Of a stretch of 64,000 bases of DNA, positions 1 to 64,000 are shown one piece after another (within the stretch, counting starts at the first letter, position 1; each line of letters opens with the position of its first letter). Location: the NCBI RefSeq assembly GCF_900100715.1, contig NZ_FNCA01000002.1, positions 372,001 to 436,000 on the forward strand. The letters are read 5' to 3'. This DNA comes from Methanolobus vulcani (GTDB lineage: Archaea > Halobacteriota > Methanosarcinia > Methanosarcinales > Methanosarcinaceae). Below the pieces are notes generated by a model. That model was not told the DNA's origin and did not search any database. It worked only from the letters and a program-made list of their open reading frames with translations. Position numbers and translations under genes: made by a program.

Positions 1-51
1 CGTTTTTCCAACTCCACTGTTGGTACCTGCAAGCAACACCGCATTTGTCAT
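1..51 (-). CDS. 5' end of a CbiA/CfbB-type cobyrinate (or Ni-sirohydrochlorin) a,c-diamide synthase, cut by window edge
   Basis: An ATG at 51 on the minus strand opens 17 codons that run off the left edge. They read MTNAVLLAGTNSGVGKT, a hydrophobic beta strand followed by a P-loop of the form GTxSGVGKT. That N-terminus is typical of the CbiA/CobB family, glutamine-dependent ATP-using amidases that make cobyrinate a,c-diamide. In methanogens the paralogue CfbB amidates Ni-sirohydrochlorin on the way to coenzyme F430. Only the P-loop is visible, so the two roles, or another dethiobiotin-synthetase-like ATPase, cannot be separated. It is divergent from moaA with 89 bases between the starts. Confidence 0.6.
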   Translation of the reverse strand, partial: MTNAVLLAGTNSGVGKT

Positions 52-140
52 GGAGTTTATTGTGTATAGTTCGGATATATGTATTATTCCCTCGGGAGAG
101 GATTCAAAACGATTAAATAAATAACGTATATCTAAGTACT

Positions 141-1055
141 ATGTCTTCCCCGGAAACAACAGAACTTCTTACAGATTCTTATGGACGCACAGTCAGAAGT
201 CTGAGGATGTCTGTAACTGACCGCTGCAATCTGAATTGCATCTACTGTCATAATGAAGGTCATATTGGTCATAACAAAGAAATGTCAGTGGATACTATTG
301 TTAATATAGTGGAAGTAGGGTCTCGTTTTGGAATAAACAGGCTGAAGATCTCCGGTGGTGAACCACTTCTTAGAAAAGACCTTGAAGAAGCACTTATGCG
401 TCTTCCGGAAATGCGGGATGTTTCCATGACTACCAATGCTGTTCTGCTTAAAGGCAGGGCATCGTCTCTTAAAGATGCAGGTCTTGACAGGGTCAATATA
501 AGTCTTGACACTCTGAACCCTGATAAGTATCACACTATTACTAACTGCGGAAAGGGAATTTTTGATAAGGTTCTTGACGGGATACATGAGGCAGTGGATG
601 TTGGCCTTACTCCGGTCAAACTCAATATGGTCCTTCTCAAAGACCTTAACGACAATGAGATCAAGGACATGCTGGAGTTTACACGCGAATATAACGGGGA
701 TGTGATCTTGCAATTGATCGAGCTTATGGACTTCCGGGATCTTCCGCAGTACAGGATAAATGCCAACGAAGTTGAACGCTCACTAATGTCCGTATCTTCT
801 GATGTAAAGGTGCGTGAGCTACATAAAAGGAAAAAGTATATTATCAATGGTGCAGAAGTCGAATTTGTCAGACCGGTTGATAATACTGAATTCTGTGCTA
901 ATTGTAATCGTTTAAGAGTCACAGCAGGCGGAAAACTGAAGCCCTGTCTTCTGGTAAGTGATAATATGGTTGATGTCTCTGAAGCCAGTGTTGAAGAGTT
1001 ACCCGATCTCTTCAGGCTTGCTGTCAGCAGGCGTGTGCCGTTCTGTAAAAGTTGA
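141..1055 (+). CDS. moaA: GTP 3',8-cyclase MoaA (molybdenum/tungsten cofactor biosynthesis)
   Basis: Radical SAM enzyme for the first step of molybdopterin synthesis, GTP to 3',8-cyclo-7,8-dihydro-GTP. The N-terminal SAM-binding cluster motif CNLNCIYC has cysteines at residues 29, 33 and 36. The second [4Fe-4S] site is the C-terminal FCANCNRLR followed by KPC. GGEPLL after the first third is the usual SAM-contact strand. At 304 aa it has archaeal MoaA size. It does not end in the Gly-Gly pair of bacterial MoaA but in FCKS. Methanogens need the pterin for formylmethanofuran dehydrogenase, so a housekeeping role fits. The next gene starts 13 bases downstream and is probably cotranscribed. Confidence 0.93.
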   Translation: MSSPETTELLTDSYGRTVRSLRMSVTDRCNLNCIYCHNEGHIGHNKEMSVDTIVNIVEVGSRFGINRLKISGGEPLLRKDLEEALMRLPEMRDVSMTTNAVLLKGRASSLKDAGLDRVNISLDTLNPDKYHTITNCGKGIFDKVLDGIHEAVDVGLTPVKLNMVLLKDLNDNEIKDMLEFTREYNGDVILQLIELMDFRDLPQYRINANEVERSLMSVSSDVKVRELHKRKKYIINGAEVEFVRPVDNTEFCANCNRLRVTAGGKLKPCLLVSDNMVDVSEASVEELPDLFRLAVSRRVPFCKS

Positions 1056-1068
1056 AGGAGTAGTAAAA

Positions 1069-1218
1069 ATGGAAGTCGTACTTACAGTAGATGGAAAGGA
1101 TATTGAGATCAATCATTTCGTGCAGTCCATACTTGGCAGCACTGTCATTGGAGCAGTCACAACACTTCATGGTGTTGAAGATGATTGCAGGGAAGTCGTA
1201 ATAAAAGTAAAACAGTAG
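1069..1218 (+). CDS. Small conserved-looking 49-aa protein of unknown function
   Basis: The start is the ATG at 1069, preceded by GAAGGAG at about 1054-1060. A longer reading frame begins inside moaA at 958 but has no such site. The product is a 49-residue beta-alpha-beta-like protein with strands MEVVLTVDG and REVVIKVK around a short helix (HFVQSIL) and a Gly/Thr-rich turn. It has no cysteines or signal peptide. Spacing suggests an operon with moaA, and a stem-loop follows the stop directly. I cannot assign a function; a small pterin-, ThiS- or regulator-like role would be a guess. Confidence 0.6.
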   Translation: MEVVLTVDGKDIEINHFVQSILGSTVIGAVTTLHGVEDDCREVVIKVKQ

Positions 1219-1256
1219 TTCCTGAAATAGTGTCAGGAACCATTTTGTCGTTTTTA
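1218..1256 (+). terminator. Stem-loop with T-rich tail after the moaA unit
   Basis: GTTCCTGA (1218-1225) pairs with TCAGGAAC (1233-1240) around a 7-base loop. A T-rich stretch to about 1256 follows. It lies between the converging moaA unit and surE, so it could stop transcription from the left. Confidence 0.5.
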
Positions 1257-1290
1257 AGTTTCTGTGTTTTTTGACCTTATCTCAATTATC

Positions 1291-2079
1291 TTATAACAGA
1301 TGCTCTATTTCTGAGAAATCGATAGGTGATGTTGCGTCAAGTGATATGGGTGTCACTGAAACATTTCCATTGTTCATTATGGCATGAACGTCGGTGCCCT
1401 GTTCTTCTTCAACCAGCAAGTCTCCTGCAATCCAGTAATATGGTCTGCCTCTGGGATCATGTCTTTCTTCAACATCGGTCTTGAAGAACTTCCTGGCCAG
1501 ACGTGTGATCTCAATGTCAGGATCATCTTCTGCATGGTGGGGTATGTTCACGTTAAGCAGGTCAACATTTTCGGGTAGTCCATGTTCCAGAACTTTCTTT
1601 GCAATCCTGTTTACAACTTTAATGGCAACATTATAGTCATGCTTGAAATTCCTGTTGTCATCAAATTTATCTCCTTCTTCCATGACCTGTATGGAAGCAG
1701 CAATTGCAGGGATCCCATAACTTGCACCTTCCAGTGCCGCACCTATCGTGCCTGATGTGGTAATAGTGTCAGTACTGATATTTTCTCCGATATTGAATCC
1801 TGAGAGGATAAGATCGGGCATTTGTTTCATGACTGCAAAAATTCCCAGTATCACAGAATCTGTAGGTGTGCCTGCAACTGCGTTGACATCTATTCCTTTG
1901 ATCGTTGTCTGTGTTATCCTGAGCGGCTCAAAGATGGAGATGGATCTTCCAACACCACTTTGCTGAGTCATGGGTGCGGATACTGTCACATCTCCAAGGT
2001 CTGAAACACTTTTCCAGGCAGCATGTATGCCTGTGGAATAAACGCCATCGTCGTTGGTAACTAGTATCTTTTTTGACAT
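1291..2079 (-). CDS. surE: 5'/3'-nucleotidase SurE
   Basis: SurE-family metal-dependent phosphatase that removes phosphate from nucleoside monophosphates. The N-terminus ILVTNDDG supplies the metal-binding Asp pair at residues 10-11. SGFNIGENIS (conserved Asn loop) and GTIGAALEG match the family blocks, and the 262-aa length is normal for SurE. The start is the ATG at 2079, where MSKKILVTNDDG begins right at the first beta strand. It converges with the moaA unit. It is a stand-alone gene with no obvious operon partner. Confidence 0.93.
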   Translation of the reverse strand: MSKKILVTNDDGVYSTGIHAAWKSVSDLGDVTVSAPMTQQSGVGRSISIFEPLRITQTTIKGIDVNAVAGTPTDSVILGIFAVMKQMPDLILSGFNIGENISTDTITTSGTIGAALEGASYGIPAIAASIQVMEEGDKFDDNRNFKHDYNVAIKVVNRIAKKVLEHGLPENVDLLNVNIPHHAEDDPDIEITRLARKFFKTDVEERHDPRGRPYYWIAGDLLVEEEQGTDVHAIMNNGNVSVTPISLDATSPIDFSEIEHLL

Positions 2080-2244
2080 GTCTTTATCAATTGCTTGGCA
2101 ATGCCTTAAAACTAATCCCTTGATGCAGTCTGAATTAGGATTTTGTTCAATATCTTAAGAAACAGCTACAGATAAGAAAATCTTCTGTGGATCCTAATAT
2201 AAATAAAAAAGGTAAGATTGGAGGTGATATGAACTTATGTTGAT

Positions 2245-2661
2245 TCATACATTTGCGTAAATTTTGTCTTTTCTTTGTGATGTAGTGGCAAATCCTTCCT
2301 GTTCAGACATATCGGCAAGTGCCTTGACTTCTTCCAGAACTTCGATTTTATCACTCATCTCATCGAGGGTGAAGATCATTTTTTCAATGGCTTTGTTCTC
2401 TTCAGTACTCAGGCAGGGGCTATCCTTTACTATTTCCAGTAATATTGATGCATCATCTATTACCTGTGCCAGAATTGTCCGGTCCATGTATGATTTAGCG
2501 GTTTCAGAATCACCGCCTGACAGGGTTGAGTTGAATTCATTGAGCTGTTCCTCAAACAATCCAATATCGTAGTGTGCGCTTCTGAATATTTTTTTAACAT
2601 AATCTTCCCTATAGACCTGTTTTGAGTTTTTCAATACTTTCAGAAGTTTTTTGTAGTTCAT
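2245..2661 (-). CDS. Unknown acidic helical protein, 138 aa
   Basis: I do not recognise a family. I chose the ATG at 2661 because an AGGGTGA-type ribosome site lies just upstream on the minus strand. An in-frame GTG at 2721 would add 20 residues (MTKFAWDEG...) but has no such site. The product is highly charged and appears almost entirely alpha-helical, with heptad-like stretches in its second half (KAIEKMIF, MSDKIEVLEEVKAL). It lacks membrane segments and Cys motifs. It follows another unknown acidic gene on the same strand by about 95 bases, so the two may be expressed together. Confidence 0.55.
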   Translation of the reverse strand: MNYKKLLKVLKNSKQVYREDYVKKIFRSAHYDIGLFEEQLNEFNSTLSGGDSETAKSYMDRTILAQVIDDASILLEIVKDSPCLSTEENKAIEKMIFTLDEMSDKIEVLEEVKALADMSEQEGFATTSQRKDKIYANV

Positions 2662-2755
2662 GTTTTTCACCCTGAGGCTGGATGCAGGTACCTTTCCCTC
2701 ATCCCATGCAAATTTCGTCACGTAAGGTCCTGCTACTTATAATTGGAAAGCTAGT

Positions 2756-3031
2756 TTACTGGATCGTTGCCTCATTCCCAAGATTGTGTCTGATTGTTTC
2801 AACAGGCATTACTCTGTTAAAGTGTGCATCTGAGAACTGTCCGCCATTCACATCATATTCCCGTTCGATGTCAATTCCATAATCTTCGTCCATTTCCTCG
2901 ATTATAGGATCGCACAGGTATACTTGCAGGCTGCCACTTTCATCCATGAATACGGATGGTCTGACTCCTGTATTGTTATATTCTTCAACTAGTCCTCTGA
3001 ATACTAATGACATATAGCGCATTGATTCCAT
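2756..3031 (-). CDS. Unknown small acidic protein, 91 aa
   Basis: I do not recognise the family. The ATG at 3031 has GGTGATG eight bases upstream on the minus strand, which supports it over a second in-frame ATG at 3022. The protein is rich in Asp and Glu, especially in a central IIEEMDEDYGIDIERE segment. It has a predicted helix at each end and no membrane span or metal-binding Cys/His set. It reads away from alaS and precedes the 138-aa unknown gene. It may be a small regulatory or partner protein; nothing in the sequence decides this. Confidence 0.5.
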   Translation of the reverse strand: MESMRYMSLVFRGLVEEYNNTGVRPSVFMDESGSLQVYLCDPIIEEMDEDYGIDIEREYDVNGGQFSDAHFNRVMPVETIRHNLGNEATIQ

Positions 3032-3341
3032 CGGTCATCACCAATAACTCATTTTTATGGTCATACATTTAAACGTAATGTATTGTTTTTTCATACTGTG
3101 TACAGAATATCTCCTATCTATGTTCATAAATTGCAAATTTTTGTGTTCGTGATTTGTCGATAAAAAGCAACAATAGAAATTATTCTATATGTATATTTAT
3201 ATTATCATTTATATACTGCATTATGTAGCACTCATGTTAAGCTATCTCTGATAAGAAACGTTTTTAATCATTGATGCGATAGTTGGAAGAATAAATCTGA
3301 CTATATTACTTAACTAAAACAATCATCCAGTTGGAATATTT
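3032..3341. promoter_or_regulatory. Divergent intergenic region upstream of alaS
   Basis: 310 non-coding, very AT-rich bases separate two divergent genes. CTATATTA at 3301-3308 is a TATA-like box placed to start transcription near 3328, giving alaS a leader of about 15 bases. Another AT-rich run at about 3185-3225 (TATATGTATATTTATATT) could serve either direction. I saw no RNA gene or clear operator. Confidence 0.4.
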
Positions 3342-6116
3342 ATGCTTGAAGACGAATATCAGCTTGATTATTTTTTAGAGAATGGATTCGTTCGCAAACA
3401 GTGCTCTAAATGTGGAAAACATTTCTGGACCCGTGATCTTGAAAGGGTCACGTGTGGAGATGCGCCATGCGATCCATACTCATTTATCGGTAATCCTGTA
3501 TTTAAGAAACAGTTCGACCTTGCGGAAATGCGTGAGTATTATTTGAACTTCTTTGAAGAAAGAGGTCATACAAGGCTTGAAAGATACCCTGTTATCGCAA
3601 GGTGGAGAGATGACATCTATCTGACCATTGCATCAATAGCGGATTTTCAGCCATTTGTAACCTCCGGACAGGTGCCACCACCCGCAAATCCTTTGACAAT
3701 CTCCCAGCCATGCATCCGTCTTTCTGACCTTGATGCAGTAGGCAGGAGTGGCCGCCACCTTACCACATTTGAAATGATGGCTCACCATGCCTTCAATAAA
3801 AAAGGTGAGGAGATCTACTGGAAAGATCACACAGTAGAATTATGTGATGAACTTTTCAATTCCCTTGGTGTAGATCCAATGGCAGTGACCTATAAAGAGG
3901 AACCATGGGCAGGCGGAGGAAATGCAGGTCCGTGTGTTGAGGCTCTTATTGGAGGTCTTGAAGTTGCAACTCTTGTGTTCATGGACCTTAAGCAGTCAAA
4001 GGATGGCGATATTTCCATCAAGGGTGAGAACTACAAGAAGATGGACAACTACATTGTGGACACAGGTTACGGTCTTGAAAGGTTTGTATGGGCCTCCAAA
4101 GGTTCCCCTACAATATATGACGCAGTCTTCCCGAACATTGTTAATGAGCTCATGGGCCTTGCTGGTGTTAACCATGAACTTGACAATTCTGAATATGCTA
4201 ATATCCTTGCCCAGAACGCCCGCCTTGCAGGTCTTATGGACGTAAGTGAGAAGGCCAATCTCTTTGAGCTGAGAAAACAGGTTGCTTCCAGCATTGGTAC
4301 AACCGTGGAGAAACTCTCATCCATCATGGAGCCAGTTGAGACTGTATACGCTATTACTGACCACACACGCTGTCTGACATTTATGCTTGCTGACGGTGTC
4401 ATTCCTTCCAATGTAAAGGCAGGATATCTTGCAAGACTTGTACTGCGCAGGACTCTCAGGATGATGAAGGACATGGGAATTTCAGTACCATTGTCTGATA
4501 TTGTAAGGATGCATATCAACAACCTGCCGGAGTATCCTGAATTTGAGGAGAAGTTTGATGTTATCCAGGACATCCTTGAGCACGAGGAGCGCAAGTTCGC
4601 AGAAACTCTCGAACGTGGAAAGCGCATGATACAGAAGTCCGCCAAGCACTACAAGGAATCTGGAGAGAACATGCCTCTTGAAAGCATTATCGAGATGTAT
4701 GACAGTCACGGCATTCCACCTGAGATCTCAAAAGAAGCAGCATCCGAGGTCGGTGTGGCTGTGGATTTGCCTGATAACTTCTATTCACTTGTTGCCGAAG
4801 GGCACAGCAAGGCCGAAGCAAAAGAAGAAAAAGTCTTCCCATACGCAGAAAGAGTTGCCAAGCTTCCAAAGACCAAGAAACTGTTCTATGACGAACCTAC
4901 CAGGATGAACTTTGAGGCAGTTGTCCTTGATGTATTTGACAATCATGTAGTACTTGACAGTACACTGTTCTATCCGGAAGGCGGTGGACAGCCTGCTGAC
5001 CATGGTACTATGGTAATTGAGGATGTTGTTCACAATGTTATTGATGTACAGGGTGTCGATGGTGTTGTTGTTCACATAATCGAAGAATCTGAAGAGGAGT
5101 TCCACATTAAGAAGGGCGACATGATTCAGGGACATGTGGATGAAGAACGTCGTATGGCGCACGCATGTCACCACACTGCAACTCATATTGTCAATGATGC
5201 CGCACGTAAGGTACTTGGTGATCATGTGTGGCAGGCCGGTGCTCAGAAATTCGTGGACCGCGCGCGTCTTGACATCTCACACTACAAGCGCATTTCACAG
5301 GAAGAACTCAATCAGATAGAACTGATAGCCAACCGTACTGTCATGGAGAACCAGCGTGTTTCTGCGGAATGGATGGACAGGATCGATGCTGAGAAGAAAT
5401 ATGGTTTCGGACTGTATCAGGGAGGTGTCCCGCCTGGAAAGATCATCCGTGTGCTCAAGGTTGCCGATGACATTGAAGCATGTGCAGGTACTCACTGTAC
5501 CAGTACCGGACTTGTCGGTCCTATCAAGATGCTCAAAACAGAACGTGTTCAGGACGGTGTTGAGCGTATTGAGTACGCAGCAGGTCTTGCAGCCGTCAGG
5601 GCAACACAGGAAATGGAATCCTATCTTGGCCAGGCAGCAGATGCGCTCCGTGTCAGGCCAGAACATCTTCCATCTACAATTGATCGTTTCTTCAATGAAT
5701 GGAAAGAGTTCAAGAAAGAGAACCAGAGGCTCAAGGAAGACCTTGCACATGTTCATGTGCTCCAGATGGCTAATGAGGCTGTCAATATCGCAGACATGCG
5801 CCTTGTAGCAAAATGCATACCTAATGCAGACATTGATGAGCTTGTCAAGATTGCCGGTGAGCTGACAACAAGCAAAGATATGGTTGTTCTTCTGGCAAGT
5901 GACGCAGGTGGCGTCAAGATAGTAGGTGCCGCAGGTGAAGATGCACTTAAGGCCGGAGCCGACGCCGGGAAGATTGTCAGAACCATGTCCCAGGTAGTTG
6001 GTGGCGGTGGTGGCGGAAAGCCTGCTATGGCCCGTGGTGGTGGTGTTGATGTCACTAAGATCGATGATGCACTTGCCACAGGACAGAGTCTCCTTGATGA
6101 GCAATTAAATAATTAG
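3342..6116 (+). CDS. alaS: Alanyl-tRNA synthetase, archaeal type
   Basis: Charges tRNA-Ala and edits mischarged Ser/Gly-tRNA. The first 60 residues hold the archaeal extension with CSKCGKHF. The class II aminoacylation core follows (motif 2 region around FEMMAHHAF). The editing domain has the zinc-type HHTATH motif (residues 610-615) and CAGTHC (Cys714, His718). The C-terminal DHHA1-like domain is Gly-rich (VGGGGGGKP) as usual for tRNA elbow binding. At 924 aa it has archaeal AlaRS length. The start at 3342 gives the expected MLEDEYQLDYF N-terminus. No frameshift or unusual residue was seen. Confidence 0.97.
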   Translation: MLEDEYQLDYFLENGFVRKQCSKCGKHFWTRDLERVTCGDAPCDPYSFIGNPVFKKQFDLAEMREYYLNFFEERGHTRLERYPVIARWRDDIYLTIASIADFQPFVTSGQVPPPANPLTISQPCIRLSDLDAVGRSGRHLTTFEMMAHHAFNKKGEEIYWKDHTVELCDELFNSLGVDPMAVTYKEEPWAGGGNAGPCVEALIGGLEVATLVFMDLKQSKDGDISIKGENYKKMDNYIVDTGYGLERFVWASKGSPTIYDAVFPNIVNELMGLAGVNHELDNSEYANILAQNARLAGLMDVSEKANLFELRKQVASSIGTTVEKLSSIMEPVETVYAITDHTRCLTFMLADGVIPSNVKAGYLARLVLRRTLRMMKDMGISVPLSDIVRMHINNLPEYPEFEEKFDVIQDILEHEERKFAETLERGKRMIQKSAKHYKESGENMPLESIIEMYDSHGIPPEISKEAASEVGVAVDLPDNFYSLVAEGHSKAEAKEEKVFPYAERVAKLPKTKKLFYDEPTRMNFEAVVLDVFDNHVVLDSTLFYPEGGGQPADHGTMVIEDVVHNVIDVQGVDGVVVHIIEESEEEFHIKKGDMIQGHVDEERRMAHACHHTATHIVNDAARKVLGDHVWQAGAQKFVDRARLDISHYKRISQEELNQIELIANRTVMENQRVSAEWMDRIDAEKKYGFGLYQGGVPPGKIIRVLKVADDIEACAGTHCTSTGLVGPIKMLKTERVQDGVERIEYAAGLAAVRATQEMESYLGQAADALRVRPEHLPSTIDRFFNEWKEFKKENQRLKEDLAHVHVLQMANEAVNIADMRLVAKCIPNADIDELVKIAGELTTSKDMVVLLASDAGGVKIVGAAGEDALKAGADAGKIVRTMSQVVGGGGGGKPAMARGGGVDVTKIDDALATGQSLLDEQLNN

Positions 6117-6120
6117 ATAT

Positions 6121-6130
6121 GTATATATAT
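6121..6130 (+). promoter_or_regulatory. TATA-like box for the 6153 gene
   Basis: GTATATATAT lies about 23-32 bases upstream of the ATG at 6153, with no Shine-Dalgarno in between. This is the spacing expected if the transcript starts at or next to the start codon (leaderless mRNA). Confidence 0.45.
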
Positions 6131-6152
6131 CTGTAAATTGTAACACACCAGT

Positions 6153-7493
6153 ATGATACCTGGTGAGGTCAAAGAGTTCTTTTCATCCCAGTATGGAAAG
6201 TCCCTTCTCGTAAAGGGGCAGCCCGGTACTGGGAAAACTACTTTTGTCTTTGGAGTTCTTGATGAGATATGCCCCGAAGGCAATTGTGTTTATATTTCAC
6301 CACGCATTGACAAATCCTCTGATTATGGAAATTATCCCTGGATTGAAGGTGATTTCAACAATAATGAAGATTTCCTGCGTATGCTGGCATCCCGTATAAA
6401 AGTTATATGGGAATCAAGTGACACTAAACCGGTTATTGTTGTTGATTCAATAGATTCTCTGAGCATTGCGACAACACGTTCTTCTGATTGGGAAAGCAAC
6501 AAGTTTGAGCTTGAGCGTTTGCTCTTTGATTTTTCACGCAAGGTCAATGCTGATCTGATAATGATTACCGAACAGGCTAGCGTTACATCTCTCGATTATC
6601 TTGTTGATGGTGTGCTGTTCCTTGAGATATCAGAGGTCTTTGGACGTGACATAAGAAAAATAAACCTGCTCAAGATACGTGGGGTTGAACTTTCACAATC
6701 AAGGTATCCATTTACACTTGATGGGGGCCATTTCAGAAGCTTTGAGCCTTTTACGGTTTCATATCCTGAACAGACGCAGATCCCTCATCCAATTTCTGAT
6801 CCAGAGGAGAGCAGGATCTCGACCGGGATCCATGATTTTGACGAGATACTTACCGGTGGATATCAGAAAGGAAGTTTCAATCTCTTTGAGATCACAAGCG
6901 GTGTTGGTGATTCATTCTACAGTCTGCTGTTACCTACATTCATAAACCATCTCAAACTTGGTCGTGGTCTTCTCAGTATGCCTACGGAAGGTACCAGTGT
7001 CGAGACAGAAAAGCGCATGATATCTCCGTTTACAGGAGATGATCATTTCCATGGTCAGTTTGTGGGATTTGAAATTCGTGACCTTAAAGGCAGGATTCCT
7101 GCATACATAGAGCCGTTCTCAGGTAATGTCTATAAAGACATGGACATTTTCCACAAGGCTAAGAACGAGATTCTACGTCAGTATGGTTCACCTGTCCTGG
7201 ACTATATAGGCCTTGACAGTATGGAATACAACTACGGATGGGAAAACATCGGCTCTATCATAGGGCAGATGGCATCCATCACAAAGACAACTGATAATGT
7301 TGTCCTTGCGGTTACGAAATATGGTCAGCGGATCACTGAATCAGTGGCGCATATGGCCACAACTCACTGGAAATTTGAAAATGTTGACAAGACCCTTGTT
7401 GTGTATGGTGTGGTGCCAAAAACCGGTATTTTCGCTGTTCAAATGGAATTTGTTTCAGGTTATCCGCAGGTTAGCCTCATTCCTATGAAATGA
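6153..7493 (+). CDS. Two-domain RecA-superfamily ATPase (KaiC/GvpD/RAD55-like)
   Basis: Cytoplasmic 446-aa protein made of two RecA-like halves. The first has an intact Walker A, GQPGTGKTT (residues 22-30), and a Walker B-like strand PVIVVDSIDSL. The second starts near residue 222 with ISTGIHDFDEILTGG, the usual opening of KaiC-like domains. Its P-loop equivalent (ITSGVGDS) lacks the Lys, so this half is probably not catalytic. Relatives are common in methanogens and haloarchaea near receiver proteins and motility genes. Two response regulators follow directly, pointing to a signalling role. The exact function is unknown. Confidence 0.75.
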   Translation: MIPGEVKEFFSSQYGKSLLVKGQPGTGKTTFVFGVLDEICPEGNCVYISPRIDKSSDYGNYPWIEGDFNNNEDFLRMLASRIKVIWESSDTKPVIVVDSIDSLSIATTRSSDWESNKFELERLLFDFSRKVNADLIMITEQASVTSLDYLVDGVLFLEISEVFGRDIRKINLLKIRGVELSQSRYPFTLDGGHFRSFEPFTVSYPEQTQIPHPISDPEESRISTGIHDFDEILTGGYQKGSFNLFEITSGVGDSFYSLLLPTFINHLKLGRGLLSMPTEGTSVETEKRMISPFTGDDHFHGQFVGFEIRDLKGRIPAYIEPFSGNVYKDMDIFHKAKNEILRQYGSPVLDYIGLDSMEYNYGWENIGSIIGQMASITKTTDNVVLAVTKYGQRITESVAHMATTHWKFENVDKTLVVYGVVPKTGIFAVQMEFVSGYPQVSLIPMK

Positions 7494-7588
7494 ACAATTT
7501 ACGTGCCGTAAGTACATTATCTTCCCAAACATTAATAAGAAAATAAAACTAATATTATTTACTAAACAAAATTAAAAGGTACTTGGCA

Positions 7589-8644
7589 ATGAATCCTCAA
7601 ACGCAGGAAATCCTTTCAACCCTCAGAACAGAGCTGTCCCGGAAAAATACATTGTTTCTTGCCCCTGTGGATAGTTTTATTGAGAGGCTTGTCTATTTTT
7701 TTGTATCGGACATACTGAAAGAAGAGTCTGAAAGGACTGTAGTGTGGTTATGCCTCAATTCTTCCAGGGATAAAATATTGTCAAGATTCGAAGATTTTGG
7801 ATTTGACATCAATTATGAAGGAAGGATGTTCTTCATTGACATTGATGCACCGGGTAAGGAGCACCATGATGATACATTCTATTGCAGCTCCGTTGCGGAT
7901 TATACAAAGATGGCATCCCATATCTCGAATATCTTTCAGAATCATCAGAACTCAGTGTTGATTATAGACAATATGAACGTGCTTGCAAGTGACACCATGC
8001 AGGTAGTGGAGAATTTTGTCCAGTTCATAGAAAAGAAAGTAGCAGAGAACGATGGCAGTATTGTCTCCATGCTTTCAAGGAATATCCTGCCTTCTGAGAC
8101 AGAGGTTCTCATAACTTCATTCTTTGATGTGGTGTTCGATATCACCAACGTTGGAGAGATCCATACTGAAATAGGCATGAAGGACTTTGATTTCAGGTAT
8201 TCGGTGGAGGAAGGTTCAATTGAATTTGAGCCCATGCAAAAGAAGATCAAGCGCGACAGGCTTAAGATCCTCATAGTTGATGATGAACCTGACATTCCGG
8301 AGCTTCTCAAGCTTTCTCTCATTAGCGAACCCTATGACTTCATTGTAGCTCACAACGGTGAAGATGCTATAGACATGACACTGAAAGAGCTTCCAGATCT
8401 TATTCTTCTGGATATCATGATGCCTGATATGGATGGCTATGAAGTGGTGGAGAATCTTAAAAAGAGCAAAGCTGCAAGTGATATTCCTGTAATTATGATC
8501 TCAGCCAAGACCGCTATTGAAGATAAGGTCAAAGGTATGGAACTTGGAATAGATGACTACATTTCTAAACCATTTGATAAGAGAGAGGTCAAGGCTAGAA
8601 TTAAGATGGTAATGCGTCGTCTTGGATGGGTTGAAGAGGAATAA
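7589..8644 (+). CDS. Hybrid regulator: degenerate RecA/DUF835-like domain plus CheY-like receiver
   Basis: The 351-aa protein has an N-terminal domain (about 1-220) with alternating strands and helices like a RecA/KaiC fold (SVLIIDNMNVLASD resembles a Walker B strand) but no P-loop. It is joined to a C-terminal receiver from about residue 227. The receiver has the acidic pair in ILIVDDEPD, phosphoacceptor Asp275 in LLDIMMPD, and the KPF lysine. I start at the ATG at 7589, eight bases after AGGT, rather than the TTG at 7583. The non-catalytic domain may bind the preceding KaiC-like ATPase. An input or output role in taxis or transcription is inference only. Confidence 0.75.
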   Translation: MNPQTQEILSTLRTELSRKNTLFLAPVDSFIERLVYFFVSDILKEESERTVVWLCLNSSRDKILSRFEDFGFDINYEGRMFFIDIDAPGKEHHDDTFYCSSVADYTKMASHISNIFQNHQNSVLIIDNMNVLASDTMQVVENFVQFIEKKVAENDGSIVSMLSRNILPSETEVLITSFFDVVFDITNVGEIHTEIGMKDFDFRYSVEEGSIEFEPMQKKIKRDRLKILIVDDEPDIPELLKLSLISEPYDFIVAHNGEDAIDMTLKELPDLILLDIMMPDMDGYEVVENLKKSKAASDIPVIMISAKTAIEDKVKGMELGIDDYISKPFDKREVKARIKMVMRRLGWVEEE

Positions 8645-8707
8645 TTATATATTCAAATGAATATTTGAATAATATATAAAATAATCATCTTAGGAGATTT
8701 ATCATTA

Positions 8708-9082
8708 ATGTGTCCCAAAATCATGGTTGTGGATGATGAGCCCGATACCATTGACCTCGTAAAATTGATACTGGAATCCGAGGATATAGAAGTCATCGGA
8801 GCAAAGAGTGGATTTGAATGCCTTGAATCAATTGAAGAGGAACAGCCGGATGCTATTTTACTTGATATCATGATGCCTGATATGAATGGATGGGAGACCT
8901 TCCATAAGATTAAAGAAAAAGAACCAGCTCTTCCAGTTGCCATGCTAACAGTAAAGAGTCAGGAATTTGACAAGATGCTTGGTCTGCATGTTCTTAAGGC
9001 AGATGACTACATCACAAAGCCTTTCAGCAGAAAAGAACTCATCCAGAGAACAAAAGAATTACTGGAAATGAAACTTCAGTGA
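8708..9082 (+). CDS. Stand-alone CheY-like receiver protein
   Basis: A 124-aa single receiver domain. It has VVDDEPD near the N-terminus, phosphoacceptor Asp53 in LLDIMMPD, Thr in MLTVKS, and Lys in the TKPF switch motif. There is no output domain, so it acts by protein contact, as CheY does. TTAGGAGAT lies 9-19 bases upstream of the ATG at 8708. It follows the hybrid regulator by 63 bases and probably belongs to the same signalling unit. Its last 7 bases overlap the end of the convergent methyltransferase gene. Confidence 0.85.
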   Translation: MCPKIMVVDDEPDTIDLVKLILESEDIEVIGAKSGFECLESIEEEQPDAILLDIMMPDMNGWETFHKIKEKEPALPVAMLTVKSQEFDKMLGLHVLKADDYITKPFSRKELIQRTKELLEMKLQ

Positions 9083-10098
9083 TCCAGCACTTCAAACAAT
9101 ATTGCCTTTTCATTTTTCACAAAGAGATGTGCCTTTCTTTCACCATCAAGGTCATTTTCCAATTCATTGCGTACATCCCAGTACCTTTCCGGTTCAATGG
9201 CTGCCCGGACAATAACTTTTCCGAATGAGTTCTTCTTAAGGAAAGAATTGATCTGTGAAAAGTCAGTATCAGTAACAAGCAGTTTCTTGTAACTGTTCTT
9301 AAAAAGGCTATTCTCAATTTCATTCTCTGAACTGAGAAGTGTTCTTTTATCATCAATATCAAAGATAGCAATATCATTTGATTCTTTCTTAAGCTCTGCC
9401 ACAAGCTGTTCAAGCAGACCTGCTTTGGTTACACACTCTTCTGGTTCATACGCGTAAAGGGCCGTTTCCTCTACTTTGATCGCAGGTTCTATTTTTCCTG
9501 TTTTTCTGATGATGTTACTTCCCGGAAGTGCAACAGCAGAAACATCTGCTTTTTTCAATTCTCCAAAATAAAGGTTAAGGCGGTTAAGCTTTCCCTCCAG
9601 GGACATGTATTCTCTTTCACAATCAAAGGGTATTTTTTCAGGAGACAACTGTGGTGGTGCTTCAAAAGCAAAATTCGATGAAATGCCAGCATAAGCTTCC
9701 ATTACTTCAGGGATGGAAGGACTGAGATTGTCAATGCTTCTCTTTTTTTCGGCAGGGGGTCTTGCAGGATCTGAAAAGACAACATCAAGCTGTGGTAATT
9801 TTTCAATTGCTTCGGAAGATAGTGCATCTCCCACAATAAATTCGATGTTATCAACACCCATTATCCTAGCATTCTTTTTTGCAAATGCTATTTTTTTAGG
9901 GTCAATTTCAATCGCATAGACAAAATCACAGTATTTAGCAAAAAATAGAGCCTGGCCACCAATGCCGCAACTGATGTCTGCTATTGTCTTACATTGCAAT
10001 CTTTTAGCCCTGTATTCAGCCACAGGTTCAGGAGTTGCAAACCTTATACCATCCTTATCGGATATCATCTCTGTTTTAAATTGCTTTTTACGTGCCAT
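9076..10098 (-). CDS. SAM-dependent methyltransferase, PG1098/Trm5-like
   Basis: A 340-aa protein with a class I Rossmann methyltransferase core. Motif I is DISCGIGGQALFFAK, the acidic ribose-binding residue is in AIEIDPKK, and motif IV is FSDPARPP. The DPAR form is typical of the archaeal/bacterial family annotated as THUMP-like or PG1098 methyltransferases. The C-terminal third (from about residue 230) is a separate alpha/beta domain. The target is probably RNA (tRNA or rRNA) by analogy with related Trm5/TYW2 enzymes, but this is not shown. It starts at the ATG at 10098 and reads away from the archaellum operon. Confidence 0.75.
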   Translation of the reverse strand: MARKKQFKTEMISDKDGIRFATPEPVAEYRAKRLQCKTIADISCGIGGQALFFAKYCDFVYAIEIDPKKIAFAKKNARIMGVDNIEFIVGDALSSEAIEKLPQLDVVFSDPARPPAEKKRSIDNLSPSIPEVMEAYAGISSNFAFEAPPQLSPEKIPFDCEREYMSLEGKLNRLNLYFGELKKADVSAVALPGSNIIRKTGKIEPAIKVEETALYAYEPEECVTKAGLLEQLVAELKKESNDIAIFDIDDKRTLLSSENEIENSLFKNSYKKLLVTDTDFSQINSFLKKNSFGKVIVRAAIEPERYWDVRNELENDLDGERKAHLFVKNEKAILFEVLDH

Positions 10099-10175
10099 AG
10101 ACTCCTCCTACAAGTCAGGTAAATGATTTAAAATCATCTGAATTCACAATAAGCTTAACGCATGTTTTATTCATA

Positions 10176-10186
10176 ATTTATATATA
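10176..10186 (+). promoter_or_regulatory. TATA-like promoter element of the archaellum operon
   Basis: ATTTATATATA in the gap between the divergent methyltransferase and arlCDE is the best TATA-box match there. It would start transcription near 10212, giving a leader of about 40 bases. AGTGGAA just before the ATG at 10253 can act as the ribosome site. Confidence 0.45.
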
Positions 10187-10252
10187 TTATTAAGGGTATA
10201 TTGTTCACCGTATAGATATATCTCTCATAAATTAAATAAAATCAGTGGAATT

Positions 10253-11611
10253 ATGGCCGGATTTAGTGATAAAATCAAAAAAGTGACTTCTGTTCTTTCC
10301 AAAAAGGGCAAGAGTAAAGGAGGCGACTCTCCGTTTGGTAGTGGTGATGCTCCTCCTTTCATGCAGGGAGGGCCAGACCTTGGTTCTGTTCCTGATCTGG
10401 CTGCCGGTATGCCACCTGCACCAGGTGGTCCTCCTGGTATGGCACCAGGTGCACCCGGAGATTCTGCATTTCCTCCTGGTATGGCTCCTCCGGGAGCAGT
10501 TCCAGGTGGTCCGCCGGGCATGGCTCCTCAAGCTACTCCACAGGCAACTCCAATAGATAACGAGATGCTCGAGGAGAACCGCAAAAAGATCAAGGAAGTT
10601 GAGTCTAAAGTATCAAAGTCAGATGTAACTCTCAACATGGTCCAGAGGGACAATGAAGAGATCAGAAAAACGGTTGATAAGATTGACCAGAGTGTCCTTG
10701 AACTATTATCCCTGTATGAGATCGTTTCAAACCAGGTAAATCCGTTTGTAGGCGATGGTGCAGGTTCCAGAGATACAATAGAGAGATTTGAAAAGACAGA
10801 GAACCGTCTCACTGAAATGGGTGACATGATTGTTCTTCTGAAAAATGAATTTGATGCAACTGCTCAGAAACTAAGCATGCCAAAAGGTATCTCTGAAGAA
10901 GCAGCCACCAGGATGCAGGATCTTGAATCCAAAATGGATGCGTTTGCAGATGCCATGGTAATGATGCATGAAAGTCTTGAGCAATTAACCTCAAGAACAG
11001 ACGAATTATTCACACGTACCGATTCTATTAATCAGAATTTGCTTGATCTTGCAGAAACTACATCTACTATTACTACCAGGCTTGATGACCTAGAAAGTCG
11101 TCCTGTTGCTACTTCAGGTAGTTCCAATGCTGTTCCTTCTAAAGCTGAAGAGAAGATTAGAACTAAAACCACAATACATGAAGATGAGAGCGAAGATGAA
11201 ACAGAAGCAGAAAACGATATCGAAAATGCTCCTGTTACAAAGAAATCCTCACTACCTCTTGTAAGGCTGGAGTTCATAAAAGCAGATCCAACAAGTGTTG
11301 TTGTTCTTCTCAACTGGATAGAGTTCCTCATGGAAAGAGTTGGAAGGAACAACCTGATGGATGCACTTGATTATTATGTTGACATTGGCTGGATAAGTGA
11401 GGATGTTATGTCAGAGATCATGGCATACGCCCGTGGAATCGATTATTATGTTGAAAAGCCAACGTGGCGCCTTTTGCCAGAGGATCACACAAAATCCCTG
11501 CTCTTCATTGAAAGGCTCTCAGGACGCAAGATCGACAGGAATATGCTAAGTTCCATTGACAGAGAGATGGCAAAGGTAAAGCACGGTCTGGAGGAATTGT
11601 ATGGGATTTGA
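10253..11611 (+). CDS. arlCDE: Archaellum protein ArlCDE (FlaC/D/E fusion)
   Basis: A 452-aa cytoplasmic archaellum accessory protein. Its order is a short basic start, a Pro/Gly/Ala/Met-rich linker (about 25-100, repeated GGPPG and MAPG units), a long coiled-coil stretch (about 105-300), and the conserved FlaD/E domain at the C-terminus (LVRLEFIKADP, DYYVDIGWIS, KSLLFIERLSG). In euryarchaea FlaC/D/E link the archaellum motor to the chemotaxis system through CheF. The single long gene replaces separate flaC, flaD and flaE. It overlaps arlF by 11 bases. The overlapping antisense frames here come only from the repetitive Pro/Gly codons. Confidence 0.88.
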   Translation: MAGFSDKIKKVTSVLSKKGKSKGGDSPFGSGDAPPFMQGGPDLGSVPDLAAGMPPAPGGPPGMAPGAPGDSAFPPGMAPPGAVPGGPPGMAPQATPQATPIDNEMLEENRKKIKEVESKVSKSDVTLNMVQRDNEEIRKTVDKIDQSVLELLSLYEIVSNQVNPFVGDGAGSRDTIERFEKTENRLTEMGDMIVLLKNEFDATAQKLSMPKGISEEAATRMQDLESKMDAFADAMVMMHESLEQLTSRTDELFTRTDSINQNLLDLAETTSTITTRLDDLESRPVATSGSSNAVPSKAEEKIRTKTTIHEDESEDETEAENDIENAPVTKKSSLPLVRLEFIKADPTSVVVLLNWIEFLMERVGRNNLMDALDYYVDIGWISEDVMSEIMAYARGIDYYVEKPTWRLLPEDHTKSLLFIERLSGRKIDRNMLSSIDREMAKVKHGLEELYGI

Positions 11612-12032
11612 GCTTTCCGTTGTTGCAGTGTTATTCTTCATCTCTGCTCTTGTAGTTGGTTCATATTCATATTCCATGCTTAACACTTCAAATGAGATTG
11701 TAAGTGATGCTTCCGGTGATCAGTATCAAATGCAGAATTCAAAACTTAAAACAAATCTTGAGGTGGAAAGTGCTGTTGCAGGGAACTACTCAGATACTTA
11801 TAATCTGACTGTGACACTTTCAAACACCGGAAGTGAAACCATACGCTTTGACGAGCTCAACGTTCTTGTGGACGGCAATCTGGAATCTTATGTGTATAAT
11901 GATGTTGCAGCAACCTGGACACCTGCTGAGACACGCAACATGACAGTTCCCTACCTTTCCGGTACAGGGGTCCATCGTGTAAAAGTCGTAACTCGCAACG
12001 GCGTTTCTGCTTATAGTTCATATATTGTCTGA
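11601..12032 (+). CDS. arlF: Archaellum protein ArlF (FlaF)
   Basis: A 143-aa protein with one N-terminal membrane segment (about residues 5-25, FELSVVAVLFFISALVVGS). The rest is a beta-rich outer domain (NLTVTLSNTGSETI, DELNVLVDG, HRVKVVTRNG) of the immunoglobulin-like type known for ArlF. ArlF binds the S-layer and anchors the archaellum stator in the pseudoperiplasm. It starts at ATG 11601 inside the end of arlCDE, suggesting coupled translation. The hydrophobic start resembles a class III signal, but no clear prepilin peptidase site precedes it. Confidence 0.88.
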   Translation: MGFELSVVAVLFFISALVVGSYSYSMLNTSNEIVSDASGDQYQMQNSKLKTNLEVESAVAGNYSDTYNLTVTLSNTGSETIRFDELNVLVDGNLESYVYNDVAATWTPAETRNMTVPYLSGTGVHRVKVVTRNGVSAYSSYIV

Positions 12033-12108
12033 ACTGAATAACAATCTTATATACTATTAATTATATATTACTATTCTAATTCTATTTGCATCGGGCTGGC
12101 AGAAAAAC

Positions 12109-12615
12109 ATGAAAGACATGCTAAGAAAAGAGAGAAACGCCTTAGTGAAAGATACAGGTGCAGAAACCGCAGTAACTCACATGATATTCTTTATAGCCGC
12201 AATGGTTCTGGCTATCAGTGTAGTTGTTCTTATCTCCGGCAATGTCCAGTCCATGATCGCTTCATCCAGTGCAAGCAGCAAGTTAGTATCCCAACAGATG
12301 CGGACTGATATAACTATTGTGAATGATCCTGAGATCATCCCCTATGATGGTGTTTCCGGTAAATACACATTCTACGCAAAGAATACCGGTAAGACCGAAC
12401 TGGCTCCTGAATATGTGACCGTACTTGTAGATGGTATATTGATAGAACCTGTGGATGTCAACGCTGCATTGACAGATGGTGATATTGTATGGAGACCAGG
12501 AGAAATCCTGACTTTGAATGTAACCACTAACCCTTCACCACTGGAAATAGGTGATCACAGAGTTCTTGTTGCGGCTGATAATGGCAAATCCGGTGCAATG
12601 AGTTTCAAAACGTAA
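12109..12615 (+). CDS. arlG: Archaellum protein ArlG (FlaG)
   Basis: A 168-aa partner of ArlF. After a basic start (MKDMLRKERNALVK) comes one membrane span (about residues 22-45, ending VVVLISGN), then an extracytoplasmic beta domain (YTFYAKNTGKTEL, VTVLVDGIL, LEIGDHRVLV). ArlF and ArlG together form the stator-like complex that fixes the rotating archaellum to the S-layer. The 76-base gap from arlF is AT-rich (TTATATACTATTAATTATATATT, about 12046-12069) and might hold a secondary promoter. The gap to arlH is 13 bases. Confidence 0.87.
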   Translation: MKDMLRKERNALVKDTGAETAVTHMIFFIAAMVLAISVVVLISGNVQSMIASSSASSKLVSQQMRTDITIVNDPEIIPYDGVSGKYTFYAKNTGKTELAPEYVTVLVDGILIEPVDVNAALTDGDIVWRPGEILTLNVTTNPSPLEIGDHRVLVAADNGKSGAMSFKT

Positions 12616-12628
12616 TAAGAGGCAAATA

Positions 12629-13324
12629 ATGGCAAAGATCAATGCATTTGCGATTCCCAGGGATGACCTGAACGATAAATTGGGAGGAGGCTTTCCTGCC
12701 GGTTCACTTGTAGTACTTGAAGGTGGCAGTGGCGGAGGAAAAAGCACAATTTCCCAGCGTCTTTCATTCGGACTGAACGAAAACGATGTCAGTGTTACGT
12801 TTGTCTCGACACAAATGACAACAAAGGGCTTTATAAACCAGATGTATTCAATGGACTATCCAATAGCTCCATTCCTTTTGAATGGTCTGCTTTTATACAT
12901 CCCTGTGATACCACTGGTTCAAGCTGCAAAATCCCGTTTTGATTTTATAGAGAGATTGATGGCTGCAGAAGAGCTTTTTGAAAAGAATGTGATAATTATC
13001 GACACTCTGTCTTCTCTTATCAAATACAGTGCAAACACTGAGAAAACCCTTGACTTAATATCGTTCTTCAAAAAACTGAATGGTATGGGCAAGGTCATCA
13101 TTCTTACAATTGAACCAAACCAGCTGACAGAGGATATTGCTTCGATGTTCCGTTCTTCCTGTGATGTGTACATTACTCTCAAATCAAAGCCTCTTGGAAG
13201 TGAAGTCAAGAGGACCATTGTCGTGAACAAATTCACAGGTGCAAAGGGTCCGGTTGGACAGATGATCGGTTTCAGAATAGAGCCAAAGGTTGGTCTTGTA
13301 GTCGAGATCGCTTCAGTATCATAA
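12629..13324 (+). CDS. arlH: Archaellum ATP-binding protein ArlH (FlaH)
   Basis: A 231-aa RecA/KaiC-like protein that binds ATP and regulates the ArlI motor ATPase at the base of the archaellum. Walker A is GGSGGGKST (about residues 32-40) and the Walker B strand is NVIIIDTLSSL. The length fits ArlH. It sits 19 bases before arlI in the canonical gene order. ArlH is mostly considered to bind rather than turn over ATP. A ribosome site (AAGAGG) lies before the ATG at 12629. Confidence 0.93.
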   Translation: MAKINAFAIPRDDLNDKLGGGFPAGSLVVLEGGSGGGKSTISQRLSFGLNENDVSVTFVSTQMTTKGFINQMYSMDYPIAPFLLNGLLLYIPVIPLVQAAKSRFDFIERLMAAEELFEKNVIIIDTLSSLIKYSANTEKTLDLISFFKKLNGMGKVIILTIEPNQLTEDIASMFRSSCDVYITLKSKPLGSEVKRTIVVNKFTGAKGPVGQMIGFRIEPKVGLVVEIASVS

Positions 13325-13343
13325 TCATAAAGGCAGTGGAAAT

Positions 13344-16300
13344 ATGGATGCAGAATTTCAGAAAGCAGTACAAAGGAACCCTCATCTGGGTGAATATGTA
13401 AAGAAATTCATGCGTGAGACTGGTGAAGATGAACCAACTTTCATGGTAAGTCTTGGAAAGGATATTGACAGGGCTAAAGTAAATATCATTCTTCCAGTTG
13501 GTGATCCTGTATTCATACACCTTTATGGTGGCGATGAACAGGGAGAGATCAACTACTATGGTGTAGAACCTGAACTTAATGATCTGGAAAAAAAGAAGTA
13601 TAAAGCAACACTGGACATCATTCTTGAAAAATCTGCCAACGAACCTGTTCCTAACACCGAAGCAGAACTTAAGGACCTTATCACTAAATTGTTCAATGAA
13701 TCTATAGACATAGGTTCAGGCGGGAATATGGCTGATGATGAGAGAGGAGGAAGGTTCGATATTCTCCAGAAGCTCATGCCCGTGCAGAAAAAAGTTCCTA
13801 TGACCCAGGGTGAATACAACAAGATTCTCTATCACCTTGAAAGGGATATTATCGGCTCCGGCCCAATCGAACCAATTATCAGAGACCCCTATCTTGAAGA
13901 TATCAGCAGTATAGGTGTAGACAATATATTTATTGTTCACAAGATCTTTGACACCATTAAAACGGATCTGACATTCGGGGACGACGAAGGTCTTGATAAC
14001 TGGCTGCGTAGTATGAGTGAACGTATCGGTCGTCCCGTAAGTGACGCAAGACCGATTGCCGACGGTGCTCTTCCTGATGGTTCACGTATCAATATTATTT
14101 ACAGTATAGATGTCAGTAAACGTGGCAGCAGTTTTACCATGCGTAAGTTCAGTGAAGTTCCTGTTAGTATCATCCAGCTAATTGGATGGGGTGCGCTGAG
14201 TGCAGAAATGGCAGCTTACATGTGGATGTGTCTTGAAAATGGTATGAGTATTTTCTTCAGTGGTGAAACCGCAAGTGGAAAGACCACAATGCTCAATGCA
14301 TGCCTTGCTTTTGTTAACCCTAAAGCAAAGATCTTCTCTGCCGAAGATACAGCCGAAGTTCAGCCACCACAGCCTGTATGGCAGCAGTTGATCACCCGTG
14401 AGGAAGGTCCACCGGAATCAAGGGTAGATACCTTTGCTCTGCTAAAAGCAGCACTTAGGTCAAGACCAAACTACATTATCGTAGGTGAGATTCGAGGAGC
14501 CGAAGGTAACGTAGCTTTCCAGGGTATGCAATGCATTCGTGAAGGCTACATTGCTATGCCTGGCCATGGACCAATGCATATCATAGATCTCTACGATCAA
14601 TACGCAGCCGATGCTCAAGAGCAAGATGGTAAAGATATAATAGATATCAGCGACCATAAATTACCTGTCTATGTATCAGGTATTGATGGCAAAGTTTCCA
14701 GATCCACCATCACCAATGTCTTGAGGATGGGCAAACAGCAGCTTATCAAGGTATACTTTGACACAGGTGAAGTGCTTGAAGTTACACCAAATCACCGATT
14801 CCTTCTTACAAATGATAAAGAGGTTGTTGCAGAAGAACTTCTTGATACTCAACAACTTCCAAACGTAATCCTCCCACCTCCAATTGCGTGGTATCAAAAT
14901 GATTCACATGGATTCGATTTCCTTGAAGGGTGGAACATTCTCAAGGATGAGCTTTATGCGCAAAATATCGATGCCTATAAGAAAACCGCAGCCTATAAAA
15001 AAGATCGTAAAAAGTTCGCTGATTACTTTGCTTCACGTAACAAAACTATTCCCTTTGATGTGTATAGGCGTATAGTGGGCAATACTGGACTTCCGGATGA
15101 AGTATACGCAATCCGCAAAGGATCATCAGAGAAGATATCTGTTCCTCTCCAGCTGAATCATGAAATTCTTGTGTCCATTGCAAGATATCTTATGGGTCTG
15201 GATGTCCCAGTGGTATATCAGCAGTTTTTCAGGCATGTGATGGATATCACTCCACAACACATCGGGAAGCCATTCTGGAAACTTGGCCTTGATCAGTTAA
15301 GAGTTGTCTTCGAGGAGTTTTTGGAATTATCTTCAATTGAAAAACAATCATTGTCTGATGAGATCTGGTACTCAATCGGCAGACTGGCAGGAGATGATAG
15401 TCTCTATGTGACCAGAAAAAAGACCAAGTTCTCTGATTTCCGCTGGCAGGTCAAGAACAAGAATACAGATGAAGGTGTTAATTATGCAAAGCGTGCCATC
15501 CATGTGATTCCCCATGATGCTAACTCTGTCCAGACCGTACACAAGGATAATGCTTACACTACTCGGATATGCCGTGTGGACCGCTCGTTCGTGGATTGGC
15601 TCATAAAGAAAGGCTTCATACACGTAAATGAAGAATGTGTTTATTCAAAGGCTGTGCTTAAAAGGATTCCTATTGATAATATATCCAACCCTTATGCCTA
15701 TGTTGCAGGTCTTCTGGATAGTGACTGTACTATTCGCTACACAAAGAACCGGTCATTTGAGATTAAGCTTGCTCTCAATGTAAACAGGGATGATGAAGGT
15801 CTTCTCTTTGACCAATTGCGCCTGGTACATTATTATGAGCATCAACTCTTCCCATGTATCAATTGTGTTGAGTTCCGCTATCACTCCGATTTTGATGAAC
15901 ACGTAAGACGTTATAGTCAGTTCTGCCATGAACTGGGTATCAATGTAAGGACAACTCGATATGATAAGATAAGGGGCATAGGTGCACGTGTAGAATTTTC
16001 CTCTGATAGAAAACAGGAGGTGTTCAGTACATGGGCTAGGAATGTGGCACCTTACATGTATCGTCAGGACAAAAAGCAGGCAATTGAATCAATGGTGGAT
16101 ATTGCACCTGGAGATCGCAGATCAGATATTACCGAATTTGATGGCTACAGTGCCTCCATCCATAAGAACTGTCTTCCACACTTGGCCCTGCTTGCAAGAA
16201 TATTTGGTCATACTCTTGTCAGTGAAGGTCATGAGTGCTTCGAACAACGCCTCTTTGCTTTCAAGAAACTGGAGTTCTCACGTATCCTTCATATTGAGCA

Positions 16301-16862
16301 TGGGTGCATTGATCACACCTATGATATTTCCATGGCCAATGGTTCCTATTACATAGGTGGAAAACAGATGATGGGTTATGTCTATGACACCGGTCACCCT
16401 GTACTTGCGACTTTCCACGCATCTGCGGTATCAAAGATGATCCAGCGTCTGACGGCAGACCCTATCAATGTACCTGTCACTTTCATTGACAACCTTAACA
16501 TCGCAATGATCCTTTCGGCTGTTTACCGTAAAGGAAAGTTTCTCAGGCGTGCCCTTGCGATCGAGGAGATAGAAGGGTACTATGAGGAAATAGGCGGTGT
16601 TGCAACTAGGGCTGTTTTCCAGTGGGAACCGGATACTGATAATCACAAGTTCCGTGGTCTGAACAACAGTTACATCCTCGAGGATAAAATAGCTACAAAG
16701 CTTGGTTATGAAGATAAAAGGGCTATCTATCAGGACCTTTTCCTTCGGGCGAAGATTCTGGAAGAAATGAAATCAAGAGGAATTGAAGATTACTTTGACG
16801 TGCTTGAGATCATAGTCAATTTCTACAAGCATGGAATAGACGGTCTTCCATTTTCAGTATGA
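13344..16862 (+). CDS. arlI: Archaellum motor ATPase ArlI (FlaI), interrupted by an intein
   Basis: A 1172-aa precursor: host protein 1-396 plus 1016-1172 (553 aa after splicing, normal ArlI size) and an intein at 397-1015. ArlI is the hexameric type II/IV secretion-family ATPase that powers archaellum assembly and rotation. Host motifs are Walker A GETASGKT (307-314), Walker B YIIVGEIRG (about 377-385), and the His box TGHPVLATFHAS, which resumes right after the intein. Unspliced protein would have its His box displaced by 619 residues and should be inactive, so motility depends on splicing. It lies between arlH and arlJ, with 9 bases to arlJ. Confidence 0.95.
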   Translation: MDAEFQKAVQRNPHLGEYVKKFMRETGEDEPTFMVSLGKDIDRAKVNIILPVGDPVFIHLYGGDEQGEINYYGVEPELNDLEKKKYKATLDIILEKSANEPVPNTEAELKDLITKLFNESIDIGSGGNMADDERGGRFDILQKLMPVQKKVPMTQGEYNKILYHLERDIIGSGPIEPIIRDPYLEDISSIGVDNIFIVHKIFDTIKTDLTFGDDEGLDNWLRSMSERIGRPVSDARPIADGALPDGSRINIIYSIDVSKRGSSFTMRKFSEVPVSIIQLIGWGALSAEMAAYMWMCLENGMSIFFSGETASGKTTMLNACLAFVNPKAKIFSAEDTAEVQPPQPVWQQLITREEGPPESRVDTFALLKAALRSRPNYIIVGEIRGAEGNVAFQGMQCIREGYIAMPGHGPMHIIDLYDQYAADAQEQDGKDIIDISDHKLPVYVSGIDGKVSRSTITNVLRMGKQQLIKVYFDTGEVLEVTPNHRFLLTNDKEVVAEELLDTQQLPNVILPPPIAWYQNDSHGFDFLEGWNILKDELYAQNIDAYKKTAAYKKDRKKFADYFASRNKTIPFDVYRRIVGNTGLPDEVYAIRKGSSEKISVPLQLNHEILVSIARYLMGLDVPVVYQQFFRHVMDITPQHIGKPFWKLGLDQLRVVFEEFLELSSIEKQSLSDEIWYSIGRLAGDDSLYVTRKKTKFSDFRWQVKNKNTDEGVNYAKRAIHVIPHDANSVQTVHKDNAYTTRICRVDRSFVDWLIKKGFIHVNEECVYSKAVLKRIPIDNISNPYAYVAGLLDSDCTIRYTKNRSFEIKLALNVNRDDEGLLFDQLRLVHYYEHQLFPCINCVEFRYHSDFDEHVRRYSQFCHELGINVRTTRYDKIRGIGARVEFSSDRKQEVFSTWARNVAPYMYRQDKKQAIESMVDIAPGDRRSDITEFDGYSASIHKNCLPHLALLARIFGHTLVSEGHECFEQRLFAFKKLEFSRILHIEHGCIDHTYDISMANGSYYIGGKQMMGYVYDTGHPVLATFHASAVSKMIQRLTADPINVPVTFIDNLNIAMILSAVYRKGKFLRRALAIEEIEGYYEEIGGVATRAVFQWEPDTDNHKFRGLNNSYILEDKIATKLGYEDKRAIYQDLFLRAKILEEMKSRGIEDYFDVLEIIVNFYKHGIDGLPFSV
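14532..16388 (+). other. LAGLIDADG intein inserted before the His box of ArlI
   Basis: This in-frame insertion of 619 codons starts with Cys397 (CIREGYIAM) after host VAFQGMQ and ends before Thr1016 of TGHPV. Splicing motifs are block A (Cys1, then GPMHIIDLYD), block B VTPNHRFL with Thr481 and His484, and block F TYDISMANGSYYIGG (about 992-1006). The homing endonuclease is LAGLIDADG type (VAGLLDSDC, 787-795). The last intein residues are GYVYD, so the usual penultimate His is Tyr and the terminal Asn is Asp. Thr at +1 can serve as the second nucleophile. The boundary is set by continuity of the ArlI family sequence MQ|TGHP. Confidence 0.9.
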
Positions 16863-16871
16863 GGTGTTTTT

Positions 16872-18527
16872 GTGAGCTATGAGAAAGCATTCAAGAATCT
16901 TGGCATGGAGCCCAAGGTCTATCTCAAGAAATTTGCTTTACCTATCGTAGCTTTTGGATTTTTATTCTCAATCCTTCTTCTTGCATTACTTCCAACGATG
17001 TTTGTGGGAACTGCTAAGTATATCCCTTACTTGATACCTATTATTTGTATAGTATTTGCTTTCTCTTATCCTCTTTCGATCCTGTCTGCCAAAGCTTCCA
17101 GAATTGACAACAATATGCACTATTATATTACTCAGATGGGTTCTATTGCAACAGCAGAAACTCCCAGGATAGATATTGTACGTATTGTCTCAGAAAATGA
17201 GGATTATCAGGAGCTTGCAGAGGAAACAAAGAAAATATATGATCTTGTGACCGTGTGGCACTTAAGTCTGGCAGATGCATGTCGTTTCATTTCCAAAAGG
17301 ACTCCTTCTATTATATTTGAGGATTTTCTGGATAGGTTTGCACATGCTCTCCAGTCTGGAGAAGATGTAAAGACTTTCCTTTTCGCAGAACAGAACGTTG
17401 TAATGAACGAGTATGAGGCTATGTACAACGGTGCACTCTATGTTGTTGAGATTATCAAGGAACTTTTTGTTTCCCTTGTAATGTCACTGATCTTCATGGC
17501 TTCATTTGCTGTAATTATGCCTGTGATAACTGGTATGAATGCGGAACTACTCATGGGTATAGTGGTAGTCATTTTCCTTGTCACTGATCTTGTAATGGTA
17601 ATGTTCACAAAGAGCAAGATACCCAAAGACCCTGCGTGGAGTCAGTCTTCCAATATGACTGAGAACAAACTGAAACTATATCGTTCAATACCAGTATCAA
17701 TTGCAGGATGCATTGTAGTTCTAATTGCTGTGGTACTCTACGGTAAAATTCAGACAAGTATTGCAGTTGCCATGGTACTAACTCCGCTGGTTTACACAGG
17801 TCATGTTTCAAGAAACATTGAGAAAAGCATCAGGAGAAAAGACGAAAATTTCCCTGCTTTTATCCGTTCCCTGGGAAGTTCTGCAGGTGCCAGAGGTGGT
17901 GTCATTGATGAGGCTCTGAAAGCTCTGAGAGCACACGATTTCGGACCGCTGACAACCGATGTGAACAATCTTTACAAAATGCTTGTGACCAGGATCAACA
18001 AGTTCAATTCCTGGGAATATTTTGCTTCAAATACCGGAAGCAATCTTATCCAGCGTTTTTCCGGGATGTTCGTTCAATCTACCAATCTGGGTGGTCAGCC
18101 AGAGGTCATAGGCGACATTATTGCTACAAATTTCCACAGGATAGTAACTCTCCGAAAGAAAAGGTCGCAGTCTGCCGGAAGTCTTGTGGGTGTATTATAT
18201 GGTCTGACAGGTGGTATCGGTTTTACAATGTATATTTCCCTTGGTGTAGTCGGACTGATGCAGGATATGTTCTCAGCTGTGGAAATGCCTGCAGGTATGT
18301 CGATGGGGATGGTTCTCTATACTAATATTGGAAGCCTAACCACTCTTTCAAACATGGTTCTGGCAATCATGATCGGTCATTCATTGATGTCCGCTATCCT
18401 AATCCGTATTGTAGATGGCGGTCATATGTTCAGTGCTACAATTGATTTTGTGATCATGGTATGGATATCCGGTGCAAGTGCTGTGGTTACCATGGCGGCA
18501 GTGTCATCACTACTGGGTATTTCCTGA
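16872..18527 (+). CDS. arlJ: Archaellum membrane platform protein ArlJ (FlaJ)
   Basis: A 551-aa polytopic membrane protein of the GspF/TadC family that anchors ArlI and the growing filament in the membrane. Hydrophobic segments lie near residues 20-45, 50-75, 195-240, 270-310 and in the last 130 residues. Basic cytoplasmic loops lie between them (RNIEKSIRRKDENFPAF, FHRIVTLRKKRSQ). The start is GTG 16872 (GTG AGC TAT GAG) with GAGGTG six bases upstream, directly after arlI. It is the last gene of the operon. No archaellin or ArlK peptidase gene follows; the next gene converges. Confidence 0.93.
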   Translation: MSYEKAFKNLGMEPKVYLKKFALPIVAFGFLFSILLLALLPTMFVGTAKYIPYLIPIICIVFAFSYPLSILSAKASRIDNNMHYYITQMGSIATAETPRIDIVRIVSENEDYQELAEETKKIYDLVTVWHLSLADACRFISKRTPSIIFEDFLDRFAHALQSGEDVKTFLFAEQNVVMNEYEAMYNGALYVVEIIKELFVSLVMSLIFMASFAVIMPVITGMNAELLMGIVVVIFLVTDLVMVMFTKSKIPKDPAWSQSSNMTENKLKLYRSIPVSIAGCIVVLIAVVLYGKIQTSIAVAMVLTPLVYTGHVSRNIEKSIRRKDENFPAFIRSLGSSAGARGGVIDEALKALRAHDFGPLTTDVNNLYKMLVTRINKFNSWEYFASNTGSNLIQRFSGMFVQSTNLGGQPEVIGDIIATNFHRIVTLRKKRSQSAGSLVGVLYGLTGGIGFTMYISLGVVGLMQDMFSAVEMPAGMSMGMVLYTNIGSLTTLSNMVLAIMIGHSLMSAILIRIVDGGHMFSATIDFVIMVWISGASAVVTMAAVSSLLGIS

Positions 18528-18582
18528 AACAGGATATAAAAAAGCATGGAAAATAAGACAAATGACAAACAATGTCAGAGTC

Positions 18583-19581
18583 CTATTTTACTCTTGTTTT
18601 GATGTGATTTGCTAAGAACTCGCCAACTTCAGATGTACTGCTCTTTCCACCAAGATCGGGAGTGCAAACCCCTAGATTAAGGGATGTATCAATTGCTTCT
18701 TCCAGAATTGCTGCTTCTGCCATATCTCCGTGCCATTCAAGAAGCATTTTGAGACTGAGGACTGCAGCAAGAGGGTTAGCAATGTTTCTTCCTGCAATGT
18801 CCGGTGCGCTTCCATGAACCGGCTCAAAGAATGCATATTTCTCACCGATATTGGCACTTGGAAGCAGGCCAAGTCCGCCTACAAGTGCACCTGACATATC
18901 ACTGAGAATATCTCCGAACAGATTTGTGGTAACGATCACATCATAGTTCCAGGGATTTCTTATCAGGTTATATGCGAAGGAATCCACCAATTCATCACTA
19001 TGGTTAACTTCTGCATCCGTTGCAGACTGGCGACAAACATCAAGGAACAATTTGTCAGATTTCATAACATTGGACTTGTGGACAATTGTCAGTTTGTTGG
19101 TCCTGCTCCCGGCAAGTTTGCTTGCATAATCTGCAATTCTCTTTGACCCTTTTCTTGTGATCACTCTTTTTGTGGTGGAAACATCTTCACCGATCTCTTC
19201 GATTCCGGAATATAGTCCTTCTGTATTTTCTCTCACTATTATGTAATTGAAATCGGTCCTGTCATAAATTCCCTTTACTGAAGGGAGAGGGCGTATTGGC
19301 CGGACATTTGCATACATATCAAGTTCTTTGCGAATTGTCAGGAGAACGCTTTTGTAATTGGGGTCAGGGGGTGTTGTCACTGCACCAAAAAGGACACAAT
19401 CACATTTCTTCAGTGTATCTATATCCTCATCTGTAATGGCGGCACCTGTGCGTTCCCACCTGCCATACCCGAGTTCAAGAGGAACTTTTTCCACGTCAAG
19501 TCCGAATGCGTCAAAAACTTCAATGGCTGCCGGAATTACTTCTTTCCCAACTCCGTCACCTTCTATAACTGCAAGTTTCAT
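18583..19581 (-). CDS. leuB: 3-isopropylmalate / homoisocitrate-type dehydrogenase
   Basis: A 332-aa beta-decarboxylating NAD(P)-dependent dehydrogenase. It has the N-terminal VIEGDGVGKEV, the substrate loop RENTEGLYSG, HKSNVMK, and the cofactor region FEPVHGSAPDIAGRNIANP. In leucine synthesis the enzyme oxidises 3-isopropylmalate. In methanogens a close paralogue (AksF) works on homoisocitrates for the 2-oxosuberate part of coenzyme B. The pairing with a YLRT-type small dehydratase subunit keeps both options open. It is the last gene of a three-gene minus-strand operon. Confidence 0.85.
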   Translation of the reverse strand: MKLAVIEGDGVGKEVIPAAIEVFDAFGLDVEKVPLELGYGRWERTGAAITDEDIDTLKKCDCVLFGAVTTPPDPNYKSVLLTIRKELDMYANVRPIRPLPSVKGIYDRTDFNYIIVRENTEGLYSGIEEIGEDVSTTKRVITRKGSKRIADYASKLAGSRTNKLTIVHKSNVMKSDKLFLDVCRQSATDAEVNHSDELVDSFAYNLIRNPWNYDVIVTTNLFGDILSDMSGALVGGLGLLPSANIGEKYAFFEPVHGSAPDIAGRNIANPLAAVLSLKMLLEWHGDMAEAAILEEAIDTSLNLGVCTPDLGGKSSTSEVGEFLANHIKTRVK

Positions 19582-19614
19582 GTCAATTCCCTGATCATCT
19601 TATAATGTCTGTAA

Positions 19615-20475
19615 TTATAAATTGTCCTTCTTAGCTGAAAGCCTTAGCTCTTGAACAAGATTCCTGATTGCCATGGTCACATCGAATTCCGATGCTCCCC
19701 AATGTACAACTGCTCCTCTTATGCCGGCAATCGTAACAATTCCGGAATTCTCAGCACGGCAGCATCTTGTAATGAATACTTTGCTGGGCTTGAATATGTC
19801 TGATTTGAAGGGACATATATTAATAAATGAATACTCTATTCCCGGGAATCTTGACTCAAAAAGACTCTTTGATATCTCACAACCTACAAGCAGAGCTCCA
19901 TCTTCTTCAATAACGTCACAATCCAGACATTTGCCCTTAAGTCCGGACGATGAACATGGGAAAACTGTATTCTCTCCTTCAAATTGTCTCAGATCAGTAA
20001 GGTTCTCTGAGAATCTGATGGATAAATCTCCCCATACTCCACTCTGCTCTATCCTGCGGACAACACTTGCAAGCCATGAAGGCTCAGGAGGAAAAACATC
20101 CACTATCTCAATTTCAATTATCTCTGAAGGGTCTGGCTTGTGCACGAATGTCAGGTGTTTGTCTATGCCTGTGAATATTACAGTGTTGACTTTACCTTTA
20201 CATATTTCAGTCGCTGTGTCTATGAGAAGCGCTCTGTCTTTGATATTTAGCTCCTTTTCATAGTGGACAATCTCCTCACCTGAAGCAAGTTCCTTAAGAC
20301 TGGTGGCATCCCTGAGAAGTCCTTCTCCCTGATGTTCCACCTCAAAGAGAGAATAGTTTCCGTTTTCACAGTTTTCTACTATCAGGTACTTGGTGAGAAA
20401 GTAGATCCGCCTGTCTTCGCCGTCAGGTATTTCTTTGCTGTGCCCAACGTATTTGTATTCATCCGGAAATATCAT
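19615..20475 (-). CDS. Unknown protein in the leuD-leuB operon, 286 aa
   Basis: I cannot assign a family function. The protein is soluble with mixed alpha/beta character and several Cys near the C-terminal half (VFPCSSSGLKGKCLDCDV, INICPF, TRCCRAEN). That spacing could bind a metal or cluster. It starts 8 bases after the stop of the leuD-like gene, with AAGGT upstream of the ATG at 20475, and ends 33 bases before leuB. Its place between two enzymes of the same pathway suggests a role in leucine or coenzyme B precursor synthesis, or in regulating it. Confidence 0.7.
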   Translation of the reverse strand: MIFPDEYKYVGHSKEIPDGEDRRIYFLTKYLIVENCENGNYSLFEVEHQGEGLLRDATSLKELASGEEIVHYEKELNIKDRALLIDTATEICKGKVNTVIFTGIDKHLTFVHKPDPSEIIEIEIVDVFPPEPSWLASVVRRIEQSGVWGDLSIRFSENLTDLRQFEGENTVFPCSSSGLKGKCLDCDVIEEDGALLVGCEISKSLFESRFPGIEYSFINICPFKSDIFKPSKVFITRCCRAENSGIVTIAGIRGAVVHWGASEFDVTMAIRNLVQELRLSAKKDNL

Positions 20476-20483
20476 TTGATACC

Positions 20484-20972
20484 TTAATGTTTGGCTTTCT
20501 GTGCTTTTCTGTGTGCCACAAGGCCACCATCAGTAAGTATCTCAAGCAGGAAGTCAGGAAGCTTGTTACCTTGGAATACTTTTCCATTGACCTGCACAGT
20601 TCCCTGAAGCAGATCGATCTCAACTTCGTCGCCTTCATTGCACTCAACATCAACCTCCATTAGTGGAAGTCCTACATTAATCGCATTCCTGAAAAAGATC
20701 CTTCCAAATGATCTGGCAACTACGCAGCCTATGCCAGCATATTTGAGTGCAAGTGCAGCCTGTTCCCTGGATGATCCGCAACCAAAGTTGTCAGCGGCAA
20801 CAATGATATCGCCTTTCTGCACTTTCTTTGAAAACTCAGGAGCGATTCCTTCCATGGCATGATCTGCAAAGACCTGCATGTCTTTTGTGCGCAGGTATTT
20901 TCCGGGAATTATTACATCTGTATCGATATCGCTACCGAATATCCATGCTTTTCCCTTGATTATATTGTCCAA
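20484..20972 (-). CDS. leuD: 3-isopropylmalate dehydratase / homoaconitase small subunit
   Basis: A 162-aa swivel-domain subunit of the aconitase family. Key blocks are [36 protein letters not shown] and [11 protein letters not shown]. It pairs with a large [4Fe-4S] subunit, which is not in this window. The YLRT tetrapeptide in the substrate loop (about residues 27-30) is the form reported for the methanogen homoaconitase small subunit, so an AksE/HacB role is as likely as LeuD. The start is TTG at 20972, preceded by AAGGTGAT on the minus strand. It is the first gene of the operon. Confidence 0.85.
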
Positions 20973-21065
20973 TATATCACCTTATGGCTAGCTTCTGCAT
21001 GATATTATTTGTAAGTGTCGGGAATGAAACAAAAAAGTAAAAAAAGAGATGAGAATGGGAATAGA

Positions 21066-23537
21066 TTAAATTTCTAATGTGTTCCCATTCATAACGTCTG
21101 TTTCACTGACACTAACCTGCTGTGTAGTGTTTCCATAACTTATCACATATGATCCGGTTGGCATGGTGTCAAACTGTGTTCCTCCTTCAACTGGTCCTGT
21201 TGTTGAATAAGGGACTGTGAATGAGTAAGTTCCGTCTGATCCTGCAGTTGTGGTTTGTGTGTATGTGAATGTCCTCATCTGGTTGGTTTGTATGGTGTTA
21301 GTAATAGTCACAGTTTCATTGGCCGGAGCTGTTCCTGTGATTGTAGCACCTTTCACGTATTCGAAGATTTTGACAAAACCTGTTGTAGTATCAGTAGGGA
21401 TATTCTCTCCCGTCCACATATTATAGACATTCTTATAGAGCTGTTCAAGGTTCACATAAGGTTCGTTACCTGGGTTGTATGCCTGAGATTCATGTACCAT
21501 ACGATAATGTATCAGTCCATTTCCATCAAGCAGATGAAGTCTCATTTCCATACTGTTCAAATACTTCATGCTTGGCACAGTAACAAGTCCTTGGTCTGAA
21601 TTAACTTGTGAGTAATAGCCATCCTGGTCTCCATCCCATGCAGCCATTGCGCCGAATATGGTATAAGCCATTCTTCCATTGCTGACCATGTATCGACTTC
21701 CAAGAACATCGGCAATTGAATTTGCCTCCTCTTCGGATTGCGATGTGAAGTATGAAGCTGCACCCGGTACATCACCACCGCCTATTCCTGATTGGAACGG
21801 ATTGGCATTTGGTATACGGTGTCCTATGTATGTAATCCAGTGTCCGTAGTCCCACCAGGACATTACCCCGTAAGCGGTTGAAGGGTATTGGAATGTTTCT
21901 CCATCTGCCGGAACAGGATAGATCCCAGTGAAGTTAACACCTGTGTCCGGTGTGTTATAGCGCATCCATGTAAGAGATTCTATCCATGCAGGTGCAGGTC
22001 CTCCCACTCCTGTATTTTGGGATAAAGATGTTTCCAGGGGTCCGACAGGATATATCAGGATAATGAATACCACTAGTATGGAAATGGCATGGGTTGCTTT
22101 GATATTCTTAAAGTCAAAGTCCTTGCCTTTTTCTTTTGCTTCTCTGTATTTTTCGGATAACTCTTTCCAGCCCACGGCATCCAGTACTTTAAATGCAAGG
22201 TAGGCAGACAGTAAAGCGGCATTGACTGTAAAATAATATGCAAAACGATTCTGCTGATACAGTGCCCAGACCATCATCAATGTCCAGACGACCATCCATA
22301 TCTCTTCTTGCTTATGTTCACGATATGTCTGGTATAGTAGCACAGGAATGGCGAGGAATGTAATGTACCCCTCTATTCCAAAATTATCATAAAGTGGGGA
22401 TAATGAAAATAGTCCTGTGGTTCTGTCAACAAAGAAAGGATAGGCTTCAGCAATTGTAAGTCCTCCTCCTGAGCGCATGAAATAACTGAACACAGTACTT
22501 ATGATGACATATACACTGGGAATGAACATCTTAGAGATTACCAGCACAACTCCAAACAGTACAATAGGAGCTAAAATGTAGTACTTTTTCTCTATTTTAC
22601 GCTGATTCATTATGCCGGATACAAGGCTAAAAACTATGAATCCTATAATTCCTGCCGGCAACCCTATCATGTATTGGCGTAAAGTCCCTCCAAGATCAGG
22701 GAGTGGCAAAACAAAAAGCCATGCGATAAAAAAGCTAAGCGAACCTATGATCGCAAGATACTCTGGATTTTCATTTCGCATGTGGTCAATAACATGTTGT
22801 ATGGTAATGTAAACTCCAATGATCAGTGCGAAAAAAAGTGCCCCTTTCCATGCAAGGATATATAATCCCATAGATATTCCCGTAAGGACAATATATTTTA
22901 TGGAAGGTTTCAGTTTATTGAAGTCCTTTGAGGTTATATCTTTAAAATATACCGGATGTTCTCTCATAGCCTTTAAGGACATTATCAGGAACATTGCTGT
23001 CACTGTGCTCATAAGAGTTTCAGCTACATGATGGTCAGTAAAACCTAACAAGGAGCGGTGAAGGAATGCTCCTGGGAGTATAGCTACTAAAAATGCAGAT
23101 AACAGTCCTACATTCCTGTTGAATACCCATTTTCCTACATAATAGGTAGGGATAACTACAAGGGTTCCAAGAATTGCCGGGAAATATGCTCCGATAACTT
23201 CCATTTGATGTGTGGTGGGATTGCCAAGCGTTAGTATGTATATAAGACTTGCAAGTACCCAATCAAATAATGGGGCAAAGACCATTTTCTGACCTGTCGG
23301 AAACAGCGTAAATGCATCAAACCATAAGGTGTGCGGATAATTGTGCAATATCGCAGTTACAACTCTCATGTGGTACCATGGATCATTCCCTCCGAATCTT
23401 ACAAAATTATCTGAAAGAATTACCGTTGCTTTGGACCCGGTTCTTATATAAAACGATACCATTAAGGATAATATTATTCCAAGTAAATAGGGTAAACCAT
23501 TTTTTATCTTGTTTTGTTTTGTTTTTTCATCTTCCAT
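21066..23537 (-). CDS. aglB: Dolichyl-phosphooligosaccharide-protein oligosaccharyltransferase AglB (STT3 family)
   Basis: Transfers lipid-linked glycan to Asn of N-glycosylation sequons on the outer face of the membrane. The 823-aa protein has about 13 hydrophobic segments in the first 480 residues. The first external loop has GGNDPWYHMR (metal/catalytic Asp) and FTDHHVAE follows. The soluble domain carries the hallmark WWDYG (561-565). The last about 90 residues form a beta-rich, Thr-rich extension (FVKIFEYVKGATITGTAPAN) like a carboxypeptidase-regulatory domain. I start at the ATG at 23537, preceded by GAGGGG, instead of the longer frame at 23561. It heads the glycan region and uses its product. 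Confidence 0.95.
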   Translation of the reverse strand: MEDEKTKQNKIKNGLPYLLGIILSLMVSFYIRTGSKATVILSDNFVRFGGNDPWYHMRVVTAILHNYPHTLWFDAFTLFPTGQKMVFAPLFDWVLASLIYILTLGNPTTHQMEVIGAYFPAILGTLVVIPTYYVGKWVFNRNVGLLSAFLVAILPGAFLHRSLLGFTDHHVAETLMSTVTAMFLIMSLKAMREHPVYFKDITSKDFNKLKPSIKYIVLTGISMGLYILAWKGALFFALIIGVYITIQHVIDHMRNENPEYLAIIGSLSFFIAWLFVLPLPDLGGTLRQYMIGLPAGIIGFIVFSLVSGIMNQRKIEKKYYILAPIVLFGVVLVISKMFIPSVYVIISTVFSYFMRSGGGLTIAEAYPFFVDRTTGLFSLSPLYDNFGIEGYITFLAIPVLLYQTYREHKQEEIWMVVWTLMMVWALYQQNRFAYYFTVNAALLSAYLAFKVLDAVGWKELSEKYREAKEKGKDFDFKNIKATHAISILVVFIILIYPVGPLETSLSQNTGVGGPAPAWIESLTWMRYNTPDTGVNFTGIYPVPADGETFQYPSTAYGVMSWWDYGHWITYIGHRIPNANPFQSGIGGGDVPGAASYFTSQSEEEANSIADVLGSRYMVSNGRMAYTIFGAMAAWDGDQDGYYSQVNSDQGLVTVPSMKYLNSMEMRLHLLDGNGLIHYRMVHESQAYNPGNEPYVNLEQLYKNVYNMWTGENIPTDTTTGFVKIFEYVKGATITGTAPANETVTITNTIQTNQMRTFTYTQTTTAGSDGTYSFTVPYSTTGPVEGGTQFDTMPTGSYVISYGNTTQQVSVSETDVMNGNTLEI

Positions 23538-23714
23538 GTTTTCCCCTCTATAAATAAACAATTTGAATAGTAATAAAAGACATTTTATGGATTTTTTGTT
23601 AATAAATTGGTACTATAATTAATATAGCTATTGTTAAAATAATATGACCCTATTATACAAATAGATTTAAGTCTGAATTTGATTACCATAATGTCTGATG
23701 GAGTGTAACATAGA

Positions 23715-25601
23715 TTGTGCGGAATATGTGGATTTGCCGGTTTAGAGGATGAAAGACTTCTGGATGACATGTGTTCTGTTCTTCATCACCGTGGCCCTGA
23801 TGATAGTGGTAAGTTCATCGACAAAGGTGTTGGTCTTGGTCATAGAAGATTAAGTATTATTGATCTTGCCGGTGGCCATCAGCCAGTTCATAATGAAGAT
23901 GGGACAGTGTGGGTTGTTTATAATGGTGAGATCTACAACTTTCTCCAGTTGAAAACCTGTCTTGAATCAAAAGGGCATAGGTTCTATACATCATCTGATA
24001 CAGAGGTTCTTGTACATCTTTATGAGGAATATGGAAATAGAATGGTTCATCATCTAAGAGGGATGTTCTCTTTTGCATTGTGGGACTCGAATAATAAAAA
24101 ATTAGTTCTGGCACGCGATCGTCTGGGGATTAAACCGCTATATTATAGTTATTTAGAAAACAAACTTATTTTTGCTTCTGAAATAAAAGCATTGCTTCGA
24201 TATGATGAAATAATTCCTTCTGTAAATGTTTCGGCTTTACATGATTATCTAACTTTCAGACACAATCTTGCTGATGAAACCATGTTCCAGGGGATATTTA
24301 AGCTACTTCCAGGACATGTATTGACATATTCCGATGGAAAGATTTTCATTGAACAGTACTGGGATATTCCTGCTCCTTCTAATGAAATGATGTCAGAAGG
24401 ATATTATGTTGATAAATTAAAAGACCTGCTTGAAGAGTCGGTCAGGATACGTCTTATGAGTGAAGTACCACTGGGTGTATATCTTTCAGGGGGTATAGAT
24501 TCAGGTATAATCACCGGAATGATGAGTAAAATGGTCGATGACCCGATTGAGACATTTTCTGTAGGTTTCGGCTCAGAGGGTGAGATCGGCGAATTAAGTC
24601 ATGCACAGGAAGCAGCAGATCACTTCAGTACAAATCATCATGAGATTATTGTGGAACAGGGTGCATATAGGAATCATCTGAAAGATGTTATATGGCACAA
24701 TGACGAGCCAGTAGCCGATCCTTCCGCTCTTGCTGTTTTTCTTCTTTCGAAGATGGCCAGCAAGCATGTGACTGTTGTGCTCAATGGAGCAGGAGGGGAT
24801 GAGATATTTGGGGGTTATATCAGCTATAAGGTTGGAAAGCTGAATGAACATTATCAGAGAATAATGCCTGGTCCCATCCGCAGAGGTATTGTGTCACCTG
24901 TTATTAACTCGATCAGTCCTCATCTTCCAAGTAAATTCTATGTTGGTATGAAAAGTGCTTCTCATGAGATAACAGAACATGGGTTCCTATTCTCTAAATC
25001 TGTGTTCAGTGAGGAGGATAAGCATGAGCTTTACACTGACTCATTGAACAACAGGATATCTCATGACTCTTTTGAGAAAGCCACTGATATACTTTTCAAT
25101 AATTCAACTGCAAATTTCGGTAATAAACAGAAAAGCCTTTTGTCTAAGATGATGTATGCCGATACCCGTGCTTATCTGGTGGATCATATACTGCTTGAAA
25201 CTGATAAGTTGACAATGTCCAGTTCAATAGAAGCCAGAGTTCCTATCATTGATCATAATGTAGTGGAATTTGCATACAGTATTCCGGATGATTTGAAATT
25301 GAAGGGTATGACTGAAAAATATATTCTCAAGAAAGTCGGTGCAGATATATTGCCAAAAGCAACTCAACAAAGAAAAAAGCGTCCTTTCAGAATACCTATT
25401 GATACATGGTTTAAAGGGGAGCTGATGGAAATGGCAGAACAGGCTTTGGATGATTCTGTTATTGTGAAAGAGGGGTATTTCAGACCAGATGCCTTAAAGG
25501 ATATTATCAAACGTCACAACAATTCAGAATTGCTTTATAATCATAAGCTCTATGCGTTACTTGTTTTTGAGATGTGGGCTAATCGATTTATACCATATTG
25601 A
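23715..25601 (+). CDS. asnB: Asparagine synthase (glutamine-hydrolysing)
   Basis: A 628-aa class II amidotransferase. The initiator is followed by the catalytic Cys2 (MCGICGFAG). The glutaminase domain runs to about residue 210. The synthetase domain has the PP-loop SGGIDSG and GAGGDEIFGGY. The start codon is TTG at 23715 with GGAGTG upstream; this start is fixed by the need for Cys at position 2. Such AsnB paralogues are frequent in surface-polysaccharide loci, where they may amidate uronic acids or nonulosonates rather than make free asparagine. It is divergent from aglB and followed by a flippase. Confidence 0.93.
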   Translation: MCGICGFAGLEDERLLDDMCSVLHHRGPDDSGKFIDKGVGLGHRRLSIIDLAGGHQPVHNEDGTVWVVYNGEIYNFLQLKTCLESKGHRFYTSSDTEVLVHLYEEYGNRMVHHLRGMFSFALWDSNNKKLVLARDRLGIKPLYYSYLENKLIFASEIKALLRYDEIIPSVNVSALHDYLTFRHNLADETMFQGIFKLLPGHVLTYSDGKIFIEQYWDIPAPSNEMMSEGYYVDKLKDLLEESVRIRLMSEVPLGVYLSGGIDSGIITGMMSKMVDDPIETFSVGFGSEGEIGELSHAQEAADHFSTNHHEIIVEQGAYRNHLKDVIWHNDEPVADPSALAVFLLSKMASKHVTVVLNGAGGDEIFGGYISYKVGKLNEHYQRIMPGPIRRGIVSPVINSISPHLPSKFYVGMKSASHEITEHGFLFSKSVFSEEDKHELYTDSLNNRISHDSFEKATDILFNNSTANFGNKQKSLLSKMMYADTRAYLVDHILLETDKLTMSSSIEARVPIIDHNVVEFAYSIPDDLKLKGMTEKYILKKVGADILPKATQQRKKRPFRIPIDTWFKGELMEMAEQALDDSVIVKEGYFRPDALKDIIKRHNNSELLYNHKLYALLVFEMWANRFIPY

Positions 25602-25632
25602 CATCAACTTTCTCTTCTAAATAGGGATCACA

Positions 25633-27081
25633 ATGAGTATTTTAAAAAGTTTAATGCATAGAATAATGTCTGTAGAGGCGGTAAGGCGACAGAGTTTAAT
25701 CTCTTTAGTATGGAGCATTGCATTTACAGGCATTGGTTTTTTGAGTACTGTTTATTTTACAAGGATACTAGATGCAGGTGTTCTTGGTGGTTATTATCTC
25801 TTTTTAGCCTATTTCGGTGTTGTTTCCATTATCTGTGACAGTGGATTTACTGGTGCTGTTCAAAAACGTATCAGTGAAGGTGAAACTCCAAATGAGTTTT
25901 TTACAGCATTTTTTGTAATGCGCTCTGGTTTTGTAGCTGTAGTATTGCTAGTTTTATTGCTTTTGCAAGGATATTTTGTTGATTTAAGTAAAACCGGTGT
26001 TTTTAGATGGTTGATTCTAGGTCTTATTTTTTCAATGTTTCAAGTAAGTATACATGCTCCTTTGGGTGGGCGTGGAAAAATGGGTGTATATACCACTGCA
26101 CAGTTTGTGAACAATATATCTAAAATATTTATTCAAGTGATTGCAGTATTTTTAGGTTACGGCGTTGCAGGACTTGTAGGTGGTTTTATTGCTGGAATGA
26201 TTATTTCTGCATTGATTGAGTTAAAGTATTTCGATTTAAAATTTGTAAGATTTAATAAGAATCATATCCAAAGTCTTTCATCATTTTCTTTTTGGTCATT
26301 TCTAAGTTCTGCAAGCAAACAAGTTTTTACATATGCAGATACGATGATAATTGGTTATTATCTCCTCAATGCAGATGTTGGAATATACAATATTATACTA
26401 CAATTTGTGGGAATTATTTCATTTGCATCATCATCGATCAGACTGGCATTATGGCCACGTATAAGCTACTGGGGTAAACACGGAAATATTTTTTCGATTG
26501 AAAACTCAATTTCAAAAGCATTTACTTTTTCTTTGATTCTTGCCATTCCAATCGTATCAGGTGCAATTATCTTGGGAGATCATCTCCTATATTTCATTTA
26601 TGGTGAAGTTTATAATCATTATGTTGTACTCATAGTTCTATTATTTGCAGAACTAATAAATATATTTAATAATATGTTTATTATGTATCTTAATGCATTA
26701 GATTATGTACAAAAGTCTTTTAAAATAACAATTCTTGGCACTTCTGCAAATATCATAGTCAACTTATTATTAGTCCCTTTTATAGGCATTGAAGGCGCAG
26801 CTGTCTCAACATTAATTACCATGTCATTGAGTACTTTGTTAAGTTTAAAAGTCCTTTCATCTATTATTAATATAAATTTTGAAAAAGATAGCATTATAAA
26901 TATATTGAAAGCATCTTCTTTTATGTCAGTTTTAGTTATTATTTATCGTCTGATAGTTCCAATTGTGAGTATATGGCATTTAGCTATTCCTGTCATTTTT
27001 GGTGGGTTTTTATATGTATTTTCTCTTTTTCTTTTAGACGAAAATATATCTCATGAATTTAAAAAAATCATTCAACGATAG
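25633..27081 (+). CDS. Wzx-like polysaccharide flippase (MOP superfamily)
   Basis: A 482-aa membrane protein with about 12-14 hydrophobic helices, including paired segments throughout. The N-terminal block (SLISLVWSIAF, YFTRILDAGVLGGYYL) and the LLVPFIGIEGAAVSTL motif are typical of O-antigen/teichoic-acid flippases. It would move a lipid-linked oligosaccharide across the membrane, before AglB or a ligase. ATG 25633 follows AGGGATC, 31 bases after asnB. The gene is followed by a decayed insertion sequence, and the base composition here is visibly more AT-rich than in aglB and asnB. Confidence 0.85.
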   Translation: MSILKSLMHRIMSVEAVRRQSLISLVWSIAFTGIGFLSTVYFTRILDAGVLGGYYLFLAYFGVVSIICDSGFTGAVQKRISEGETPNEFFTAFFVMRSGFVAVVLLVLLLLQGYFVDLSKTGVFRWLILGLIFSMFQVSIHAPLGGRGKMGVYTTAQFVNNISKIFIQVIAVFLGYGVAGLVGGFIAGMIISALIELKYFDLKFVRFNKNHIQSLSSFSFWSFLSSASKQVFTYADTMIIGYYLLNADVGIYNIILQFVGIISFASSSIRLALWPRISYWGKHGNIFSIENSISKAFTFSLILAIPIVSGAIILGDHLLYFIYGEVYNHYVVLIVLLFAELINIFNNMFIMYLNALDYVQKSFKITILGTSANIIVNLLLVPFIGIEGAAVSTLITMSLSTLLSLKVLSSIININFEKDSIINILKASSFMSVLVIIYRLIVPIVSIWHLAIPVIFGGFLYVFSLFLLDENISHEFKKIIQR

Positions 27082-27186
27082 TCATTTAGCAACAATTCCT
27101 TATTTGTTAATTTATAATAATTGTTTTAAAATAACCTTATCACTGATGTATTATTTAAAAGAAAATCTCTTTCTTTATGTTTTTTT

Positions 27187-27212
27187 GGATTTCCTCACGA
27201 TTAAGTGGGTAA
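27187..27212 (+). repeat. Left inverted end of the ISL3-type element
   Basis: It begins GGATTTCCTC and ends AAGTGGGTAA. Its complement partner is at 28481-28506, the last eight positions (GTGGGTAA) being identical. Confidence 0.55.
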
Positions 27213-27243
27213 TTTAATATTCCTATTCTCCAATTCACTTGTT

Positions 27244-28498
27244 GTGAAAGATAAAGAACTCATTCAGCTTGCCTTAGGACTTTCTAGTCCGTGGTATGTG
27301 AAAGACATTGATTTTAATGTTTCTAAGAAAAGAATGGATATCTATTTAGATTTTACCAAGGGAACGAAGTTCCATTGCCCTGTTTGCAACAAACTGTATG
27401 ATCTCCATTATGCCAAAGAAAAAATATGTGAAGATACCTTGATTTTTTCCATTATGATACATAAATTCATACAAGAGTTCCCCGAACAAAGTGTGAAAGG
27501 GATGGTGTAAAACTTGTTGAAGTTCTCAGGACAAGACAAAAAATAGGATTCACGTTATTTTTTGAAGCATTGATTGTTGCTATGTCTAAAGAAATGAGTG
27601 TTTCTTCCATTGCTGAATTGGTCAATATGAATGAAAATTCTGTATGGATTATTCTAGCTCATTATGTTGAAGAAACAATAGCAAAGATGGATATATCTAG
27701 ACTTGATACGATCGGGGTAGACGAAATATCTGTTAAAAAAGGTCACAGCTATATGACTTTGTTCTATGATCTAAATCAATCAAGAGTAATTCATATTGAA
27801 AATGGGAAGAAAAGAAGTGTTTTCAAGAACTTCAGAGAAGTTCTTTCCAGAAAAATATATTCTGAGAATATTCGATACATATCTATGGATATGTATCCTG
27901 CTTTTAAAGGTGGAGCGGATACATATCTATGGATATGTATCCTGCTTTTAAAGGTGGAGCGAAAGAATATTTTCCAAATGCTAAGATAGTTTACGATAAG
28001 TTCTATATTGTCAAAATGATGAATGATGCAATTGATAAGGTCCAAAGGAAGGAATACCAAACAAATAAAGAACTTGGTAAAACGAGATTTATGTGGTTGA
28101 AAAATCCTGAAAATCTCTTGGATGGGGAAATAACTAAGATACGATCGATCAAAGATCTGGATGTAAAAATAGTGAAAGCTTACAAATTTAAACTTGGGCT
28201 TCAACGTCTGCGGGAAATAAAAAATGTAGCAGTAGCAAGAGAATATCTTGATAAATGGCATTATTGGGGTACACATAGCAGCATCAAGGAAATTATCACA
28301 TTAGCTAAGATGATAAAAAGAAATTCTCATGGGATATTGGAATCGATTAAGCAAGGAGTCAGTAATGGTGTTGTTGAAGGCTTGAACAACAAGATCAAGA
28401 CTGCTTTTAAGAGACCATATGAATTAAAGACTGAGAAGTGTAGGGATACAATGACATTCTTGATGGCGGCTAAACTCAGTTTACCCACACGATGTTAA
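27244..28498 (+). pseudogene. ISL3-family transposase, inactivated
   Basis: The remnant has an N-terminal zinc-finger part (FHCPVCNKLYDL), a DDE-type core (DTIGVDEISVKKGHSY, RYISMDMYPAFKGGA) and the family ending VVEGLNNKIKTAFKR...LPTRC. Three lesions are visible. Near 27441 one base seems lost, shifting the frame before FFHYDT. The restored frame has an in-frame TAA at 27462-27464. At 27874-27961 a 44-base segment is tandemly duplicated, shifting the frame again. Removing one copy joins MDMYPAFKGGA directly to KEYFPNAKIVYD. The element cannot make full-length transposase. Confidence 0.85.
27874..27961 (+). repeat. 44-base perfect tandem duplication inside the transposase
   Basis: Copy one is 27874-27917 and copy two is 27918-27961. 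Both begin GATACATATC and end GGTGGAGCG, with no differences. Since 44 is not a multiple of three, the duplication breaks the reading frame. Perfect identity suggests a recent event. Confidence 0.95.
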
Positions 28499-28506
28499 AG
28501 GGATCC
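28481..28506 (-). repeat. Right inverted end of the ISL3-type element
   Basis: It begins TTACCCACAC and ends AAGGGATCC. It overlaps the last codons of the transposase remnant, as is common for compact insertion sequences. Confidence 0.55.
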
Positions 28507-28718
28507 TTAATTATTAAGTTTCAATGAATGAAAGTGGATGTATACTAAATTTTCTCAATTACTTTGTGTCCAAATAGATATTATTATATATCATTACATA
28601 TTTAATCATGACTTGTTTAGTTTCTCCCTTATATAATTGCTAACAATTTATTAAAACGATATCCTCCATTTTATTACTTACCACTATCAAAATACTATGA
28701 AGTCACTAACTTACAATT

Positions 28719-29180
28719 ATGAAATTACCAGATAAAGCATTAGTTATAGCATACAACAAGGCACCATTTGTGACTTGTGATTATGATATCCTGTCAGAAA
28801 TATACAAATGTAGTTTGTTTCAAACAGGAAATGGGAGAAAATCTTATCTATATACTACATATAGGCTAGTTATACTATTTTTTAAGATAATATTGGAAAA
28901 ATATTCTCTTGTTTATGTGTGGGGTTTGGATTTCAATAGTATTATTCCTGCAATTTTAAAAAACGTATTAAAATTTAAACTTATAATTGTTCCTTTGGGT
29001 TATGAATTGGATAGAATTGATGAGATTAGCTATGGTAATAACAGTAAGTTTAGAGAGTTTTTAACTTTATATTCGGCTTCAAAAGCTGATAAAATAATTT
29101 GTCAAAGTATGTATATGTCTATTCAAGCAAAAAAGTATGGATTTGACGTTGATACTGTATATCTTTGCATTCAAAACTAG
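28719..29180 (+). CDS. N-terminal half of a split GT4-like glycosyltransferase
   Basis: A 153-aa product resembling the acceptor-side Rossmann domain of a GT-B glycosyltransferase. It starts KALVIAYNKAP and ends with the typical ASKADKIICQS..YGFDVDTVYL linker leading to the donor domain. It stops at TAG 29178. The downstream ORF continues in the same frame after TAG, TGA and TAA within 18 bases, so this is most likely one gene broken by small mutations. Alternatively the halves could be made separately. No ribosome site is obvious at the ATG at 28719. It lies just after the dead insertion sequence. Confidence 0.6.
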   Translation: MKLPDKALVIAYNKAPFVTCDYDILSEIYKCSLFQTGNGRKSYLYTTYRLVILFFKIILEKYSLVYVWGLDFNSIIPAILKNVLKFKLIIVPLGYELDRIDEISYGNNSKFREFLTLYSASKADKIICQSMYMSIQAKKYGFDVDTVYLCIQN

Positions 29181-29195
29181 TTGTGAGATGGGTAA

Positions 29196-29684
29196 ATGGC
29201 AAATATTGTAACAATTGCGTATATGTGTGAAGTTGAAAAACTTTATTATATAAAAGGAATAGATTTTATTGAAAAAATAGCCACTGGATTAAAAGAACAT
29301 ACTTTTTATATATTTGGGAATACTAAAGAGGTTACGTCAATAAATAGTAATGTTCTATTCTGTGGTTTTTTAGATCATGCTGAGCTTCTTAATCGAATGA
29401 CTGAATTTGATTTTTATTTTCAGCCATCAAGATCAGAATCCTTTGGGATGGCGGTTTTAGAGGCAATGCATCAAGGTCTAACTCCTATTGTCTCTAATAA
29501 AGGTGCGCTACCTGAGATTGTTGGTGATACTGGGATTGTCTTTGATTTATCTATTCAAGAGGCTTTGAAAGCTTTAAAAAATCCAGTGAAAACTGATATT
29601 CTCCTACTTAAGGAAAGAACTAATAAATTCTCATATGATAACCGGAGAAAAAAAATCCATGCTATAATCAATGAATTATTTTAA
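29196..29684 (+). CDS. C-terminal half of a split GT4-like glycosyltransferase
   Basis: A 162-aa piece with the donor-binding half of a GT4 enzyme: NIVTIAYMCEV opening strand, IFGNTKEV, then QPSRSESFGMAVLEAMHQG with the family's spaced Glu pair, and GALPEIVGDTG. It begins at the ATG at 29196, preceded by GAGATGGG, which could serve as a ribosome site. It is in the same frame as the upstream half, separated by three stop codons. Alone it would lack an acceptor domain. It converges with an RmlD-like gene 13 bases away. Confidence 0.6.
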   Translation: MANIVTIAYMCEVEKLYYIKGIDFIEKIATGLKEHTFYIFGNTKEVTSINSNVLFCGFLDHAELLNRMTEFDFYFQPSRSESFGMAVLEAMHQGLTPIVSNKGALPEIVGDTGIVFDLSIQEALKALKNPVKTDILLLKERTNKFSYDNRRKKIHAIINELF

Positions 29685-29697
29685 ATATATGTATATA

Positions 29698-30591
29698 TCA
29701 TCTGTCTTTATTTCCTAAAAATCTAAGTATATTTTCATTTAAATCAGGTAAAGAATGACCAAATAAAGCCTTATATTTTTCAGAGCTCATTGAAAGGTCT
29801 TGCTGCCTTTTTGTTTTGAGTGTCATTATGCCATCATTCAAGCTACATGGATTTATTAAAGATTTATCCATCCCAGCCAAATCTGCTAACTTCATACCAA
29901 ATTCATATTTAGAACAACGCTGACTACCAACAATGTTCAACACTCCAGTGATATCTTTTTCAATTGCCTTTTCAATTGCTTCCGCCAAGTATGTTACCTC
30001 GATAGGAGTGAAATAATAATCTGTGAATAGATTAATAGCTTTTTTCGATTTCAATGATTTGTATACCCACTCTCCAAAAGTGTCAGGATGATTTATGTGG
30101 CTCCATCCAAAAAAGTTAGTTCTAATCACAATGGTGTCCTCATTATATTTACATGAAACATTCTCAGCTTCAAATTTCATTTTACCATATTGATTAACAG
30201 GGTTAGTTTTCTCTTTTTCAGTGTACATTGATTTATTTCCATCAAAAAGGTGGTCAGTTGAAATATAGGCCAAGCGAGAATTATACTCGGAAGCGCATTG
30301 TGCAATATTTCTTCCAGTTTTTACGGTTAAATCGTACGCTAAACTTGGATTCTCTTCGCACAGGTCCAAATCGACAAGTGAAACCGTATTTATTACAACA
30401 TCAGGTTTTATTTGTTCAAAAAGATTTTTTACAAAAGAAATCTCTCTTAAGTCACCATAAATTGTATTTGAGTTTCGAACTTTCAACGGATTTCTAGATG
30501 TGCAGTATATCTCATATCTATTCTTTTTCATAAAATAAGACACTAGATTAGAGCCAAGGAATCCATTTGAACCAGTGATGAGAATCTTCAT
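29698..30591 (-). CDS. RmlD-like NAD(P)-dependent sugar reductase/epimerase (extended SDR)
   Basis: A 297-aa protein with the dinucleotide motif MKILITGSNGFLGSN, catalytic YGKMK (Tyr-x-x-x-Lys), and a C-terminal substrate-binding half. Overall it is most like dTDP-4-dehydrorhamnose reductase, which reduces a 4-keto nucleotide sugar. No RmlA/B/C partners are in the window, so the substrate may be another 4-keto sugar, for example the product of Gmd or the PseB-like enzyme. I start at the ATG at 30591 because the Rossmann strand begins there. It is the only minus-strand gene between 24 and 57 kb. Confidence 0.75.
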   Translation of the reverse strand: MKILITGSNGFLGSNLVSYFMKKNRYEIYCTSRNPLKVRNSNTIYGDLREISFVKNLFEQIKPDVVINTVSLVDLDLCEENPSLAYDLTVKTGRNIAQCASEYNSRLAYISTDHLFDGNKSMYTEKEKTNPVNQYGKMKFEAENVSCKYNEDTIVIRTNFFGWSHINHPDTFGEWVYKSLKSKKAINLFTDYYFTPIEVTYLAEAIEKAIEKDITGVLNIVGSQRCSKYEFGMKLADLAGMDKSLINPCSLNDGIMTLKTKRQQDLSMSSEKYKALFGHSLPDLNENILRFLGNKDR

Positions 30592-31147
30592 ACAAATATC
30601 TAATATCAAACTTCATTTAATAACTTTGCTGATAACAGGATTCTGATGAGAATATTATTACTAAGTAATTATTTAGTCAATCTACTAGTGTTATTATTCT
30701 TTAGAGTTGCCTTTAAGATAGAATATAATGGTTATAAGGAAATATTGTCACAATATGGCGGATTCTATGTAGAATTCTTATAATTACTTGTTTTAATAAC
30801 GTATGTGTTTTAGAAAGCTGAAAGAAAATCGGGGAATTATTGTAATTATCTTTTTAATGATGCCTGTTGTAATCACTCAACATAGTTAATTTTCTTTATA
30901 TTACTCGCACATTGAAACAAACTTATGTTAATCACTATATTTGGGGTTATACAAAGCCGATTTCGGAAAAATTTATTAGGAATACTTGTAATATAGGCTT
31001 GAGCAGTCTATGATGCTTTTGTAAAGATAAAATAATTTCATGGCTAAAGGATTCATTGATCTGGAGAATCTATTATTGATTTATAATAAAAAGTTTATTT
31101 ATGTGGTGGGATAATTATATTGCCTTTGTTGTACATTGAGGAGTTTT
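30592..31147. other. AT-rich non-coding gap before the nonulosonate block
   Basis: 556 bases lie between divergent genes, with no convincing reading frame or RNA gene. TATA-like stretches lie at about 30967-30977 (AAAATTTATTA) and 31093-31101 (GTTTATTTA). Either could drive the rightward block beginning at 31148. GAGGAG at 31138-31143 is the ribosome site of the first gene. A short palindrome (ATTCTATGTAGAAT) lies at about 30763-30776. Confidence 0.5.
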
Positions 31148-32137
31148 ATGGAACAATTTTATTCTGGTAAACGTATTTTAATAACAGGTGGTGCTGGTAG
31201 TATTGGACAGTCACTAGCTGAAAAAATGTTGGAATTTGACCCTGCTGTTATTAGAATTTATGATGCGAATGAAAATGCTCTTTTTCATATGCGTCAGAAA
31301 TATTCTGATGATACAGGGAAAAAAATGAGGTTCCTTTTAGGTGATATCCGCAATTTCAACAGGTTGCAGTATGCTTTCAAAGACATAGATATAGTTTTCC
31401 ATACTGCTGCTTACAAACATGTTCTCGAGTGTGAATATAATCCTATAGATGCCATTGATGTTAATATCAATGGAACAGCAAATGTAATCCAAGCTGCTAT
31501 TTATCAAGGTGTAAATAAAGTTATTTTTACAAGTTCGGATAAAGCAGCAAACCCTTCTAATACAATGGGCACAACAAAGTTACTTGCAGAGAAATTGATT
31601 ACTGCTGCTAATGACTATGGTGCAAATACTACTATCTTTGCATCCTGCAGATTTGGAAATGTGGTCGGTTCAAGTGGATCAGTAGTACCCTTATTTAAGA
31701 AGCAAATATTAGAAGAAAAAAGAGTTACTATTACAGATTCCCAAATGACACGTTTTATGATTACTCAGGATACTGCTATTGATTTGATGCTTAAAGCCGG
31801 TATGTTTTCAGAAGGCGGTGAAATATTTATCTTTAAAATGCCGTCAATAAATATCAATGATTTGGCTGATGCAATGATTTATAAATTCGGAGAAGCTACT
31901 AAAGAATTTATTGGGCGTAAACCTGGAGAGAAGATGTATGAGGAAATAATGACAGAAGAAGATGCTTCTCGTTCATATGAAGGCGAGGATATGTATGTGA
32001 TTTTACCTCAGATTCGAGAAATTGACTATGATCATAATGAACACTTTACAAAAGTACAATCTATAAAAAGTTCAAGGGATATGGATTTGCTTAGTATGGA
32101 TGAAATTTTTACTTTGCTTGAAGGAGCAGGAATATGA
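31148..32137 (+). CDS. UDP-GlcNAc 4,6-dehydratase (PseB/FlaA1/CapD-like)
   Basis: A 329-aa soluble extended SDR. GGAGSIGQSL binds NAD, and AAYKHV is followed by TSSDKAANPSNTMGTTK. In this family the usual catalytic Tyr is Met (MGTTK) and Asp-Lys in the SSDKAAN loop takes over, as in C5-inverting dehydratases FlaA1/PseB. It would turn UDP-GlcNAc into the 4-keto-6-deoxy-AltNAc intermediate of pseudaminic acid synthesis. ATG 31148 follows GAGGAG; a TTG further up at 31136 overlaps that site. It overlaps the next gene by 4 bases (ATGA) and heads a long operon. Confidence 0.82.
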   Translation: MEQFYSGKRILITGGAGSIGQSLAEKMLEFDPAVIRIYDANENALFHMRQKYSDDTGKKMRFLLGDIRNFNRLQYAFKDIDIVFHTAAYKHVLECEYNPIDAIDVNINGTANVIQAAIYQGVNKVIFTSSDKAANPSNTMGTTKLLAEKLITAANDYGANTTIFASCRFGNVVGSSGSVVPLFKKQILEEKRVTITDSQMTRFMITQDTAIDLMLKAGMFSEGGEIFIFKMPSININDLADAMIYKFGEATKEFIGRKPGEKMYEEIMTEEDASRSYEGEDMYVILPQIREIDYDHNEHFTKVQSIKSSRDMDLLSMDEIFTLLEGAGI

Positions 32138-33066
32138 ATATACTTGTAACTGGTGGTGCTGGTTTTATTGGAAGGTGGGTTGTAAAGAGATTACTGGATG
32201 ATGGGAATGACGTACTGGTTCTTGATGATCTTTCTAATGGACGGGAACAAAATATAAGTGAATTTCAGGTAAATCCCTCGTTTAGTTTTGTAGAAGGTGA
32301 CATTAAAGATTCTGCTCTTATTTCCAAGCTTTTCTCAAACAAATTAGACATATGTATCCATCTTGCAGCAAGTATTATTGTGCAAGATAGTATAGATGAC
32401 CCTCGGAAAACTTTTGAAAATGATGTAATCGGTACCTTCAATGTTCTTGAAGAAGCTAGAAAACATGGAACCAAAATAGTTTTTATGAGTACGTGTATGG
32501 TATATGATCTTGCAAAATCAGATGGTGCAATTGGAGAGAATCATCCTACTAAGCCTGCTTCTCCATATGCAGGTGCTAAACTTGCAGGAGAAAATATGGT
32601 ACAGTCTTACTATCATGCATATGGTTTGCCCACTGTTATTCTCAGACCTTTCAACACATATGGTCCTTTCCAGAAGAGTACTGGTGAAGGTGGGGTCGTT
32701 GCAGTTTTCCTTAAACAGGATATCGAAGGTGAATATCTCAATATCTACGGGGATGGTACACAGACCCGCGACCTCATGTACGTAGAGGATTGTGCTGACT
32801 TTCTCGTGAGAGCAGCATATTCTGATATTGTGAATGGAGAACTGTTGAATGCTGGACTCGGAAAAGATATAACTATCAACGATTTAGCTTCTATAATTTG
32901 CGGTGATTCAAAAAGAATTAAACATGTGGAGCATATTCATCCTCAGAGTGAGATTGCTAAACTTGTTTGCGATAATAGTAAGGCTTACAAGGTTTTGGAA
33001 TGGAAGCCAGAAACTCCTCTTGAAGAAGGTATAGAGAAGACACGTAAATGGCTTAAACAAAATTGA
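32134..33066 (+). CDS. NAD-dependent nucleotide-sugar epimerase/dehydratase
   Basis: A 310-aa extended SDR. It has GGAGFIGRWVVKRL at the N-terminus, AASIIVQDS, STCMVYD (Ser/Thr of the triad), YAGAK (Tyr-x-x-x-Lys), RPFNTYGP and DLMYVEDCADF. It is most like GalE/WbpP-type C4 epimerases or RmlB-type dehydratases, and sequence alone does not decide. Overlap with the preceding PseB-like gene suggests it acts on a nucleotide sugar of the same pathway, perhaps supplying or epimerising a UDP-HexNAc. The next gene follows after 21 bases. Confidence 0.8.
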   Translation: MNILVTGGAGFIGRWVVKRLLDDGNDVLVLDDLSNGREQNISEFQVNPSFSFVEGDIKDSALISKLFSNKLDICIHLAASIIVQDSIDDPRKTFENDVIGTFNVLEEARKHGTKIVFMSTCMVYDLAKSDGAIGENHPTKPASPYAGAKLAGENMVQSYYHAYGLPTVILRPFNTYGPFQKSTGEGGVVAVFLKQDIEGEYLNIYGDGTQTRDLMYVEDCADFLVRAAYSDIVNGELLNAGLGKDITINDLASIICGDSKRIKHVEHIHPQSEIAKLVCDNSKAYKVLEWKPETPLEEGIEKTRKWLKQN

Positions 33067-33087
33067 AGTATGAATGTGGCAATTTAA

Positions 33088-34221
33088 ATGAAGTATATTC
33101 CCTACGGTTTTCAGTGGATTGATGAAAACGATATTCGCGAAGTTATCAGTGTTCTGAAAAGTGACTGGATAACCACCGGTCCCAAAATTCAAGAATTTGA
33201 GGATGCTCTTTGTAGATATACAGGCGCATCACATAGTGTAGCTGTAAATAGTGGTACAAGTGCATTGGATATTTCAGTTCAATCACTGGAGTTACCACCA
33301 AGCTCTGAAGTAATAACAACTCCATTTACATTTGTTGCTACTTCCAATTCTATAATCTATAATGGACTAAAACCTGTTTTTGCAGATATCTGCGAAGATA
33401 CTAGGAATATAGATCCAGATTCCATAAGGAATAAAATAAGTGAAAGGACAAAGGCTATTATATATGTGGATTATGCGGGACAGCCTTGTGATATCAAAGA
33501 GATTAAAGAAATTGCCGAAGATTTTGATTTGTATTTGATTGAGGATGCTTCTCATGCAATTGGTTCGGAGTATGAAAACAAAAAAACAGGCACTTTTGCA
33601 GACATGACGATTTTCAGTTTTCATCCGGTGAAACATATAACAACGGGTGAAGGCGGAGCTGTGTTGACAGACAATGAAGAGCTCCATGAAAAGTTATCAA
33701 TGCTGCGTAGTCACGGCATAGATAAAACCACATCTGAAAGATATGGTCCGGATGCCTCATGGGCTTATGACATGAAGTACCTTGGAAGAAATTATAGAAT
33801 CACAGATTTTCAGGCTGCTCTTGGAATATCTCAACTGGGCAAACTTGATTCCTATCTGGACAAAAGACGTGAAATAGCTGGTATATACAGTGAGCTTTTT
33901 GCAGATGTTCCTGAAATAACCATCCCATCGGTTAGGAAGAACCTGAAACATAGCTGGCATCTTTATACTGTACTTATAGATTCAAGGGTTCACAGGGACG
34001 TTTTTTTTGGGAAAATGAGGGCAAATAATATAGGTGTCAACCTTCATTACATTCCTATTTATAAGTTCTCTTATTATCAGGGAAAATACGGCTCAATTGG
34101 TGAACTCCCTGTTACTGAGGATGTTTTCAAGAGAATAATTACGCTACCTTTATTCCCTCGCATGCAGTACGATGATGTCTTGAAGGTAGTTGAAACCACA
34201 AAAAAATTACTAAGTAAGTAA
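33088..34221 (+). CDS. PLP-dependent 4-amino sugar transaminase (PseC/DegT family)
   Basis: A 377-aa DegT/DnrJ/EryC1 aminotransferase. The N-terminus IPYGFQWIDENDI followed by SDWITTGPKIQEFE is close to PseC-type enzymes. VNSGTSALD binds the cofactor phosphate. IEDASHAIG and FSFHPVKHITTGEGG contain the PLP-binding Lys. It would aminate the 4-keto product of the PseB-like dehydratase using glutamate. Gene order dehydratase, epimerase, aminotransferase, acetyltransferase matches nonulosonate clusters. The start is ATG 33088. Confidence 0.85.
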   Translation: MKYIPYGFQWIDENDIREVISVLKSDWITTGPKIQEFEDALCRYTGASHSVAVNSGTSALDISVQSLELPPSSEVITTPFTFVATSNSIIYNGLKPVFADICEDTRNIDPDSIRNKISERTKAIIYVDYAGQPCDIKEIKEIAEDFDLYLIEDASHAIGSEYENKKTGTFADMTIFSFHPVKHITTGEGGAVLTDNEELHEKLSMLRSHGIDKTTSERYGPDASWAYDMKYLGRNYRITDFQAALGISQLGKLDSYLDKRREIAGIYSELFADVPEITIPSVRKNLKHSWHLYTVLIDSRVHRDVFFGKMRANNIGVNLHYIPIYKFSYYQGKYGSIGELPVTEDVFKRIITLPLFPRMQYDDVLKVVETTKKLLSK

Positions 34222-34230
34222 GGTGAGATG

Positions 34231-34824
34231 ATGTATCGTCCATTTATTGTTGGGATGAATATATATCTGAGAGGTCTGGAGAGATCAGATATTGAAGATC
34301 CGTATTTCCAATGGCTCAATGACAGGGAAGTTACCCAATTTATGGAATCTGGTAATTTTCCTAATACTTTAGAGGATATGGAGTCTTTTTTCCAGAGTAA
34401 TTCCTTGAACAAAGATACTGTGATTTTTGCTATAATAGATTCTCAGACCGATAAACATATAGGAAATGTGAAACTTGGACCGATAAACTGGATATCAAGG
34501 AATTCTCATATGGGAATTATGATAGGAGATAAGGCTTCTTGGGGAAAGGGTTACGGTTACGAGTGTGTGAAGCTGATTGTGGATTATGCATTTAATGTAT
34601 TGAATTTGCACAAAGTAATGCTGGGAGTTGTCGAACAGAACAAGGCGGCTTTAAAACTTTATCAAAAGGTGGGTTTTACAATTGAAGGTATATGTAAAGA
34701 GCAGTTTAATCTGGATGGCAAGTACTGTGATGTTCTTTATATGGGACTGTTGAAAAGGGATTATTTAACTACTAATGGAAGCATTTGCTTTGATCCAGAT
34801 GGAATAGATTTCTATGTGGATTAG
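34231..34824 (+). CDS. GNAT N-acetyltransferase (PseH-like)
   Basis: A 197-aa GNAT protein that would acetylate the 4-amino group made by the PseC-like enzyme. The opening NIYLRGLERSDIEDPYFQWLND and the acetyl-CoA loop KASWGKGYGYECVKL, followed by LHKVMLGVVEQNKAALKLYQKVGF, are characteristic of the RimJ/PseH branch. Two ATGs stand in tandem at 34228 and 34231. AGGTGA at 34221-34226 is better spaced for the second. It lies 9 bases after the aminotransferase. A 167-base gap follows. Confidence 0.82.
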   Translation: MYRPFIVGMNIYLRGLERSDIEDPYFQWLNDREVTQFMESGNFPNTLEDMESFFQSNSLNKDTVIFAIIDSQTDKHIGNVKLGPINWISRNSHMGIMIGDKASWGKGYGYECVKLIVDYAFNVLNLHKVMLGVVEQNKAALKLYQKVGFTIEGICKEQFNLDGKYCDVLYMGLLKRDYLTTNGSICFDPDGIDFYVD

Positions 34825-34991
34825 ATTGATTCATTCCAAATGTAAACTTTTGAAAATGTTATCTATAATAATGATGAATAATTTAACTAGGTATATAGAT
34901 ATTCTCATAGATTATTCTGTACCTTGTAAAATAGCAACTAATGTACCTATAGATTTTTCAGTAAATAGGAATATTTTTAAGATGGATTAGA

Positions 34992-35957
34992 ATGGCGGTA
35001 TATCAAGAAAGCAACATTTTGGTAACAAGTGTATCAAAAAAAATTCCACTCATCAGGTCTCTTCGAAAAGCAAGCCTAATGTTTGGAAATAAAGTAAAAA
35101 TATTCGGTGCAGACAGCAACAATAATTGTATTGGAAAGTACTTTGTGGATGAGTTTTGGAACATGCCTTTACTTGATCAAATGAATATCGAATATCTAAT
35201 AGACTATTGCAAAAATCATGGCATTTCATACATTGTCCCCAGTCGTGACGGTGAATTGCTTTATTTTTCTAAATTCAAAAGCAAGCTAAAACACCATAAC
35301 ATTCATGTTATGGTGTCAGATTATGATACAATCAAAACCTGTTTGGACAAATTGACATTTTCTGAAAGACTTTATGCCAATGGTTTCCCTGTAGTAATGA
35401 CTGTAGAAGACATAGGATGTTTAGAGAGCGATTATTATGTTGTGAAAGAAAGGTTTGGAGCAGGATCGCGGAGCATAGGCTTAAAGTTAAGTAGAAAAGA
35501 ATCTATTGAGCACGCAGAGCAACTTAAAAATCCTATTTATCAACCATTTATTTTCGGGAAAGAATATAGTGTTGACTTGTATGTAGATAAAACTAGTAAA
35601 ACAAAAGGCATTGTTGTCCGCGAAAGAGAACTTGTCGTAAATGGTGAGTCTCAAATTACGGTGACTCTTAGGAATGACAAGTTAGAGAAGTTATGCGGTA
35701 AACTTGCTGAAAGTATTGGTATTTGTGGACATGCAGTTTTACAGGTTTTAATTGATGATTATGGAATGTTTCATATAGTAGAGTGTAACAGCCGTTTTGG
35801 TGGAGCTTCATCGCTAAGTTTTGAAGTGGGCTTACATAGTTTTTATTGGTTTTTGTTGGAGTCTGTTGGTAAAAATATAAATGATTATCCTTTTATTCGG
35901 TCAAAGAGGGAAAAAAGACAGGTGCGTTATGCGGAAGACATGTTCATCAGTGAATAA
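34992..35957 (+). CDS. ATP-grasp ligase in the nonulosonate block
   Basis: A 321-aa carboxylate-amine ligase-like protein. The N-terminal preATP-grasp domain resembles carbamoyl-phosphate-synthase-like enzymes (NILVTSVSKKIPLIRSL). The ATP-grasp part includes VVKERFGAGSRSIGLKL and the metal-binding end MFHIVECNSRFGGASS. It would join a carboxylate to an amine through an acyl phosphate. ATP-grasp genes of this type occur with HAD and SpsF genes in pseudaminate-like clusters, but the substrate is not established. It may add an amino acid or amide to the nonulosonate. The gap upstream contains no obvious ribosome site. Confidence 0.75.
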   Translation: MAVYQESNILVTSVSKKIPLIRSLRKASLMFGNKVKIFGADSNNNCIGKYFVDEFWNMPLLDQMNIEYLIDYCKNHGISYIVPSRDGELLYFSKFKSKLKHHNIHVMVSDYDTIKTCLDKLTFSERLYANGFPVVMTVEDIGCLESDYYVVKERFGAGSRSIGLKLSRKESIEHAEQLKNPIYQPFIFGKEYSVDLYVDKTSKTKGIVVRERELVVNGESQITVTLRNDKLEKLCGKLAESIGICGHAVLQVLIDDYGMFHIVECNSRFGGASSLSFEVGLHSFYWFLLESVGKNINDYPFIRSKREKRQVRYAEDMFISE

Positions 35958-35985
35958 ATAAGAAACTCAAAAAGGAGATATATAT

Positions 35986-36885
35986 ATGGCAGAAGATTCT
36001 TACAAAGTTATAAAAGATTCTATATTTCAACATAAACATTTAGATCCTGTTCCTAGGAATGAGGAACTTACCGATTTCTATCAAAGTAAATATTTTGACT
36101 TAATCCGCAAGGGGGGACGTGCTCCTGAAATTCGCCGTTTAATGGCTGGAGGTGAAACGGCGGAACAAGAAAGGAACTGGTTAAGAAATACGCTTTATTC
36201 TGATATTAGTTATGTGCTTGGTCAGAATTCCTTAGGCAACCGAGTTCTGGATATTGGATGTGGAACCGGGGATCTTGTGGCATTTTTGAAAGAAAATGGA
36301 TATGATGCACATGGTATTGAACCTTCTTCAGATGCAGTTGAGATTGCATTATCCAATGACCTTTGTGTTTACAACTCTACGCTGGAAGATTACGTAGCAA
36401 AGTTCTCTCAATCAAGTGAAAGGTATGATGCGGTAACTCTTATGAACGTTCTTGAGCATGTTCCTGATCCATCAAACATTATGGAATGTGTGAAAAAAAT
36501 ATTAAAACCAGATGGAATTATTTGTGTTAGAGTTCCCAACGATTATAATGGATTGCAATTAGCTGCCCAAAAAAAATTAAATAAGGAACCTTGGTGGATA
36601 GCAGTTCCTGATCATATTAATTACTTTGATTTTAAATCACTGCGTAATTTTTTTGAACATATGGGATTCGAGGTTTTTTATGAACAGAGTGATTTCCCTA
36701 TGGAATTGTTTTTGTTAATGGGTGATGATTACGTAAACGATCCTGAGCTAGGTTCAGTTTGTCACAAAAAAAGAGTATCTTTTGAAACAGCAGTTCCCCG
36801 CGAACTGAGGCGTCAGATGTATCGTTCGATGGCAGATTTAGGATTGGGCCGCTGCTGTTTAACCTTTGGTAGGAAATCAGTATGA
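35986..36885 (+). CDS. Class I SAM-dependent methyltransferase
   Basis: A 299-aa protein with a central Rossmann core. Motif I is VLDIGCGTGDLVAFL, the acidic residue is in HGIEPSSDAVE, and MNVLEHVPDP and RVPNDYNG follow. It belongs to the UbiG/Methyltransf_12-like group frequent in glycan loci, where it methylates a sugar hydroxyl or terminates a chain. GGAGATAT precedes the ATG at 35986. It overlaps the HAD gene by 4 bases, so the two are translationally coupled. The target is not known. Confidence 0.8.
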   Translation: MAEDSYKVIKDSIFQHKHLDPVPRNEELTDFYQSKYFDLIRKGGRAPEIRRLMAGGETAEQERNWLRNTLYSDISYVLGQNSLGNRVLDIGCGTGDLVAFLKENGYDAHGIEPSSDAVEIALSNDLCVYNSTLEDYVAKFSQSSERYDAVTLMNVLEHVPDPSNIMECVKKILKPDGIICVRVPNDYNGLQLAAQKKLNKEPWWIAVPDHINYFDFKSLRNFFEHMGFEVFYEQSDFPMELFLLMGDDYVNDPELGSVCHKKRVSFETAVPRELRRQMYRSMADLGLGRCCLTFGRKSV

Positions 36886-37589
36886 AAGCAGTGCTGTTTG
36901 ACTTAGATAATACATTGTATCCCGAAATAGATTTTGTAATAAGTGGTTTCAAGGTAATTTCAGAATATATTGCAGACCAATACGATTTAGACCAAAGCAG
37001 TTTGCTACAAAGGATGTTGACAATACTAGATAGAGATGGGAGAGGTAAAATCTTTGATACTTTACTTCAGGAGTTGAATTTGCAAAATGAAATAAATGTA
37101 GAGTTGCTAGTCTATCTGTATCGCTCTCATATTCCTGCGATTCATCTGGATGAAGATGTTTTATTAACATTCGAATATTTTAAAAACAAAGGAATCGCGT
37201 TAGGAGTTATTACTGATGGTGAGGTTTTAGTTCAAAGAAACAAAATATTTGCCTTGGGGTTAGAGAGTATGTTTGATGTGATTATATATACAGATTTATT
37301 AGGAAGAAACTATTGGAAGCCATCCACAGTTCCTTTTGACATAGCTCTTGATATTCTACAAGTTTCTTATAATGATGCAACATACGTTGGTGATGATATT
37401 AGTAAAGACTTCAGGGGTCCTAATTACTTGGGTATGACTACTATCCAAATCACAAGAAATGAGAAAATAGGTTTTCCAGAAATTTTAACAAATAGCTCTT
37501 ATTCAACAGCTCATACAAAACCCAAATTCATAGTTGACAAGCTTGGCGAAATTATATCAATTGGAGGAAAATATGATGATTATAAATAA
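36882..37589 (+). CDS. HAD-superfamily phosphatase
   Basis: A 235-aa HAD hydrolase. Motif I FDLDNTLYPE holds the nucleophile and acid/base Asp. Motif II is VITDG, motif III Lys lies near RNYWKPS, and motif IV is YVGDDISKDFRG. It may remove phosphate from a sugar or nonulosonate-9-phosphate. It lies between the methyltransferase and the PseI-like synthase. Its 3' end overlaps the first 17 bases of the synthase, whose ribosome site lies within this gene. Confidence 0.82.
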   Translation: MKAVLFDLDNTLYPEIDFVISGFKVISEYIADQYDLDQSSLLQRMLTILDRDGRGKIFDTLLQELNLQNEINVELLVYLYRSHIPAIHLDEDVLLTFEYFKNKGIALGVITDGEVLVQRNKIFALGLESMFDVIIYTDLLGRNYWKPSTVPFDIALDILQVSYNDATYVGDDISKDFRGPNYLGMTTIQITRNEKIGFPEILTNSSYSTAHTKPKFIVDKLGEIISIGGKYDDYK

Positions 37590-38616
37590 TAGACCAATCG
37601 GTCTAGGTTACCCTACGTATATGATTGCCGAAATATCTGCAAATCATCATCATAATTTTGAAGAAACCGTTAAAACTATCAAACAGGCCAAGCTCGCCGG
37701 GGCAGATGCGATCAAATTACAAACTTATACTGCTGACACTATAACAATCAAAAAAGACACCGCTCCATTTAGGCACAGTTCGGGATCTCTTTGGGAAGGC
37801 CGCACACTTTATGACCTTTACACTGAAGCTTATATGCCTTGGGAATGGCAACCTAAACTTAAAGAAATTGTTGAAAAACTTGGAATGGACTTCTTCTCAA
37901 GTGCTTTTGATCCGACAGCTGTGGATTTCCTTGAAGAGCTAGGGGTTCCAGTACACAAAATAGCATCTTTCGAGATAGTGGATATCCCTTTGATAGAAAA
38001 AATGGCCCGTACAGGAAAACCGTTGATTATTTCAACGGGGATGGCAACTATTGGAGAAATAGAAGAGGCTGTAACTGCTGCAAAAAAAGCAGGAGCAACT
38101 CAGATTGCTCTTCTCAAGTGTACGAGTGCCTATCCAGCTTCTGCAGAGGATATGAACTTACGTACAATTCCACATCTGATAGATACTTTTGGGTTACCGG
38201 TCGGGTTATCAGATCATACATTGGGTGTTGTGTCATCTATAACATCAGTGGCTCTTGGTGCTTGTATTGTTGAGAAACATTTCACTCGTTCACGATCGGT
38301 TCCAGGGCCCGATAGTGCTTTTTCAATAGAGCCTCATGAATTTAAGGAGATGGTTGAGGCTATTCGTATCACAGAAAAAGCCTTAGGAAAAATTCATTAT
38401 GGTCCAACAGGAGATGAAAATAAAAGCAAAATATTTAGACGTTCACTTTTTGTTGTCAAAGATATCAAGGCTGGTGAGAAATTTACAAATGATAACATCC
38501 GTTCAATTCGTCCGGGAAATGGTCTTCACCCTAAATATCTAGGAGGAGTGTTGGGTCGTATTGCAACACAAGATATCGCTTCTGGAACGCCTTTAGAATG
38601 GACACATGTCGGATGA
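37573..38616 (+). CDS. Pseudaminic acid synthase-like enzyme (PseI/NeuB family)
   Basis: A 347-aa PEP-dependent condensing enzyme, TIM barrel plus C-terminal SAF (antifreeze-like) domain (from about residue 285: RRSLFVVKDIKAGEKFT). Diagnostic are MIAEISANHHHNFEETV, DAIKLQTYTADT and SLWEGRTLYDLYTEAYMPWEW. The last is a PseI rather than sialic acid synthase feature. It would condense PEP with a 2,4-diacetamido-trideoxyhexose to give the nine-carbon acid. ATG 37573 has GGAGG 6-10 bases upstream; the longer frame from 37534 is rejected. Confidence 0.88.
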   Translation: MMIINNRPIGLGYPTYMIAEISANHHHNFEETVKTIKQAKLAGADAIKLQTYTADTITIKKDTAPFRHSSGSLWEGRTLYDLYTEAYMPWEWQPKLKEIVEKLGMDFFSSAFDPTAVDFLEELGVPVHKIASFEIVDIPLIEKMARTGKPLIISTGMATIGEIEEAVTAAKKAGATQIALLKCTSAYPASAEDMNLRTIPHLIDTFGLPVGLSDHTLGVVSSITSVALGACIVEKHFTRSRSVPGPDSAFSIEPHEFKEMVEAIRITEKALGKIHYGPTGDENKSKIFRRSLFVVKDIKAGEKFTNDNIRSIRPGNGLHPKYLGGVLGRIATQDIASGTPLEWTHVG

Positions 38617-38755
38617 AATGCCTGTTAGGTGGAACTTTTGTAGACTAGTTACTAGTCGAATCTATTGCATAATACCGTTGATTGAGAATTATGTTTTCAA
38701 TTAAAATGCAATTGTAAATAATCTGTAAATATAGTTATCAGGGGATATTGAAAAC

Positions 38756-39757
38756 ATGTTAGGTTTGGTTATAGGCTGTGGTTCAATAGGAAAACGACAC
38801 ATTTCTAATCTGATAAAATTAAAAAACTGTCAGGTTATTGCTTATGATATTAGTGAAAACCAGCGATTGCAAGTAGAGGATAAATTTAAGATCACAGTTT
38901 TTGATAATTTATGTGATGCTTTTGAACAAAAACCTATGTTTGCGGTTATCTGTAGTCCTACATACCTGCACATAGAACATGCCATTCTTGCAGCACAGAA
39001 TGGATGTCATCTTTTTATTGAAAAACCTCTCTCAAATTTAATGACTGGTATGAATACGTTGTTTGAAGATGTTTCTAGCCAAAAATTGATAACATTTATT
39101 GGTTGTAACATGAGATTTCATCCGGGTCCTTCTAAAGTTAAGGAAATAATTTCTTCAGGTAAGATTGGCAAGATTCTCTATGCACGGATTGAAACCTCTT
39201 CTTACCTTCCTGGCTGGCGACCAGAGCAGGATTATAAAAAATCTTACTCTGCTAATGAACAGCAGGGAGGTGGTTGTGTCTTGGATAGCATACATGAACT
39301 AGATCTTGCTTGCTGGTACTTGGGTGATGTAAAATCAGTTTTCAGTGTAACCCGAAATCTTGGGTTTCTGGGGATTGATGCTGAGGAAATATCAGAAATA
39401 ATCTCTGATTTTTATTCTGGTACGATTGCCAGCATACATCTTGATTATGTTTCTCAAAATTATGTAAGGAGGAATCATATTATTGGTGAATATGGTTCTA
39501 TTTTTTGGGATTTTAATTGCGTTACCGTTGATGTATATCTAGCTTCAACCAATGAATGGGAAGTCCATAAACTACCTGAAAATTATGATCTTAATGAGAT
39601 GTACATTGATGAAATGCGTTACTTCATATCATGTATTACTGATAAAACCGACTCATTTAACGATATTGGATTTGCTTTGAAAACTTTAAGGTACGCTCTT
39701 GCTGTAAAGGAATCGTCTGAATTAAAGTGTATGGTAACTTTGGAGGAAATTGAATGA
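38756..39757 (+). CDS. Gfo/Idh/MocA-family oxidoreductase
   Basis: A 333-aa NAD(P)-dependent sugar dehydrogenase. The Rossmann opening is GLVIGCGSIGKRHISNL, the conserved lysine motif is IEKPLSN, and the C-terminal alpha/beta domain contains GGGCVLDSIHELDL. It oxidises or reduces a sugar ring carbon. Here it overlaps the SpsF-like gene by 4 bases and sits inside the nonulosonate block, suggesting a modified nonulosonate or precursor as substrate. A second Gfo/Idh protein with a different likely role lies at 56709. Confidence 0.82.
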   Translation: MLGLVIGCGSIGKRHISNLIKLKNCQVIAYDISENQRLQVEDKFKITVFDNLCDAFEQKPMFAVICSPTYLHIEHAILAAQNGCHLFIEKPLSNLMTGMNTLFEDVSSQKLITFIGCNMRFHPGPSKVKEIISSGKIGKILYARIETSSYLPGWRPEQDYKKSYSANEQQGGGCVLDSIHELDLACWYLGDVKSVFSVTRNLGFLGIDAEEISEIISDFYSGTIASIHLDYVSQNYVRRNHIIGEYGSIFWDFNCVTVDVYLASTNEWEVHKLPENYDLNEMYIDEMRYFISCITDKTDSFNDIGFALKTLRYALAVKESSELKCMVTLEEIE

Positions 39758-40509
39758 TAATAGGCATTGTCCAAGCACGTATGGGGTCTACAAGATTTCC
39801 GGGTAAAGTGTTGAGGTATATTGATGACAAGACTCTTTTACAACATATGATTGAGCGAATTCAAAGATCAAAATTAATTGATAAGTTCGTGATAGCTACT
39901 TCAGTTGAAGCGGAAAATTCATTGATAGAGGACTTCTGCAATAAAGTAGGAGTTTCATGCTTTAGGGGAAGTGAAAATGATGTCTTAGATAGATATTATA
40001 AGTGTGTAAAATCTTTAGATCCTCTTCCTGATATCATTGTAAGAATGACAGCGGATTGTCCCTTGAGTGACCCCAATGTTATTGATTTTGTTGTGAGGGA
40101 ACTAATTGATAAAAAAGTGGATTATGTGACTAACTCGTTTGAGCCTCTATTTGAAGATGGTTTCGATGTAGAAGCTTTTACTTTTGAGGCACTTGAAGTA
40201 GCATGGAAGAATTCAACACTAAGATCAGAAAGGGAACATGTTACTCCGTATATGAAGAAATCATCTGCAATTAATAAAATTTACAAAAAGTATTCTCATG
40301 ATTACATCTATAAATTGTCTGTTGACACACCGAATGATTTCAAACTAATACAGAATATATTTTCTCAATTGTACTCTCCTGAAAAAATATTTACTATGAT
40401 GGATGTTGTAAATCTCTTAAAGTCTTACCCAGAAATGCTAGATATAAACAGTGAAAGTGTAATCAATGAAGGCTACAAGAAATCACTGTCAATGGATAAA
40501 ACAGATTAA
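39754..40509 (+). CDS. SpsF-like cytidylyltransferase (candidate CMP-nonulosonate synthetase)
   Basis: A 251-aa nucleotidyltransferase of the KdsB/NeuA fold. It has the P-loop-like start IVQARMGSTRFPGKVL, the FRGSENDVLDRYYK loop, MTADCPLSDP with the metal-binding Asp, and a later DVEAF. SpsF/PseF-type enzymes activate nonulosonic acids with CTP. In this block it is the only candidate for activating the PseI product, the other cytidylyltransferase being KdsB at 48646. It overlaps the upstream oxidoreductase (ATGA). Confidence 0.82.
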   Translation: MIIGIVQARMGSTRFPGKVLRYIDDKTLLQHMIERIQRSKLIDKFVIATSVEAENSLIEDFCNKVGVSCFRGSENDVLDRYYKCVKSLDPLPDIIVRMTADCPLSDPNVIDFVVRELIDKKVDYVTNSFEPLFEDGFDVEAFTFEALEVAWKNSTLRSEREHVTPYMKKSSAINKIYKKYSHDYIYKLSVDTPNDFKLIQNIFSQLYSPEKIFTMMDVVNLLKSYPEMLDINSESVINEGYKKSLSMDKTD

Positions 40510-40540
40510 TAAATATATGTGATTGTTAAGGTGTTTTAAT

Positions 40541-41863
40541 ATGGTTAGTACCAGAAAAGGTGTTGAAACTTGGAACAGGGCAAAAAAAATTATCCCTGGT
40601 GGAAGTCAGTTATTATCAAAACGTTCAGAAATGTTCCTCCCTGATATCTGGCCTTCCTATTATAAAAAAGCAGAAGGTGTAGAGGTTTGGGACCTTGATG
40701 ATAACAGGTTTATAGACATGTCTCTTATGGGTGTAGGTTCTTGTGTCCTGGGTTATTCCGATGAAGATGTCAATAAGGCTGTAAAATCTGCTGTAGATAA
40801 TGGTAGTATGTGTACTCTTAATGCACCTGAGGAAGTAGAACTTGCAGAGCTTTTAATAAAACTCCATCCGTGGGCAGATATGGTAAGATATGCCCGGACT
40901 GGCGGTGAAGCCATGTCTATAGCTGTGAGAATTGCAAGGGCAAAAAGTGGGAAGGAGATTGTACTTTTTTGTGGATATCATGGCTGGCATGATTGGTATC
41001 TGTCGTCCAATCTGGCAGATGAGAAATCTCTTGACGGACATCTTCTGCCAGGATTGAATCCTAGAGGTGTGCCAAGAAATCTTAAAGGCTTAACTCTCCC
41101 ATTCAATTACAACGATACAGAAGGTTTTATGAAACTAATCGCTGAAAATAAAAACCATGTAGGGGTAGTTGTACTCGAATCAATAAGAAATAACTACCCG
41201 AATAAAGAATTCATTGAGACTATCAGGCGAGTGACAAGGGAAATGAATATCATTCTAGTAGTAGATGAAATAACTGCAGGTTTTAGGCTAAATAATGGAG
41301 GTGCACATCTCATACTTGATTTTGAGCCTGATATAGCAGTCTTTGCAAAAGGAATTAGCAATGGTTTCCCTATGGCTGCAATAATAGGAAAAATGGATGT
41401 TATGGAAGCTTCTCAGGATACCTTCATTAGCAGTACTTATTGGACTGATAGAGTAGGACCAACGGCCGCTTTGGCTACAATCAACAAGTTTATTGATGAG
41501 AATGTTGCTATGCATCTTGCCAGTACAGGAAAAAAGGTAATGGATGGTTGGAAGCAACTTGCTGATGACCATAATATTGATATTGAAATTTCGGGTATAG
41601 ATCCATTAGGGCATTTCGAGTTTAAAAACGAAAAACCGCTGGTTTTCAAAACCCTTGTTACACAGTTGATGCTTGAAAAGGGATTTCTTGCTACAAACGC
41701 CTTTTATGCATCTTATGCCCACAAAGATGTCCACATAGGAGATTATTTGAGTGCTCTTGATTTATCCTTCGAATTAATTTCGAAAATAATTCATGACAAG
41801 TCAAAGCCGGAAAAATATCTGAATGGTTCTGTATGTCAATCAGGATTCAAAAGATTAACTTGA
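40541..41863 (+). CDS. Class III PLP aminotransferase (glutamate-1-semialdehyde aminomutase-like)
   Basis: A 440-aa fold-type I PLP enzyme. Blocks include NRAKKIIPGGSQLLSKR, RTGGEAMSIAVRIARA (phosphate contact), GYHGWHDWY, VVDEITAGFR and AVFAKGISNGFPM with the Schiff-base Lys. It is too divergent in context to be the tetrapyrrole enzyme HemL. Such proteins recur next to SpsF in pseudaminate-like clusters and may transfer an amino group to the nonulosonate side chain. ATG 40541 follows AAGGTG; the earlier frame at 40523 is not favoured. Confidence 0.8.
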   Translation: MVSTRKGVETWNRAKKIIPGGSQLLSKRSEMFLPDIWPSYYKKAEGVEVWDLDDNRFIDMSLMGVGSCVLGYSDEDVNKAVKSAVDNGSMCTLNAPEEVELAELLIKLHPWADMVRYARTGGEAMSIAVRIARAKSGKEIVLFCGYHGWHDWYLSSNLADEKSLDGHLLPGLNPRGVPRNLKGLTLPFNYNDTEGFMKLIAENKNHVGVVVLESIRNNYPNKEFIETIRRVTREMNIILVVDEITAGFRLNNGGAHLILDFEPDIAVFAKGISNGFPMAAIIGKMDVMEASQDTFISSTYWTDRVGPTAALATINKFIDENVAMHLASTGKKVMDGWKQLADDHNIDIEISGIDPLGHFEFKNEKPLVFKTLVTQLMLEKGFLATNAFYASYAHKDVHIGDYLSALDLSFELISKIIHDKSKPEKYLNGSVCQSGFKRLT

Positions 41864-42031
41864 AACGTTTTATACCTCAAAACAAGAAATATCTATAGAA
41901 TAAAAGATTCAATAAATACTTCATTTGTTCTCAAGATGTAGAATTAAGGTTTCTTAAGAAAGTTGTTTTACTAGCAAGAGTATAATTCCATTTTAAGCAG
42001 TTGATTGGGTAAATTCAGGAGATGTGCAAGC

Positions 42032-42781
42032 ATGAAATTTGGTTTAAAATTGTGGTCCATCAATACAAATTTAGTTGATCAAGCTGTCAGTTTAATAGAT
42101 AGTAAGATATTTGATTACATTGAATTATTTGTGGTGCCTGGTAGTACTATCGAGTTTTTTTCAATAGATATTCCATATGTAATTCATATTCCGCATGATA
42201 CATTTGGTGTTAATATTGGGGATTCATCGTTAGATCGACATTCATTAAAACTAATCAATGAATCTATCAATTGGGCGGACAGTTTAGATGCAAAATATAT
42301 CATACTCCATCCAGGTTATGGTTCACTTGAACATGCATCCTGCTTCTTAAGCAAAATTTCAGACCCTCGCTTACTTATTGAGAATATGCCAAAAATAGGT
42401 CTAGGTGGTGAACTGATGATTGGCTATTCGTCGGCTCAGATAGAATATCTAATTGGGGATAATGAAATGGGTCTATGTTTAGATTTGGCACATGCTGTGA
42501 AAGGGGCGGTTAGTTTAGGGATAGACTATAAATCTTATATTAAGGAATTTATGAATTTGGATCCTCGAATGTTCCATATCAGTGATGGTACGCTAAATGT
42601 GGAAACAGACCAGCATTTGAATATAGGTGAAGGAGAATATGATTTCTCTTTTATGCAACAGTGTATAGATAGTAGCTCCACCGGTTTTGTGACTATGGAA
42701 ACCCCAAGAATAAACTTAGGATCGTTGGCTGAAGATATTTTAAATTTAGAAAGACTTAGATGTATACTCAATTATAAATAG
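42032..42781 (+). CDS. Xylose-isomerase-like TIM-barrel protein
   Basis: A 249-aa AP-endonuclease-2/xylose-isomerase-like TIM barrel. KFGLKLWSIN is strand 1. Metal ligands are in LHPGYGS, LLIENMP (Glu), CLDLAHA (Asp/His), FHISDG (His) and VTMETPR (Glu). It probably isomerises or epimerises a sugar or sugar acid. ATG 42032 has AGGAG upstream; the frame opens earlier at 42005. It ends the nonulosonate block and precedes two large glycosyltransferase-like genes. Confidence 0.72.
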   Translation: MKFGLKLWSINTNLVDQAVSLIDSKIFDYIELFVVPGSTIEFFSIDIPYVIHIPHDTFGVNIGDSSLDRHSLKLINESINWADSLDAKYIILHPGYGSLEHASCFLSKISDPRLLIENMPKIGLGGELMIGYSSAQIEYLIGDNEMGLCLDLAHAVKGAVSLGIDYKSYIKEFMNLDPRMFHISDGTLNVETDQHLNIGEGEYDFSFMQQCIDSSSTGFVTMETPRINLGSLAEDILNLERLRCILNYK

Positions 42782-42818
42782 ATTATTTCAGACTTCTTTA
42801 TGTACCTTGGGGATTCAT

Positions 42819-44702
42819 ATGAAAAATGATGAGAAAAAAGTCGTATTTTTTGAAAACATAAATATATCTTTCTACAAAACCTGTGTGTCATATCTAAACA
42901 ATGGGTATATAGTATACTTTTTTAAAATAGATAATTCTTTTCTCACTAAATCGCCTATTAGAAATAACTTGGATAACAGGAAATTAATAAATATTTCAGA
43001 ATTATCTTTTGATTATTCTCTATTTACTAAAGCAGCATTTTTTTCTCACAAGAATCTGGACTCAGTTTTTGAAAGATATTTGACATCGCCGTTAATAAGG
43101 TACGTTTCTAACCTTTATGATTCTTCTAAAGTTGTGGATGTTTATAGAAAAGAACTGATGGGAGTTTTGAACACAGTTTATACAATGGAACTAAAAATCA
43201 ATGCAATAATTGAAAATTCAGTGGAAGTTGTGATCTTCTGTCCTGTTAACAACTATTGTTTACATTCAAGTGAGTTTTCTTTACTATCTGGAAAGGTTCA
43301 TGTAAAAGCATTCAATAATCGGAGTGTCTTATTAACAAGATTGCAAAGCAAAATGAAAAATATAGTCCTTTTGTTTTATCCATTTTACATATTGTTTAAT
43401 AAAGTAAAACCTCTCCCTTCAAAGAAAAAAGATGTAAAAGAAATTAGGATTGGGCTTAATGCAAATCTTCCTGGCTTTTTTGGGTTCAATCATCATTATA
43501 TTGGTTATATAATTGATGAGATTTATGGATTACCAAAAAGTGAAGTACTGTTTATTGATGAGACTTTTGAAGCACAAAATTCCGTTGATTTTAGAAAATA
43601 TGGCTACATGCACACAGATTTCAGGAATAAAAGAGAACGTATAAGCAAAACCTTTGCATCTAAAATAATTTCTGAATTCATTCCTGTTTGGTTATTTTGT
43701 TTAAGGAGGGCATATAAAGAAGAAGATTTTATTATTAAATCAACTAGAATTATTTTAGTAGATTATATTAAGTGGAACATGTTTCTGGATTCCTATTCTA
43801 TTGAAAAACATATTACGGTACTTCTTCCAGATAATATTTCCAAAACTCTCCTTTTGGAAAAAAAAGGTGTTAAGACATTTTACATATATCCAGATAACTA
43901 TGCAGGTGATTATCATATAGCTCAGGATGACTCTCTCCCAAATTCTGTTTTTTATATATTCATGCATGTAAATCATGCAATAATTTTCGGAAATAAGGTT
44001 GAGAGATTTTTTAATGTTAATCGTAATTCTATTAACCATTACCACAAAGTAGGCGTGCTTGCATCTCAGAAAGTAAGGGAATTGAAAGAAGGATTAATTG
44101 ACTCGGATTTATTTCCAATAAATAAAAAGAAAGAGTTGCCAGAGAAAATAGTTGCTGTATTTGATACTTCTTTTGTAGACTATGGCCCGTTAAAAGTGAA
44201 GGATGGAATCAAATTTGGTGAAGATATTTTGTATCTGTTGCAAGATTTTCCTGAAATTGGTGTAATTTTCAAAGAAAAAAAATTCCTTTCTGAAACTCCT
44301 GAACTTGCCCCTATTTATGAACAACTTGAAAAACACGAACGTTGTTACGTTGTCAGAAAGAGCAAAGAAGAAATCCATTTTAGCTATGAAGTCATTGCCT
44401 CTGCGGACCTTGTAATCTCGGCTGCTTACACTTCTACGACCGCTGAAGCCCTTGCCTCAAGGACCAAGGCTGTATATTATGATGTAGCAGGTACTGATAT
44501 TGACGAGAAATATTATTTCAACTCTTTTCCTAATCTAGTAGCTCATAATTATAGTGATCTTAAAAGACTGGTGAACTATTGGCTGTATGAAGTTGATATC
44601 AAACAGTTCAATAACTTTTTAGAAACATATGTGAAGGGGGAAATTGATCCTTACCTTGACTGTAAAGCTATTGACAGATTGCATCAAATACTTAAAAATT
44701 AA
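42819..44702 (+). CDS. Large GT-B-like surface glycan transferase, candidate CMP-sugar user
   Basis: A 627-aa protein that I cannot place in a named family with certainty. It looks like two Rossmann-type halves. The C-terminal half has KIVAVFDTSFVDYGPL, VIFKEKKF and SADLVISAAYTSTTAEAL (Thr/Ser residues 538-541), then KAVYYDVAGTDID. A Ser/Thr pair after a hydrophobic strand in that place is typical of sialyl- and Kdo-transferase-like GT-B enzymes and CDP-glycerol transferases. It has no clear membrane anchor. ATG 42819 follows TTGGGGATT. It neighbours both CMP-sugar pathways. Confidence 0.6.
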   Translation: MKNDEKKVVFFENINISFYKTCVSYLNNGYIVYFFKIDNSFLTKSPIRNNLDNRKLINISELSFDYSLFTKAAFFSHKNLDSVFERYLTSPLIRYVSNLYDSSKVVDVYRKELMGVLNTVYTMELKINAIIENSVEVVIFCPVNNYCLHSSEFSLLSGKVHVKAFNNRSVLLTRLQSKMKNIVLLFYPFYILFNKVKPLPSKKKDVKEIRIGLNANLPGFFGFNHHYIGYIIDEIYGLPKSEVLFIDETFEAQNSVDFRKYGYMHTDFRNKRERISKTFASKIISEFIPVWLFCLRRAYKEEDFIIKSTRIILVDYIKWNMFLDSYSIEKHITVLLPDNISKTLLLEKKGVKTFYIYPDNYAGDYHIAQDDSLPNSVFYIFMHVNHAIIFGNKVERFFNVNRNSINHYHKVGVLASQKVRELKEGLIDSDLFPINKKKELPEKIVAVFDTSFVDYGPLKVKDGIKFGEDILYLLQDFPEIGVIFKEKKFLSETPELAPIYEQLEKHERCYVVRKSKEEIHFSYEVIASADLVISAAYTSTTAEALASRTKAVYYDVAGTDIDEKYYFNSFPNLVAHNYSDLKRLVNYWLYEVDIKQFNNFLETYVKGEIDPYLDCKAIDRLHQILKN

Positions 44703-44712
44703 AGGAATGAAC

Positions 44713-46539
44713 ATGGGTCTAACTGTTTTAACAGATAAAAGTGTTCTGAAACAATTGAAGTTTAAAAGAACCAGTAATAAATTTATTTATGTAGGGAAGC
44801 AGGATAAAGAAATCTTAAAATTACTTGAAGAGGCAGGGTATATTCAGTTTTTTGTTGATTATTTTGAAAATGAAGAATCCAAGGAAAGATTTGTTCAATC
44901 CTATCTTGATTTAATAGGGTCACTAGGTTCAAAATATTATTCTCTTTGCTGGTGGTCTACTTTTACTTCGTCAAAAAACAAATTTGCTTCAACTCTTTTT
45001 CAAGAACTTCTTCTTTTGCACTCGGTATCAAGATGTCTTGATAATGCTGATGATGATTTATTGTTGATTAATCCCCCAACTTCTGTTCTGCAGTCACTAA
45101 TAAAATATTGTCAGCTGAATTATATTAGTTTTAAAATCATAGATGCTGATGCTTTTTCAATGCCATACAAAATAAAAAACTTCTTTGTTGATTTTATTAT
45201 GAAAATATTCCTGATTTTTAAAACATGGTATCGAATAATTCTGGCAAAATGGTATTTTAGAAACTCAGGAATATATGATCGTAATTCCATAAAGGAATAT
45301 TATGTTCTTAGATCATGGTTTTATGAAAGGTCAATAAATAACAATCATACCTACAAAGATTCTTTTTTTGGAGTTCTTCCTTCTTATCTTTCACAGAAAA
45401 AAGAACTTTTAATAATTGCAGGGATTATAGGAGATTATCGTGCAACACTCTATAAAATTAAAAAGAATAAAGAATTTTTAATTTTACCACAGGAATATTT
45501 TGCAGATTTTCTCGATCCTGTTCGATCTATTGTTAATGTGATAATTAATAAAGTATACATAAAAAGTGTCGATTTTATGGGTATTGAAGTATCAGATTTG
45601 ATAAATTTCCATCTTAGAGAGGATTATATCTATACTGCGGCAGAGGAATGTTTGCAGAAATACTATATTGAAGGTTTAGTCAATAAATTTAAAATAAATA
45701 CTTTTACGACAACCTTTGAAAATAATCCATGGGAAAAAGTTTGTTTCATGACTCTTAAGCAGAAAAGTCCAAAAACTAAACTAATTGGATATCAACATGC
45801 GGTATTATCTCCTTCATCTTTAAATATGTTTGTAAGCAGTCATGAAAAAAAATTCATTCCATTACCTGATAGAATTATAACTACTGGTAGGGTTACCAAA
45901 GATATGCTTGAAAAATATGGTCAATATGATCCTGATATTTTGAAAGAAGGTTGTGCTCTGAGGTTTGAATATCTTTATAGTATTGCTAAAAAAGAGCGTA
46001 AGGTTAATCACACTATACTTGTCACACCGGAAGGTGTTTTGGCTGAATGTGTCAATCTTTTTAATTTCATATATGAATCTTTAAAAGACTGCAACAAAAT
46101 TGATGTCATTTTCAGATCTCATCCTGCTCTTCCATTTGAATCTTTCCAAAAGTATCTTCTATTTGATGTCAACGATTTTCCTCATTTCCATCTTTCAATA
46201 AATGATTCTTTAAAAGATGATCTCTTTTTAGCTGATATTCTCGTTTACAGAGGAAGTTCAACATCAATTGAAGCTTTGAAGACTGGACTCCCTATAATTT
46301 ATGTATCAACAAATGAATTATTAAGTGTTGATCCTCTTTTTGAGTGTGAGTTTTTAAAATGGAAAGTAATAACAAATAATGAATTTGTTTGCGCTTTGAA
46401 GGAAATTTACAATTTGGATGAAGACACTTATAATTTACAATGGAAACTAGCTAACCTTTATCTTAATAAATATATATCTCCTATTACAAATGATAAAATG
46501 AATACTTTCTTCTTTGAGGAAAAGGATGAAAATGAATAA
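44713..46539 (+). CDS. Large GT-B-like surface glycan transferase with HP and SST motifs
   Basis: A 608-aa protein of the same general type as its neighbour. Its second half has LVTPEGVLAE, FRSHPALPFE (His470-Pro471) and VYRGSSTSIEALKTGLPII (Ser515-Ser516-Thr517). The HP and S-S/T motifs are the shared CMP-binding signatures of bacterial sialyltransferase-like GT-B families, also seen in Kdo transferases. This makes it the best candidate here for transferring a nonulosonate or Kdo residue. ATG 44713 is six bases after AAAGGA; an in-frame start inside the preceding gene is less likely. Its end overlaps the next gene by 14 bases. Confidence 0.62.
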   Translation: MGLTVLTDKSVLKQLKFKRTSNKFIYVGKQDKEILKLLEEAGYIQFFVDYFENEESKERFVQSYLDLIGSLGSKYYSLCWWSTFTSSKNKFASTLFQELLLLHSVSRCLDNADDDLLLINPPTSVLQSLIKYCQLNYISFKIIDADAFSMPYKIKNFFVDFIMKIFLIFKTWYRIILAKWYFRNSGIYDRNSIKEYYVLRSWFYERSINNNHTYKDSFFGVLPSYLSQKKELLIIAGIIGDYRATLYKIKKNKEFLILPQEYFADFLDPVRSIVNVIINKVYIKSVDFMGIEVSDLINFHLREDYIYTAAEECLQKYYIEGLVNKFKINTFTTTFENNPWEKVCFMTLKQKSPKTKLIGYQHAVLSPSSLNMFVSSHEKKFIPLPDRIITTGRVTKDMLEKYGQYDPDILKEGCALRFEYLYSIAKKERKVNHTILVTPEGVLAECVNLFNFIYESLKDCNKIDVIFRSHPALPFESFQKYLLFDVNDFPHFHLSINDSLKDDLFLADILVYRGSSTSIEALKTGLPIIYVSTNELLSVDPLFECEFLKWKVITNNEFVCALKEIYNLDEDTYNLQWKLANLYLNKYISPITNDKMNTFFFEEKDENE

Positions 46540-47491
46540 TAATGGTAATAATGTCTTCTCATATGTTAACCGCCCTATGATTGATGAGGATATAACTTAT
46601 TTAGAAAAAAGCGAATTAGCAAAACAGATTTTTTCTTTAGTAGATAGTTATGCAAAAGAAAATTATTTGTTGTTCAACGGTAATTTCCTCGCGAATAATC
46701 TCAATGATGGTAAAAATCATATTACAACTGCTTCTTTTTATCGTTTGTGGGAATACATCTCTCTTATTGAATTGGCTTCTCTTAACTCATTGAAGGAAGA
46801 AGAACGAAAAAATTTTAAAATACTTGATTGTGGAGGTTGTTCAACAGCTATAGATTTCTTCTTGGGAGAAATGGGTTTTTCTGTTTATTCCGTTGATTTA
46901 AATGGATTCCTAGTCCTAAATGGTAATTATGTTGCAGAGCAAAAAGGACTTTCTGTAATAAACAAAAAGGCGGATTTTACTTCATTGCCATTTGATGATG
47001 AGTTTTTTGACCTTGTTTTCTCTATTTCAGTTTTTGAGCATATTGATAAAAAATTGCGCTATCTTGCGATACAGGAAATGGAGCGCGTTGTTAAACGAGG
47101 AGGTTACATCTACAATACATTTGATTATGGTTCTTATAGTGGAAAAAATGAGTTGAATTATGGTATTTCTGCAGAATACTGCAAACATGATGTGTTGAGT
47201 TTAAACGAAATTTCTGAACTAATTACCAAATTAAAAAACTCCAAAATCGTAGGTAACCTTATTGATTCTAATATCCATGATTTTCCATTTAATGCGCCTT
47301 CCCATGAAGAATTTTTGATGTATGTCAATTTCAAAAGACAGTTCAATGCTTTTTCCGGCTTATTTGATGTTTCACAGTGGTTTTTAAAGTTTCTTCTTCT
47401 ACAAGTTTCACCGCAAATAGTTAAAAGGATGTATAAAAACACAGATTTTTATAATTTCTTCAGATTACTACTTCAAAAAAAGCAAGCTTAG
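46526..47491 (+). CDS. Class I SAM-dependent methyltransferase
   Basis: A 321-aa protein whose central core has the SAM-binding strand ILDCGGCSTAIDFFLGEMG. The unusual CGGCST replaces the common GxGxG. The acidic end is VYSVDLNG, then DLVFSISVFEHI and MERVVKRGGYIYN. These are features of the Methyltransf_11 type. A glycan or lipid carrier is the likely target from its location. Starts at 46526 and 46532 are both possible after GAGGAAAAGG. It overlaps the preceding transferase and ends 7 bases before the GT4 gene. Confidence 0.75.
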   Translation: MKMNNNGNNVFSYVNRPMIDEDITYLEKSELAKQIFSLVDSYAKENYLLFNGNFLANNLNDGKNHITTASFYRLWEYISLIELASLNSLKEEERKNFKILDCGGCSTAIDFFLGEMGFSVYSVDLNGFLVLNGNYVAEQKGLSVINKKADFTSLPFDDEFFDLVFSISVFEHIDKKLRYLAIQEMERVVKRGGYIYNTFDYGSYSGKNELNYGISAEYCKHDVLSLNEISELITKLKNSKIVGNLIDSNIHDFPFNAPSHEEFLMYVNFKRQFNAFSGLFDVSQWFLKFLLLQVSPQIVKRMYKNTDFYNFFRLLLQKKQA

Positions 47492-47498
47492 AGGTGGT

Positions 47499-48605
47499 AT
47501 TATCAAAAAAATAAAAATTATCTTGCCTAGTAATAGTTGGAAAGGAGGACTACAGCAGATTGCAGCAACTATAGCTTCATCATTTTTGAATATGGGATGG
47601 GAGGTTACACTGAGTTATCCTGTTTTTCCTTATTTTTATTCCTATTACAAAAGAAAGCAGTTAATTCCTCTTATGTTCTTCTGGAAAAAATCTATTCAAT
47701 TCTATCTTAAAAATCCAGATTTTACTTATTCGGAGATGTTTAAAAATAATGAAAATCTAAAAATAGAAACACATCTTTTTTATGATTGCCCACAGAGTTT
47801 CAAGCTTTATGATTTTGTGTTGATTTATACAGAATATCAGATAAAAGAGATGGGGAACAAGATTGATCAAAGTAATGTTCTATTTTATTTCTTACATCCT
47901 CTTGAGATAATGCAAGGAAATTCTGATTTTTTTAGGAGCTTAATACGTAATTTCAAAGGTAGGATCATTTCATTATCAAAATTCTCCAACGAATATCTTT
48001 TGGATGTAATCAATAAAGAAGCACCAGTTTTACCTCCTGCATTGAATCCAATCTTTCTTAAGATTAATGATAATATTTCCGATGAAAAAGAATTTGATTT
48101 TCTTTTCAATTATATCCCATCCGCCAACAAAGGGTTTGATATTTGTGAAGAGTTTCTTGAACTGGTAAAAACGTGGTACCCTGAAGCAAAAATAGGATTT
48201 TTTATGTCTATAGTAGATTCAGCATCTAAATTAAAAGAACAGTTTCCGAATGCAAATTATTATTTTAATATTTCGAACAGCCAACTAAAGGAGATGTATT
48301 CCAAATATAAATTTTTCATATATCCTAGCAGAATAGAAGGTTTTGGTATACCACCATTAGAAGCTATTACGTGTGGTACTATACCTATTGTCATGAATGT
48401 TGGTGGCATAGGGACTTATGCTGAAGATAATGTTAATGCAATATTTTTTGAGGAAGATTGTTTAGAGTTAGCTGTTAAAAAATGTGTTTATTTATTAAAA
48501 AATCCACTTGAATTAAAAAAGTATCAAGATGCATGTTTAGAGGCTAATTTAGAACTTTTTGACCCAGACACTTATGCTCAAAGACTTTTGGATCTTGTAG
48601 CATGA
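47499..48605 (+). CDS. GT4-family glycosyltransferase with an apparent non-ATG start
   Basis: About 368 aa. It has the N-terminal GT-B strand KIKIILPSNSWKGGLQQIA and the C-terminal donor domain YPSRIEGFGIPPLEAITCG with the spaced Glu pair, then VMNVGGIGTYAEDN. No ATG, GTG or TTG precedes the first strand. TTG 47523 would remove it. GAGGTGG at 47491-47497 is followed by ATT (47499) and ATC (47502), so initiation at one of these, or a mutated start, is likely. kdsB follows 40 bases downstream. Confidence 0.75.
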   Translation: MIKKIKIILPSNSWKGGLQQIAATIASSFLNMGWEVTLSYPVFPYFYSYYKRKQLIPLMFFWKKSIQFYLKNPDFTYSEMFKNNENLKIETHLFYDCPQSFKLYDFVLIYTEYQIKEMGNKIDQSNVLFYFLHPLEIMQGNSDFFRSLIRNFKGRIISLSKFSNEYLLDVINKEAPVLPPALNPIFLKINDNISDEKEFDFLFNYIPSANKGFDICEEFLELVKTWYPEAKIGFFMSIVDSASKLKEQFPNANYYFNISNSQLKEMYSKYKFFIYPSRIEGFGIPPLEAITCGTIPIVMNVGGIGTYAEDNVNAIFFEEDCLELAVKKCVYLLKNPLELKKYQDACLEANLELFDPDTYAQRLLDLVA

Positions 48606-48645
48606 ATTATATTAATTTTAATAATAAAATAATGAGTGATATTGT

Positions 48646-49377
48646 ATGAAGGTTGTATGCGTAATTCCTGCAAGATATGATTCGTCTAGATTTCCTGGTA
48701 AACCACTTGTAGAGCTATGCGGAAAAGTGATGATACAAAGAGTTTACGAACAGATCAAAAAAGCAAAGATGATTGATAAATCCTATATTGCTACAGACGA
48801 CATGCGTATTGCAAAATGTGCTCGGAGTTTCGGAGCAGACGTCATAATGACATCTTCTTGCCATGAATGTGGCACAGATAGAATTATGGAGGCTGTTCAG
48901 AATATTGATTGTGATATAGTACTTAACGTGCAGGGTGATGAACCTCTGGTTGATCCGCAGGCTCTTGATATTTTGATTGATACGATAGTTACTGACTCTA
49001 AAGTTTATATGGCTACAATGGTAAGTCCAATTGAAGACGAAAAAGACTATAATGATCCAAATGTAGTAAAAGTTGTAAAGGATTTAAACAACTATGCTCT
49101 TTACTTTTCACGGGCAGGTATTCCCTTTTCAAGGGGAGGTGTAATTTCTCATGTTTTCAAGCAAGCAGGCATTTATATTTATAGAAAAGACTTTCTAATA
49201 AGATTCGCGTCTTTAGGAACCACTTTATATGAGAATATTGAAAAACTTGAACAGCTAAGAGCCCTTGAGAATGGTTACAAAATTAAAGTCGTTGAAACAT
49301 CTTATAGTTCAGTTTCAGTTGATACTCCTGAAGATGCGGATCGTGTAAGAAATATTATCTGCCGAATGTCTAAATAA
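48646..49377 (+). CDS. kdsB: 3-deoxy-manno-octulosonate cytidylyltransferase (CMP-Kdo synthetase)
   Basis: A 243-aa CMP-Kdo synthetase, the last activation step. The opening VCVIPARYDSSRFPGKPLVE is the CTP-binding loop. YIATDD, HECGTDRIMEAV, NVQGDEPLVDP (metal Asp) and SRAGIPF are KdsB hallmarks. The length equals bacterial KdsB. It joins CTP and Kdo to give CMP-Kdo and pyrophosphate. With kdsA, kdsD and kdsC directly downstream it completes the pathway. Kdo is not a known common archaeal sugar, so the product could also be a related 8-carbon acid. Confidence 0.9.
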   Translation: MKVVCVIPARYDSSRFPGKPLVELCGKVMIQRVYEQIKKAKMIDKSYIATDDMRIAKCARSFGADVIMTSSCHECGTDRIMEAVQNIDCDIVLNVQGDEPLVDPQALDILIDTIVTDSKVYMATMVSPIEDEKDYNDPNVVKVVKDLNNYALYFSRAGIPFSRGGVISHVFKQAGIYIYRKDFLIRFASLGTTLYENIEKLEQLRALENGYKIKVVETSYSSVSVDTPEDADRVRNIICRMSK

Positions 49378-49442
49378 TCCTTATACTTAATCTTATATCA
49401 TATAACAAAATATATAGAATGCATTTGCTACAAGTGATGGGA

Positions 49443-50276
49443 ATGATTGATACACAACAAAAGAGCGTCAGAATAGGGAATATTGTATTCAATAATAATA
49501 ATCCTTTTATATTGATTGGTGGTCCATGTGTTATAGAAAGTGAGGAACATACTTTTTATATGGCAAGGGAAATTTCAAAAATAACTAACGAGTTAAACAT
49601 ACCATTTATTTTTAAATGTTCTTTTGACAAGGCCAATAGGTCCTCAGTAGATTCATTCAGGGGTCCTGGGATAGATGAAGGGCTACGTATTCTTAAAAAA
49701 GTCAAAACAGAGTTAAATATTCCTGTAATATCAGATGTTCATACTGAAGAACAAATTCCAAAGGCTGTTGAGGTACTAGATATTGTTCAGGTTCCAGCTT
49801 TTTTGTGTCGTCAGACCGATCTTCTTGTGAATATTGCAAAATATAATGTGGTTGTCAACGTAAAAAAAGGCCAATTTCTAGCTCCTTGGGACATGCAAAG
49901 CGTCATAGGAAAAATAGAATCACAGGGCAATCATAATATTCTGCTTACAGAACGGGGTGTAACTTTTGGATATAATAATTTAGTTTCTGATATGCGTTCA
50001 CTAGTAGTTATGAAAGAGACAGGTTATCCTGTTGTATATGATGGGACGCATAGTGTACAGTTGCCAGGTGGGCTTGGTTGTGCATCTGGTGGACAAAGTG
50101 AGTTTATACCTCATCTTTGTAGAGCTGCTGTAGCAGTAGGAGTTTCTTCCGTTTTTTTGGAAATACATAACAATCCAACTGAAGCAAAATGTGATGGTCC
50201 TAACGTCTTAAATCTTAAAAATCTCAAAGAACTATTAAAACAATTAAAGATGATTGATTCTGTTGTAAAAAATTAG
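49443..50276 (+). CDS. kdsA: 3-deoxy-8-phosphooctulonate synthase (Kdo-8-P synthase)
   Basis: A 277-aa DAHP-synthase-fold enzyme condensing PEP with arabinose-5-phosphate. Motifs are ILIGGPCVIESEEH, FKCSFDKANRSS, SFRGPG, DVHTEEQ, QVPAFLCRQTDLL, NVKKGQFLAPWDM and YDGTHSVQLPGG. The Cys in GGPC marks the metal-dependent class II form, where class I enzymes such as E. coli KdsA have Asn. All expected contact residues appear present. ATG 49443 follows GTGATGGGA; an in-frame ATG at 49419 is possible. It ends 9 bases before kdsD. Confidence 0.93.
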   Translation: MIDTQQKSVRIGNIVFNNNNPFILIGGPCVIESEEHTFYMAREISKITNELNIPFIFKCSFDKANRSSVDSFRGPGIDEGLRILKKVKTELNIPVISDVHTEEQIPKAVEVLDIVQVPAFLCRQTDLLVNIAKYNVVVNVKKGQFLAPWDMQSVIGKIESQGNHNILLTERGVTFGYNNLVSDMRSLVVMKETGYPVVYDGTHSVQLPGGLGCASGGQSEFIPHLCRAAVAVGVSSVFLEIHNNPTEAKCDGPNVLNLKNLKELLKQLKMIDSVVKN

Positions 50277-50285
50277 GAGATGTCT

Positions 50286-51248
50286 ATGGATTATATAGAA
50301 GAAGGTGCAAAAGTCCTTAACCAAGAAGCTAAAGGGCTGTTTGAAGTTGCAGATAAACTAAACGGCAATTTTGAAGAAGCAATAAATACGTTATCAGCTT
50401 GTGAAGGTCGAGTTATAATTACAGGTATTGGAAAATCTGGAATAATCGGCAGAAAGATTGCTTCTACTCTCGCAAGTACTGGGACTCCTGCCTTTTTTCT
50501 GCATCCATCTGAAGCTTCCCATGGTGACATGGGAATGGTAACTAACAAGGACATTGTAATACTTATCTCTAACAGTGGTGAAACTGGTGAGATTCTACAC
50601 CTTTTACCAAGCATGAAATCACTCGGAGTAACAACGATTTCAATGTGTGGTAAAAAGGAATCGACTTTATTTCGTGAATGTGATATCTCCTTGAACATAG
50701 GTGTTTCAAGTGAGGCAGATCCTAATAACCTTGCTCCGACAACAAGCACAACCGCAGCCTTGGCAATGGGGGATGCTCTTGCAATAGTTCTCCTGAAACT
50801 CAAAAAATTTCAGCCAACGGATTTTGCTAAACTTCATCCTGGTGGTTCTCTTGGGAGGAAACTGACTGTACGTGTAAGTCATTTAATGCACAAAGGCGAT
50901 AGTATACCTACAGTAAGAAAAGATGCTACAATCAAGGAAGTTATCTTAGTTTTTACAAAAAGTGGTCTTGGGGTCGCGGCTGTGGTTGATGAAAAGGATG
51001 CTTTGATTGGAGTGTTTACGGATGGTGACTTGCGAAGACTCATTGATGTAGAAACTGATTTTATAAACATCAAAATTGGTGATGTCATGAAGAGCAATCC
51101 TAAAGTGATTTCTCCTGATGAGCTCGCATTTGACGCACTAAGAATGATGAATGACTATCAAATTACGGCATTAATGGTCACTGAACAGGATAGTACCTTG
51201 GTAGGCATCCTTAATATTCACGATATACTTAAAGCAGGCATCTCATAG
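50286..51248 (+). CDS. kdsD: Arabinose-5-phosphate isomerase, SIS plus two CBS domains
   Basis: A 320-aa enzyme that turns ribulose-5-phosphate into arabinose-5-phosphate, the committed precursor of Kdo. The SIS domain (about 35-190) has TGIGKSGIIGRKIAST, HPSEASHGDMGM and ISNSGETGEI. A KLHPGGSLG linker leads to two CBS repeats (VSHLMHKGD..., IGDVMKSNP...) in the last 120 residues, exactly the KdsD/GutQ layout. AGGAG at 50275-50279 is best spaced for ATG 50286; ATG 50280 is immediately adjacent. kdsC follows after 8 bases. Confidence 0.92.
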   Translation: MDYIEEGAKVLNQEAKGLFEVADKLNGNFEEAINTLSACEGRVIITGIGKSGIIGRKIASTLASTGTPAFFLHPSEASHGDMGMVTNKDIVILISNSGETGEILHLLPSMKSLGVTTISMCGKKESTLFRECDISLNIGVSSEADPNNLAPTTSTTAALAMGDALAIVLLKLKKFQPTDFAKLHPGGSLGRKLTVRVSHLMHKGDSIPTVRKDATIKEVILVFTKSGLGVAAVVDEKDALIGVFTDGDLRRLIDVETDFINIKIGDVMKSNPKVISPDELAFDALRMMNDYQITALMVTEQDSTLVGILNIHDILKAGIS

Positions 51249-51256
51249 GTATGATC

Positions 51257-51844
51257 ATGTCAGAAATTCAAAACTTGGAACGTGAAGGTATAAGTGCTAT
51301 TCTTATGGATGTCGACGGTGTACTTACAAATGGTACAGTTATTCTTGGCAACAACAATGCTGAATTCAAGGAATTTAATGTAAGGGATGGAATGGCAATA
51401 TCAATTGCAAGAAGATGTGGCATAAAGATTGGTTTTATAACTAGTCGTCAGAGCGAAGCTGTTGAGTTAAGGGGCAAAGAATTGAATATTGATTATCTGT
51501 TTCAGGATGCAAAATCCAAACTTGCTGTCGTTGAGCAAATTAGCTCTTCTGAGAGTATTCCTCTCAACAAAATGTGTTATATTGGAGATGATGTAGTCGA
51601 CGTACCCGTATTGAAAAAAGTCGGTTTTCCTGCTACTGTTAAGGATGCACCAGAGGAAATAAAGTCCTATGTATCATACGTGTCTGCTTTCAATGGTGGG
51701 GAAGGTGCTGTCAGAGATATAATCAAATATATTCTCTCAGAAGGTAACAGATGGCAGTCTACTATAGAATTAGTGATAAAAGAATTGGAAGCTGATGCGC
51801 AATCTGCTTCTGAATTAAAGTTGATCGGTGAACTGAAACAATGA
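51257..51844 (+). CDS. kdsC: Kdo-8-phosphate phosphatase (HAD superfamily)
   Basis: A 195-aa C0-type HAD phosphatase without a cap, as KdsC. Motif I is MDVDGVLTNG (Asp18 nucleophile, Asp20), followed by EFNVRDGMAI, motif II ITSRQSE, the KdsC-typical QDAKSKLAVVEQI with motif III Lys, and motif IV YIGDDVVDVPVL. It removes phosphate from Kdo-8-phosphate. ATG 51257 has AGGT six bases upstream; ATG 51251 is too close. Its last bases overlap the radical SAM gene (ATGA), suggesting coupled translation. Confidence 0.9.
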   Translation: MSEIQNLEREGISAILMDVDGVLTNGTVILGNNNAEFKEFNVRDGMAISIARRCGIKIGFITSRQSEAVELRGKELNIDYLFQDAKSKLAVVEQISSSESIPLNKMCYIGDDVVDVPVLKKVGFPATVKDAPEEIKSYVSYVSAFNGGEGAVRDIIKYILSEGNRWQSTIELVIKELEADAQSASELKLIGELKQ

Positions 51845-52776
51845 TTCCCATTAATAATGAAATCAGGTTTGAAACAACCACGAAATGCAATTATAATTGT
51901 GTAATTTGCCCGAGAGGGACTTTCACAAGAAACAAAGAAACTATGTCTTTCGAACTTTTTAAATTATTATTTGATAAAGTTCGCTTCGAGACAAAACAAT
52001 ATGACACTATAACATTTTCTGGTTTTGGTGAGCCACTGCTCGATGAGGGTCTATTTGAAAAAATAAAATATGCAAAGAGTAAGGGTTTCAAAGTACTTAT
52101 ACTGACCAATGGTTCAAAATTGACCGTCGATACGTTTAAGAAATTGCAGTATATGAATGTGGATTCCATTCGCATTAGTTTTTATGGGATATCATCATCT
52201 TCTTATTGTCGTGTGCATGGAATCTCAAACATCATTATGTTTGAAAAAGTAAAGCAGAACTTGATTGATATTTCTGAGATTAAATCCCACACACAAATTA
52301 TTCTTACCTATAATATCGTTGATGCTATAAACAGTTCTGAAACCCAACAATGGATTGATTTCTGGAAAGAACGTGTTGATTTGGTGGAAGTATGGAAACC
52401 ACATAACTGGGTAAATGGGAAAAGTTATCGTCAAGTTCAGAAAGACAAATTGAAGACATGTGGACGTCCTTGGAATACTCCATTGCAGATACAGGTAGAT
52501 GGTACAGTTAACATGTGTTGTTTTGATTATAATGGTAAGTTATTACTGGGTGACTTGAAAACAGATTCATTGAATGATATTTTCAATTCTGATGCTTTCC
52601 AATTAATCCTTAAGTGCCATGAAAATGGGAATTTTGAGGACAGTGGGCTTATTTGTGAAAACTGTGATCAAAGAAATTCTGCAAAATCAGATGTGATGGT
52701 CTACAATTCTATATTCGACGTTAGAGATCGAGTAGGTAAATTCTCTACAACATATACTGATTTACAAACAAAGTGA
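51841..52776 (+). CDS. Radical SAM protein with SPASM-type C-terminal cluster
   Basis: A 311-aa enzyme. The N-terminal CNYNCVIC binds the SAM [4Fe-4S] cluster, with FSGFGEPL and ILTNGS as further core strands. The C-terminal part has CGRPWNTPLQI, DGTVNMCC and LICENCDQ, the Cys pattern of SPASM auxiliary clusters. SPASM enzymes often modify peptides, but some act on sugars (for example BtrN-like dehydrogenases). It is translationally coupled to kdsC and followed by a GT2 gene, so a sugar dehydrogenation, epimerisation or deoxygenation in glycan synthesis is plausible. Confidence 0.82.
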   Translation: MIPINNEIRFETTTKCNYNCVICPRGTFTRNKETMSFELFKLLFDKVRFETKQYDTITFSGFGEPLLDEGLFEKIKYAKSKGFKVLILTNGSKLTVDTFKKLQYMNVDSIRISFYGISSSSYCRVHGISNIIMFEKVKQNLIDISEIKSHTQIILTYNIVDAINSSETQQWIDFWKERVDLVEVWKPHNWVNGKSYRQVQKDKLKTCGRPWNTPLQIQVDGTVNMCCFDYNGKLLLGDLKTDSLNDIFNSDAFQLILKCHENGNFEDSGLICENCDQRNSAKSDVMVYNSIFDVRDRVGKFSTTYTDLQTK

Positions 52777-52780
52777 TACT

Positions 52781-53713
52781 ATGGCGCATTTTAAGCATAA
52801 GATCTCTTTAATCGTTCCCACAAGAAATCGTCAGGAACTCTTAAATAAAATGTTAAATAGTGTAGAAAAACAGACTGTTATGCCAGATCAGGTAATAATA
52901 GTGGATGGGAGCGACGAACCAATTGAAAATGATATCCAACATTTCTTATCGAAAGGTATTGATTACATACGTGTCTATCCGCCTTCCTTGACGAAACAGA
53001 GAAATGCAGGTTTCAAGGTTGTGAATGAGGGAATAACTCTTGTAGGTTATCTCGATGATGATATAGAGCTGGAAATGAATGCAGTTGAAAAACTGTTATC
53101 ATTTTGGGAAACATGTGCTGACGATATAGGGGGTACTTCTTTTAACATCACAAATAATCCAGTTCGAAAATCATTGACCAAACCTCTACTACGGTTTTTC
53201 ATGATAGAAAGCAATGTCCCTGGAAAAGTTCTCCGTTCAGGTTTTAATACCGGGGTTTATCCTCTTGAACAAAATACCTATTCTGAGTGGTTATGTGGGG
53301 GTGCAACAGTCTGGAAAAAAGACATTCTAGACAAATATGAATTCGATGAATGGTACAAAGGATGGGCCTACTATGAAGATGTAGAGTTTAGTCATAGAGT
53401 TGCAAGGAATTACAAGTTAGTCGTCCTTTCTGACGCACGTCTCGAGCACAACCCTCCTCCATACAATATTAAAAGGAACTATATTCTTGGTAAAATGGCA
53501 GTTATAAATCGCTATCATTTTGTAAAAAAGAATACTGATCTCTCGGTTTCTCTATATTACTGGTCGCTTATCGGTGAAATTACTATAAATATTATGCAAA
53601 GTATATGGGAGAGAAATTTAGGTGGATTTAGGTTAGCTTTTGGTAATATATCTGGTTTAATTGATATAGTGACAGGAAAACTTGTTCAAGTAGATGTTAA
53701 TTTTAGAAAATAA
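52781..53713 (+). CDS. GT2-family glycosyltransferase
   Basis: A 310-aa GT-A enzyme. ISLIVPTRNRQELLNKML is the nucleotide strand, VIIVDGSDEP follows, and the metal-binding motif is YLDDDIEL. CGGATVWKKDIL and GWAYYEDVEFSHR (acceptor/catalytic region) complete the fold. It has no clear membrane helices, so it probably works at the cytoplasmic membrane face on a lipid-linked glycan. It starts 4 bases after the radical SAM gene stop, implying one transcript. The sugar donor cannot be read from sequence. Confidence 0.88.
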   Translation: MAHFKHKISLIVPTRNRQELLNKMLNSVEKQTVMPDQVIIVDGSDEPIENDIQHFLSKGIDYIRVYPPSLTKQRNAGFKVVNEGITLVGYLDDDIELEMNAVEKLLSFWETCADDIGGTSFNITNNPVRKSLTKPLLRFFMIESNVPGKVLRSGFNTGVYPLEQNTYSEWLCGGATVWKKDILDKYEFDEWYKGWAYYEDVEFSHRVARNYKLVVLSDARLEHNPPPYNIKRNYILGKMAVINRYHFVKKNTDLSVSLYYWSLIGEITINIMQSIWERNLGGFRLAFGNISGLIDIVTGKLVQVDVNFRK

Positions 53714-53811
53714 TTCCAATGAGCTAGATTAGGCTATAGATAAGAATTTGTATTGTAAAGTATATTACTCCAAAGAACCTATCTACATTCTATAAATCAC
53801 AATGATCATCT

Positions 53812-54933
53812 ATGAGCATATTGTTCTTTCTATTGATTTTCACAACAGCAATTCCTGTTGTAGTTTACCTGATATATCTGATAATGGCTCTCAGTTCTAA
53901 GTATGTAGCTCCTCCAAAGCTTGATGAGTTGCCTGTGATAAGCATAGTTATCCCTGCTTTTAACGAAGAAGCTGTAATAGAAGACCGTGTAAATAATCTT
54001 GCATCAGTTTATCCTGTAGACAAAATGGAAATCATTGTCTCAAACGATGGTTCTTCTGACAACACTGAATCCATTGCTTCAAAGGTTTTAGCTGACCATT
54101 CCATTCAGGGAAGAGTCATAACTCATGAAAGGAGTGGTGTCAATAAAGCTATTAACAGAGGTATTGAGCACACAACTCATGATATTGTCGTAATCACAGG
54201 TTCAGATGGACTTTTTGATGAGAGAACGATTCCTGATCTGCTTTCAATTCTTCTGAGTAGCCCGGATGTAGGGGCTGTGTCAGGTGATCTTGTTCCTATT
54301 GCAAAAGGGGAATCCGTATTCTCTAACTCAGAAGCAGCTTACCGTTCTATTTACGGAAAAATATGTACATGGGAAAGCAAAGTTCATTCCACCTATTGTT
54401 TTAATGGTCCGGTTGTTGCATTTAAAAAAGAAGCATCTTCAACTTTAAATACGCGTAGGGGTGCTGATGATGCCAGTATGGCACTGGCTGTGATTAAAAA
54501 AGGTTACAAGTGTCAGTATGTACCGACAGCCAAATTCTATGAGTACGTTCCTGACCGCTTCTATGAACAGAGGAGACAGAAAATTAGAAGGGCTACAAGG
54601 CTCCTTGAAGCAACGTTTTTTAATAGAGACGTGCTTTCAACAAATTGCGGCAGATTCAAAACCATTGTATTTCCTTTAAGAGTGCTGATGTTTTTCGTAG
54701 TTCCAACAATGTTCTTCTTATCAGTAATACTGTGGGTTGTTTATCTATCTCTAATAAATCCTTTGTATGGTATTTCATTGATTATTCTTTTTGTTTTGGC
54801 AGTTATGTCAGGCAGTTTAAAGCCAAATGTCCTTTCTTCGTTCATAATTTATCAGGGTTACCTGTTCCTGGGCCTGTTCAATATGTTAAGGGATGTCCAT
54901 ATTTGGGAACCCACTGAAAGAGTAAAAATATGA
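53812..54933 (+). CDS. Membrane GT2 glycosyltransferase (processive-type layout)
   Basis: A 373-aa protein with an N-terminal membrane helix (about 2-25), a GT-A domain (ISIVIPAFNEEAVIEDR, IVSNDGSSDNT, GSDGLFDE as DxD-like, ADDASMAL) and the QRRQKIRRATR motif, a Q..RW-like membrane interface sequence. Two to three C-terminal helices follow (about 290-355). This is the layout of hyaluronan/cellulose-synthase-like or dolichol-phosphate-sugar enzymes with membrane anchors. It precedes the diacetamido-sugar trio and may use its product. Confidence 0.85.
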   Translation: MSILFFLLIFTTAIPVVVYLIYLIMALSSKYVAPPKLDELPVISIVIPAFNEEAVIEDRVNNLASVYPVDKMEIIVSNDGSSDNTESIASKVLADHSIQGRVITHERSGVNKAINRGIEHTTHDIVVITGSDGLFDERTIPDLLSILLSSPDVGAVSGDLVPIAKGESVFSNSEAAYRSIYGKICTWESKVHSTYCFNGPVVAFKKEASSTLNTRRGADDASMALAVIKKGYKCQYVPTAKFYEYVPDRFYEQRRQKIRRATRLLEATFFNRDVLSTNCGRFKTIVFPLRVLMFFVVPTMFFLSVILWVVYLSLINPLYGISLIILFVLAVMSGSLKPNVLSSFIIYQGYLFLGLFNMLRDVHIWEPTERVKI

Positions 54934-54955
54934 TTTAATAAAGAGCAATGGTCAT

Positions 54956-55573
54956 ATGTCAAAACATAATGCTATAATTGGAAAAGAATCAACTGTTCAG
55001 GATTTTGTGGAAATAGGTCTTTATCCTGATAATGCTGAAAAGACCTCAATTGGAGATAAATCAGTGATAAGATCACATTCTGTAATATACGGAGGAAACA
55101 AGATTGGAAATCGGTTCCAGACAGGACATGGCGCCCTTGTACGGGAGAACAATGTAATTGGTAACAATGTCAGTATTGGTTCTCATTCAGTGGTCGAACG
55201 TGAGAATAATATCGGTAATAATGTGAGGATACATTCGAATTGTTTTGTTCCTGAGTTCGTAATAATTGAAGACAATGTATGGATAGGTCCTTCAACCACA
55301 ATACTCAATGTTCTTCATCCCCCATGTCCTCGTTTTGAGGATTGCGCAAAAAGCGTACGTCTATGTAAGGGTTCAAAGATAGGGGGGAATGTTACCATAG
55401 GCCCCAGAGTAACAATTGGTGAGAATAGTCTTATTGGAATGGGTTCTGTTGTTACAAAAGATATACCTGCCAATGTACTGGCATATGGGAATCCTGCAAA
55501 AGTTATATGTCGTCTGGATGAGATGACATGTAAAGTAGGTTATTTTGAAGTTCCTTACGAATGGATTGAATAA
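54956..55573 (+). CDS. Left-handed beta-helix N-acetyltransferase (WbpD-like)
   Basis: A 205-aa hexapeptide-repeat acyltransferase. Repeated I-G-N-N-V units run from about residue 40 to 175 (NKIGNRFQTG, NVIGNNVSIG, NVTIGPRVTIG), with the end block GMGSVVTKDIPANVLAYGNPAKVI. With the next two genes it matches the WbpD-WbpE-WbpB route that turns UDP-GlcNAcA into UDP-diacetamido-uronic acid, where it acetylates the 3-amino group. It starts 22 bases after the GT2 gene. Confidence 0.85.
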   Translation: MSKHNAIIGKESTVQDFVEIGLYPDNAEKTSIGDKSVIRSHSVIYGGNKIGNRFQTGHGALVRENNVIGNNVSIGSHSVVERENNIGNNVRIHSNCFVPEFVIIEDNVWIGPSTTILNVLHPPCPRFEDCAKSVRLCKGSKIGGNVTIGPRVTIGENSLIGMGSVVTKDIPANVLAYGNPAKVICRLDEMTCKVGYFEVPYEWIE

Positions 55574-55638
55574 TTTATATATACTGAAGATTATTTATTA
55601 TCACTACTACTTATTCTTTTTAAAATGAGTTGAGATAA

Positions 55639-56712
55639 ATGCACATCAATCTAAGTGAAATGTACGTTGATGATGAGATTAAAAATACAGTGAACAATGT
55701 CCTTGATAGTGGACGATACATAAAAGGTGAGCAACTCCGGTCATTTGAAGAGGAATTCTCTGCCTTTTGCGGAGCAGACTACGGGATTGGTGTGAGTTCT
55801 GGTACATCTGCTGTTCTTCTGACGATGATGGCACTGGGAATAAAGGAAGGCGATGAGGTAATTGTTCCTTCTCATACATTCATTGCCACAGCCAGCCCTG
55901 CTAAATTCATGGGAGCTACACCTGTTTATGTTGATATTGATCCAATGACCTACACACTGGATCCTGAAAAGCTGGAATCTGTAATTACTGATAATACAAA
56001 GGCTATCATTGTAGTCCATCTGTATGGTCATCCGGCTGACATGGACAAGATAATGTCCATTGCCAGTAAGTATGATATATCAGTTATAGAAGACGCATGC
56101 CAGTCCCATGCGGCAGAATATAAAGGAAAGCGTACTGGTTCATTGGGTAATATGGCAGCATTCAGTTTCTTTCCTTCAAAGAACATGACAGTAGCCGGGG
56201 ATGGGGGTATGGTTCTTACATCAGATGAAGAATTGGCAACAAAAATGTCAATGTTAAGGGACCATGGCAGAACAGATAAATATCTCCATGAGATGCTTGG
56301 ACTAAACCTTAGAATGAGCGAACTGCCTGCATCAATTGGCAGGGTTCAACTAAAACATCTTCCCGAATGGACTAAAGCAAGGAGAAATGTTGCAGAGAAA
56401 TATACTTCTCTTTTAAAAGGTTTAGTAGAAACGCCTTCTGAGAAAGATTGGGCAAAACATGCTTATTATGTTTACACAATTCAGACTGATGATCGTGATG
56501 GATTACAATCACATCTCAACAAGAACGGCATAAGCACTGGTATATATTATCCGGTACCTGTTCACAGGCAGCCATGCATGGAAGCCGGAGTTTGTTCCTT
56601 GTCGGAGACAGATGCATGTGTTGACAGGATATTGTCCCTGCCAATGCACCCACAATTATCTGATGAGGAGATTGAGTACATTGCTGAGAAGGTACAGGAG
56701 TGGGTAAAATGA
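55639..56712 (+). CDS. DegT/DnrJ/EryC1 aminotransferase (WbpE-like)
   Basis: A 357-aa PLP enzyme. HINLSEMYVDDEIKNTV opens the fold, GVSSGTSAVLL binds phosphate, VIEDACQSHAAEYKG contains the Asp contacting PLP, and FSFFPSKNMTVAGDGG carries the Schiff-base Lys. NLRMSELPASIG is the usual active-site end. It would aminate C3 of a 3-keto UDP-sugar. It overlaps the oxidoreductase gene by 4 bases and differs clearly from the PseC-like aminotransferase at 33088. Confidence 0.88.
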   Translation: MHINLSEMYVDDEIKNTVNNVLDSGRYIKGEQLRSFEEEFSAFCGADYGIGVSSGTSAVLLTMMALGIKEGDEVIVPSHTFIATASPAKFMGATPVYVDIDPMTYTLDPEKLESVITDNTKAIIVVHLYGHPADMDKIMSIASKYDISVIEDACQSHAAEYKGKRTGSLGNMAAFSFFPSKNMTVAGDGGMVLTSDEELATKMSMLRDHGRTDKYLHEMLGLNLRMSELPASIGRVQLKHLPEWTKARRNVAEKYTSLLKGLVETPSEKDWAKHAYYVYTIQTDDRDGLQSHLNKNGISTGIYYPVPVHRQPCMEAGVCSLSETDACVDRILSLPMHPQLSDEEIEYIAEKVQEWVK

Positions 56713-57713
56713 CCGGTATTGGTGTTATAGGTACTGGTTACTGGGGCAAGAACCATGTTCGTACCTATAGCGAATTAGTTTCTGAAGGTGTTCTTGATCA
56801 TGTATTGATATGTGATATAAATGAAAAACGTGCAAAGGAACTTGGCAGTGCATTCAATATTGATTATCTGACTAATCACAAAGAACTTATTGACAATCCT
56901 GATATTGATGCTGTAAGCATTGTAACTCCTTCTCCGACTCATTTTGAGCTGGCTAAAGAGTTCATGGAAGCCGGGAAGGATGTACTTGTGGAAAAGCCAA
57001 TGACCATGGATATCGCTGAGGCGAAGGAATTGGTAAGGATATCAGAAGAGACTGGACAGATACTGATGGTTGGACATATATTCAGGCATCACCCTGCTGT
57101 AAAGGAATTAAAACACAGGATAAATATAGGTGAACTCGGTACCATCAGGCTTATTTCAAGCAATCGTCTTTCTTTTGGTGCACCGAGGAGTGATATGGGT
57201 GTTATATATGCTCTGGGAATACATGAAGTAGATATGTTCTGTTATCTGATGAATGTGGATTATCCGAAAAGTATCCTTGCAGATACCAGATGCACTTTGC
57301 AGCCAGAGATAGAAGAAACTGCAATGATATCAATGGAGTTCCATAATGCAACAGCCTATGCGTTCGAAAGCTGGCTGATGCCTGCTTCAGGAAAGCAGAG
57401 GGACCTTATTGTAGTGGGTTCGGAAAAGGTGGCAAAGATAGACTATCTGAAACCACAGGAACTTCAGATGTTCGACATACGTATTGCTGAACAGGATTTT
57501 GACGGTAAGACAAGTTTTAACGTTGAGAATGAAGGTTCATATACGATTCCAATTCCATACGCTGAACCCTTAAAAGAGGAATTGAAGAATTTTGTAGACT
57601 GCATAAGATCACGGTCCAGCCCTCTCTCAGACGGTATCATAGGGATGAGGGCAGTAGAAATGGCAGAAGCAGCCCTTAAGTCTGCTTCGATAAAAAGATC
57701 TGTTGAATTTTAA
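56709..57713 (+). CDS. Gfo/Idh/MocA oxidoreductase (WbpB/WlbA-like)
   Basis: A 334-aa NAD-dependent enzyme. TGIGVIGTGYWGKNHVRTY is very typical of WlbA/WbpB, followed by VTPSPTHFELAKEF, VEKPMTMDIAEA and GHIFRHHPAVKEL. It would oxidise C3 of UDP-GlcNAc uronic acid, after which the WbpE- and WbpD-like enzymes aminate and acetylate. The start is ATG 56709 in the ATGA overlap; a GTG at 56700 is less likely. UDP-GlcNAc 6-dehydrogenase (WbpA) is not in the window. It ends before a shared terminator-like hairpin. Confidence 0.87.
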   Translation: MTGIGVIGTGYWGKNHVRTYSELVSEGVLDHVLICDINEKRAKELGSAFNIDYLTNHKELIDNPDIDAVSIVTPSPTHFELAKEFMEAGKDVLVEKPMTMDIAEAKELVRISEETGQILMVGHIFRHHPAVKELKHRINIGELGTIRLISSNRLSFGAPRSDMGVIYALGIHEVDMFCYLMNVDYPKSILADTRCTLQPEIEETAMISMEFHNATAYAFESWLMPASGKQRDLIVVGSEKVAKIDYLKPQELQMFDIRIAEQDFDGKTSFNVENEGSYTIPIPYAEPLKEELKNFVDCIRSRSSPLSDGIIGMRAVEMAEAALKSASIKRSVEF

Positions 57714-57715
57714 TT

Positions 57716-57734
57716 GGATGTATAAAATGCATCC
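57716..57734. terminator. Hairpin between converging genes
   Basis: GGATGTA pairs with TGCATCC (one G-T pair) around a short loop. T-rich sequence follows on the plus strand. It lies between the converging oxidoreductase and gmd genes. Confidence 0.4.
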
Positions 57735-57751
57735 TTTATTGTTATAGACTT

Positions 57752-58720
57752 TTATTTTGATTTTTTTAATTTTTCAAGATCTGCATCGACCATCATTTCT
57801 ACTAGTTCTTTGAATTTGACCTTTGGTTCCCATCCGAGTACGTTCTTTGCTTTTGTAGCATCACCGAGTAGTAGCTGCACTTCTGCAGGTCGGACAAATT
57901 TAGGATCAACAACTACATATTTTTCCCAATCCAGCCCTGCTCTTGAAAATGCAAATTCTACTAATTCCTGTACAGAATGTGTTTCTCCTGTGGCAATCAC
58001 ATAGTCATCTGGTTTTTCTTGCTGGACCATACGCCACATAGCATCGACATAATCACCTGCAAATCCCCAATCTCTTCGTGCGTCAAGATTTCCAAGACGA
58101 AGTTCATTTGAAAGTCCGTATTTAATGCGTGCGACCCCGTCTGTTATTTTTCTGGTTACAAACTCTATCCCTCTTCGAGGAGACTCATGGTTGAACAAAA
58201 TTCCATTGCTTATGTGCATGTCATAACTTTCACGATAATTTACACATGCCCAATAACCGAAAACCTTTGAAAAACCATATGGACTTCTTGGATAAAATTT
58301 AGTATTCTCTGTTTGAGGTGTTTCTTGAACTTTTCCAAACATTTCACTAGAAGATGCTTGATACATGTGTGCTGAAGGTGCAAGATGCTTCACTGCTTCA
58401 AGTACACGTACAACACCTATTCCGGTGACATCAGCTGTATGTACCGGTTGATTCCATGAAGTACCTACAAAGGACTGGGCAGCAAGATTGTAAACCTCAT
58501 CTGGATCAGACACGCGCATTGCTTCATTAAGGGACGATTGGTCTGTAATATCTCCCTGAATAAGTTCTATACTGTTTATTATGTGATCTATTCTGGATGT
58601 GTTAGGGGAACTTAGTCTTCTGAGAATACCATATACATTATATCCTTTATCCAATAGTAGCTCCGCGAGATAAGATCCATCCTGACCGGAAATGCCTGTA
58701 ATCAATGCATTTTTTGACAT
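57752..58720 (-). CDS. gmd: GDP-mannose 4,6-dehydratase
   Basis: A 322-aa extended [25 protein letters not shown] is the classic Gmd opening. [20 protein letters not shown] (Tyr-x-x-x-Lys) and [10 protein letters not shown] follow. It makes GDP-4-keto-6-deoxymannose, the branch point to GDP-rhamnose, GDP-fucose and perosamine. GAGGATT precedes the ATG at 58720. manC lies upstream on the same strand, 65 bases away, and supplies GDP-mannose. No fucose synthase is nearby; the RmlD-like enzyme at 29698 could reduce the product. Confidence 0.95.
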
Positions 58721-58785
58721 GTTTAATCCTCTTCTATAAAATATGCATAATTTTTAGTTACTATCTTTATTTATTGGGTTCAACG

Positions 58786-60153
58786 TCATGTTCTGCCGTA
58801 TTCATCATGGAATCTCACAATGTCGTTTTCATCCACGCACTCGCCTAATTGTACTTCTATTATCTCGAGTGGTATCTTCCCATCGTTAGATAGTCTATGT
58901 TTTTGCCCTGCTCTGATGAAAGTACTTTCTCCTTGTCTCAGGAAATATTCTTTTCCTTCTACCTCTACTGTAGCCATACCTTTGACGACCACCCAGTGCT
59001 CACTTCTGTGATAATGCATCTGCAGGCTCAATTTTTTCTTAGGTAGTACCGTTATGTTCTTTATCTTATGCCGGTCGGAGCTTTCCATTACCGTGTAAGA
59101 TCCCCATGGCCTATATACAGTCAGAGGTAGAGTGGCACGCACATCTTCTTTCTCTTTCAGATTACTTACGACTTCTTTTACCTTCTGACTGCTCTCTTTC
59201 GGACATACAAGTAATGCATCGGGCGTATCTATAACAATCATGTTATTGGTGTCTATAAGTGACACTATCTTATCGAGCTTTGAGTAAATTAGGTTGCCTG
59301 ATGAATTGATAAGCTCATAATCACAGTTGTATATGACATTACTATTCTCATCCTTGTCAAATTCTTCATAGATTGCATTGAAGTTACCAAGGTCACTCCA
59401 TCTGTCTTCTATTTTGACCACCGCCACATGGTCTGATTTTTCCATGATTCCATAATCAATGGAAATAGAAGGCATTCTCTCATAGATTTTGCCCACATCC
59501 TCTAAAGTCTGGAATATATCATAAATATCAGGGGCATGTTTTTTAAGTTCTTTAAAATATAGATCAGTGTCAAAAAGGAACATCCCACTGTTCCAGAGGC
59601 ATCCTTCTTGAATATATTTTCTTGCATCGGACATATCTGGTTTTTCCTTAAACTCCGACACTTTGAATCCAATCCCAAGTGGAATGCTTGGTTTGATATA
59701 CCCATAACCAGTGTGTGGAGATGTAGGCACTATTCCGAAAGTCAATAAGTACTCAGAGGCAAGTAATTCAGCATTCCTGATTGTCACCATTGCATTTTTG
59801 TCGAGTATATGGTCAGATGAAAATATTCCGACTACTGATTTTCCAAAGCGTTTTTTGATTTCATATATTCCATAAGAGATTGCAGGAAGTGTATTTCTGC
59901 CGATTGGTTCAAGCAGTAGATTGTCTTTCGGAATTTCATATCCTAATTCTTCTATCTGCCCGAGAACAAAGAATTTCTGTGACTCATTCGTTACTATAAA
60001 TATCTCGGAGATGTCTGATACTTCCAGACATCTGAGAATAGTATCCTGGAAAAATGATCTCTCTTTTAATTTTAAGAATTGTTTTGGATTTTTTTCACGG
60101 CTTAACGGCCAAAGACGGGTGCCTGAGCCACCAGCTAGTACAATGGATTTCAT
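58786..60153 (-). CDS. manC: Mannose-1-phosphate guanylyltransferase / mannose-6-phosphate isomerase
   Basis: A 455-aa bifunctional-type protein. The N-terminal nucleotidyltransferase has LAGGSGTRLWPLSREKNPKQF, SSDHIL and FKEKPDM. The C-terminal cupin (from about residue 345) has RPWGSYTVME, LSLQMHYHRSEHWVVVKG (metal His) and RLSNDGKIPLEIIEVQLG. It converts mannose-1-phosphate and GTP to GDP-mannose, and the cupin isomerises the 6-phosphate. A TATA box sits about 20-27 bases before the ATG, so translation may be leaderless. It feeds gmd directly downstream. Confidence 0.95.
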   Translation of the reverse strand: MKSIVLAGGSGTRLWPLSREKNPKQFLKLKERSFFQDTILRCLEVSDISEIFIVTNESQKFFVLGQIEELGYEIPKDNLLLEPIGRNTLPAISYGIYEIKKRFGKSVVGIFSSDHILDKNAMVTIRNAELLASEYLLTFGIVPTSPHTGYGYIKPSIPLGIGFKVSEFKEKPDMSDARKYIQEGCLWNSGMFLFDTDLYFKELKKHAPDIYDIFQTLEDVGKIYERMPSISIDYGIMEKSDHVAVVKIEDRWSDLGNFNAIYEEFDKDENSNVIYNCDYELINSSGNLIYSKLDKIVSLIDTNNMIVIDTPDALLVCPKESSQKVKEVVSNLKEKEDVRATLPLTVYRPWGSYTVMESSDRHKIKNITVLPKKKLSLQMHYHRSEHWVVVKGMATVEVEGKEYFLRQGESTFIRAGQKHRLSNDGKIPLEIIEVQLGECVDENDIVRFHDEYGRT

Positions 60154-60171
60154 GATTTGGGTCCGTATTAG

Positions 60172-60180
60172 TTATTTATA
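60172..60180 (-). promoter_or_regulatory. TATA-like box of the manC-gmd unit
   Basis: On the minus strand it reads CTATAAATAAC-like sequence about 20-27 bases before the ATG at 60153, with no Shine-Dalgarno between. This is the arrangement of a leaderless archaeal transcript. Confidence 0.45.
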
Positions 60181-60233
60181 GTTTTCAAATATCATTGCAA
60201 TTCTGTAACTTTTAAGTGTATTCTATTTAATTG

Positions 60234-61514
60234 TCACTGATTCTTATTTTTGTTTGCTGGTCTGTCATCGATTTGCTTTAAAATTGTTATTGCAATCGAA
60301 AATAGAATTGCAAACTTTATTGTGAAAAATAAAAAGGGAATAGATAGAAATACATTACCTAATTGATAGTAATGACCATTAGTGTATATTGAATTGTAAA
60401 GAAGCGGAAACTCTAGGTAAAACCAAGTTTGACAGAGGTAATGCAATATTACTCCTTTAGATGTATTCAATAAGAATAAGGAAAAAAACGGTGTAATCCA
60501 TAGGATATATTGTGGGCTGAATACTTGGTTGAGAATGACAAACAGGAATATGCTGGAGAAGATAAAAATGCTTACTGATTTATATGACTTTGAATTCAAT
60601 TTATAGTATTTGTATAATAAGATGATCTGGCCTATTAGCATGAGCAATGTGGCTGCATTTGCAGGTAATGAAAAATGGCTTATATTGGATAATATATAAT
60701 TTATGTAATAAATGAAGCTGTGTGCTAAAGGTTCTCTTCCAATTTGTAATTTGTAGGTCTCAATAAACATAGACGGATTATATGCAAAAAAAGGTAGCAT
60801 GACTGCTATGACTACTGCGGAGGAAATTGCTGCTTTTTTTGCTATGTATGAAAGCGGTTTATTGTTTTGATAATCAAAAATTAAATAATAGGGTATAGCA
60901 AAGACCGGGAACCATTTTGCCAGAAATGCCAGTGCTCCCCATATATATCCGGCTGTTTCTCTTTTGTATATGAAGAAGAATAGTGACAACATAAGTAAAA
61001 AGCTCGGGAAAGCATCGAATTTCGTTATTACAAAATATGCGGAAGAGAATGATGTAGCATAAAGTATGCCGGATAAAAAAGCACGTTTTTGACTATAATA
61101 TCTTAGTGCAATGAAGTAAACTAATAATGTTGTCAACATGTCAAGTATAGTCATGAACATCTGGTAAACATTAAGATAAGTATTCAGGTTTTGAGTTATG
61201 ATAGCAAATATCAGCGGAGTGAGAATCGGAACAAGCGCAAGCTGGGGATATTCGATAGAAAAATCTACATACGGAATCTGACCTTGATACGTATTCAAAG
61301 CATAGCCTAAGTATACTGAAATATCAAACAGATCTACAAATGAATTAAATACATTAGTTGTTATAAATATAATGACTATTTTTGTCAATATGGATACAAA
61401 AGCGAGTGTAAGGATATCCCGTTTTAATTTTCTTTTCTCTATATTTTCAAGAAGAATACCAAATAGACTATATTTCATGTTTGCATTTCTCTTTCGCGAA
61501 ACGTTCTTAACCAT
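60234..61514 (-). CDS. Multi-pass GT-C-like glycosyltransferase (GT87/DUF2029-type)
   Basis: About 426 aa with 10 or more hydrophobic helices. The first outer loop, DISVYLGYALNTYQGQIPYVDFS followed by EYPQ, is typical of GT87/PIG-M-like mannosyltransferases, with an Asp near the first helix end and a YP motif. YATSFSSAYFVITKFDAFPS is another conserved loop. It would add a sugar from a polyprenyl-phosphate donor on the outer face. The start is uncertain: the frame opens at TTG 61562, and ATGs lie at 61514 and 61478, none with a good ribosome site. Confidence 0.7.
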   Translation of the reverse strand: MVKNVSRKRNANMKYSLFGILLENIEKRKLKRDILTLAFVSILTKIVIIFITTNVFNSFVDLFDISVYLGYALNTYQGQIPYVDFSIEYPQLALVPILTPLIFAIITQNLNTYLNVYQMFMTILDMLTTLLVYFIALRYYSQKRAFLSGILYATSFSSAYFVITKFDAFPSFLLMLSLFFFIYKRETAGYIWGALAFLAKWFPVFAIPYYLIFDYQNNKPLSYIAKKAAISSAVVIAVMLPFFAYNPSMFIETYKLQIGREPLAHSFIYYINYILSNISHFSLPANAATLLMLIGQIILLYKYYKLNSKSYKSVSIFIFSSIFLFVILNQVFSPQYILWITPFFSLFLLNTSKGVILHYLCQTWFYLEFPLLYNSIYTNGHYYQLGNVFLSIPFLFFTIKFAILFSIAITILKQIDDRPANKNKNQ

Positions 61515-61640
61515 ACTTTTTAGATGTTTATGTCTGATAGATATAGTTTTCCCAAAATCCAATAATTTATTGGATTTACTTTTATAATGTTAAAATATTA
61601 ACTTCACGATGCAAAAATATCATATAAAAACACATTTGTC

Positions 61641-62606
61641 TTATTTTTGATTGCTATATATGTATACTATTGATCCAGTCAAGAGTACACTCCAGTAACT
61701 TATCAGGCGATCTAGGAGTGCAACAGCAGCTGCAATATTTGTGTCAACTCCCATTATTCCAAGTATAAATACTATAGAAACTTCAACTGCACCTAAACCA
61801 GCAGGTGTTAGGGGAATAGCAGTCAGCAAAGATGAAGCCAGGACTACAAATATGATTGCCGGAATGGCTAATTCAAGACCCATTGATTTTGTAACAAGTA
61901 AAAATCTGCTGGATTCGAAAAACCATGTTAATGCAGTTGTAACTATTACATAAAGCATTGTCTTTCTGTCTGAAAAGGAATCAAAGATACTGTCATGAAA
62001 GTTTATAAAATGAAAATGGAATTTCTCAGGTATTATTCTTAGCATTTTTTCTTTCATAGTTATAAAAAATACGAGCCCAACCATAATTATAACCAATAAT
62101 ATGTAGCCTATTTCTATTGAATGAAATATCTCATCAGGCATTTTATTTTTAAATAGCAGGAATCCGCTAATACTAAGAAGGACAAGTAATAAAAGGATGT
62201 CAAATATCCTTTCTATCATTATAGTTCCAATTGTATTTGATATAGGGGTATTAGTTTCTTTTTTAAGTAAGTGACTCCTATAAACATCACCCATTTTTGC
62301 AGGTACAATACTATTTGCAAACCATGACAAAAACACCATTTCTGTTACAGACAAAGTTCCAACATTAACATTTATGTTTTTCAGCAGTTTTTTCCATCTA
62401 AGTCCACGGATAAGAAATGAAATATAATGAACTACAATTGCCATTATAAATAGAGTCACATTAAGGTTTTTTGATGCTTTAAGAACTTCATTAATATCAA
62501 TGCTCTTTATTAGAAATGCGATGATAGCAAAAGATACTAAAAAGGAGATTATAGTTTTTTTGTCAATTACATTCCTGTAACTAAAAACTGTTTTATCGTT
62601 GTTCAT
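61641..62606 (-). CDS. YbhN/UPF0104 (AglD-like, LPG-flippase-like) membrane protein
   Basis: A 321-aa integral membrane protein with about 7-8 helices. The family pattern appears as VHYISFLIRGLRWKKLL, WFANSIVPAKMGDVYRSHLL, MIERIFDILLLL and AIPLTPAGLGAVE. Related domains occur in MprF (lipid flippase) and in haloarchaeal AglD. Its role here could be in lipid-linked sugar handling. GAAGGTCAT precedes the ATG at 62606. It is separated from the GT-C gene by about 127 bases and is divergent from the GT39-like gene. Confidence 0.82.
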   Translation of the reverse strand: MNNDKTVFSYRNVIDKKTIISFLVSFAIIAFLIKSIDINEVLKASKNLNVTLFIMAIVVHYISFLIRGLRWKKLLKNINVNVGTLSVTEMVFLSWFANSIVPAKMGDVYRSHLLKKETNTPISNTIGTIMIERIFDILLLLVLLSISGFLLFKNKMPDEIFHSIEIGYILLVIIMVGLVFFITMKEKMLRIIPEKFHFHFINFHDSIFDSFSDRKTMLYVIVTTALTWFFESSRFLLVTKSMGLELAIPAIIFVVLASSLLTAIPLTPAGLGAVEVSIVFILGIMGVDTNIAAAVALLDRLISYWSVLLTGSIVYIYSNQK

Positions 62607-62721
62607 TTATGACCTTCTCTTTATTATTCTGAATAAATAAATAATTATTCTCATGATCTCAGTGGAACTCGATACTGTTAAATACTATGTTTACAACTAA
62701 TTTTTAAATTATTTTATTGCA

Positions 62722-62729
62722 CATATATA
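62722..62729 (+). promoter_or_regulatory. TATA-like box for the 62774 gene
   Basis: CATATATA about 45-52 bases upstream of the ATG at 62774 is the best TATA-type match in the 167-base divergent gap. It predicts a leader of about 20 bases. Confidence 0.35.
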
Positions 62730-62773
62730 GTTGTTATATTAATAAGTCTCTGTCCCGATGAATGGTTGATATT

Positions 62774-64000
62774 ATGTCCAAAAAAAGCAAACGAAAGTCA
62801 AATAATGCTGCTTTATCTAATATAAATGGGGCAGAAAACTCAGCTCTGTCCCTAAAAAATAATGATTTATTTTCTAAGATAAATTTTAATCCTTCCCTAT
62901 TGATACTATTATTTGTAACTCTTTTGGGTGCTTATCTAAGACTTCATGCTCTAGGATCTGAGTCTATTTGGCTTGATGAAGCAAGCACTTTCAGGATGTC
63001 AAATGTTGATTCTATTTCATCTGTCTGGGCAAATGCTATACAAGATCGGCATCCTCCTCTTCATTTTCTTATTATTCATTTCATAACGTTATTCAGTACC
63101 TCTGAATTCTGGATACGGTTTCCATCAGCAGTCTTTGGAATACTCAGCATTCCTGCAATATACCTAACTGCAGAGTCTTTATTCCGAAAAAGAGAAGGTA
63201 TTATCAGTGCCTTTATTCTCTCTATCTCCGTATTCCACATATTTTATTCTCAGGAAGCCAGAATGTACTCACAAATGATGTTTTTTTCATTGCTTACTAT
63301 TTATTTCCTTTACAGGTCTTCTATTGAGAACAAAAAATGGTTATGGATGAGTTTTTCAGTGTCATCAGCACTTGCTTTCTATTCCTTCTATTACACTATC
63401 TTTGTGCTTATTCCTATAGGTATCTTTTATTTAACAATGCAATTGAAAAATTCTTTTAAGGAAAAGAAGATTGTAATTTCCGATATTGGGAATGTAAAGC
63501 AATTTGCGCTAAGTATCATTGTATTTCTGGTTCTCATATCTCCGCTTATTGTTCCGTTTATCAGTCAAAGCATTTCAAGAACATCTGATACTCCTACCTG
63601 GGGCATGAGTCAGTCTTTCAGCTTTTTCTCTTCCATTCTGCAGCAATTTAGCATAGCAGGCACAGGTTACTATCTATTTTTGCTATTTTTCCTGATTGGC
63701 TCTATATTTATGATAAAGAATATAGATCAAAGAGATCAATCTTTGCTTCTGGGATTGTTGTTTATTCTACCTTTTGTTGCAAGTTTCATACTTGCTGGAA
63801 AAATGCCATTCTCTTCAAGGTATTTACTTTTCATTTTACCAGTTTATTTTATAGTGATTTCCAGAGGTATTACTGGTGTCGCTGACTTTTTATTTAAACT
63901 GGACACTGGTTCGTCTAAAAGGAATGAAACTAATGTAATGAATCTATCATTTGTTGTTTTTGTTCTTTTTATCTTGTTAGTCCTTTCCTTTTCATCAATG
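62774..64000 (+). CDS. GT39/ArnT-like membrane glycosyltransferase, 3' end beyond window
   Basis: 409 codons are open to the right edge. A basic Ser/Asn-rich cytoplasmic start (about 50 residues, MSKKSKRKSNN) leads to the first helix, then LRLHALGSESIWLDEAST. The WLDE in the first outer loop is the catalytic Asp/Glu motif of PMT/ArnT-type GT-C enzymes. DRHPPLHFL, WIRFPSAVFG and FYSQEARMYSQM are further family signatures. About nine helices are visible. It would transfer a sugar from a polyprenyl phosphate on the outer face. Confidence 0.82.
   Translation, partial: MSKKSKRKSNNAALSNINGAENSALSLKNNDLFSKINFNPSLLILLFVTLLGAYLRLHALGSESIWLDEASTFRMSNVDSISSVWANAIQDRHPPLHFLIIHFITLFSTSEFWIRFPSAVFGILSIPAIYLTAESLFRKREGIISAFILSISVFHIFYSQEARMYSQMMFFSLLTIYFLYRSSIENKKWLWMSFSVSSALAFYSFYYTIFVLIPIGIFYLTMQLKNSFKEKKIVISDIGNVKQFALSIIVFLVLISPLIVPFISQSISRTSDTPTWGMSQSFSFFSSILQQFSIAGTGYYLFLLFFLIGSIFMIKNIDQRDQSLLLGLLFILPFVASFILAGKMPFSSRYLLFILPVYFIVISRGITGVADFLFKLDTGSSKRNETNVMNLSFVVFVLFILLVLSFSSM

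Follow-up and report, generated by a model that had tools for sequence, protein, structure and literature searches.

The gene block at 31148-42781 of the window (the whole stretch of 64,000 nucleotides that was analysed) very likely encodes a pathway to a pseudaminic-acid-type nonulosonate and, at 42032-42781, a TIM-barrel enzyme that takes the place of PseG without being related to it. Pseudaminic acid is a bacterial-type surface sugar. The enzyme, here called the TIM protein, would act as a metal-dependent phosphoesterase and as a non-orthologous replacement of PseG, and its genetic context points to a UDP-sugar hydrolase activity. The initial annotation had proposed that some other enzyme does the PseG step. 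Our data support this and single out the TIM-barrel gene inside the block.

Composition of the gene block

The window belongs to a genome of 2.95 Mb (G000; 99.98% complete) of an archaeal methanogen. Profile searches of 31148-42781 recovered all block genes that had been named before, on the + strand and at nearly the same coordinates. The following genes were detected:

31148..32137, + strand: PseB-like UDP-GlcNAc 4,6-dehydratase (PF02719, 318 bits; TIGR03589, 306.5 bits)
32134..33066, + strand: SDR epimerase/dehydratase, SDR2 (PF16363/PF01370, ~200 bits)
33088..34221, + strand: PseC aminotransferase (TIGR03588, 456.2 bits, above the cut-off of 423.5)
34228..34824, + strand: PseH-like GNAT acetyltransferase (PF13302, 93 bits; TIGR03585, 67.2 bits)
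34992..35957, + strand: ATP-grasp ligase, PRK12767-like, presumed decoration (NF009405, 150 bits; PF02655)
35986..36885, + strand: SAM methyltransferase, presumed decoration (PF13489, 108 bits)
36882..37589, + strand: HAD phosphatase, presumed decoration or rival candidate for the PseG step (PF13419; TIGR02253, 99 bits; N-acylneuraminate-9-phosphatase, 31 bits, among its weak PDB matches)
37576..38616, + strand: PseI pseudaminic acid synthase (TIGR03586, 474.3 bits, above the cut-off of 340.25)
38756..39757, + strand: Gfo/Idh oxidoreductase (PF01408, PF22725)
39754..40509, + strand: SpsF-like cytidylyltransferase, presumed to have the PseF role (PF02348, 122 bits; PseF, 22 bits only)
40541..41863, + strand: class III (GSA-type) aminotransferase (PF00202, 143 bits)
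42032..42781, + strand: endonuclease-IV-like TIM barrel, proposed PseG substitute (PF01261, 46.2 bits)

The expected set of PseB-, PseC-, PseH- and PseI-like genes together with an SpsF-like cytidylyltransferase was thus present, PseC and PseI passing the NCBIfam cut-offs. The best PDB match of PseI was a pseudaminic acid synthase (8h2c, 282 bits). The TIGR03589 score of the dehydratase stayed below the cut-off of 407.75 bits, and that of the acetyltransferase with TIGR03585 below 93.1 bits, the latter gene being in the right place. Therefore, the exact substrate may differ.

The PseB-like dehydratase may not be a plain PseB, since the protein has Met at the position of the catalytic Tyr of the triad. 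Most other loci have Tyr. Met-type dehydratases were found in the window, L036, L042 and L045, with L042 and L047 representing a single record. Every Met-type dehydratase of the mapped loci was accompanied by SDR2, the partner being 72% identical in L036, L042 and L045. L045 carries PseG.

PseG and NeuC are absent from the genome

The lack of PseG in the block holds for the entire genome of 2.95 Mb, in which TIGR03590 (cut-off 153.55 bits) gave no match at E<=0.001, while the positive controls matched. A PseG gene elsewhere in the genome, named beforehand as the finding that would speak against a replacement, was therefore looked for by profile search and did not appear. The hydrolysing 2-epimerase NeuC/LegG (TIGR03568) likewise had no match at E<=0.001 in the whole of G000. 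The two proteins encoded directly downstream were considered as PseG candidates and rejected; they match TIGR04417 (PFTS) and, weakly, TIGR04326 (LIC13510-like) instead. All statements on PseG in genomes are based on TIGR03590, and those on loci on a custom PseG profile made from 17 sequences. Partial matches of 20-32 bits to the PseG model were seen in some TIM-bearing genomes and could be read as a diverged PseG that was overlooked. However, full-length PseG proteins score 87-300 bits even between phyla, the weak matches are partial and probably belong to other GT-B enzymes, and G000 is empty at the threshold used. A hidden PseG in this genome is thus extremely improbable.

The TIM protein and PseG do not occur together

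The occurrence of both proteins was analyzed in 237 genomes of the host's class, 19 of which contain PseI over the cut-off. A profile of the TIM protein matched 11 of the 237 genomes with at least 399 bits, and the scores then dropped to 45 and 44 bits for two matches outside these genomes. All 11 TIM-bearing genomes had PseI over the cut-off, and none of them had a PseG match above 25 bits. Full-length PseG (at least 118 bits) was detected in nine class genomes, including four of the 19 PseI-positive ones. Neither PseG nor the TIM protein was found in four PseI-positive genomes (G119, G120, G135 and G137; best score 35 bits), and therefore another solution must exist at least once, which counts against the replacement. 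The clusters of these four genomes hold an ATP-grasp/HAD set that they have in common with the window. Gene maps of the class set revealed that the TIM gene directly adjoins PseI in 10 of 18 other mapped loci and is absent from all four PseG-bearing loci among these 18. In the window itself the two genes are separated by four genes and are not direct neighbours, which also counts against it.

A second set comprised 74 genomes of another phylum, that of the Termititenax genome. Here, the TIM protein (at least 258 bits) was present in nine genomes and full-length PseG (at least 87 bits) in 11, with no overlap. PseI exceeded the cut-off in 11 genomes of this set: six with the TIM protein, four with PseG, one with a PseG fragment and none with both. 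In G312, a 43-residue end piece of PseG lies at the contig edge. Over both sets, 30 genomes were PseI-positive, and these divided into 17 with the TIM protein, eight with PseG, one with a PseG fragment, four with neither and none with both. Zero overlap of 17 and 8 among 30 corresponds to p=2e-4 in a hypergeometric calculation, which ignores kinship.

TIM loci in a wide scan

The TIM alignment, as sole query, was run against 84,980 species and yielded 24 loci. Of these, 14 are further loci, and the other ten duplicate records already included in the two genome sets. The archaeal loci belong to Methanosarcinales, Altiarchaeales, Nanoarchaeota and Methanofastidiosum, and the bacterial loci to Eremiobacterota, Staskawiczbacteria, Saganbacteria, Termititenax, Vogelbacteria, Holosporaceae and Riflebacteria, with two unplaced. 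PseI was located within 21 of the 24 loci (11 of the 14 further ones), and the TIM protein adjoins PseI in archaea and in several bacterial phyla. In L056 the TIM gene is situated at a contig edge, and for L061 a PseI gene (508 bits) begins another contig of the same genome. PseI was not found in the genomes of L056 (G241) and L065 (G249) despite the TIM gene, which counts against a replacement. The PseG profile gave no match above 22.1 bits in any of the 24 loci. Also, TIGR03590 was not over the cut-off in any of the 17 genomes from which these loci derive, the best match being partial with 31.6 bits.

A seven-gene cluster with the order PseB-cupin-PseC-SpsF-GNAT-PseI-TIM was observed in L049 and L050. 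In these clusters all steps can be assigned except UDP removal, and the only leftover genes are the TIM gene and an FdtA-like cupin, the family of the latter being assigned from similar genes. The TIM protein is fused to a C-terminal GNAT domain in L060, L064, L068 and L069, and PseG is fused to a GNAT domain in L043 and L044. The acetyltransferase step directly precedes the hydrolase, and thus two proteins without common origin acquired a fusion partner of one kind.

In the four genomes that lack both PseG and the TIM protein, a HAD gene lies beside PseI, and in three of their clusters (L028, L034 and L039) it encodes the sole evident hydrolase. One could therefore suppose that the HAD phosphatase (36882-37589), alone or with a pyrophosphatase, performs the PseG step and that the TIM protein has another role. 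However, most PseG-less clusters, the seven-gene ones included, lack a HAD gene, and HAD was rejected as a general substitute on this ground. A decoration module explains the ATP-grasp, HAD and methyltransferase genes equally well. HAD enzymes mostly act on phosphomonoesters, which also counts against this assignment, and we consider it very unlikely.

PseI phylogeny

A PseI tree was calculated with 43 rows. L047-L053 and L058-L060 duplicate the records of other loci and were omitted, L056, L061 and L065 have no PseI, and L142, with a contig-end fragment, was labelled PseG by hand. Between the TIM and PseG labels this tree contained seven changes, and whichever label is considered, its starred branches require at least six. 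For a more careful tree of 37 rows, the long or divergent rows L045, L054, L057, L063, L149 and L150 were also removed. Six changes were needed here, the starred branches forcing at least four for TIM and at least three for PseG, and a single clade of PseG-type rows was rejected (p-AU 6e-59). The PseI of the window groups with three PseG-type PseI proteins in both trees (starred branch, 97 with 43 rows and 98/97 with 37 rows). The repeated label changes indicate that PseI stayed functional while the hydrolase was swapped several times. The four genomes with neither protein form one clade within the TIM-type archaea (98, starred, 43-row tree) and thus reflect one event rather than four.

Fold and presumed metal ligands of the TIM protein

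The AlphaFold model of the TIM protein is a TIM barrel with a pLDDT of 90.9. A GT-B fold was looked for in this model and not found, the top matches being 3wqo and endonuclease IV. The nearest solved structures were MJ1311 (3wqo, Z 24.8) and the Thermus endonuclease IV (3aam, Z 22.7). Foldseek added MbnB as a structural match, and MJ1311 and endonuclease IV also led the ranking by sequence profiles. The fold is, however, common among sugar isomerases and epimerases as well (many matches, Z 20-22), which counts against a replacement. The protein belongs to the AP-endonuclease-2 superfamily (PF01261, 46.2 bits with a gathering score of 31.1), and it stays far below the models for endonuclease IV (Nfo) itself, with 20.9 bits for TIGR00587 (cut-off 129.65) and 33.5 bits for NF002196 (cut-off 333).

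The TIM protein represents a distinct family within the endonuclease-IV-like barrels. Nine presumed ligands, H53, H94, E118, D152, H155, H183, D194, H196 and E224 (residue numbers start at codon 42029), were invariant in all 27 distinct members, and this extends to members that are 31-34% identical to the window protein. The nine positions align with endonuclease IV (8axy) and with MJ1311; the pairing of the first His, which sits at the margin of the fragment that was aligned, is the least certain of the nine. We take these positions to be the metal ligands of the trinuclear site of endonuclease IV. Single-metal isomerases use an E-D-H-E ligand set. The invariant set of nine, aligned with endonuclease IV, thus suggests hydrolysis at phosphorus over isomerisation. 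The gene product described earlier as a TIM-barrel isomerase carries the endonuclease IV ligand set, which goes beyond that of a sugar isomerase.

The TIM protein might still be a sugar isomerase or epimerase that alters the stereochemistry of the intermediate, with an unspecific cellular hydrolase taking off UDP. Ketose epimerases and isomerases are indeed among its many structural neighbours, and four genomes do without both PseG and the TIM protein. However, such a role would leave the strict alternation with PseG unexplained, as well as the several exchanges seen in the PseI phylogeny, the fusion to a PseH-like domain that mirrors the PseG fusions and the invariance of H53, H94, H155, D194 and H196 beyond the E-D-H-E set. 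We regard it as unlikely. An oxidation-elimination route by the Gfo/Idh and TIM proteins was also considered and rejected, since a Gfo/Idh match occurs in few mapped TIM clusters and the ligands fit hydrolysis.

Proposed pathway

In the proposed replacement of PseG, the PseB-like and SDR enzymes, PseC and the PseH-like enzyme would produce UDP-2,4-diacetamido-2,4,6-trideoxy-L-altrose, which the TIM protein most likely hydrolyses. A metal-activated water would attack the phosphorus, resulting in P-O cleavage, unlike in the GT-B enzyme PseG. The freed sugar would be used by PseI, and the PseI product would be activated with CMP by the SpsF-like protein. Direct UDP release is favoured over formation of UMP and sugar-1-phosphate, because the seven-gene clusters lack a second phosphatase. 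On a broader scale, we think it probable that an as yet unnamed, endonuclease-IV-like family of trinuclear metalloenzymes in archaea and several bacterial phyla constitutes a second, unrelated solution for UDP removal in pseudaminic acid synthesis. It would cleave a nucleotide sugar at phosphorus, would have been swapped with PseG several times and here would feed a further decorated nonulosonate on an archaeal glycan. In the open-access literature, with subscription papers mostly outside its scope, we found no report of PseG being replaced in this way or of a link between pseudaminic acid and endonuclease IV or xylose isomerase. If true, the proposal would supply the missing step of a thoroughly studied sugar pathway in many archaea and uncultured bacteria. 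An enzyme family without assignment would gain a function, the reactions of the endonuclease IV fold would extend to the hydrolysis of nucleotide sugars, and genomes of this kind would no longer be wrongly predicted to lack part of the pseudaminic acid pathway.

Additional genes of the block

The ATP-grasp, methyltransferase and HAD genes were again found together, next to PseI, in four further genomes from the genus of the host. Proteins encoded beside PseI in L028, L033, L034 and L039 are 33-35% identical to the window ATP-grasp ligase and 40-43% identical to the methyltransferase. An ATP-grasp/methyltransferase pair was also present beside PseI in one bacterium (L149). The pair of SpsF and class III aminotransferase was seen again both in clusters of the TIM type and in those of the PseG type and is thus not tied to the hydrolase. 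In L043, a protein 47% identical to the window Gfo/Idh oxidoreductase is encoded next to SpsF and a class III aminotransferase. The class III aminotransferase was found at E<=1e-60 in seven of the 237 class genomes. The products of these additional genes probably modify the sugar, and the earlier idea of a nonulosonate with amidation, methylation or amination is plausible. As a guess, the ATP-grasp, methyltransferase and HAD proteins might attach an acyl group, for instance O-methylglyceroyl.

Comparison with known systems

Endonuclease IV (Nfo) shares the fold with the TIM protein, and all nine presumed ligands align. In contrast, sequence identity is only ~20%, and the TIM protein has 250 residues compared with 270-300. 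Since the TIM protein is placed in sugar clusters, the expected substrate is a nucleotide sugar and not DNA. MJ1311 (3wqo), called D-tagatose 3-epimerase-like, is the closest solved structure, and the same nine ligands align, but it is 23% identical to the TIM protein. A functional parallel within the superfamily is CbiR, which, according to passages of PMC7733943, hydrolyses a phosphodiester in a metabolite, namely in cobamides during cobamide remodelling. CbiR differs in substrate and gene neighbourhood, and the two are likened by description, not by sequence.

Another enzyme replacement in the pseudaminic acid pathway is the Pen/Pal variant of Bacillus thuringiensis, as described in PMC5109656 and PMC7439481. 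By analogy, the Met-type dehydratase and the SDR protein of the window may form a similar two-enzyme split at the start of the pathway, with SDR2 possibly being a separate 5-epimerase as in Pen/Pal. The likeness to Pen/Pal is again one of description and not of sequence. CapE and SpsM also carry Met (PMC7439481), and the example of CapE shows that this residue alone does not decide the stereochemistry. In contrast to the window, PseG is retained in the Geobacillus clusters that have Pen and Pal (PMC5109656).

With PseG itself, the TIM protein shares the proposed step, the place in the cluster, the fusion to a PseH-like GNAT domain and the company of PseI. The two proteins differ in fold, GT-B versus TIM barrel, and do not match in sequence. 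Unlike PseG, the TIM protein has metal ligands and a predicted cleavage at phosphorus.

Glycosylation and candidate transfer genes near the block

An oligosaccharyltransferase gene lies close to the pseudaminic-acid-type block, and two further genes encode candidate glycosyltransferases for the nonulosonate.

21066-23561, - strand: AglB-type oligosaccharyltransferase with STT3, AglB core and a long peripheral domain
42807-46539: two 631-aa proteins, with a PFTS match (TIGR04417, above cut-off) and a weak match to the LIC13510 family

Because of this nearby AglB-type gene, protein N-glycosylation is suggested as the destination of the block's sugar. Two ORFs at 28719-29684 may represent one split glycosyltransferase; a Pfam match was found in the second ORF only.

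Other genes in the window

Four matches above cut-off were obtained within 48646-51844. From these matches, all steps of a CMP-Kdo pathway are apparently present in this archaeal host.

48646-51844 (within): KdsA (TIGR01362, 393 bits)
48646-51844 (within): KdsB (TIGR00466, 212 bits)
48646-51844 (within): KdsC-type phosphatase (TIGR01670, 153 bits)
48646-51844 (within): KpsF/KdsD-type isomerase (TIGR00393, 328 bits)

A second sugar gene set was also detected.

54956-57713 (within): NeuD-like acetyltransferase
54956-57713 (within): PseC/LegC-like aminotransferase
54956-57713 (within): Gfo/Idh enzyme, UDP-GlcNAc 3-dehydrogenase-like

Adjacent ORFs at 27205-28498 have, by eye, the appearance of a broken transposase. 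The product of the secretion ATPase gene matches the intein splicing family PF14890 weakly, at 27.5 bits, which is under cut-off.

13344-16862: secretion ATPase (T2SSE), 1172 aa

Gene content of compared clusters

Some clusters that carry the TIM-barrel gene contain PIG-L-type deacetylases and formyltransferase domains (L059 14204-14893, L038 8089-8844), which suggests that N-acyl groups of other kinds would occur there. Both PseG and the TIM protein are absent from the pseudaminic acid clusters of loci L028, L033, L034 and L039, whose gene content comprises GNAT, SDR, ATP-grasp, HAD, PseI and methyltransferase genes. Many Methanosarcinaceae clusters with a PseB bearing Tyr in the catalytic triad contain an FdtA/WxcM-like cupin (~135 aa) between PseB and PseC, which could be a ketoisomerase or epimerase altering the product.

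L028 15298-15702, L030 4696-5094 and like loci: FdtA/WxcM-like cupin

Follow-up and report, generated by a model that had tools for sequence, protein, structure and literature searches.

Kdo is mainly associated with Gram-negative bacteria, algae and plants, and nonulosonates (NulO) are known in a few archaea; no report of archaeal Kdo was found in the literature searched. In the Kdo transferase KrkA, the histidine of an HP motif and a later pair of serines bind the CMP phosphate, and this HP/Ser motif is common to sialyltransferase and Kdo transferase families (PMC12887879). The Tannerella forsythia enzymes GtfS and TFUB4_00887, for which an HP motif is reported, transfer the fully modified NulO within an O-glycan cluster (PMC6388019). 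As of 2018, the legionaminic acid transferase was unidentified in every organism that uses this sugar for protein glycosylation (PMC6137143).

The DNA analysed here, a 64,000-nucleotide stretch of the Methanolobus vulcani genome (hereafter the window), encodes two adjacent large proteins, P1 and P2 (Table 1), that provide two concrete candidates for archaeal sugar-acid transfer. The window also carries archaellum genes, AglB and an intein-bearing secretion ATPase. P1 and P2 are separated by 10 bp, and the next frame, which encodes a methyltransferase, overlaps P2 by about 14 bp; neither protein has predicted membrane segments or a significant Pfam match. The earlier note had placed the two genes between two CMP-sugar pathways, and this is what was found, with a PseC/PseI-type NulO cluster that includes a cytidylyltransferase on one side and a Kds set on the other. 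The locus has the appearance of a surface-glycan island of this archaeon. All four Kds proteins score above the curated cut-offs (TIGR00466, 212 against 155; TIGR01362, 393 against 314; TIGR01670, 153 against 107; TIGR00393, 328 against 204), and KdsA is rare, being present in 6 of the 393 genomes sampled in the phylum. Among the NulO genes, the products of PseI (474 bits, cut-off 340) and PseC (456 bits, cut-off 423.5) exceed the respective thresholds; the PseB-like protein, with 306 bits, is below its cut-off of 408. PseG has no match anywhere in the genome, so the exact NulO product is uncertain and is termed here pseudaminate-type. A Gfo/Idh protein and a class-III aminotransferase are encoded on this side as well.

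Table 1. Features of the P1/P2 locus and its flanks (positions in the window)
Feature	Coordinates	Strand	Description
NulO (pseudaminic-type) genes	31136..38616	+	PseB-like, epimerase, PseC, PseH-like GNAT, ATP-grasp, methyltransferase, HAD, PseI/NeuB
PF02348 cytidylyltransferase of the NulO side	39754..40509	+	Not PseF; clade apart from KdsB and PseF-like enzymes
P1	42819..44702	+	ATG at 42819, stop at 44702, 627 aa; member of TIGR04417 (PFTS motif), remotely GT-B; candidate transferase for a CMP-nonulosonate of pseudaminate type
P1 K485-E486-K487-K488	44271..44282	+	At the (K/R)xHP position; K487 invariant in 9/9 relatives
P1 T538-S-T-T541	44430..44441	+	'PFTS' block; T538-S539 invariant in 9/9 relatives
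P2	44713..46539	+	ATG at 44713, stop at 46539, 608 aa; GT-B-like, distant to TIGR04326; candidate CMP-Kdo/CMP-ulosonate transferase
P2 E336	45718..45720	+	Unchanged in 17/17 P2-family members; putative general base
P2 R468-S-H470-P471	46114..46125	+	(K/R)xHP motif; invariant in 17/17 P2-family members
P2 S515-S-T-S518	46255..46266	+	S-S/T block, 45 residues after HP
KdsB, KdsA, KdsD, KdsC	48646..51844	+	Complete CMP-Kdo pathway, each above curated cut-off

The earlier note could place neither protein in a named family. P1, however, is a member of one, with 126.6 bits against NCBIfam TIGR04417 (polysaccharide biosynthesis PFTS motif protein; cut-off 100); the match spans the C-terminal 330 residues, including the T-S of the PFTS motif, and leaves out the N-terminal 255 residues, and no assigned function was found for this family. 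For P2, the statement stands, given that this protein is only a distant relative of TIGR04326 (O_ant_LIC13510, surface carbohydrate biosynthesis), well below the membership cut-off (57.1 bits against 250; 1.1e-15 over residues 311-564). A profile of the archaeal members of the NF046086 BFO_1060 family/TIGR04396 glycosyltransferases also finds P2 (1.9e-6). These proteins, many of which adjoin NeuB, have the HP and S-T blocks in common with P2, but P2 falls below the cut-offs of the curated models; a search for a connection between BFO_1060 and the Tannerella NulO transferases found none.

By profile-profile comparison, P1 and P2 are remote homologues. The hhalign comparison of the two families yields 96.1% over 345 columns, and both align with the BFO_1060/TIGR04396-type GT-B group (P2, 98.6%; P1, 96.7%), compared with at most 6.5% for the unrelated families used as negative controls. 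This group itself matches the PDB structures of TarL, TagF-like Cps3D and UDP-GlcNAc 2-epimerases. A combined profile of the P2 family and its relatives matches solved structures, namely, TarL (1e-7) and KpsC (0.0016), whereas a P2-only profile gives no significant PDB match (KpsC appears only at E=0.12) and five-sequence profiles find no PDB relatives. Because the P2-only profile is not significant and the wider profiles match, the GT-B relationship of both proteins, anticipated in the earlier note, is supported via intermediates. AlphaFold2 models of the two proteins, built without a usable alignment, have mean pLDDT of 32.4 and 33.9.

The residues that suggest nucleotide binding differ between the two proteins. 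In P2, His470-Pro471 and, 45 residues downstream, Ser-Ser-Thr 515-517 had been read correctly, together with the coordinates and the start, and the proposed CMP motif is fully conserved among the members of this family (17 loci from whole-genome searches), in which P385 and R417 are invariant as well; the H and P of (K/R)xHP are conserved without exception when the set is widened to 23. The presence of the motif is, by itself, weak evidence because HP followed after 30-60 residues by three S/T arises in 1.2% of P2 shuffles and a loose form of the pattern ([KR]xHP, 35-55 residues, two S/T) occurs also in one aminotransferase encoded in the window. The mere occurrence of the motif was therefore not accepted as an argument; the conservation across the relatives of P1 and P2 is what raises the pattern above chance. 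In P1, the motif is altered. The T-S-T-T block is there and is indeed related to that of P2 (YTSTTAEAL of P1 aligns over SSTSIEAL of P2), but upstream, I-F-K-E-K-K of P1 aligns over I-F-R-S-H-P of P2, that is, a lysine occupies the position where histidine is expected. The HP motif is absent from P1 and its relatives, which instead keep [KR]xK487, R508 and T538-S539 in 9/9 (whole-genome searches yielded 11 P1 sequences, some of them partial, from 9 genomes). Because of this absence, the case for the use of a cytidine nucleotide by P1 comes from neighbourhood and homology only.

The retaining Kdo transferases KpsC (GT107), WbbB (GT99) and KrkA (GT140) share with P2 the (K/R)xHP motif and the Ser pair, and KpsC shows a weak sequence match to the HP-to-S region of the P2 family, but the QxxxD nucleophile motif of these enzymes is missing in P2, where the corresponding stretch is Q361-H-A-V-L365, with a non-conserved Q361 and no Asp at +4; for this reason, P2 was not taken to be a KpsC/WbbB-type retaining enzyme. 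P1, for its part, differs from this group in the lack of HP. Neither protein matches PF05159 (Capsule_synth, GT107) or, at E<=1, PF04413 (GT30, WaaA), so that, on the sequence features tested, both P1 and P2 are outside GT30, GT99 and GT107, to which the earlier note had pointed, as well as GT140. Bacterial sialyltransferases (GT38/42/52/80/97/100) produced no Pfam match at E<=1, as far as Pfam covers them; P2 has HP, S-S/T and the invariant E336 but no strict D/E-D/E-G, and P1 again differs by the absence of HP. GtfS and TFUB4_00887 of Tannerella, which transfer Pse and Leg derivatives, are among the nearest known counterparts, but are bacterial and about 445 aa long.

The gene neighbourhoods in other genomes pair P1 with PseB and P2 with KdsB. 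PseB is present in the locus in all 9 P1 genomes compared with 1 of the 10 P2-only loci (p=1e-4; for this and the other linkage p-values, each genome counts as an independent case, with no correction for phylogeny or for the overall tendency of surface-glycan genes to cluster). NeuB is located within 25 kb of P1 in 8 of these 9 genomes; in G472, where a contig end cuts the P1 gene, NeuB was not found on that contig. A KdsB-class gene lies within 20 kb in 7 of the 12 genomes with a strong P2 match compared with 4 of the 164 other genomes (p=2.6e-7), and a KdsB-clade cytidylyltransferase is found near P2 in 10 of the 17 loci, including that of the closest P2 relative. The genome G143 holds the closest relatives of both proteins, with PseB 1 kb away from that of P1 and a KdsB-clade gene 1 kb away from that of P2 (41%). 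In a tree of 29 cytidylyltransferases, the KdsB clade (11 rows, support 95/98), the PseF-like enzymes and the type encoded at 39754 are separate; 10 of the 11 KdsB-clade genes come from P2 loci, but the regions had been picked for their genes of the P1, P2 or related types, and this figure therefore overstates the link; the genome-wide counts are the fairer measure.

Turning to the fold details, CMP binding, the identity of each donor, the catalytic base and the acceptors, we infer the following. P1 and P2 would be cytosolic GT-B glycosyltransferases that diverged within one superfamily and are encoded in a surface-glycan island. P2 would bind the CMP moiety of the donor via R468-x-H470-P471 and the S515-S-T block of its C-terminal Rossmann domain and would transfer the ulosonic acid that KdsB, encoded nearby, activates (as CMP-Kdo) to a glycan acceptor. 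E336 is perhaps the general base, a role suggested by its invariance and its distance from HP (134 residues ahead of H470). P1, in which K485-x-K487 substitutes for (K/R)xHP and the TSTT block is present, would transfer the pseudaminate-type nonulosonate that the 39754 cytidylyltransferase activates. From sequence and gene order, P2 probably uses some CMP-ulosonate, and the odds that P1 uses CMP-NulO seem roughly even. The complete pairing, with P1 and P2 taking CMP-nonulosonate and CMP-Kdo, respectively, from the flanking pathways (the earlier note had proposed one donor for each protein, without saying which), is the most likely reading, with odds that are likewise about even: the GT-B homology, the conserved motifs and the neighbourhoods, including the association of P2 with NeuB given below, agree with it, whereas the lack of HP in P1, the weakness of the P2-only profile and the occurrence of the HP/S-S pattern in CDP-ribitol enzymes such as TarL speak against it. 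Neither GT30 (PF04413, Pfam domain search) nor the Kdo transferase domain PF05159 is present in the whole genome, and the remaining transferases of the cluster are of the GT4 and GT2 types, which was counted in favour of P2 as the Kdo transferase. The broader proposition, that this archaeon puts Kdo on its surface glycans via a GT-B enzyme, P2, from no known CAZy Kdo family, next to a sister enzyme, P1, in which His is replaced by Lys, is tentative and, on balance, somewhat doubtful.

The donors could also be swapped or shared, such that P2, or both proteins, would use CMP-nonulosonate, with Kdo transferred by something else. This is a rather unlikely but substantial alternative, in view of the occurrence of NeuB in 10 of the 12 strong-P2 genomes, far above the background of 80/393 (p=3.5e-6), of the many archaea in which only a few kb separate NeuB from BFO_1060-type proteins of the wider P2 superfamily, and of the 7 of the 17 P2 loci that lack a KdsB-clade gene, most of which contain NulO synthetases instead, so that the P2 donor may vary or be a NulO. 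(An earlier NeuB count over all 23 P2 matches, 21/23, was dropped because the weak matches include PseG, NeuC and BFO_1060-type proteins; hence the restriction to the 12 genomes.) It is countered by G367, which has P2 and a KdsB-clade gene but no NeuB match genome-wide, and by the closest P2 relative, whose gene shares an operon-like block with one of the KdsB clade. Alternatively, PseB and the epimerase next to it could make a UDP-linked deoxyamino sugar for which P1 is the GT-B transferase, with only P2 using a CMP-sugar. The presence of NeuB near nearly all P1 genes and the alignment of P1 over 345 columns with P2, whose relatives have the cytidine-nucleotide motif, make this improbable, even though K487 stands where (K/R)xHP has its phosphate-binding His, no neighbour of P1 is as constant as PseB, and P1 directly adjoins PseB or an epimerase-PseB pair in G143, G472, G009 (Methanolobus psychrotolerans YSF-03, from the same genus) and G261. 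A TarL/TagF-like role for P2, with CDP-glycerol or CDP-ribitol as the source of an alditol phosphate, is highly improbable: among solved structures, TarL matches the wider profile best, but P2 has no match to PF04464, and the annotated genes of the cluster include none for CDP-glycerol or CDP-ribitol synthesis, whereas two CMP-ulosonate synthetases flank the pair.

Within the preferred reading, in which P2 is a CMP-ulosonate transferase, the distribution of KdsA bears on the identity of the ulosonic acid. KdsA is present in only 1 of the 12 strong-P2 genomes of the sample and was not found at any P2 locus except that of the window, and its linkage was discarded as support for P2 (not significant, p=0.17); M. 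psychrotolerans has no KdsA match. No strong P2 match was detected in the five other archaeal KdsA regions; those of G153 and G201 encode polysaccharide pyruvyl transferase-like proteins, that of G246 encodes a GT61-like protein, and in G336, about 0.5 kb separate KdsA from the gene of a KxHP protein of the BFO_1060 type that is distantly related to P2. These results support the description of P2 as a CMP-ulosonate transferase with Kdo as the donor in this archaeon better than the designation of the P2 family as a Kdo transferase family. At other P2 loci, the KdsB-clade genes may activate another ulosonic acid; one such operon encodes an HpcH/HpaI aldolase, a HAD phosphatase and an HMGL-like protein. 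Several other methanogen-group genomes, in which the P2 family is found next to KdsB-type enzymes with no KdsA at the locus, may make an undescribed ulosonic acid.

Scans of viral contigs with both proteins and both alignments produced no matches, and tblastn of P2 against plasmids likewise gave none. A pattern scan of genome contigs with the concatenated alignment, in which only two P1 patterns were used, identified a single locus, in Methanolobus psychrotolerans.

A match to KdsA was found in six of the 393 genomes of the phylum, and in two of these six (G201, loci L097/L098, and G246, loci L100/L101), compact KdsD-KdsA-KdsB sets are adjoined by an ABC transporter. P2, the candidate CMP-Kdo or CMP-ulosonate transferase, is also adjoined in other genomes by a conserved block that lacks KdsA and consists of genes for an HMGL-like protein, an LdpA-type Fe-S protein, a HAD protein, an HpcH/HpaI aldolase, a KdsB-clade protein and a B12-radical SAM protein. 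An undescribed ulosonic acid may be both made and activated by this block.

The product of the pseudaminic-type cluster is probably a modified nonulosonate formed by a non-standard route; no match to PseG was detected anywhere in the genome that holds this cluster.

In Methanolobus psychrotolerans YSF-03 (G009), a P2 homologue is split between the end of contig C61 and the start of C84 (L002, L005), and these contigs probably adjoin because the two parts share an identical overlapping stretch. The island there contains P1 (the candidate CMP-nonulosonate transferase), P2, two NeuB and three cytidylyltransferases.

In many archaea, NeuB lies within a few kb of a broad set of GT-B-type proteins of 500-650 aa, BFO_1060/TIGR04396-like and others, that contain KxHP and S-T blocks and are further candidate nonulosonate transferases. 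The multi-spanning membrane protein of the window, which has no Pfam or NCBIfam match, is possibly a polymerase or ligase of the window's own island.

Locations of the features discussed
Feature	Location	Details
T2SSE ATPase	window 13344-16862	archaellum-type; intein splicing domain
Pseudaminic-type cluster	window 31136-41863	ATP-grasp, methyltransferase, Gfo/Idh, class-III aminotransferase genes
KdsB-KdsA-KdsD-KdsC	window 48646-51844	full set in an archaeal genome
Multi-spanning membrane protein	window 60234-61562	442 aa
P2-adjacent block	L084:8062-14720; L065:2505-7594; L068	G458; G119; G367
NeuB-adjacent GT-B-type proteins	L105, L106, L107, L108, L109, L110, L019:7641-9572
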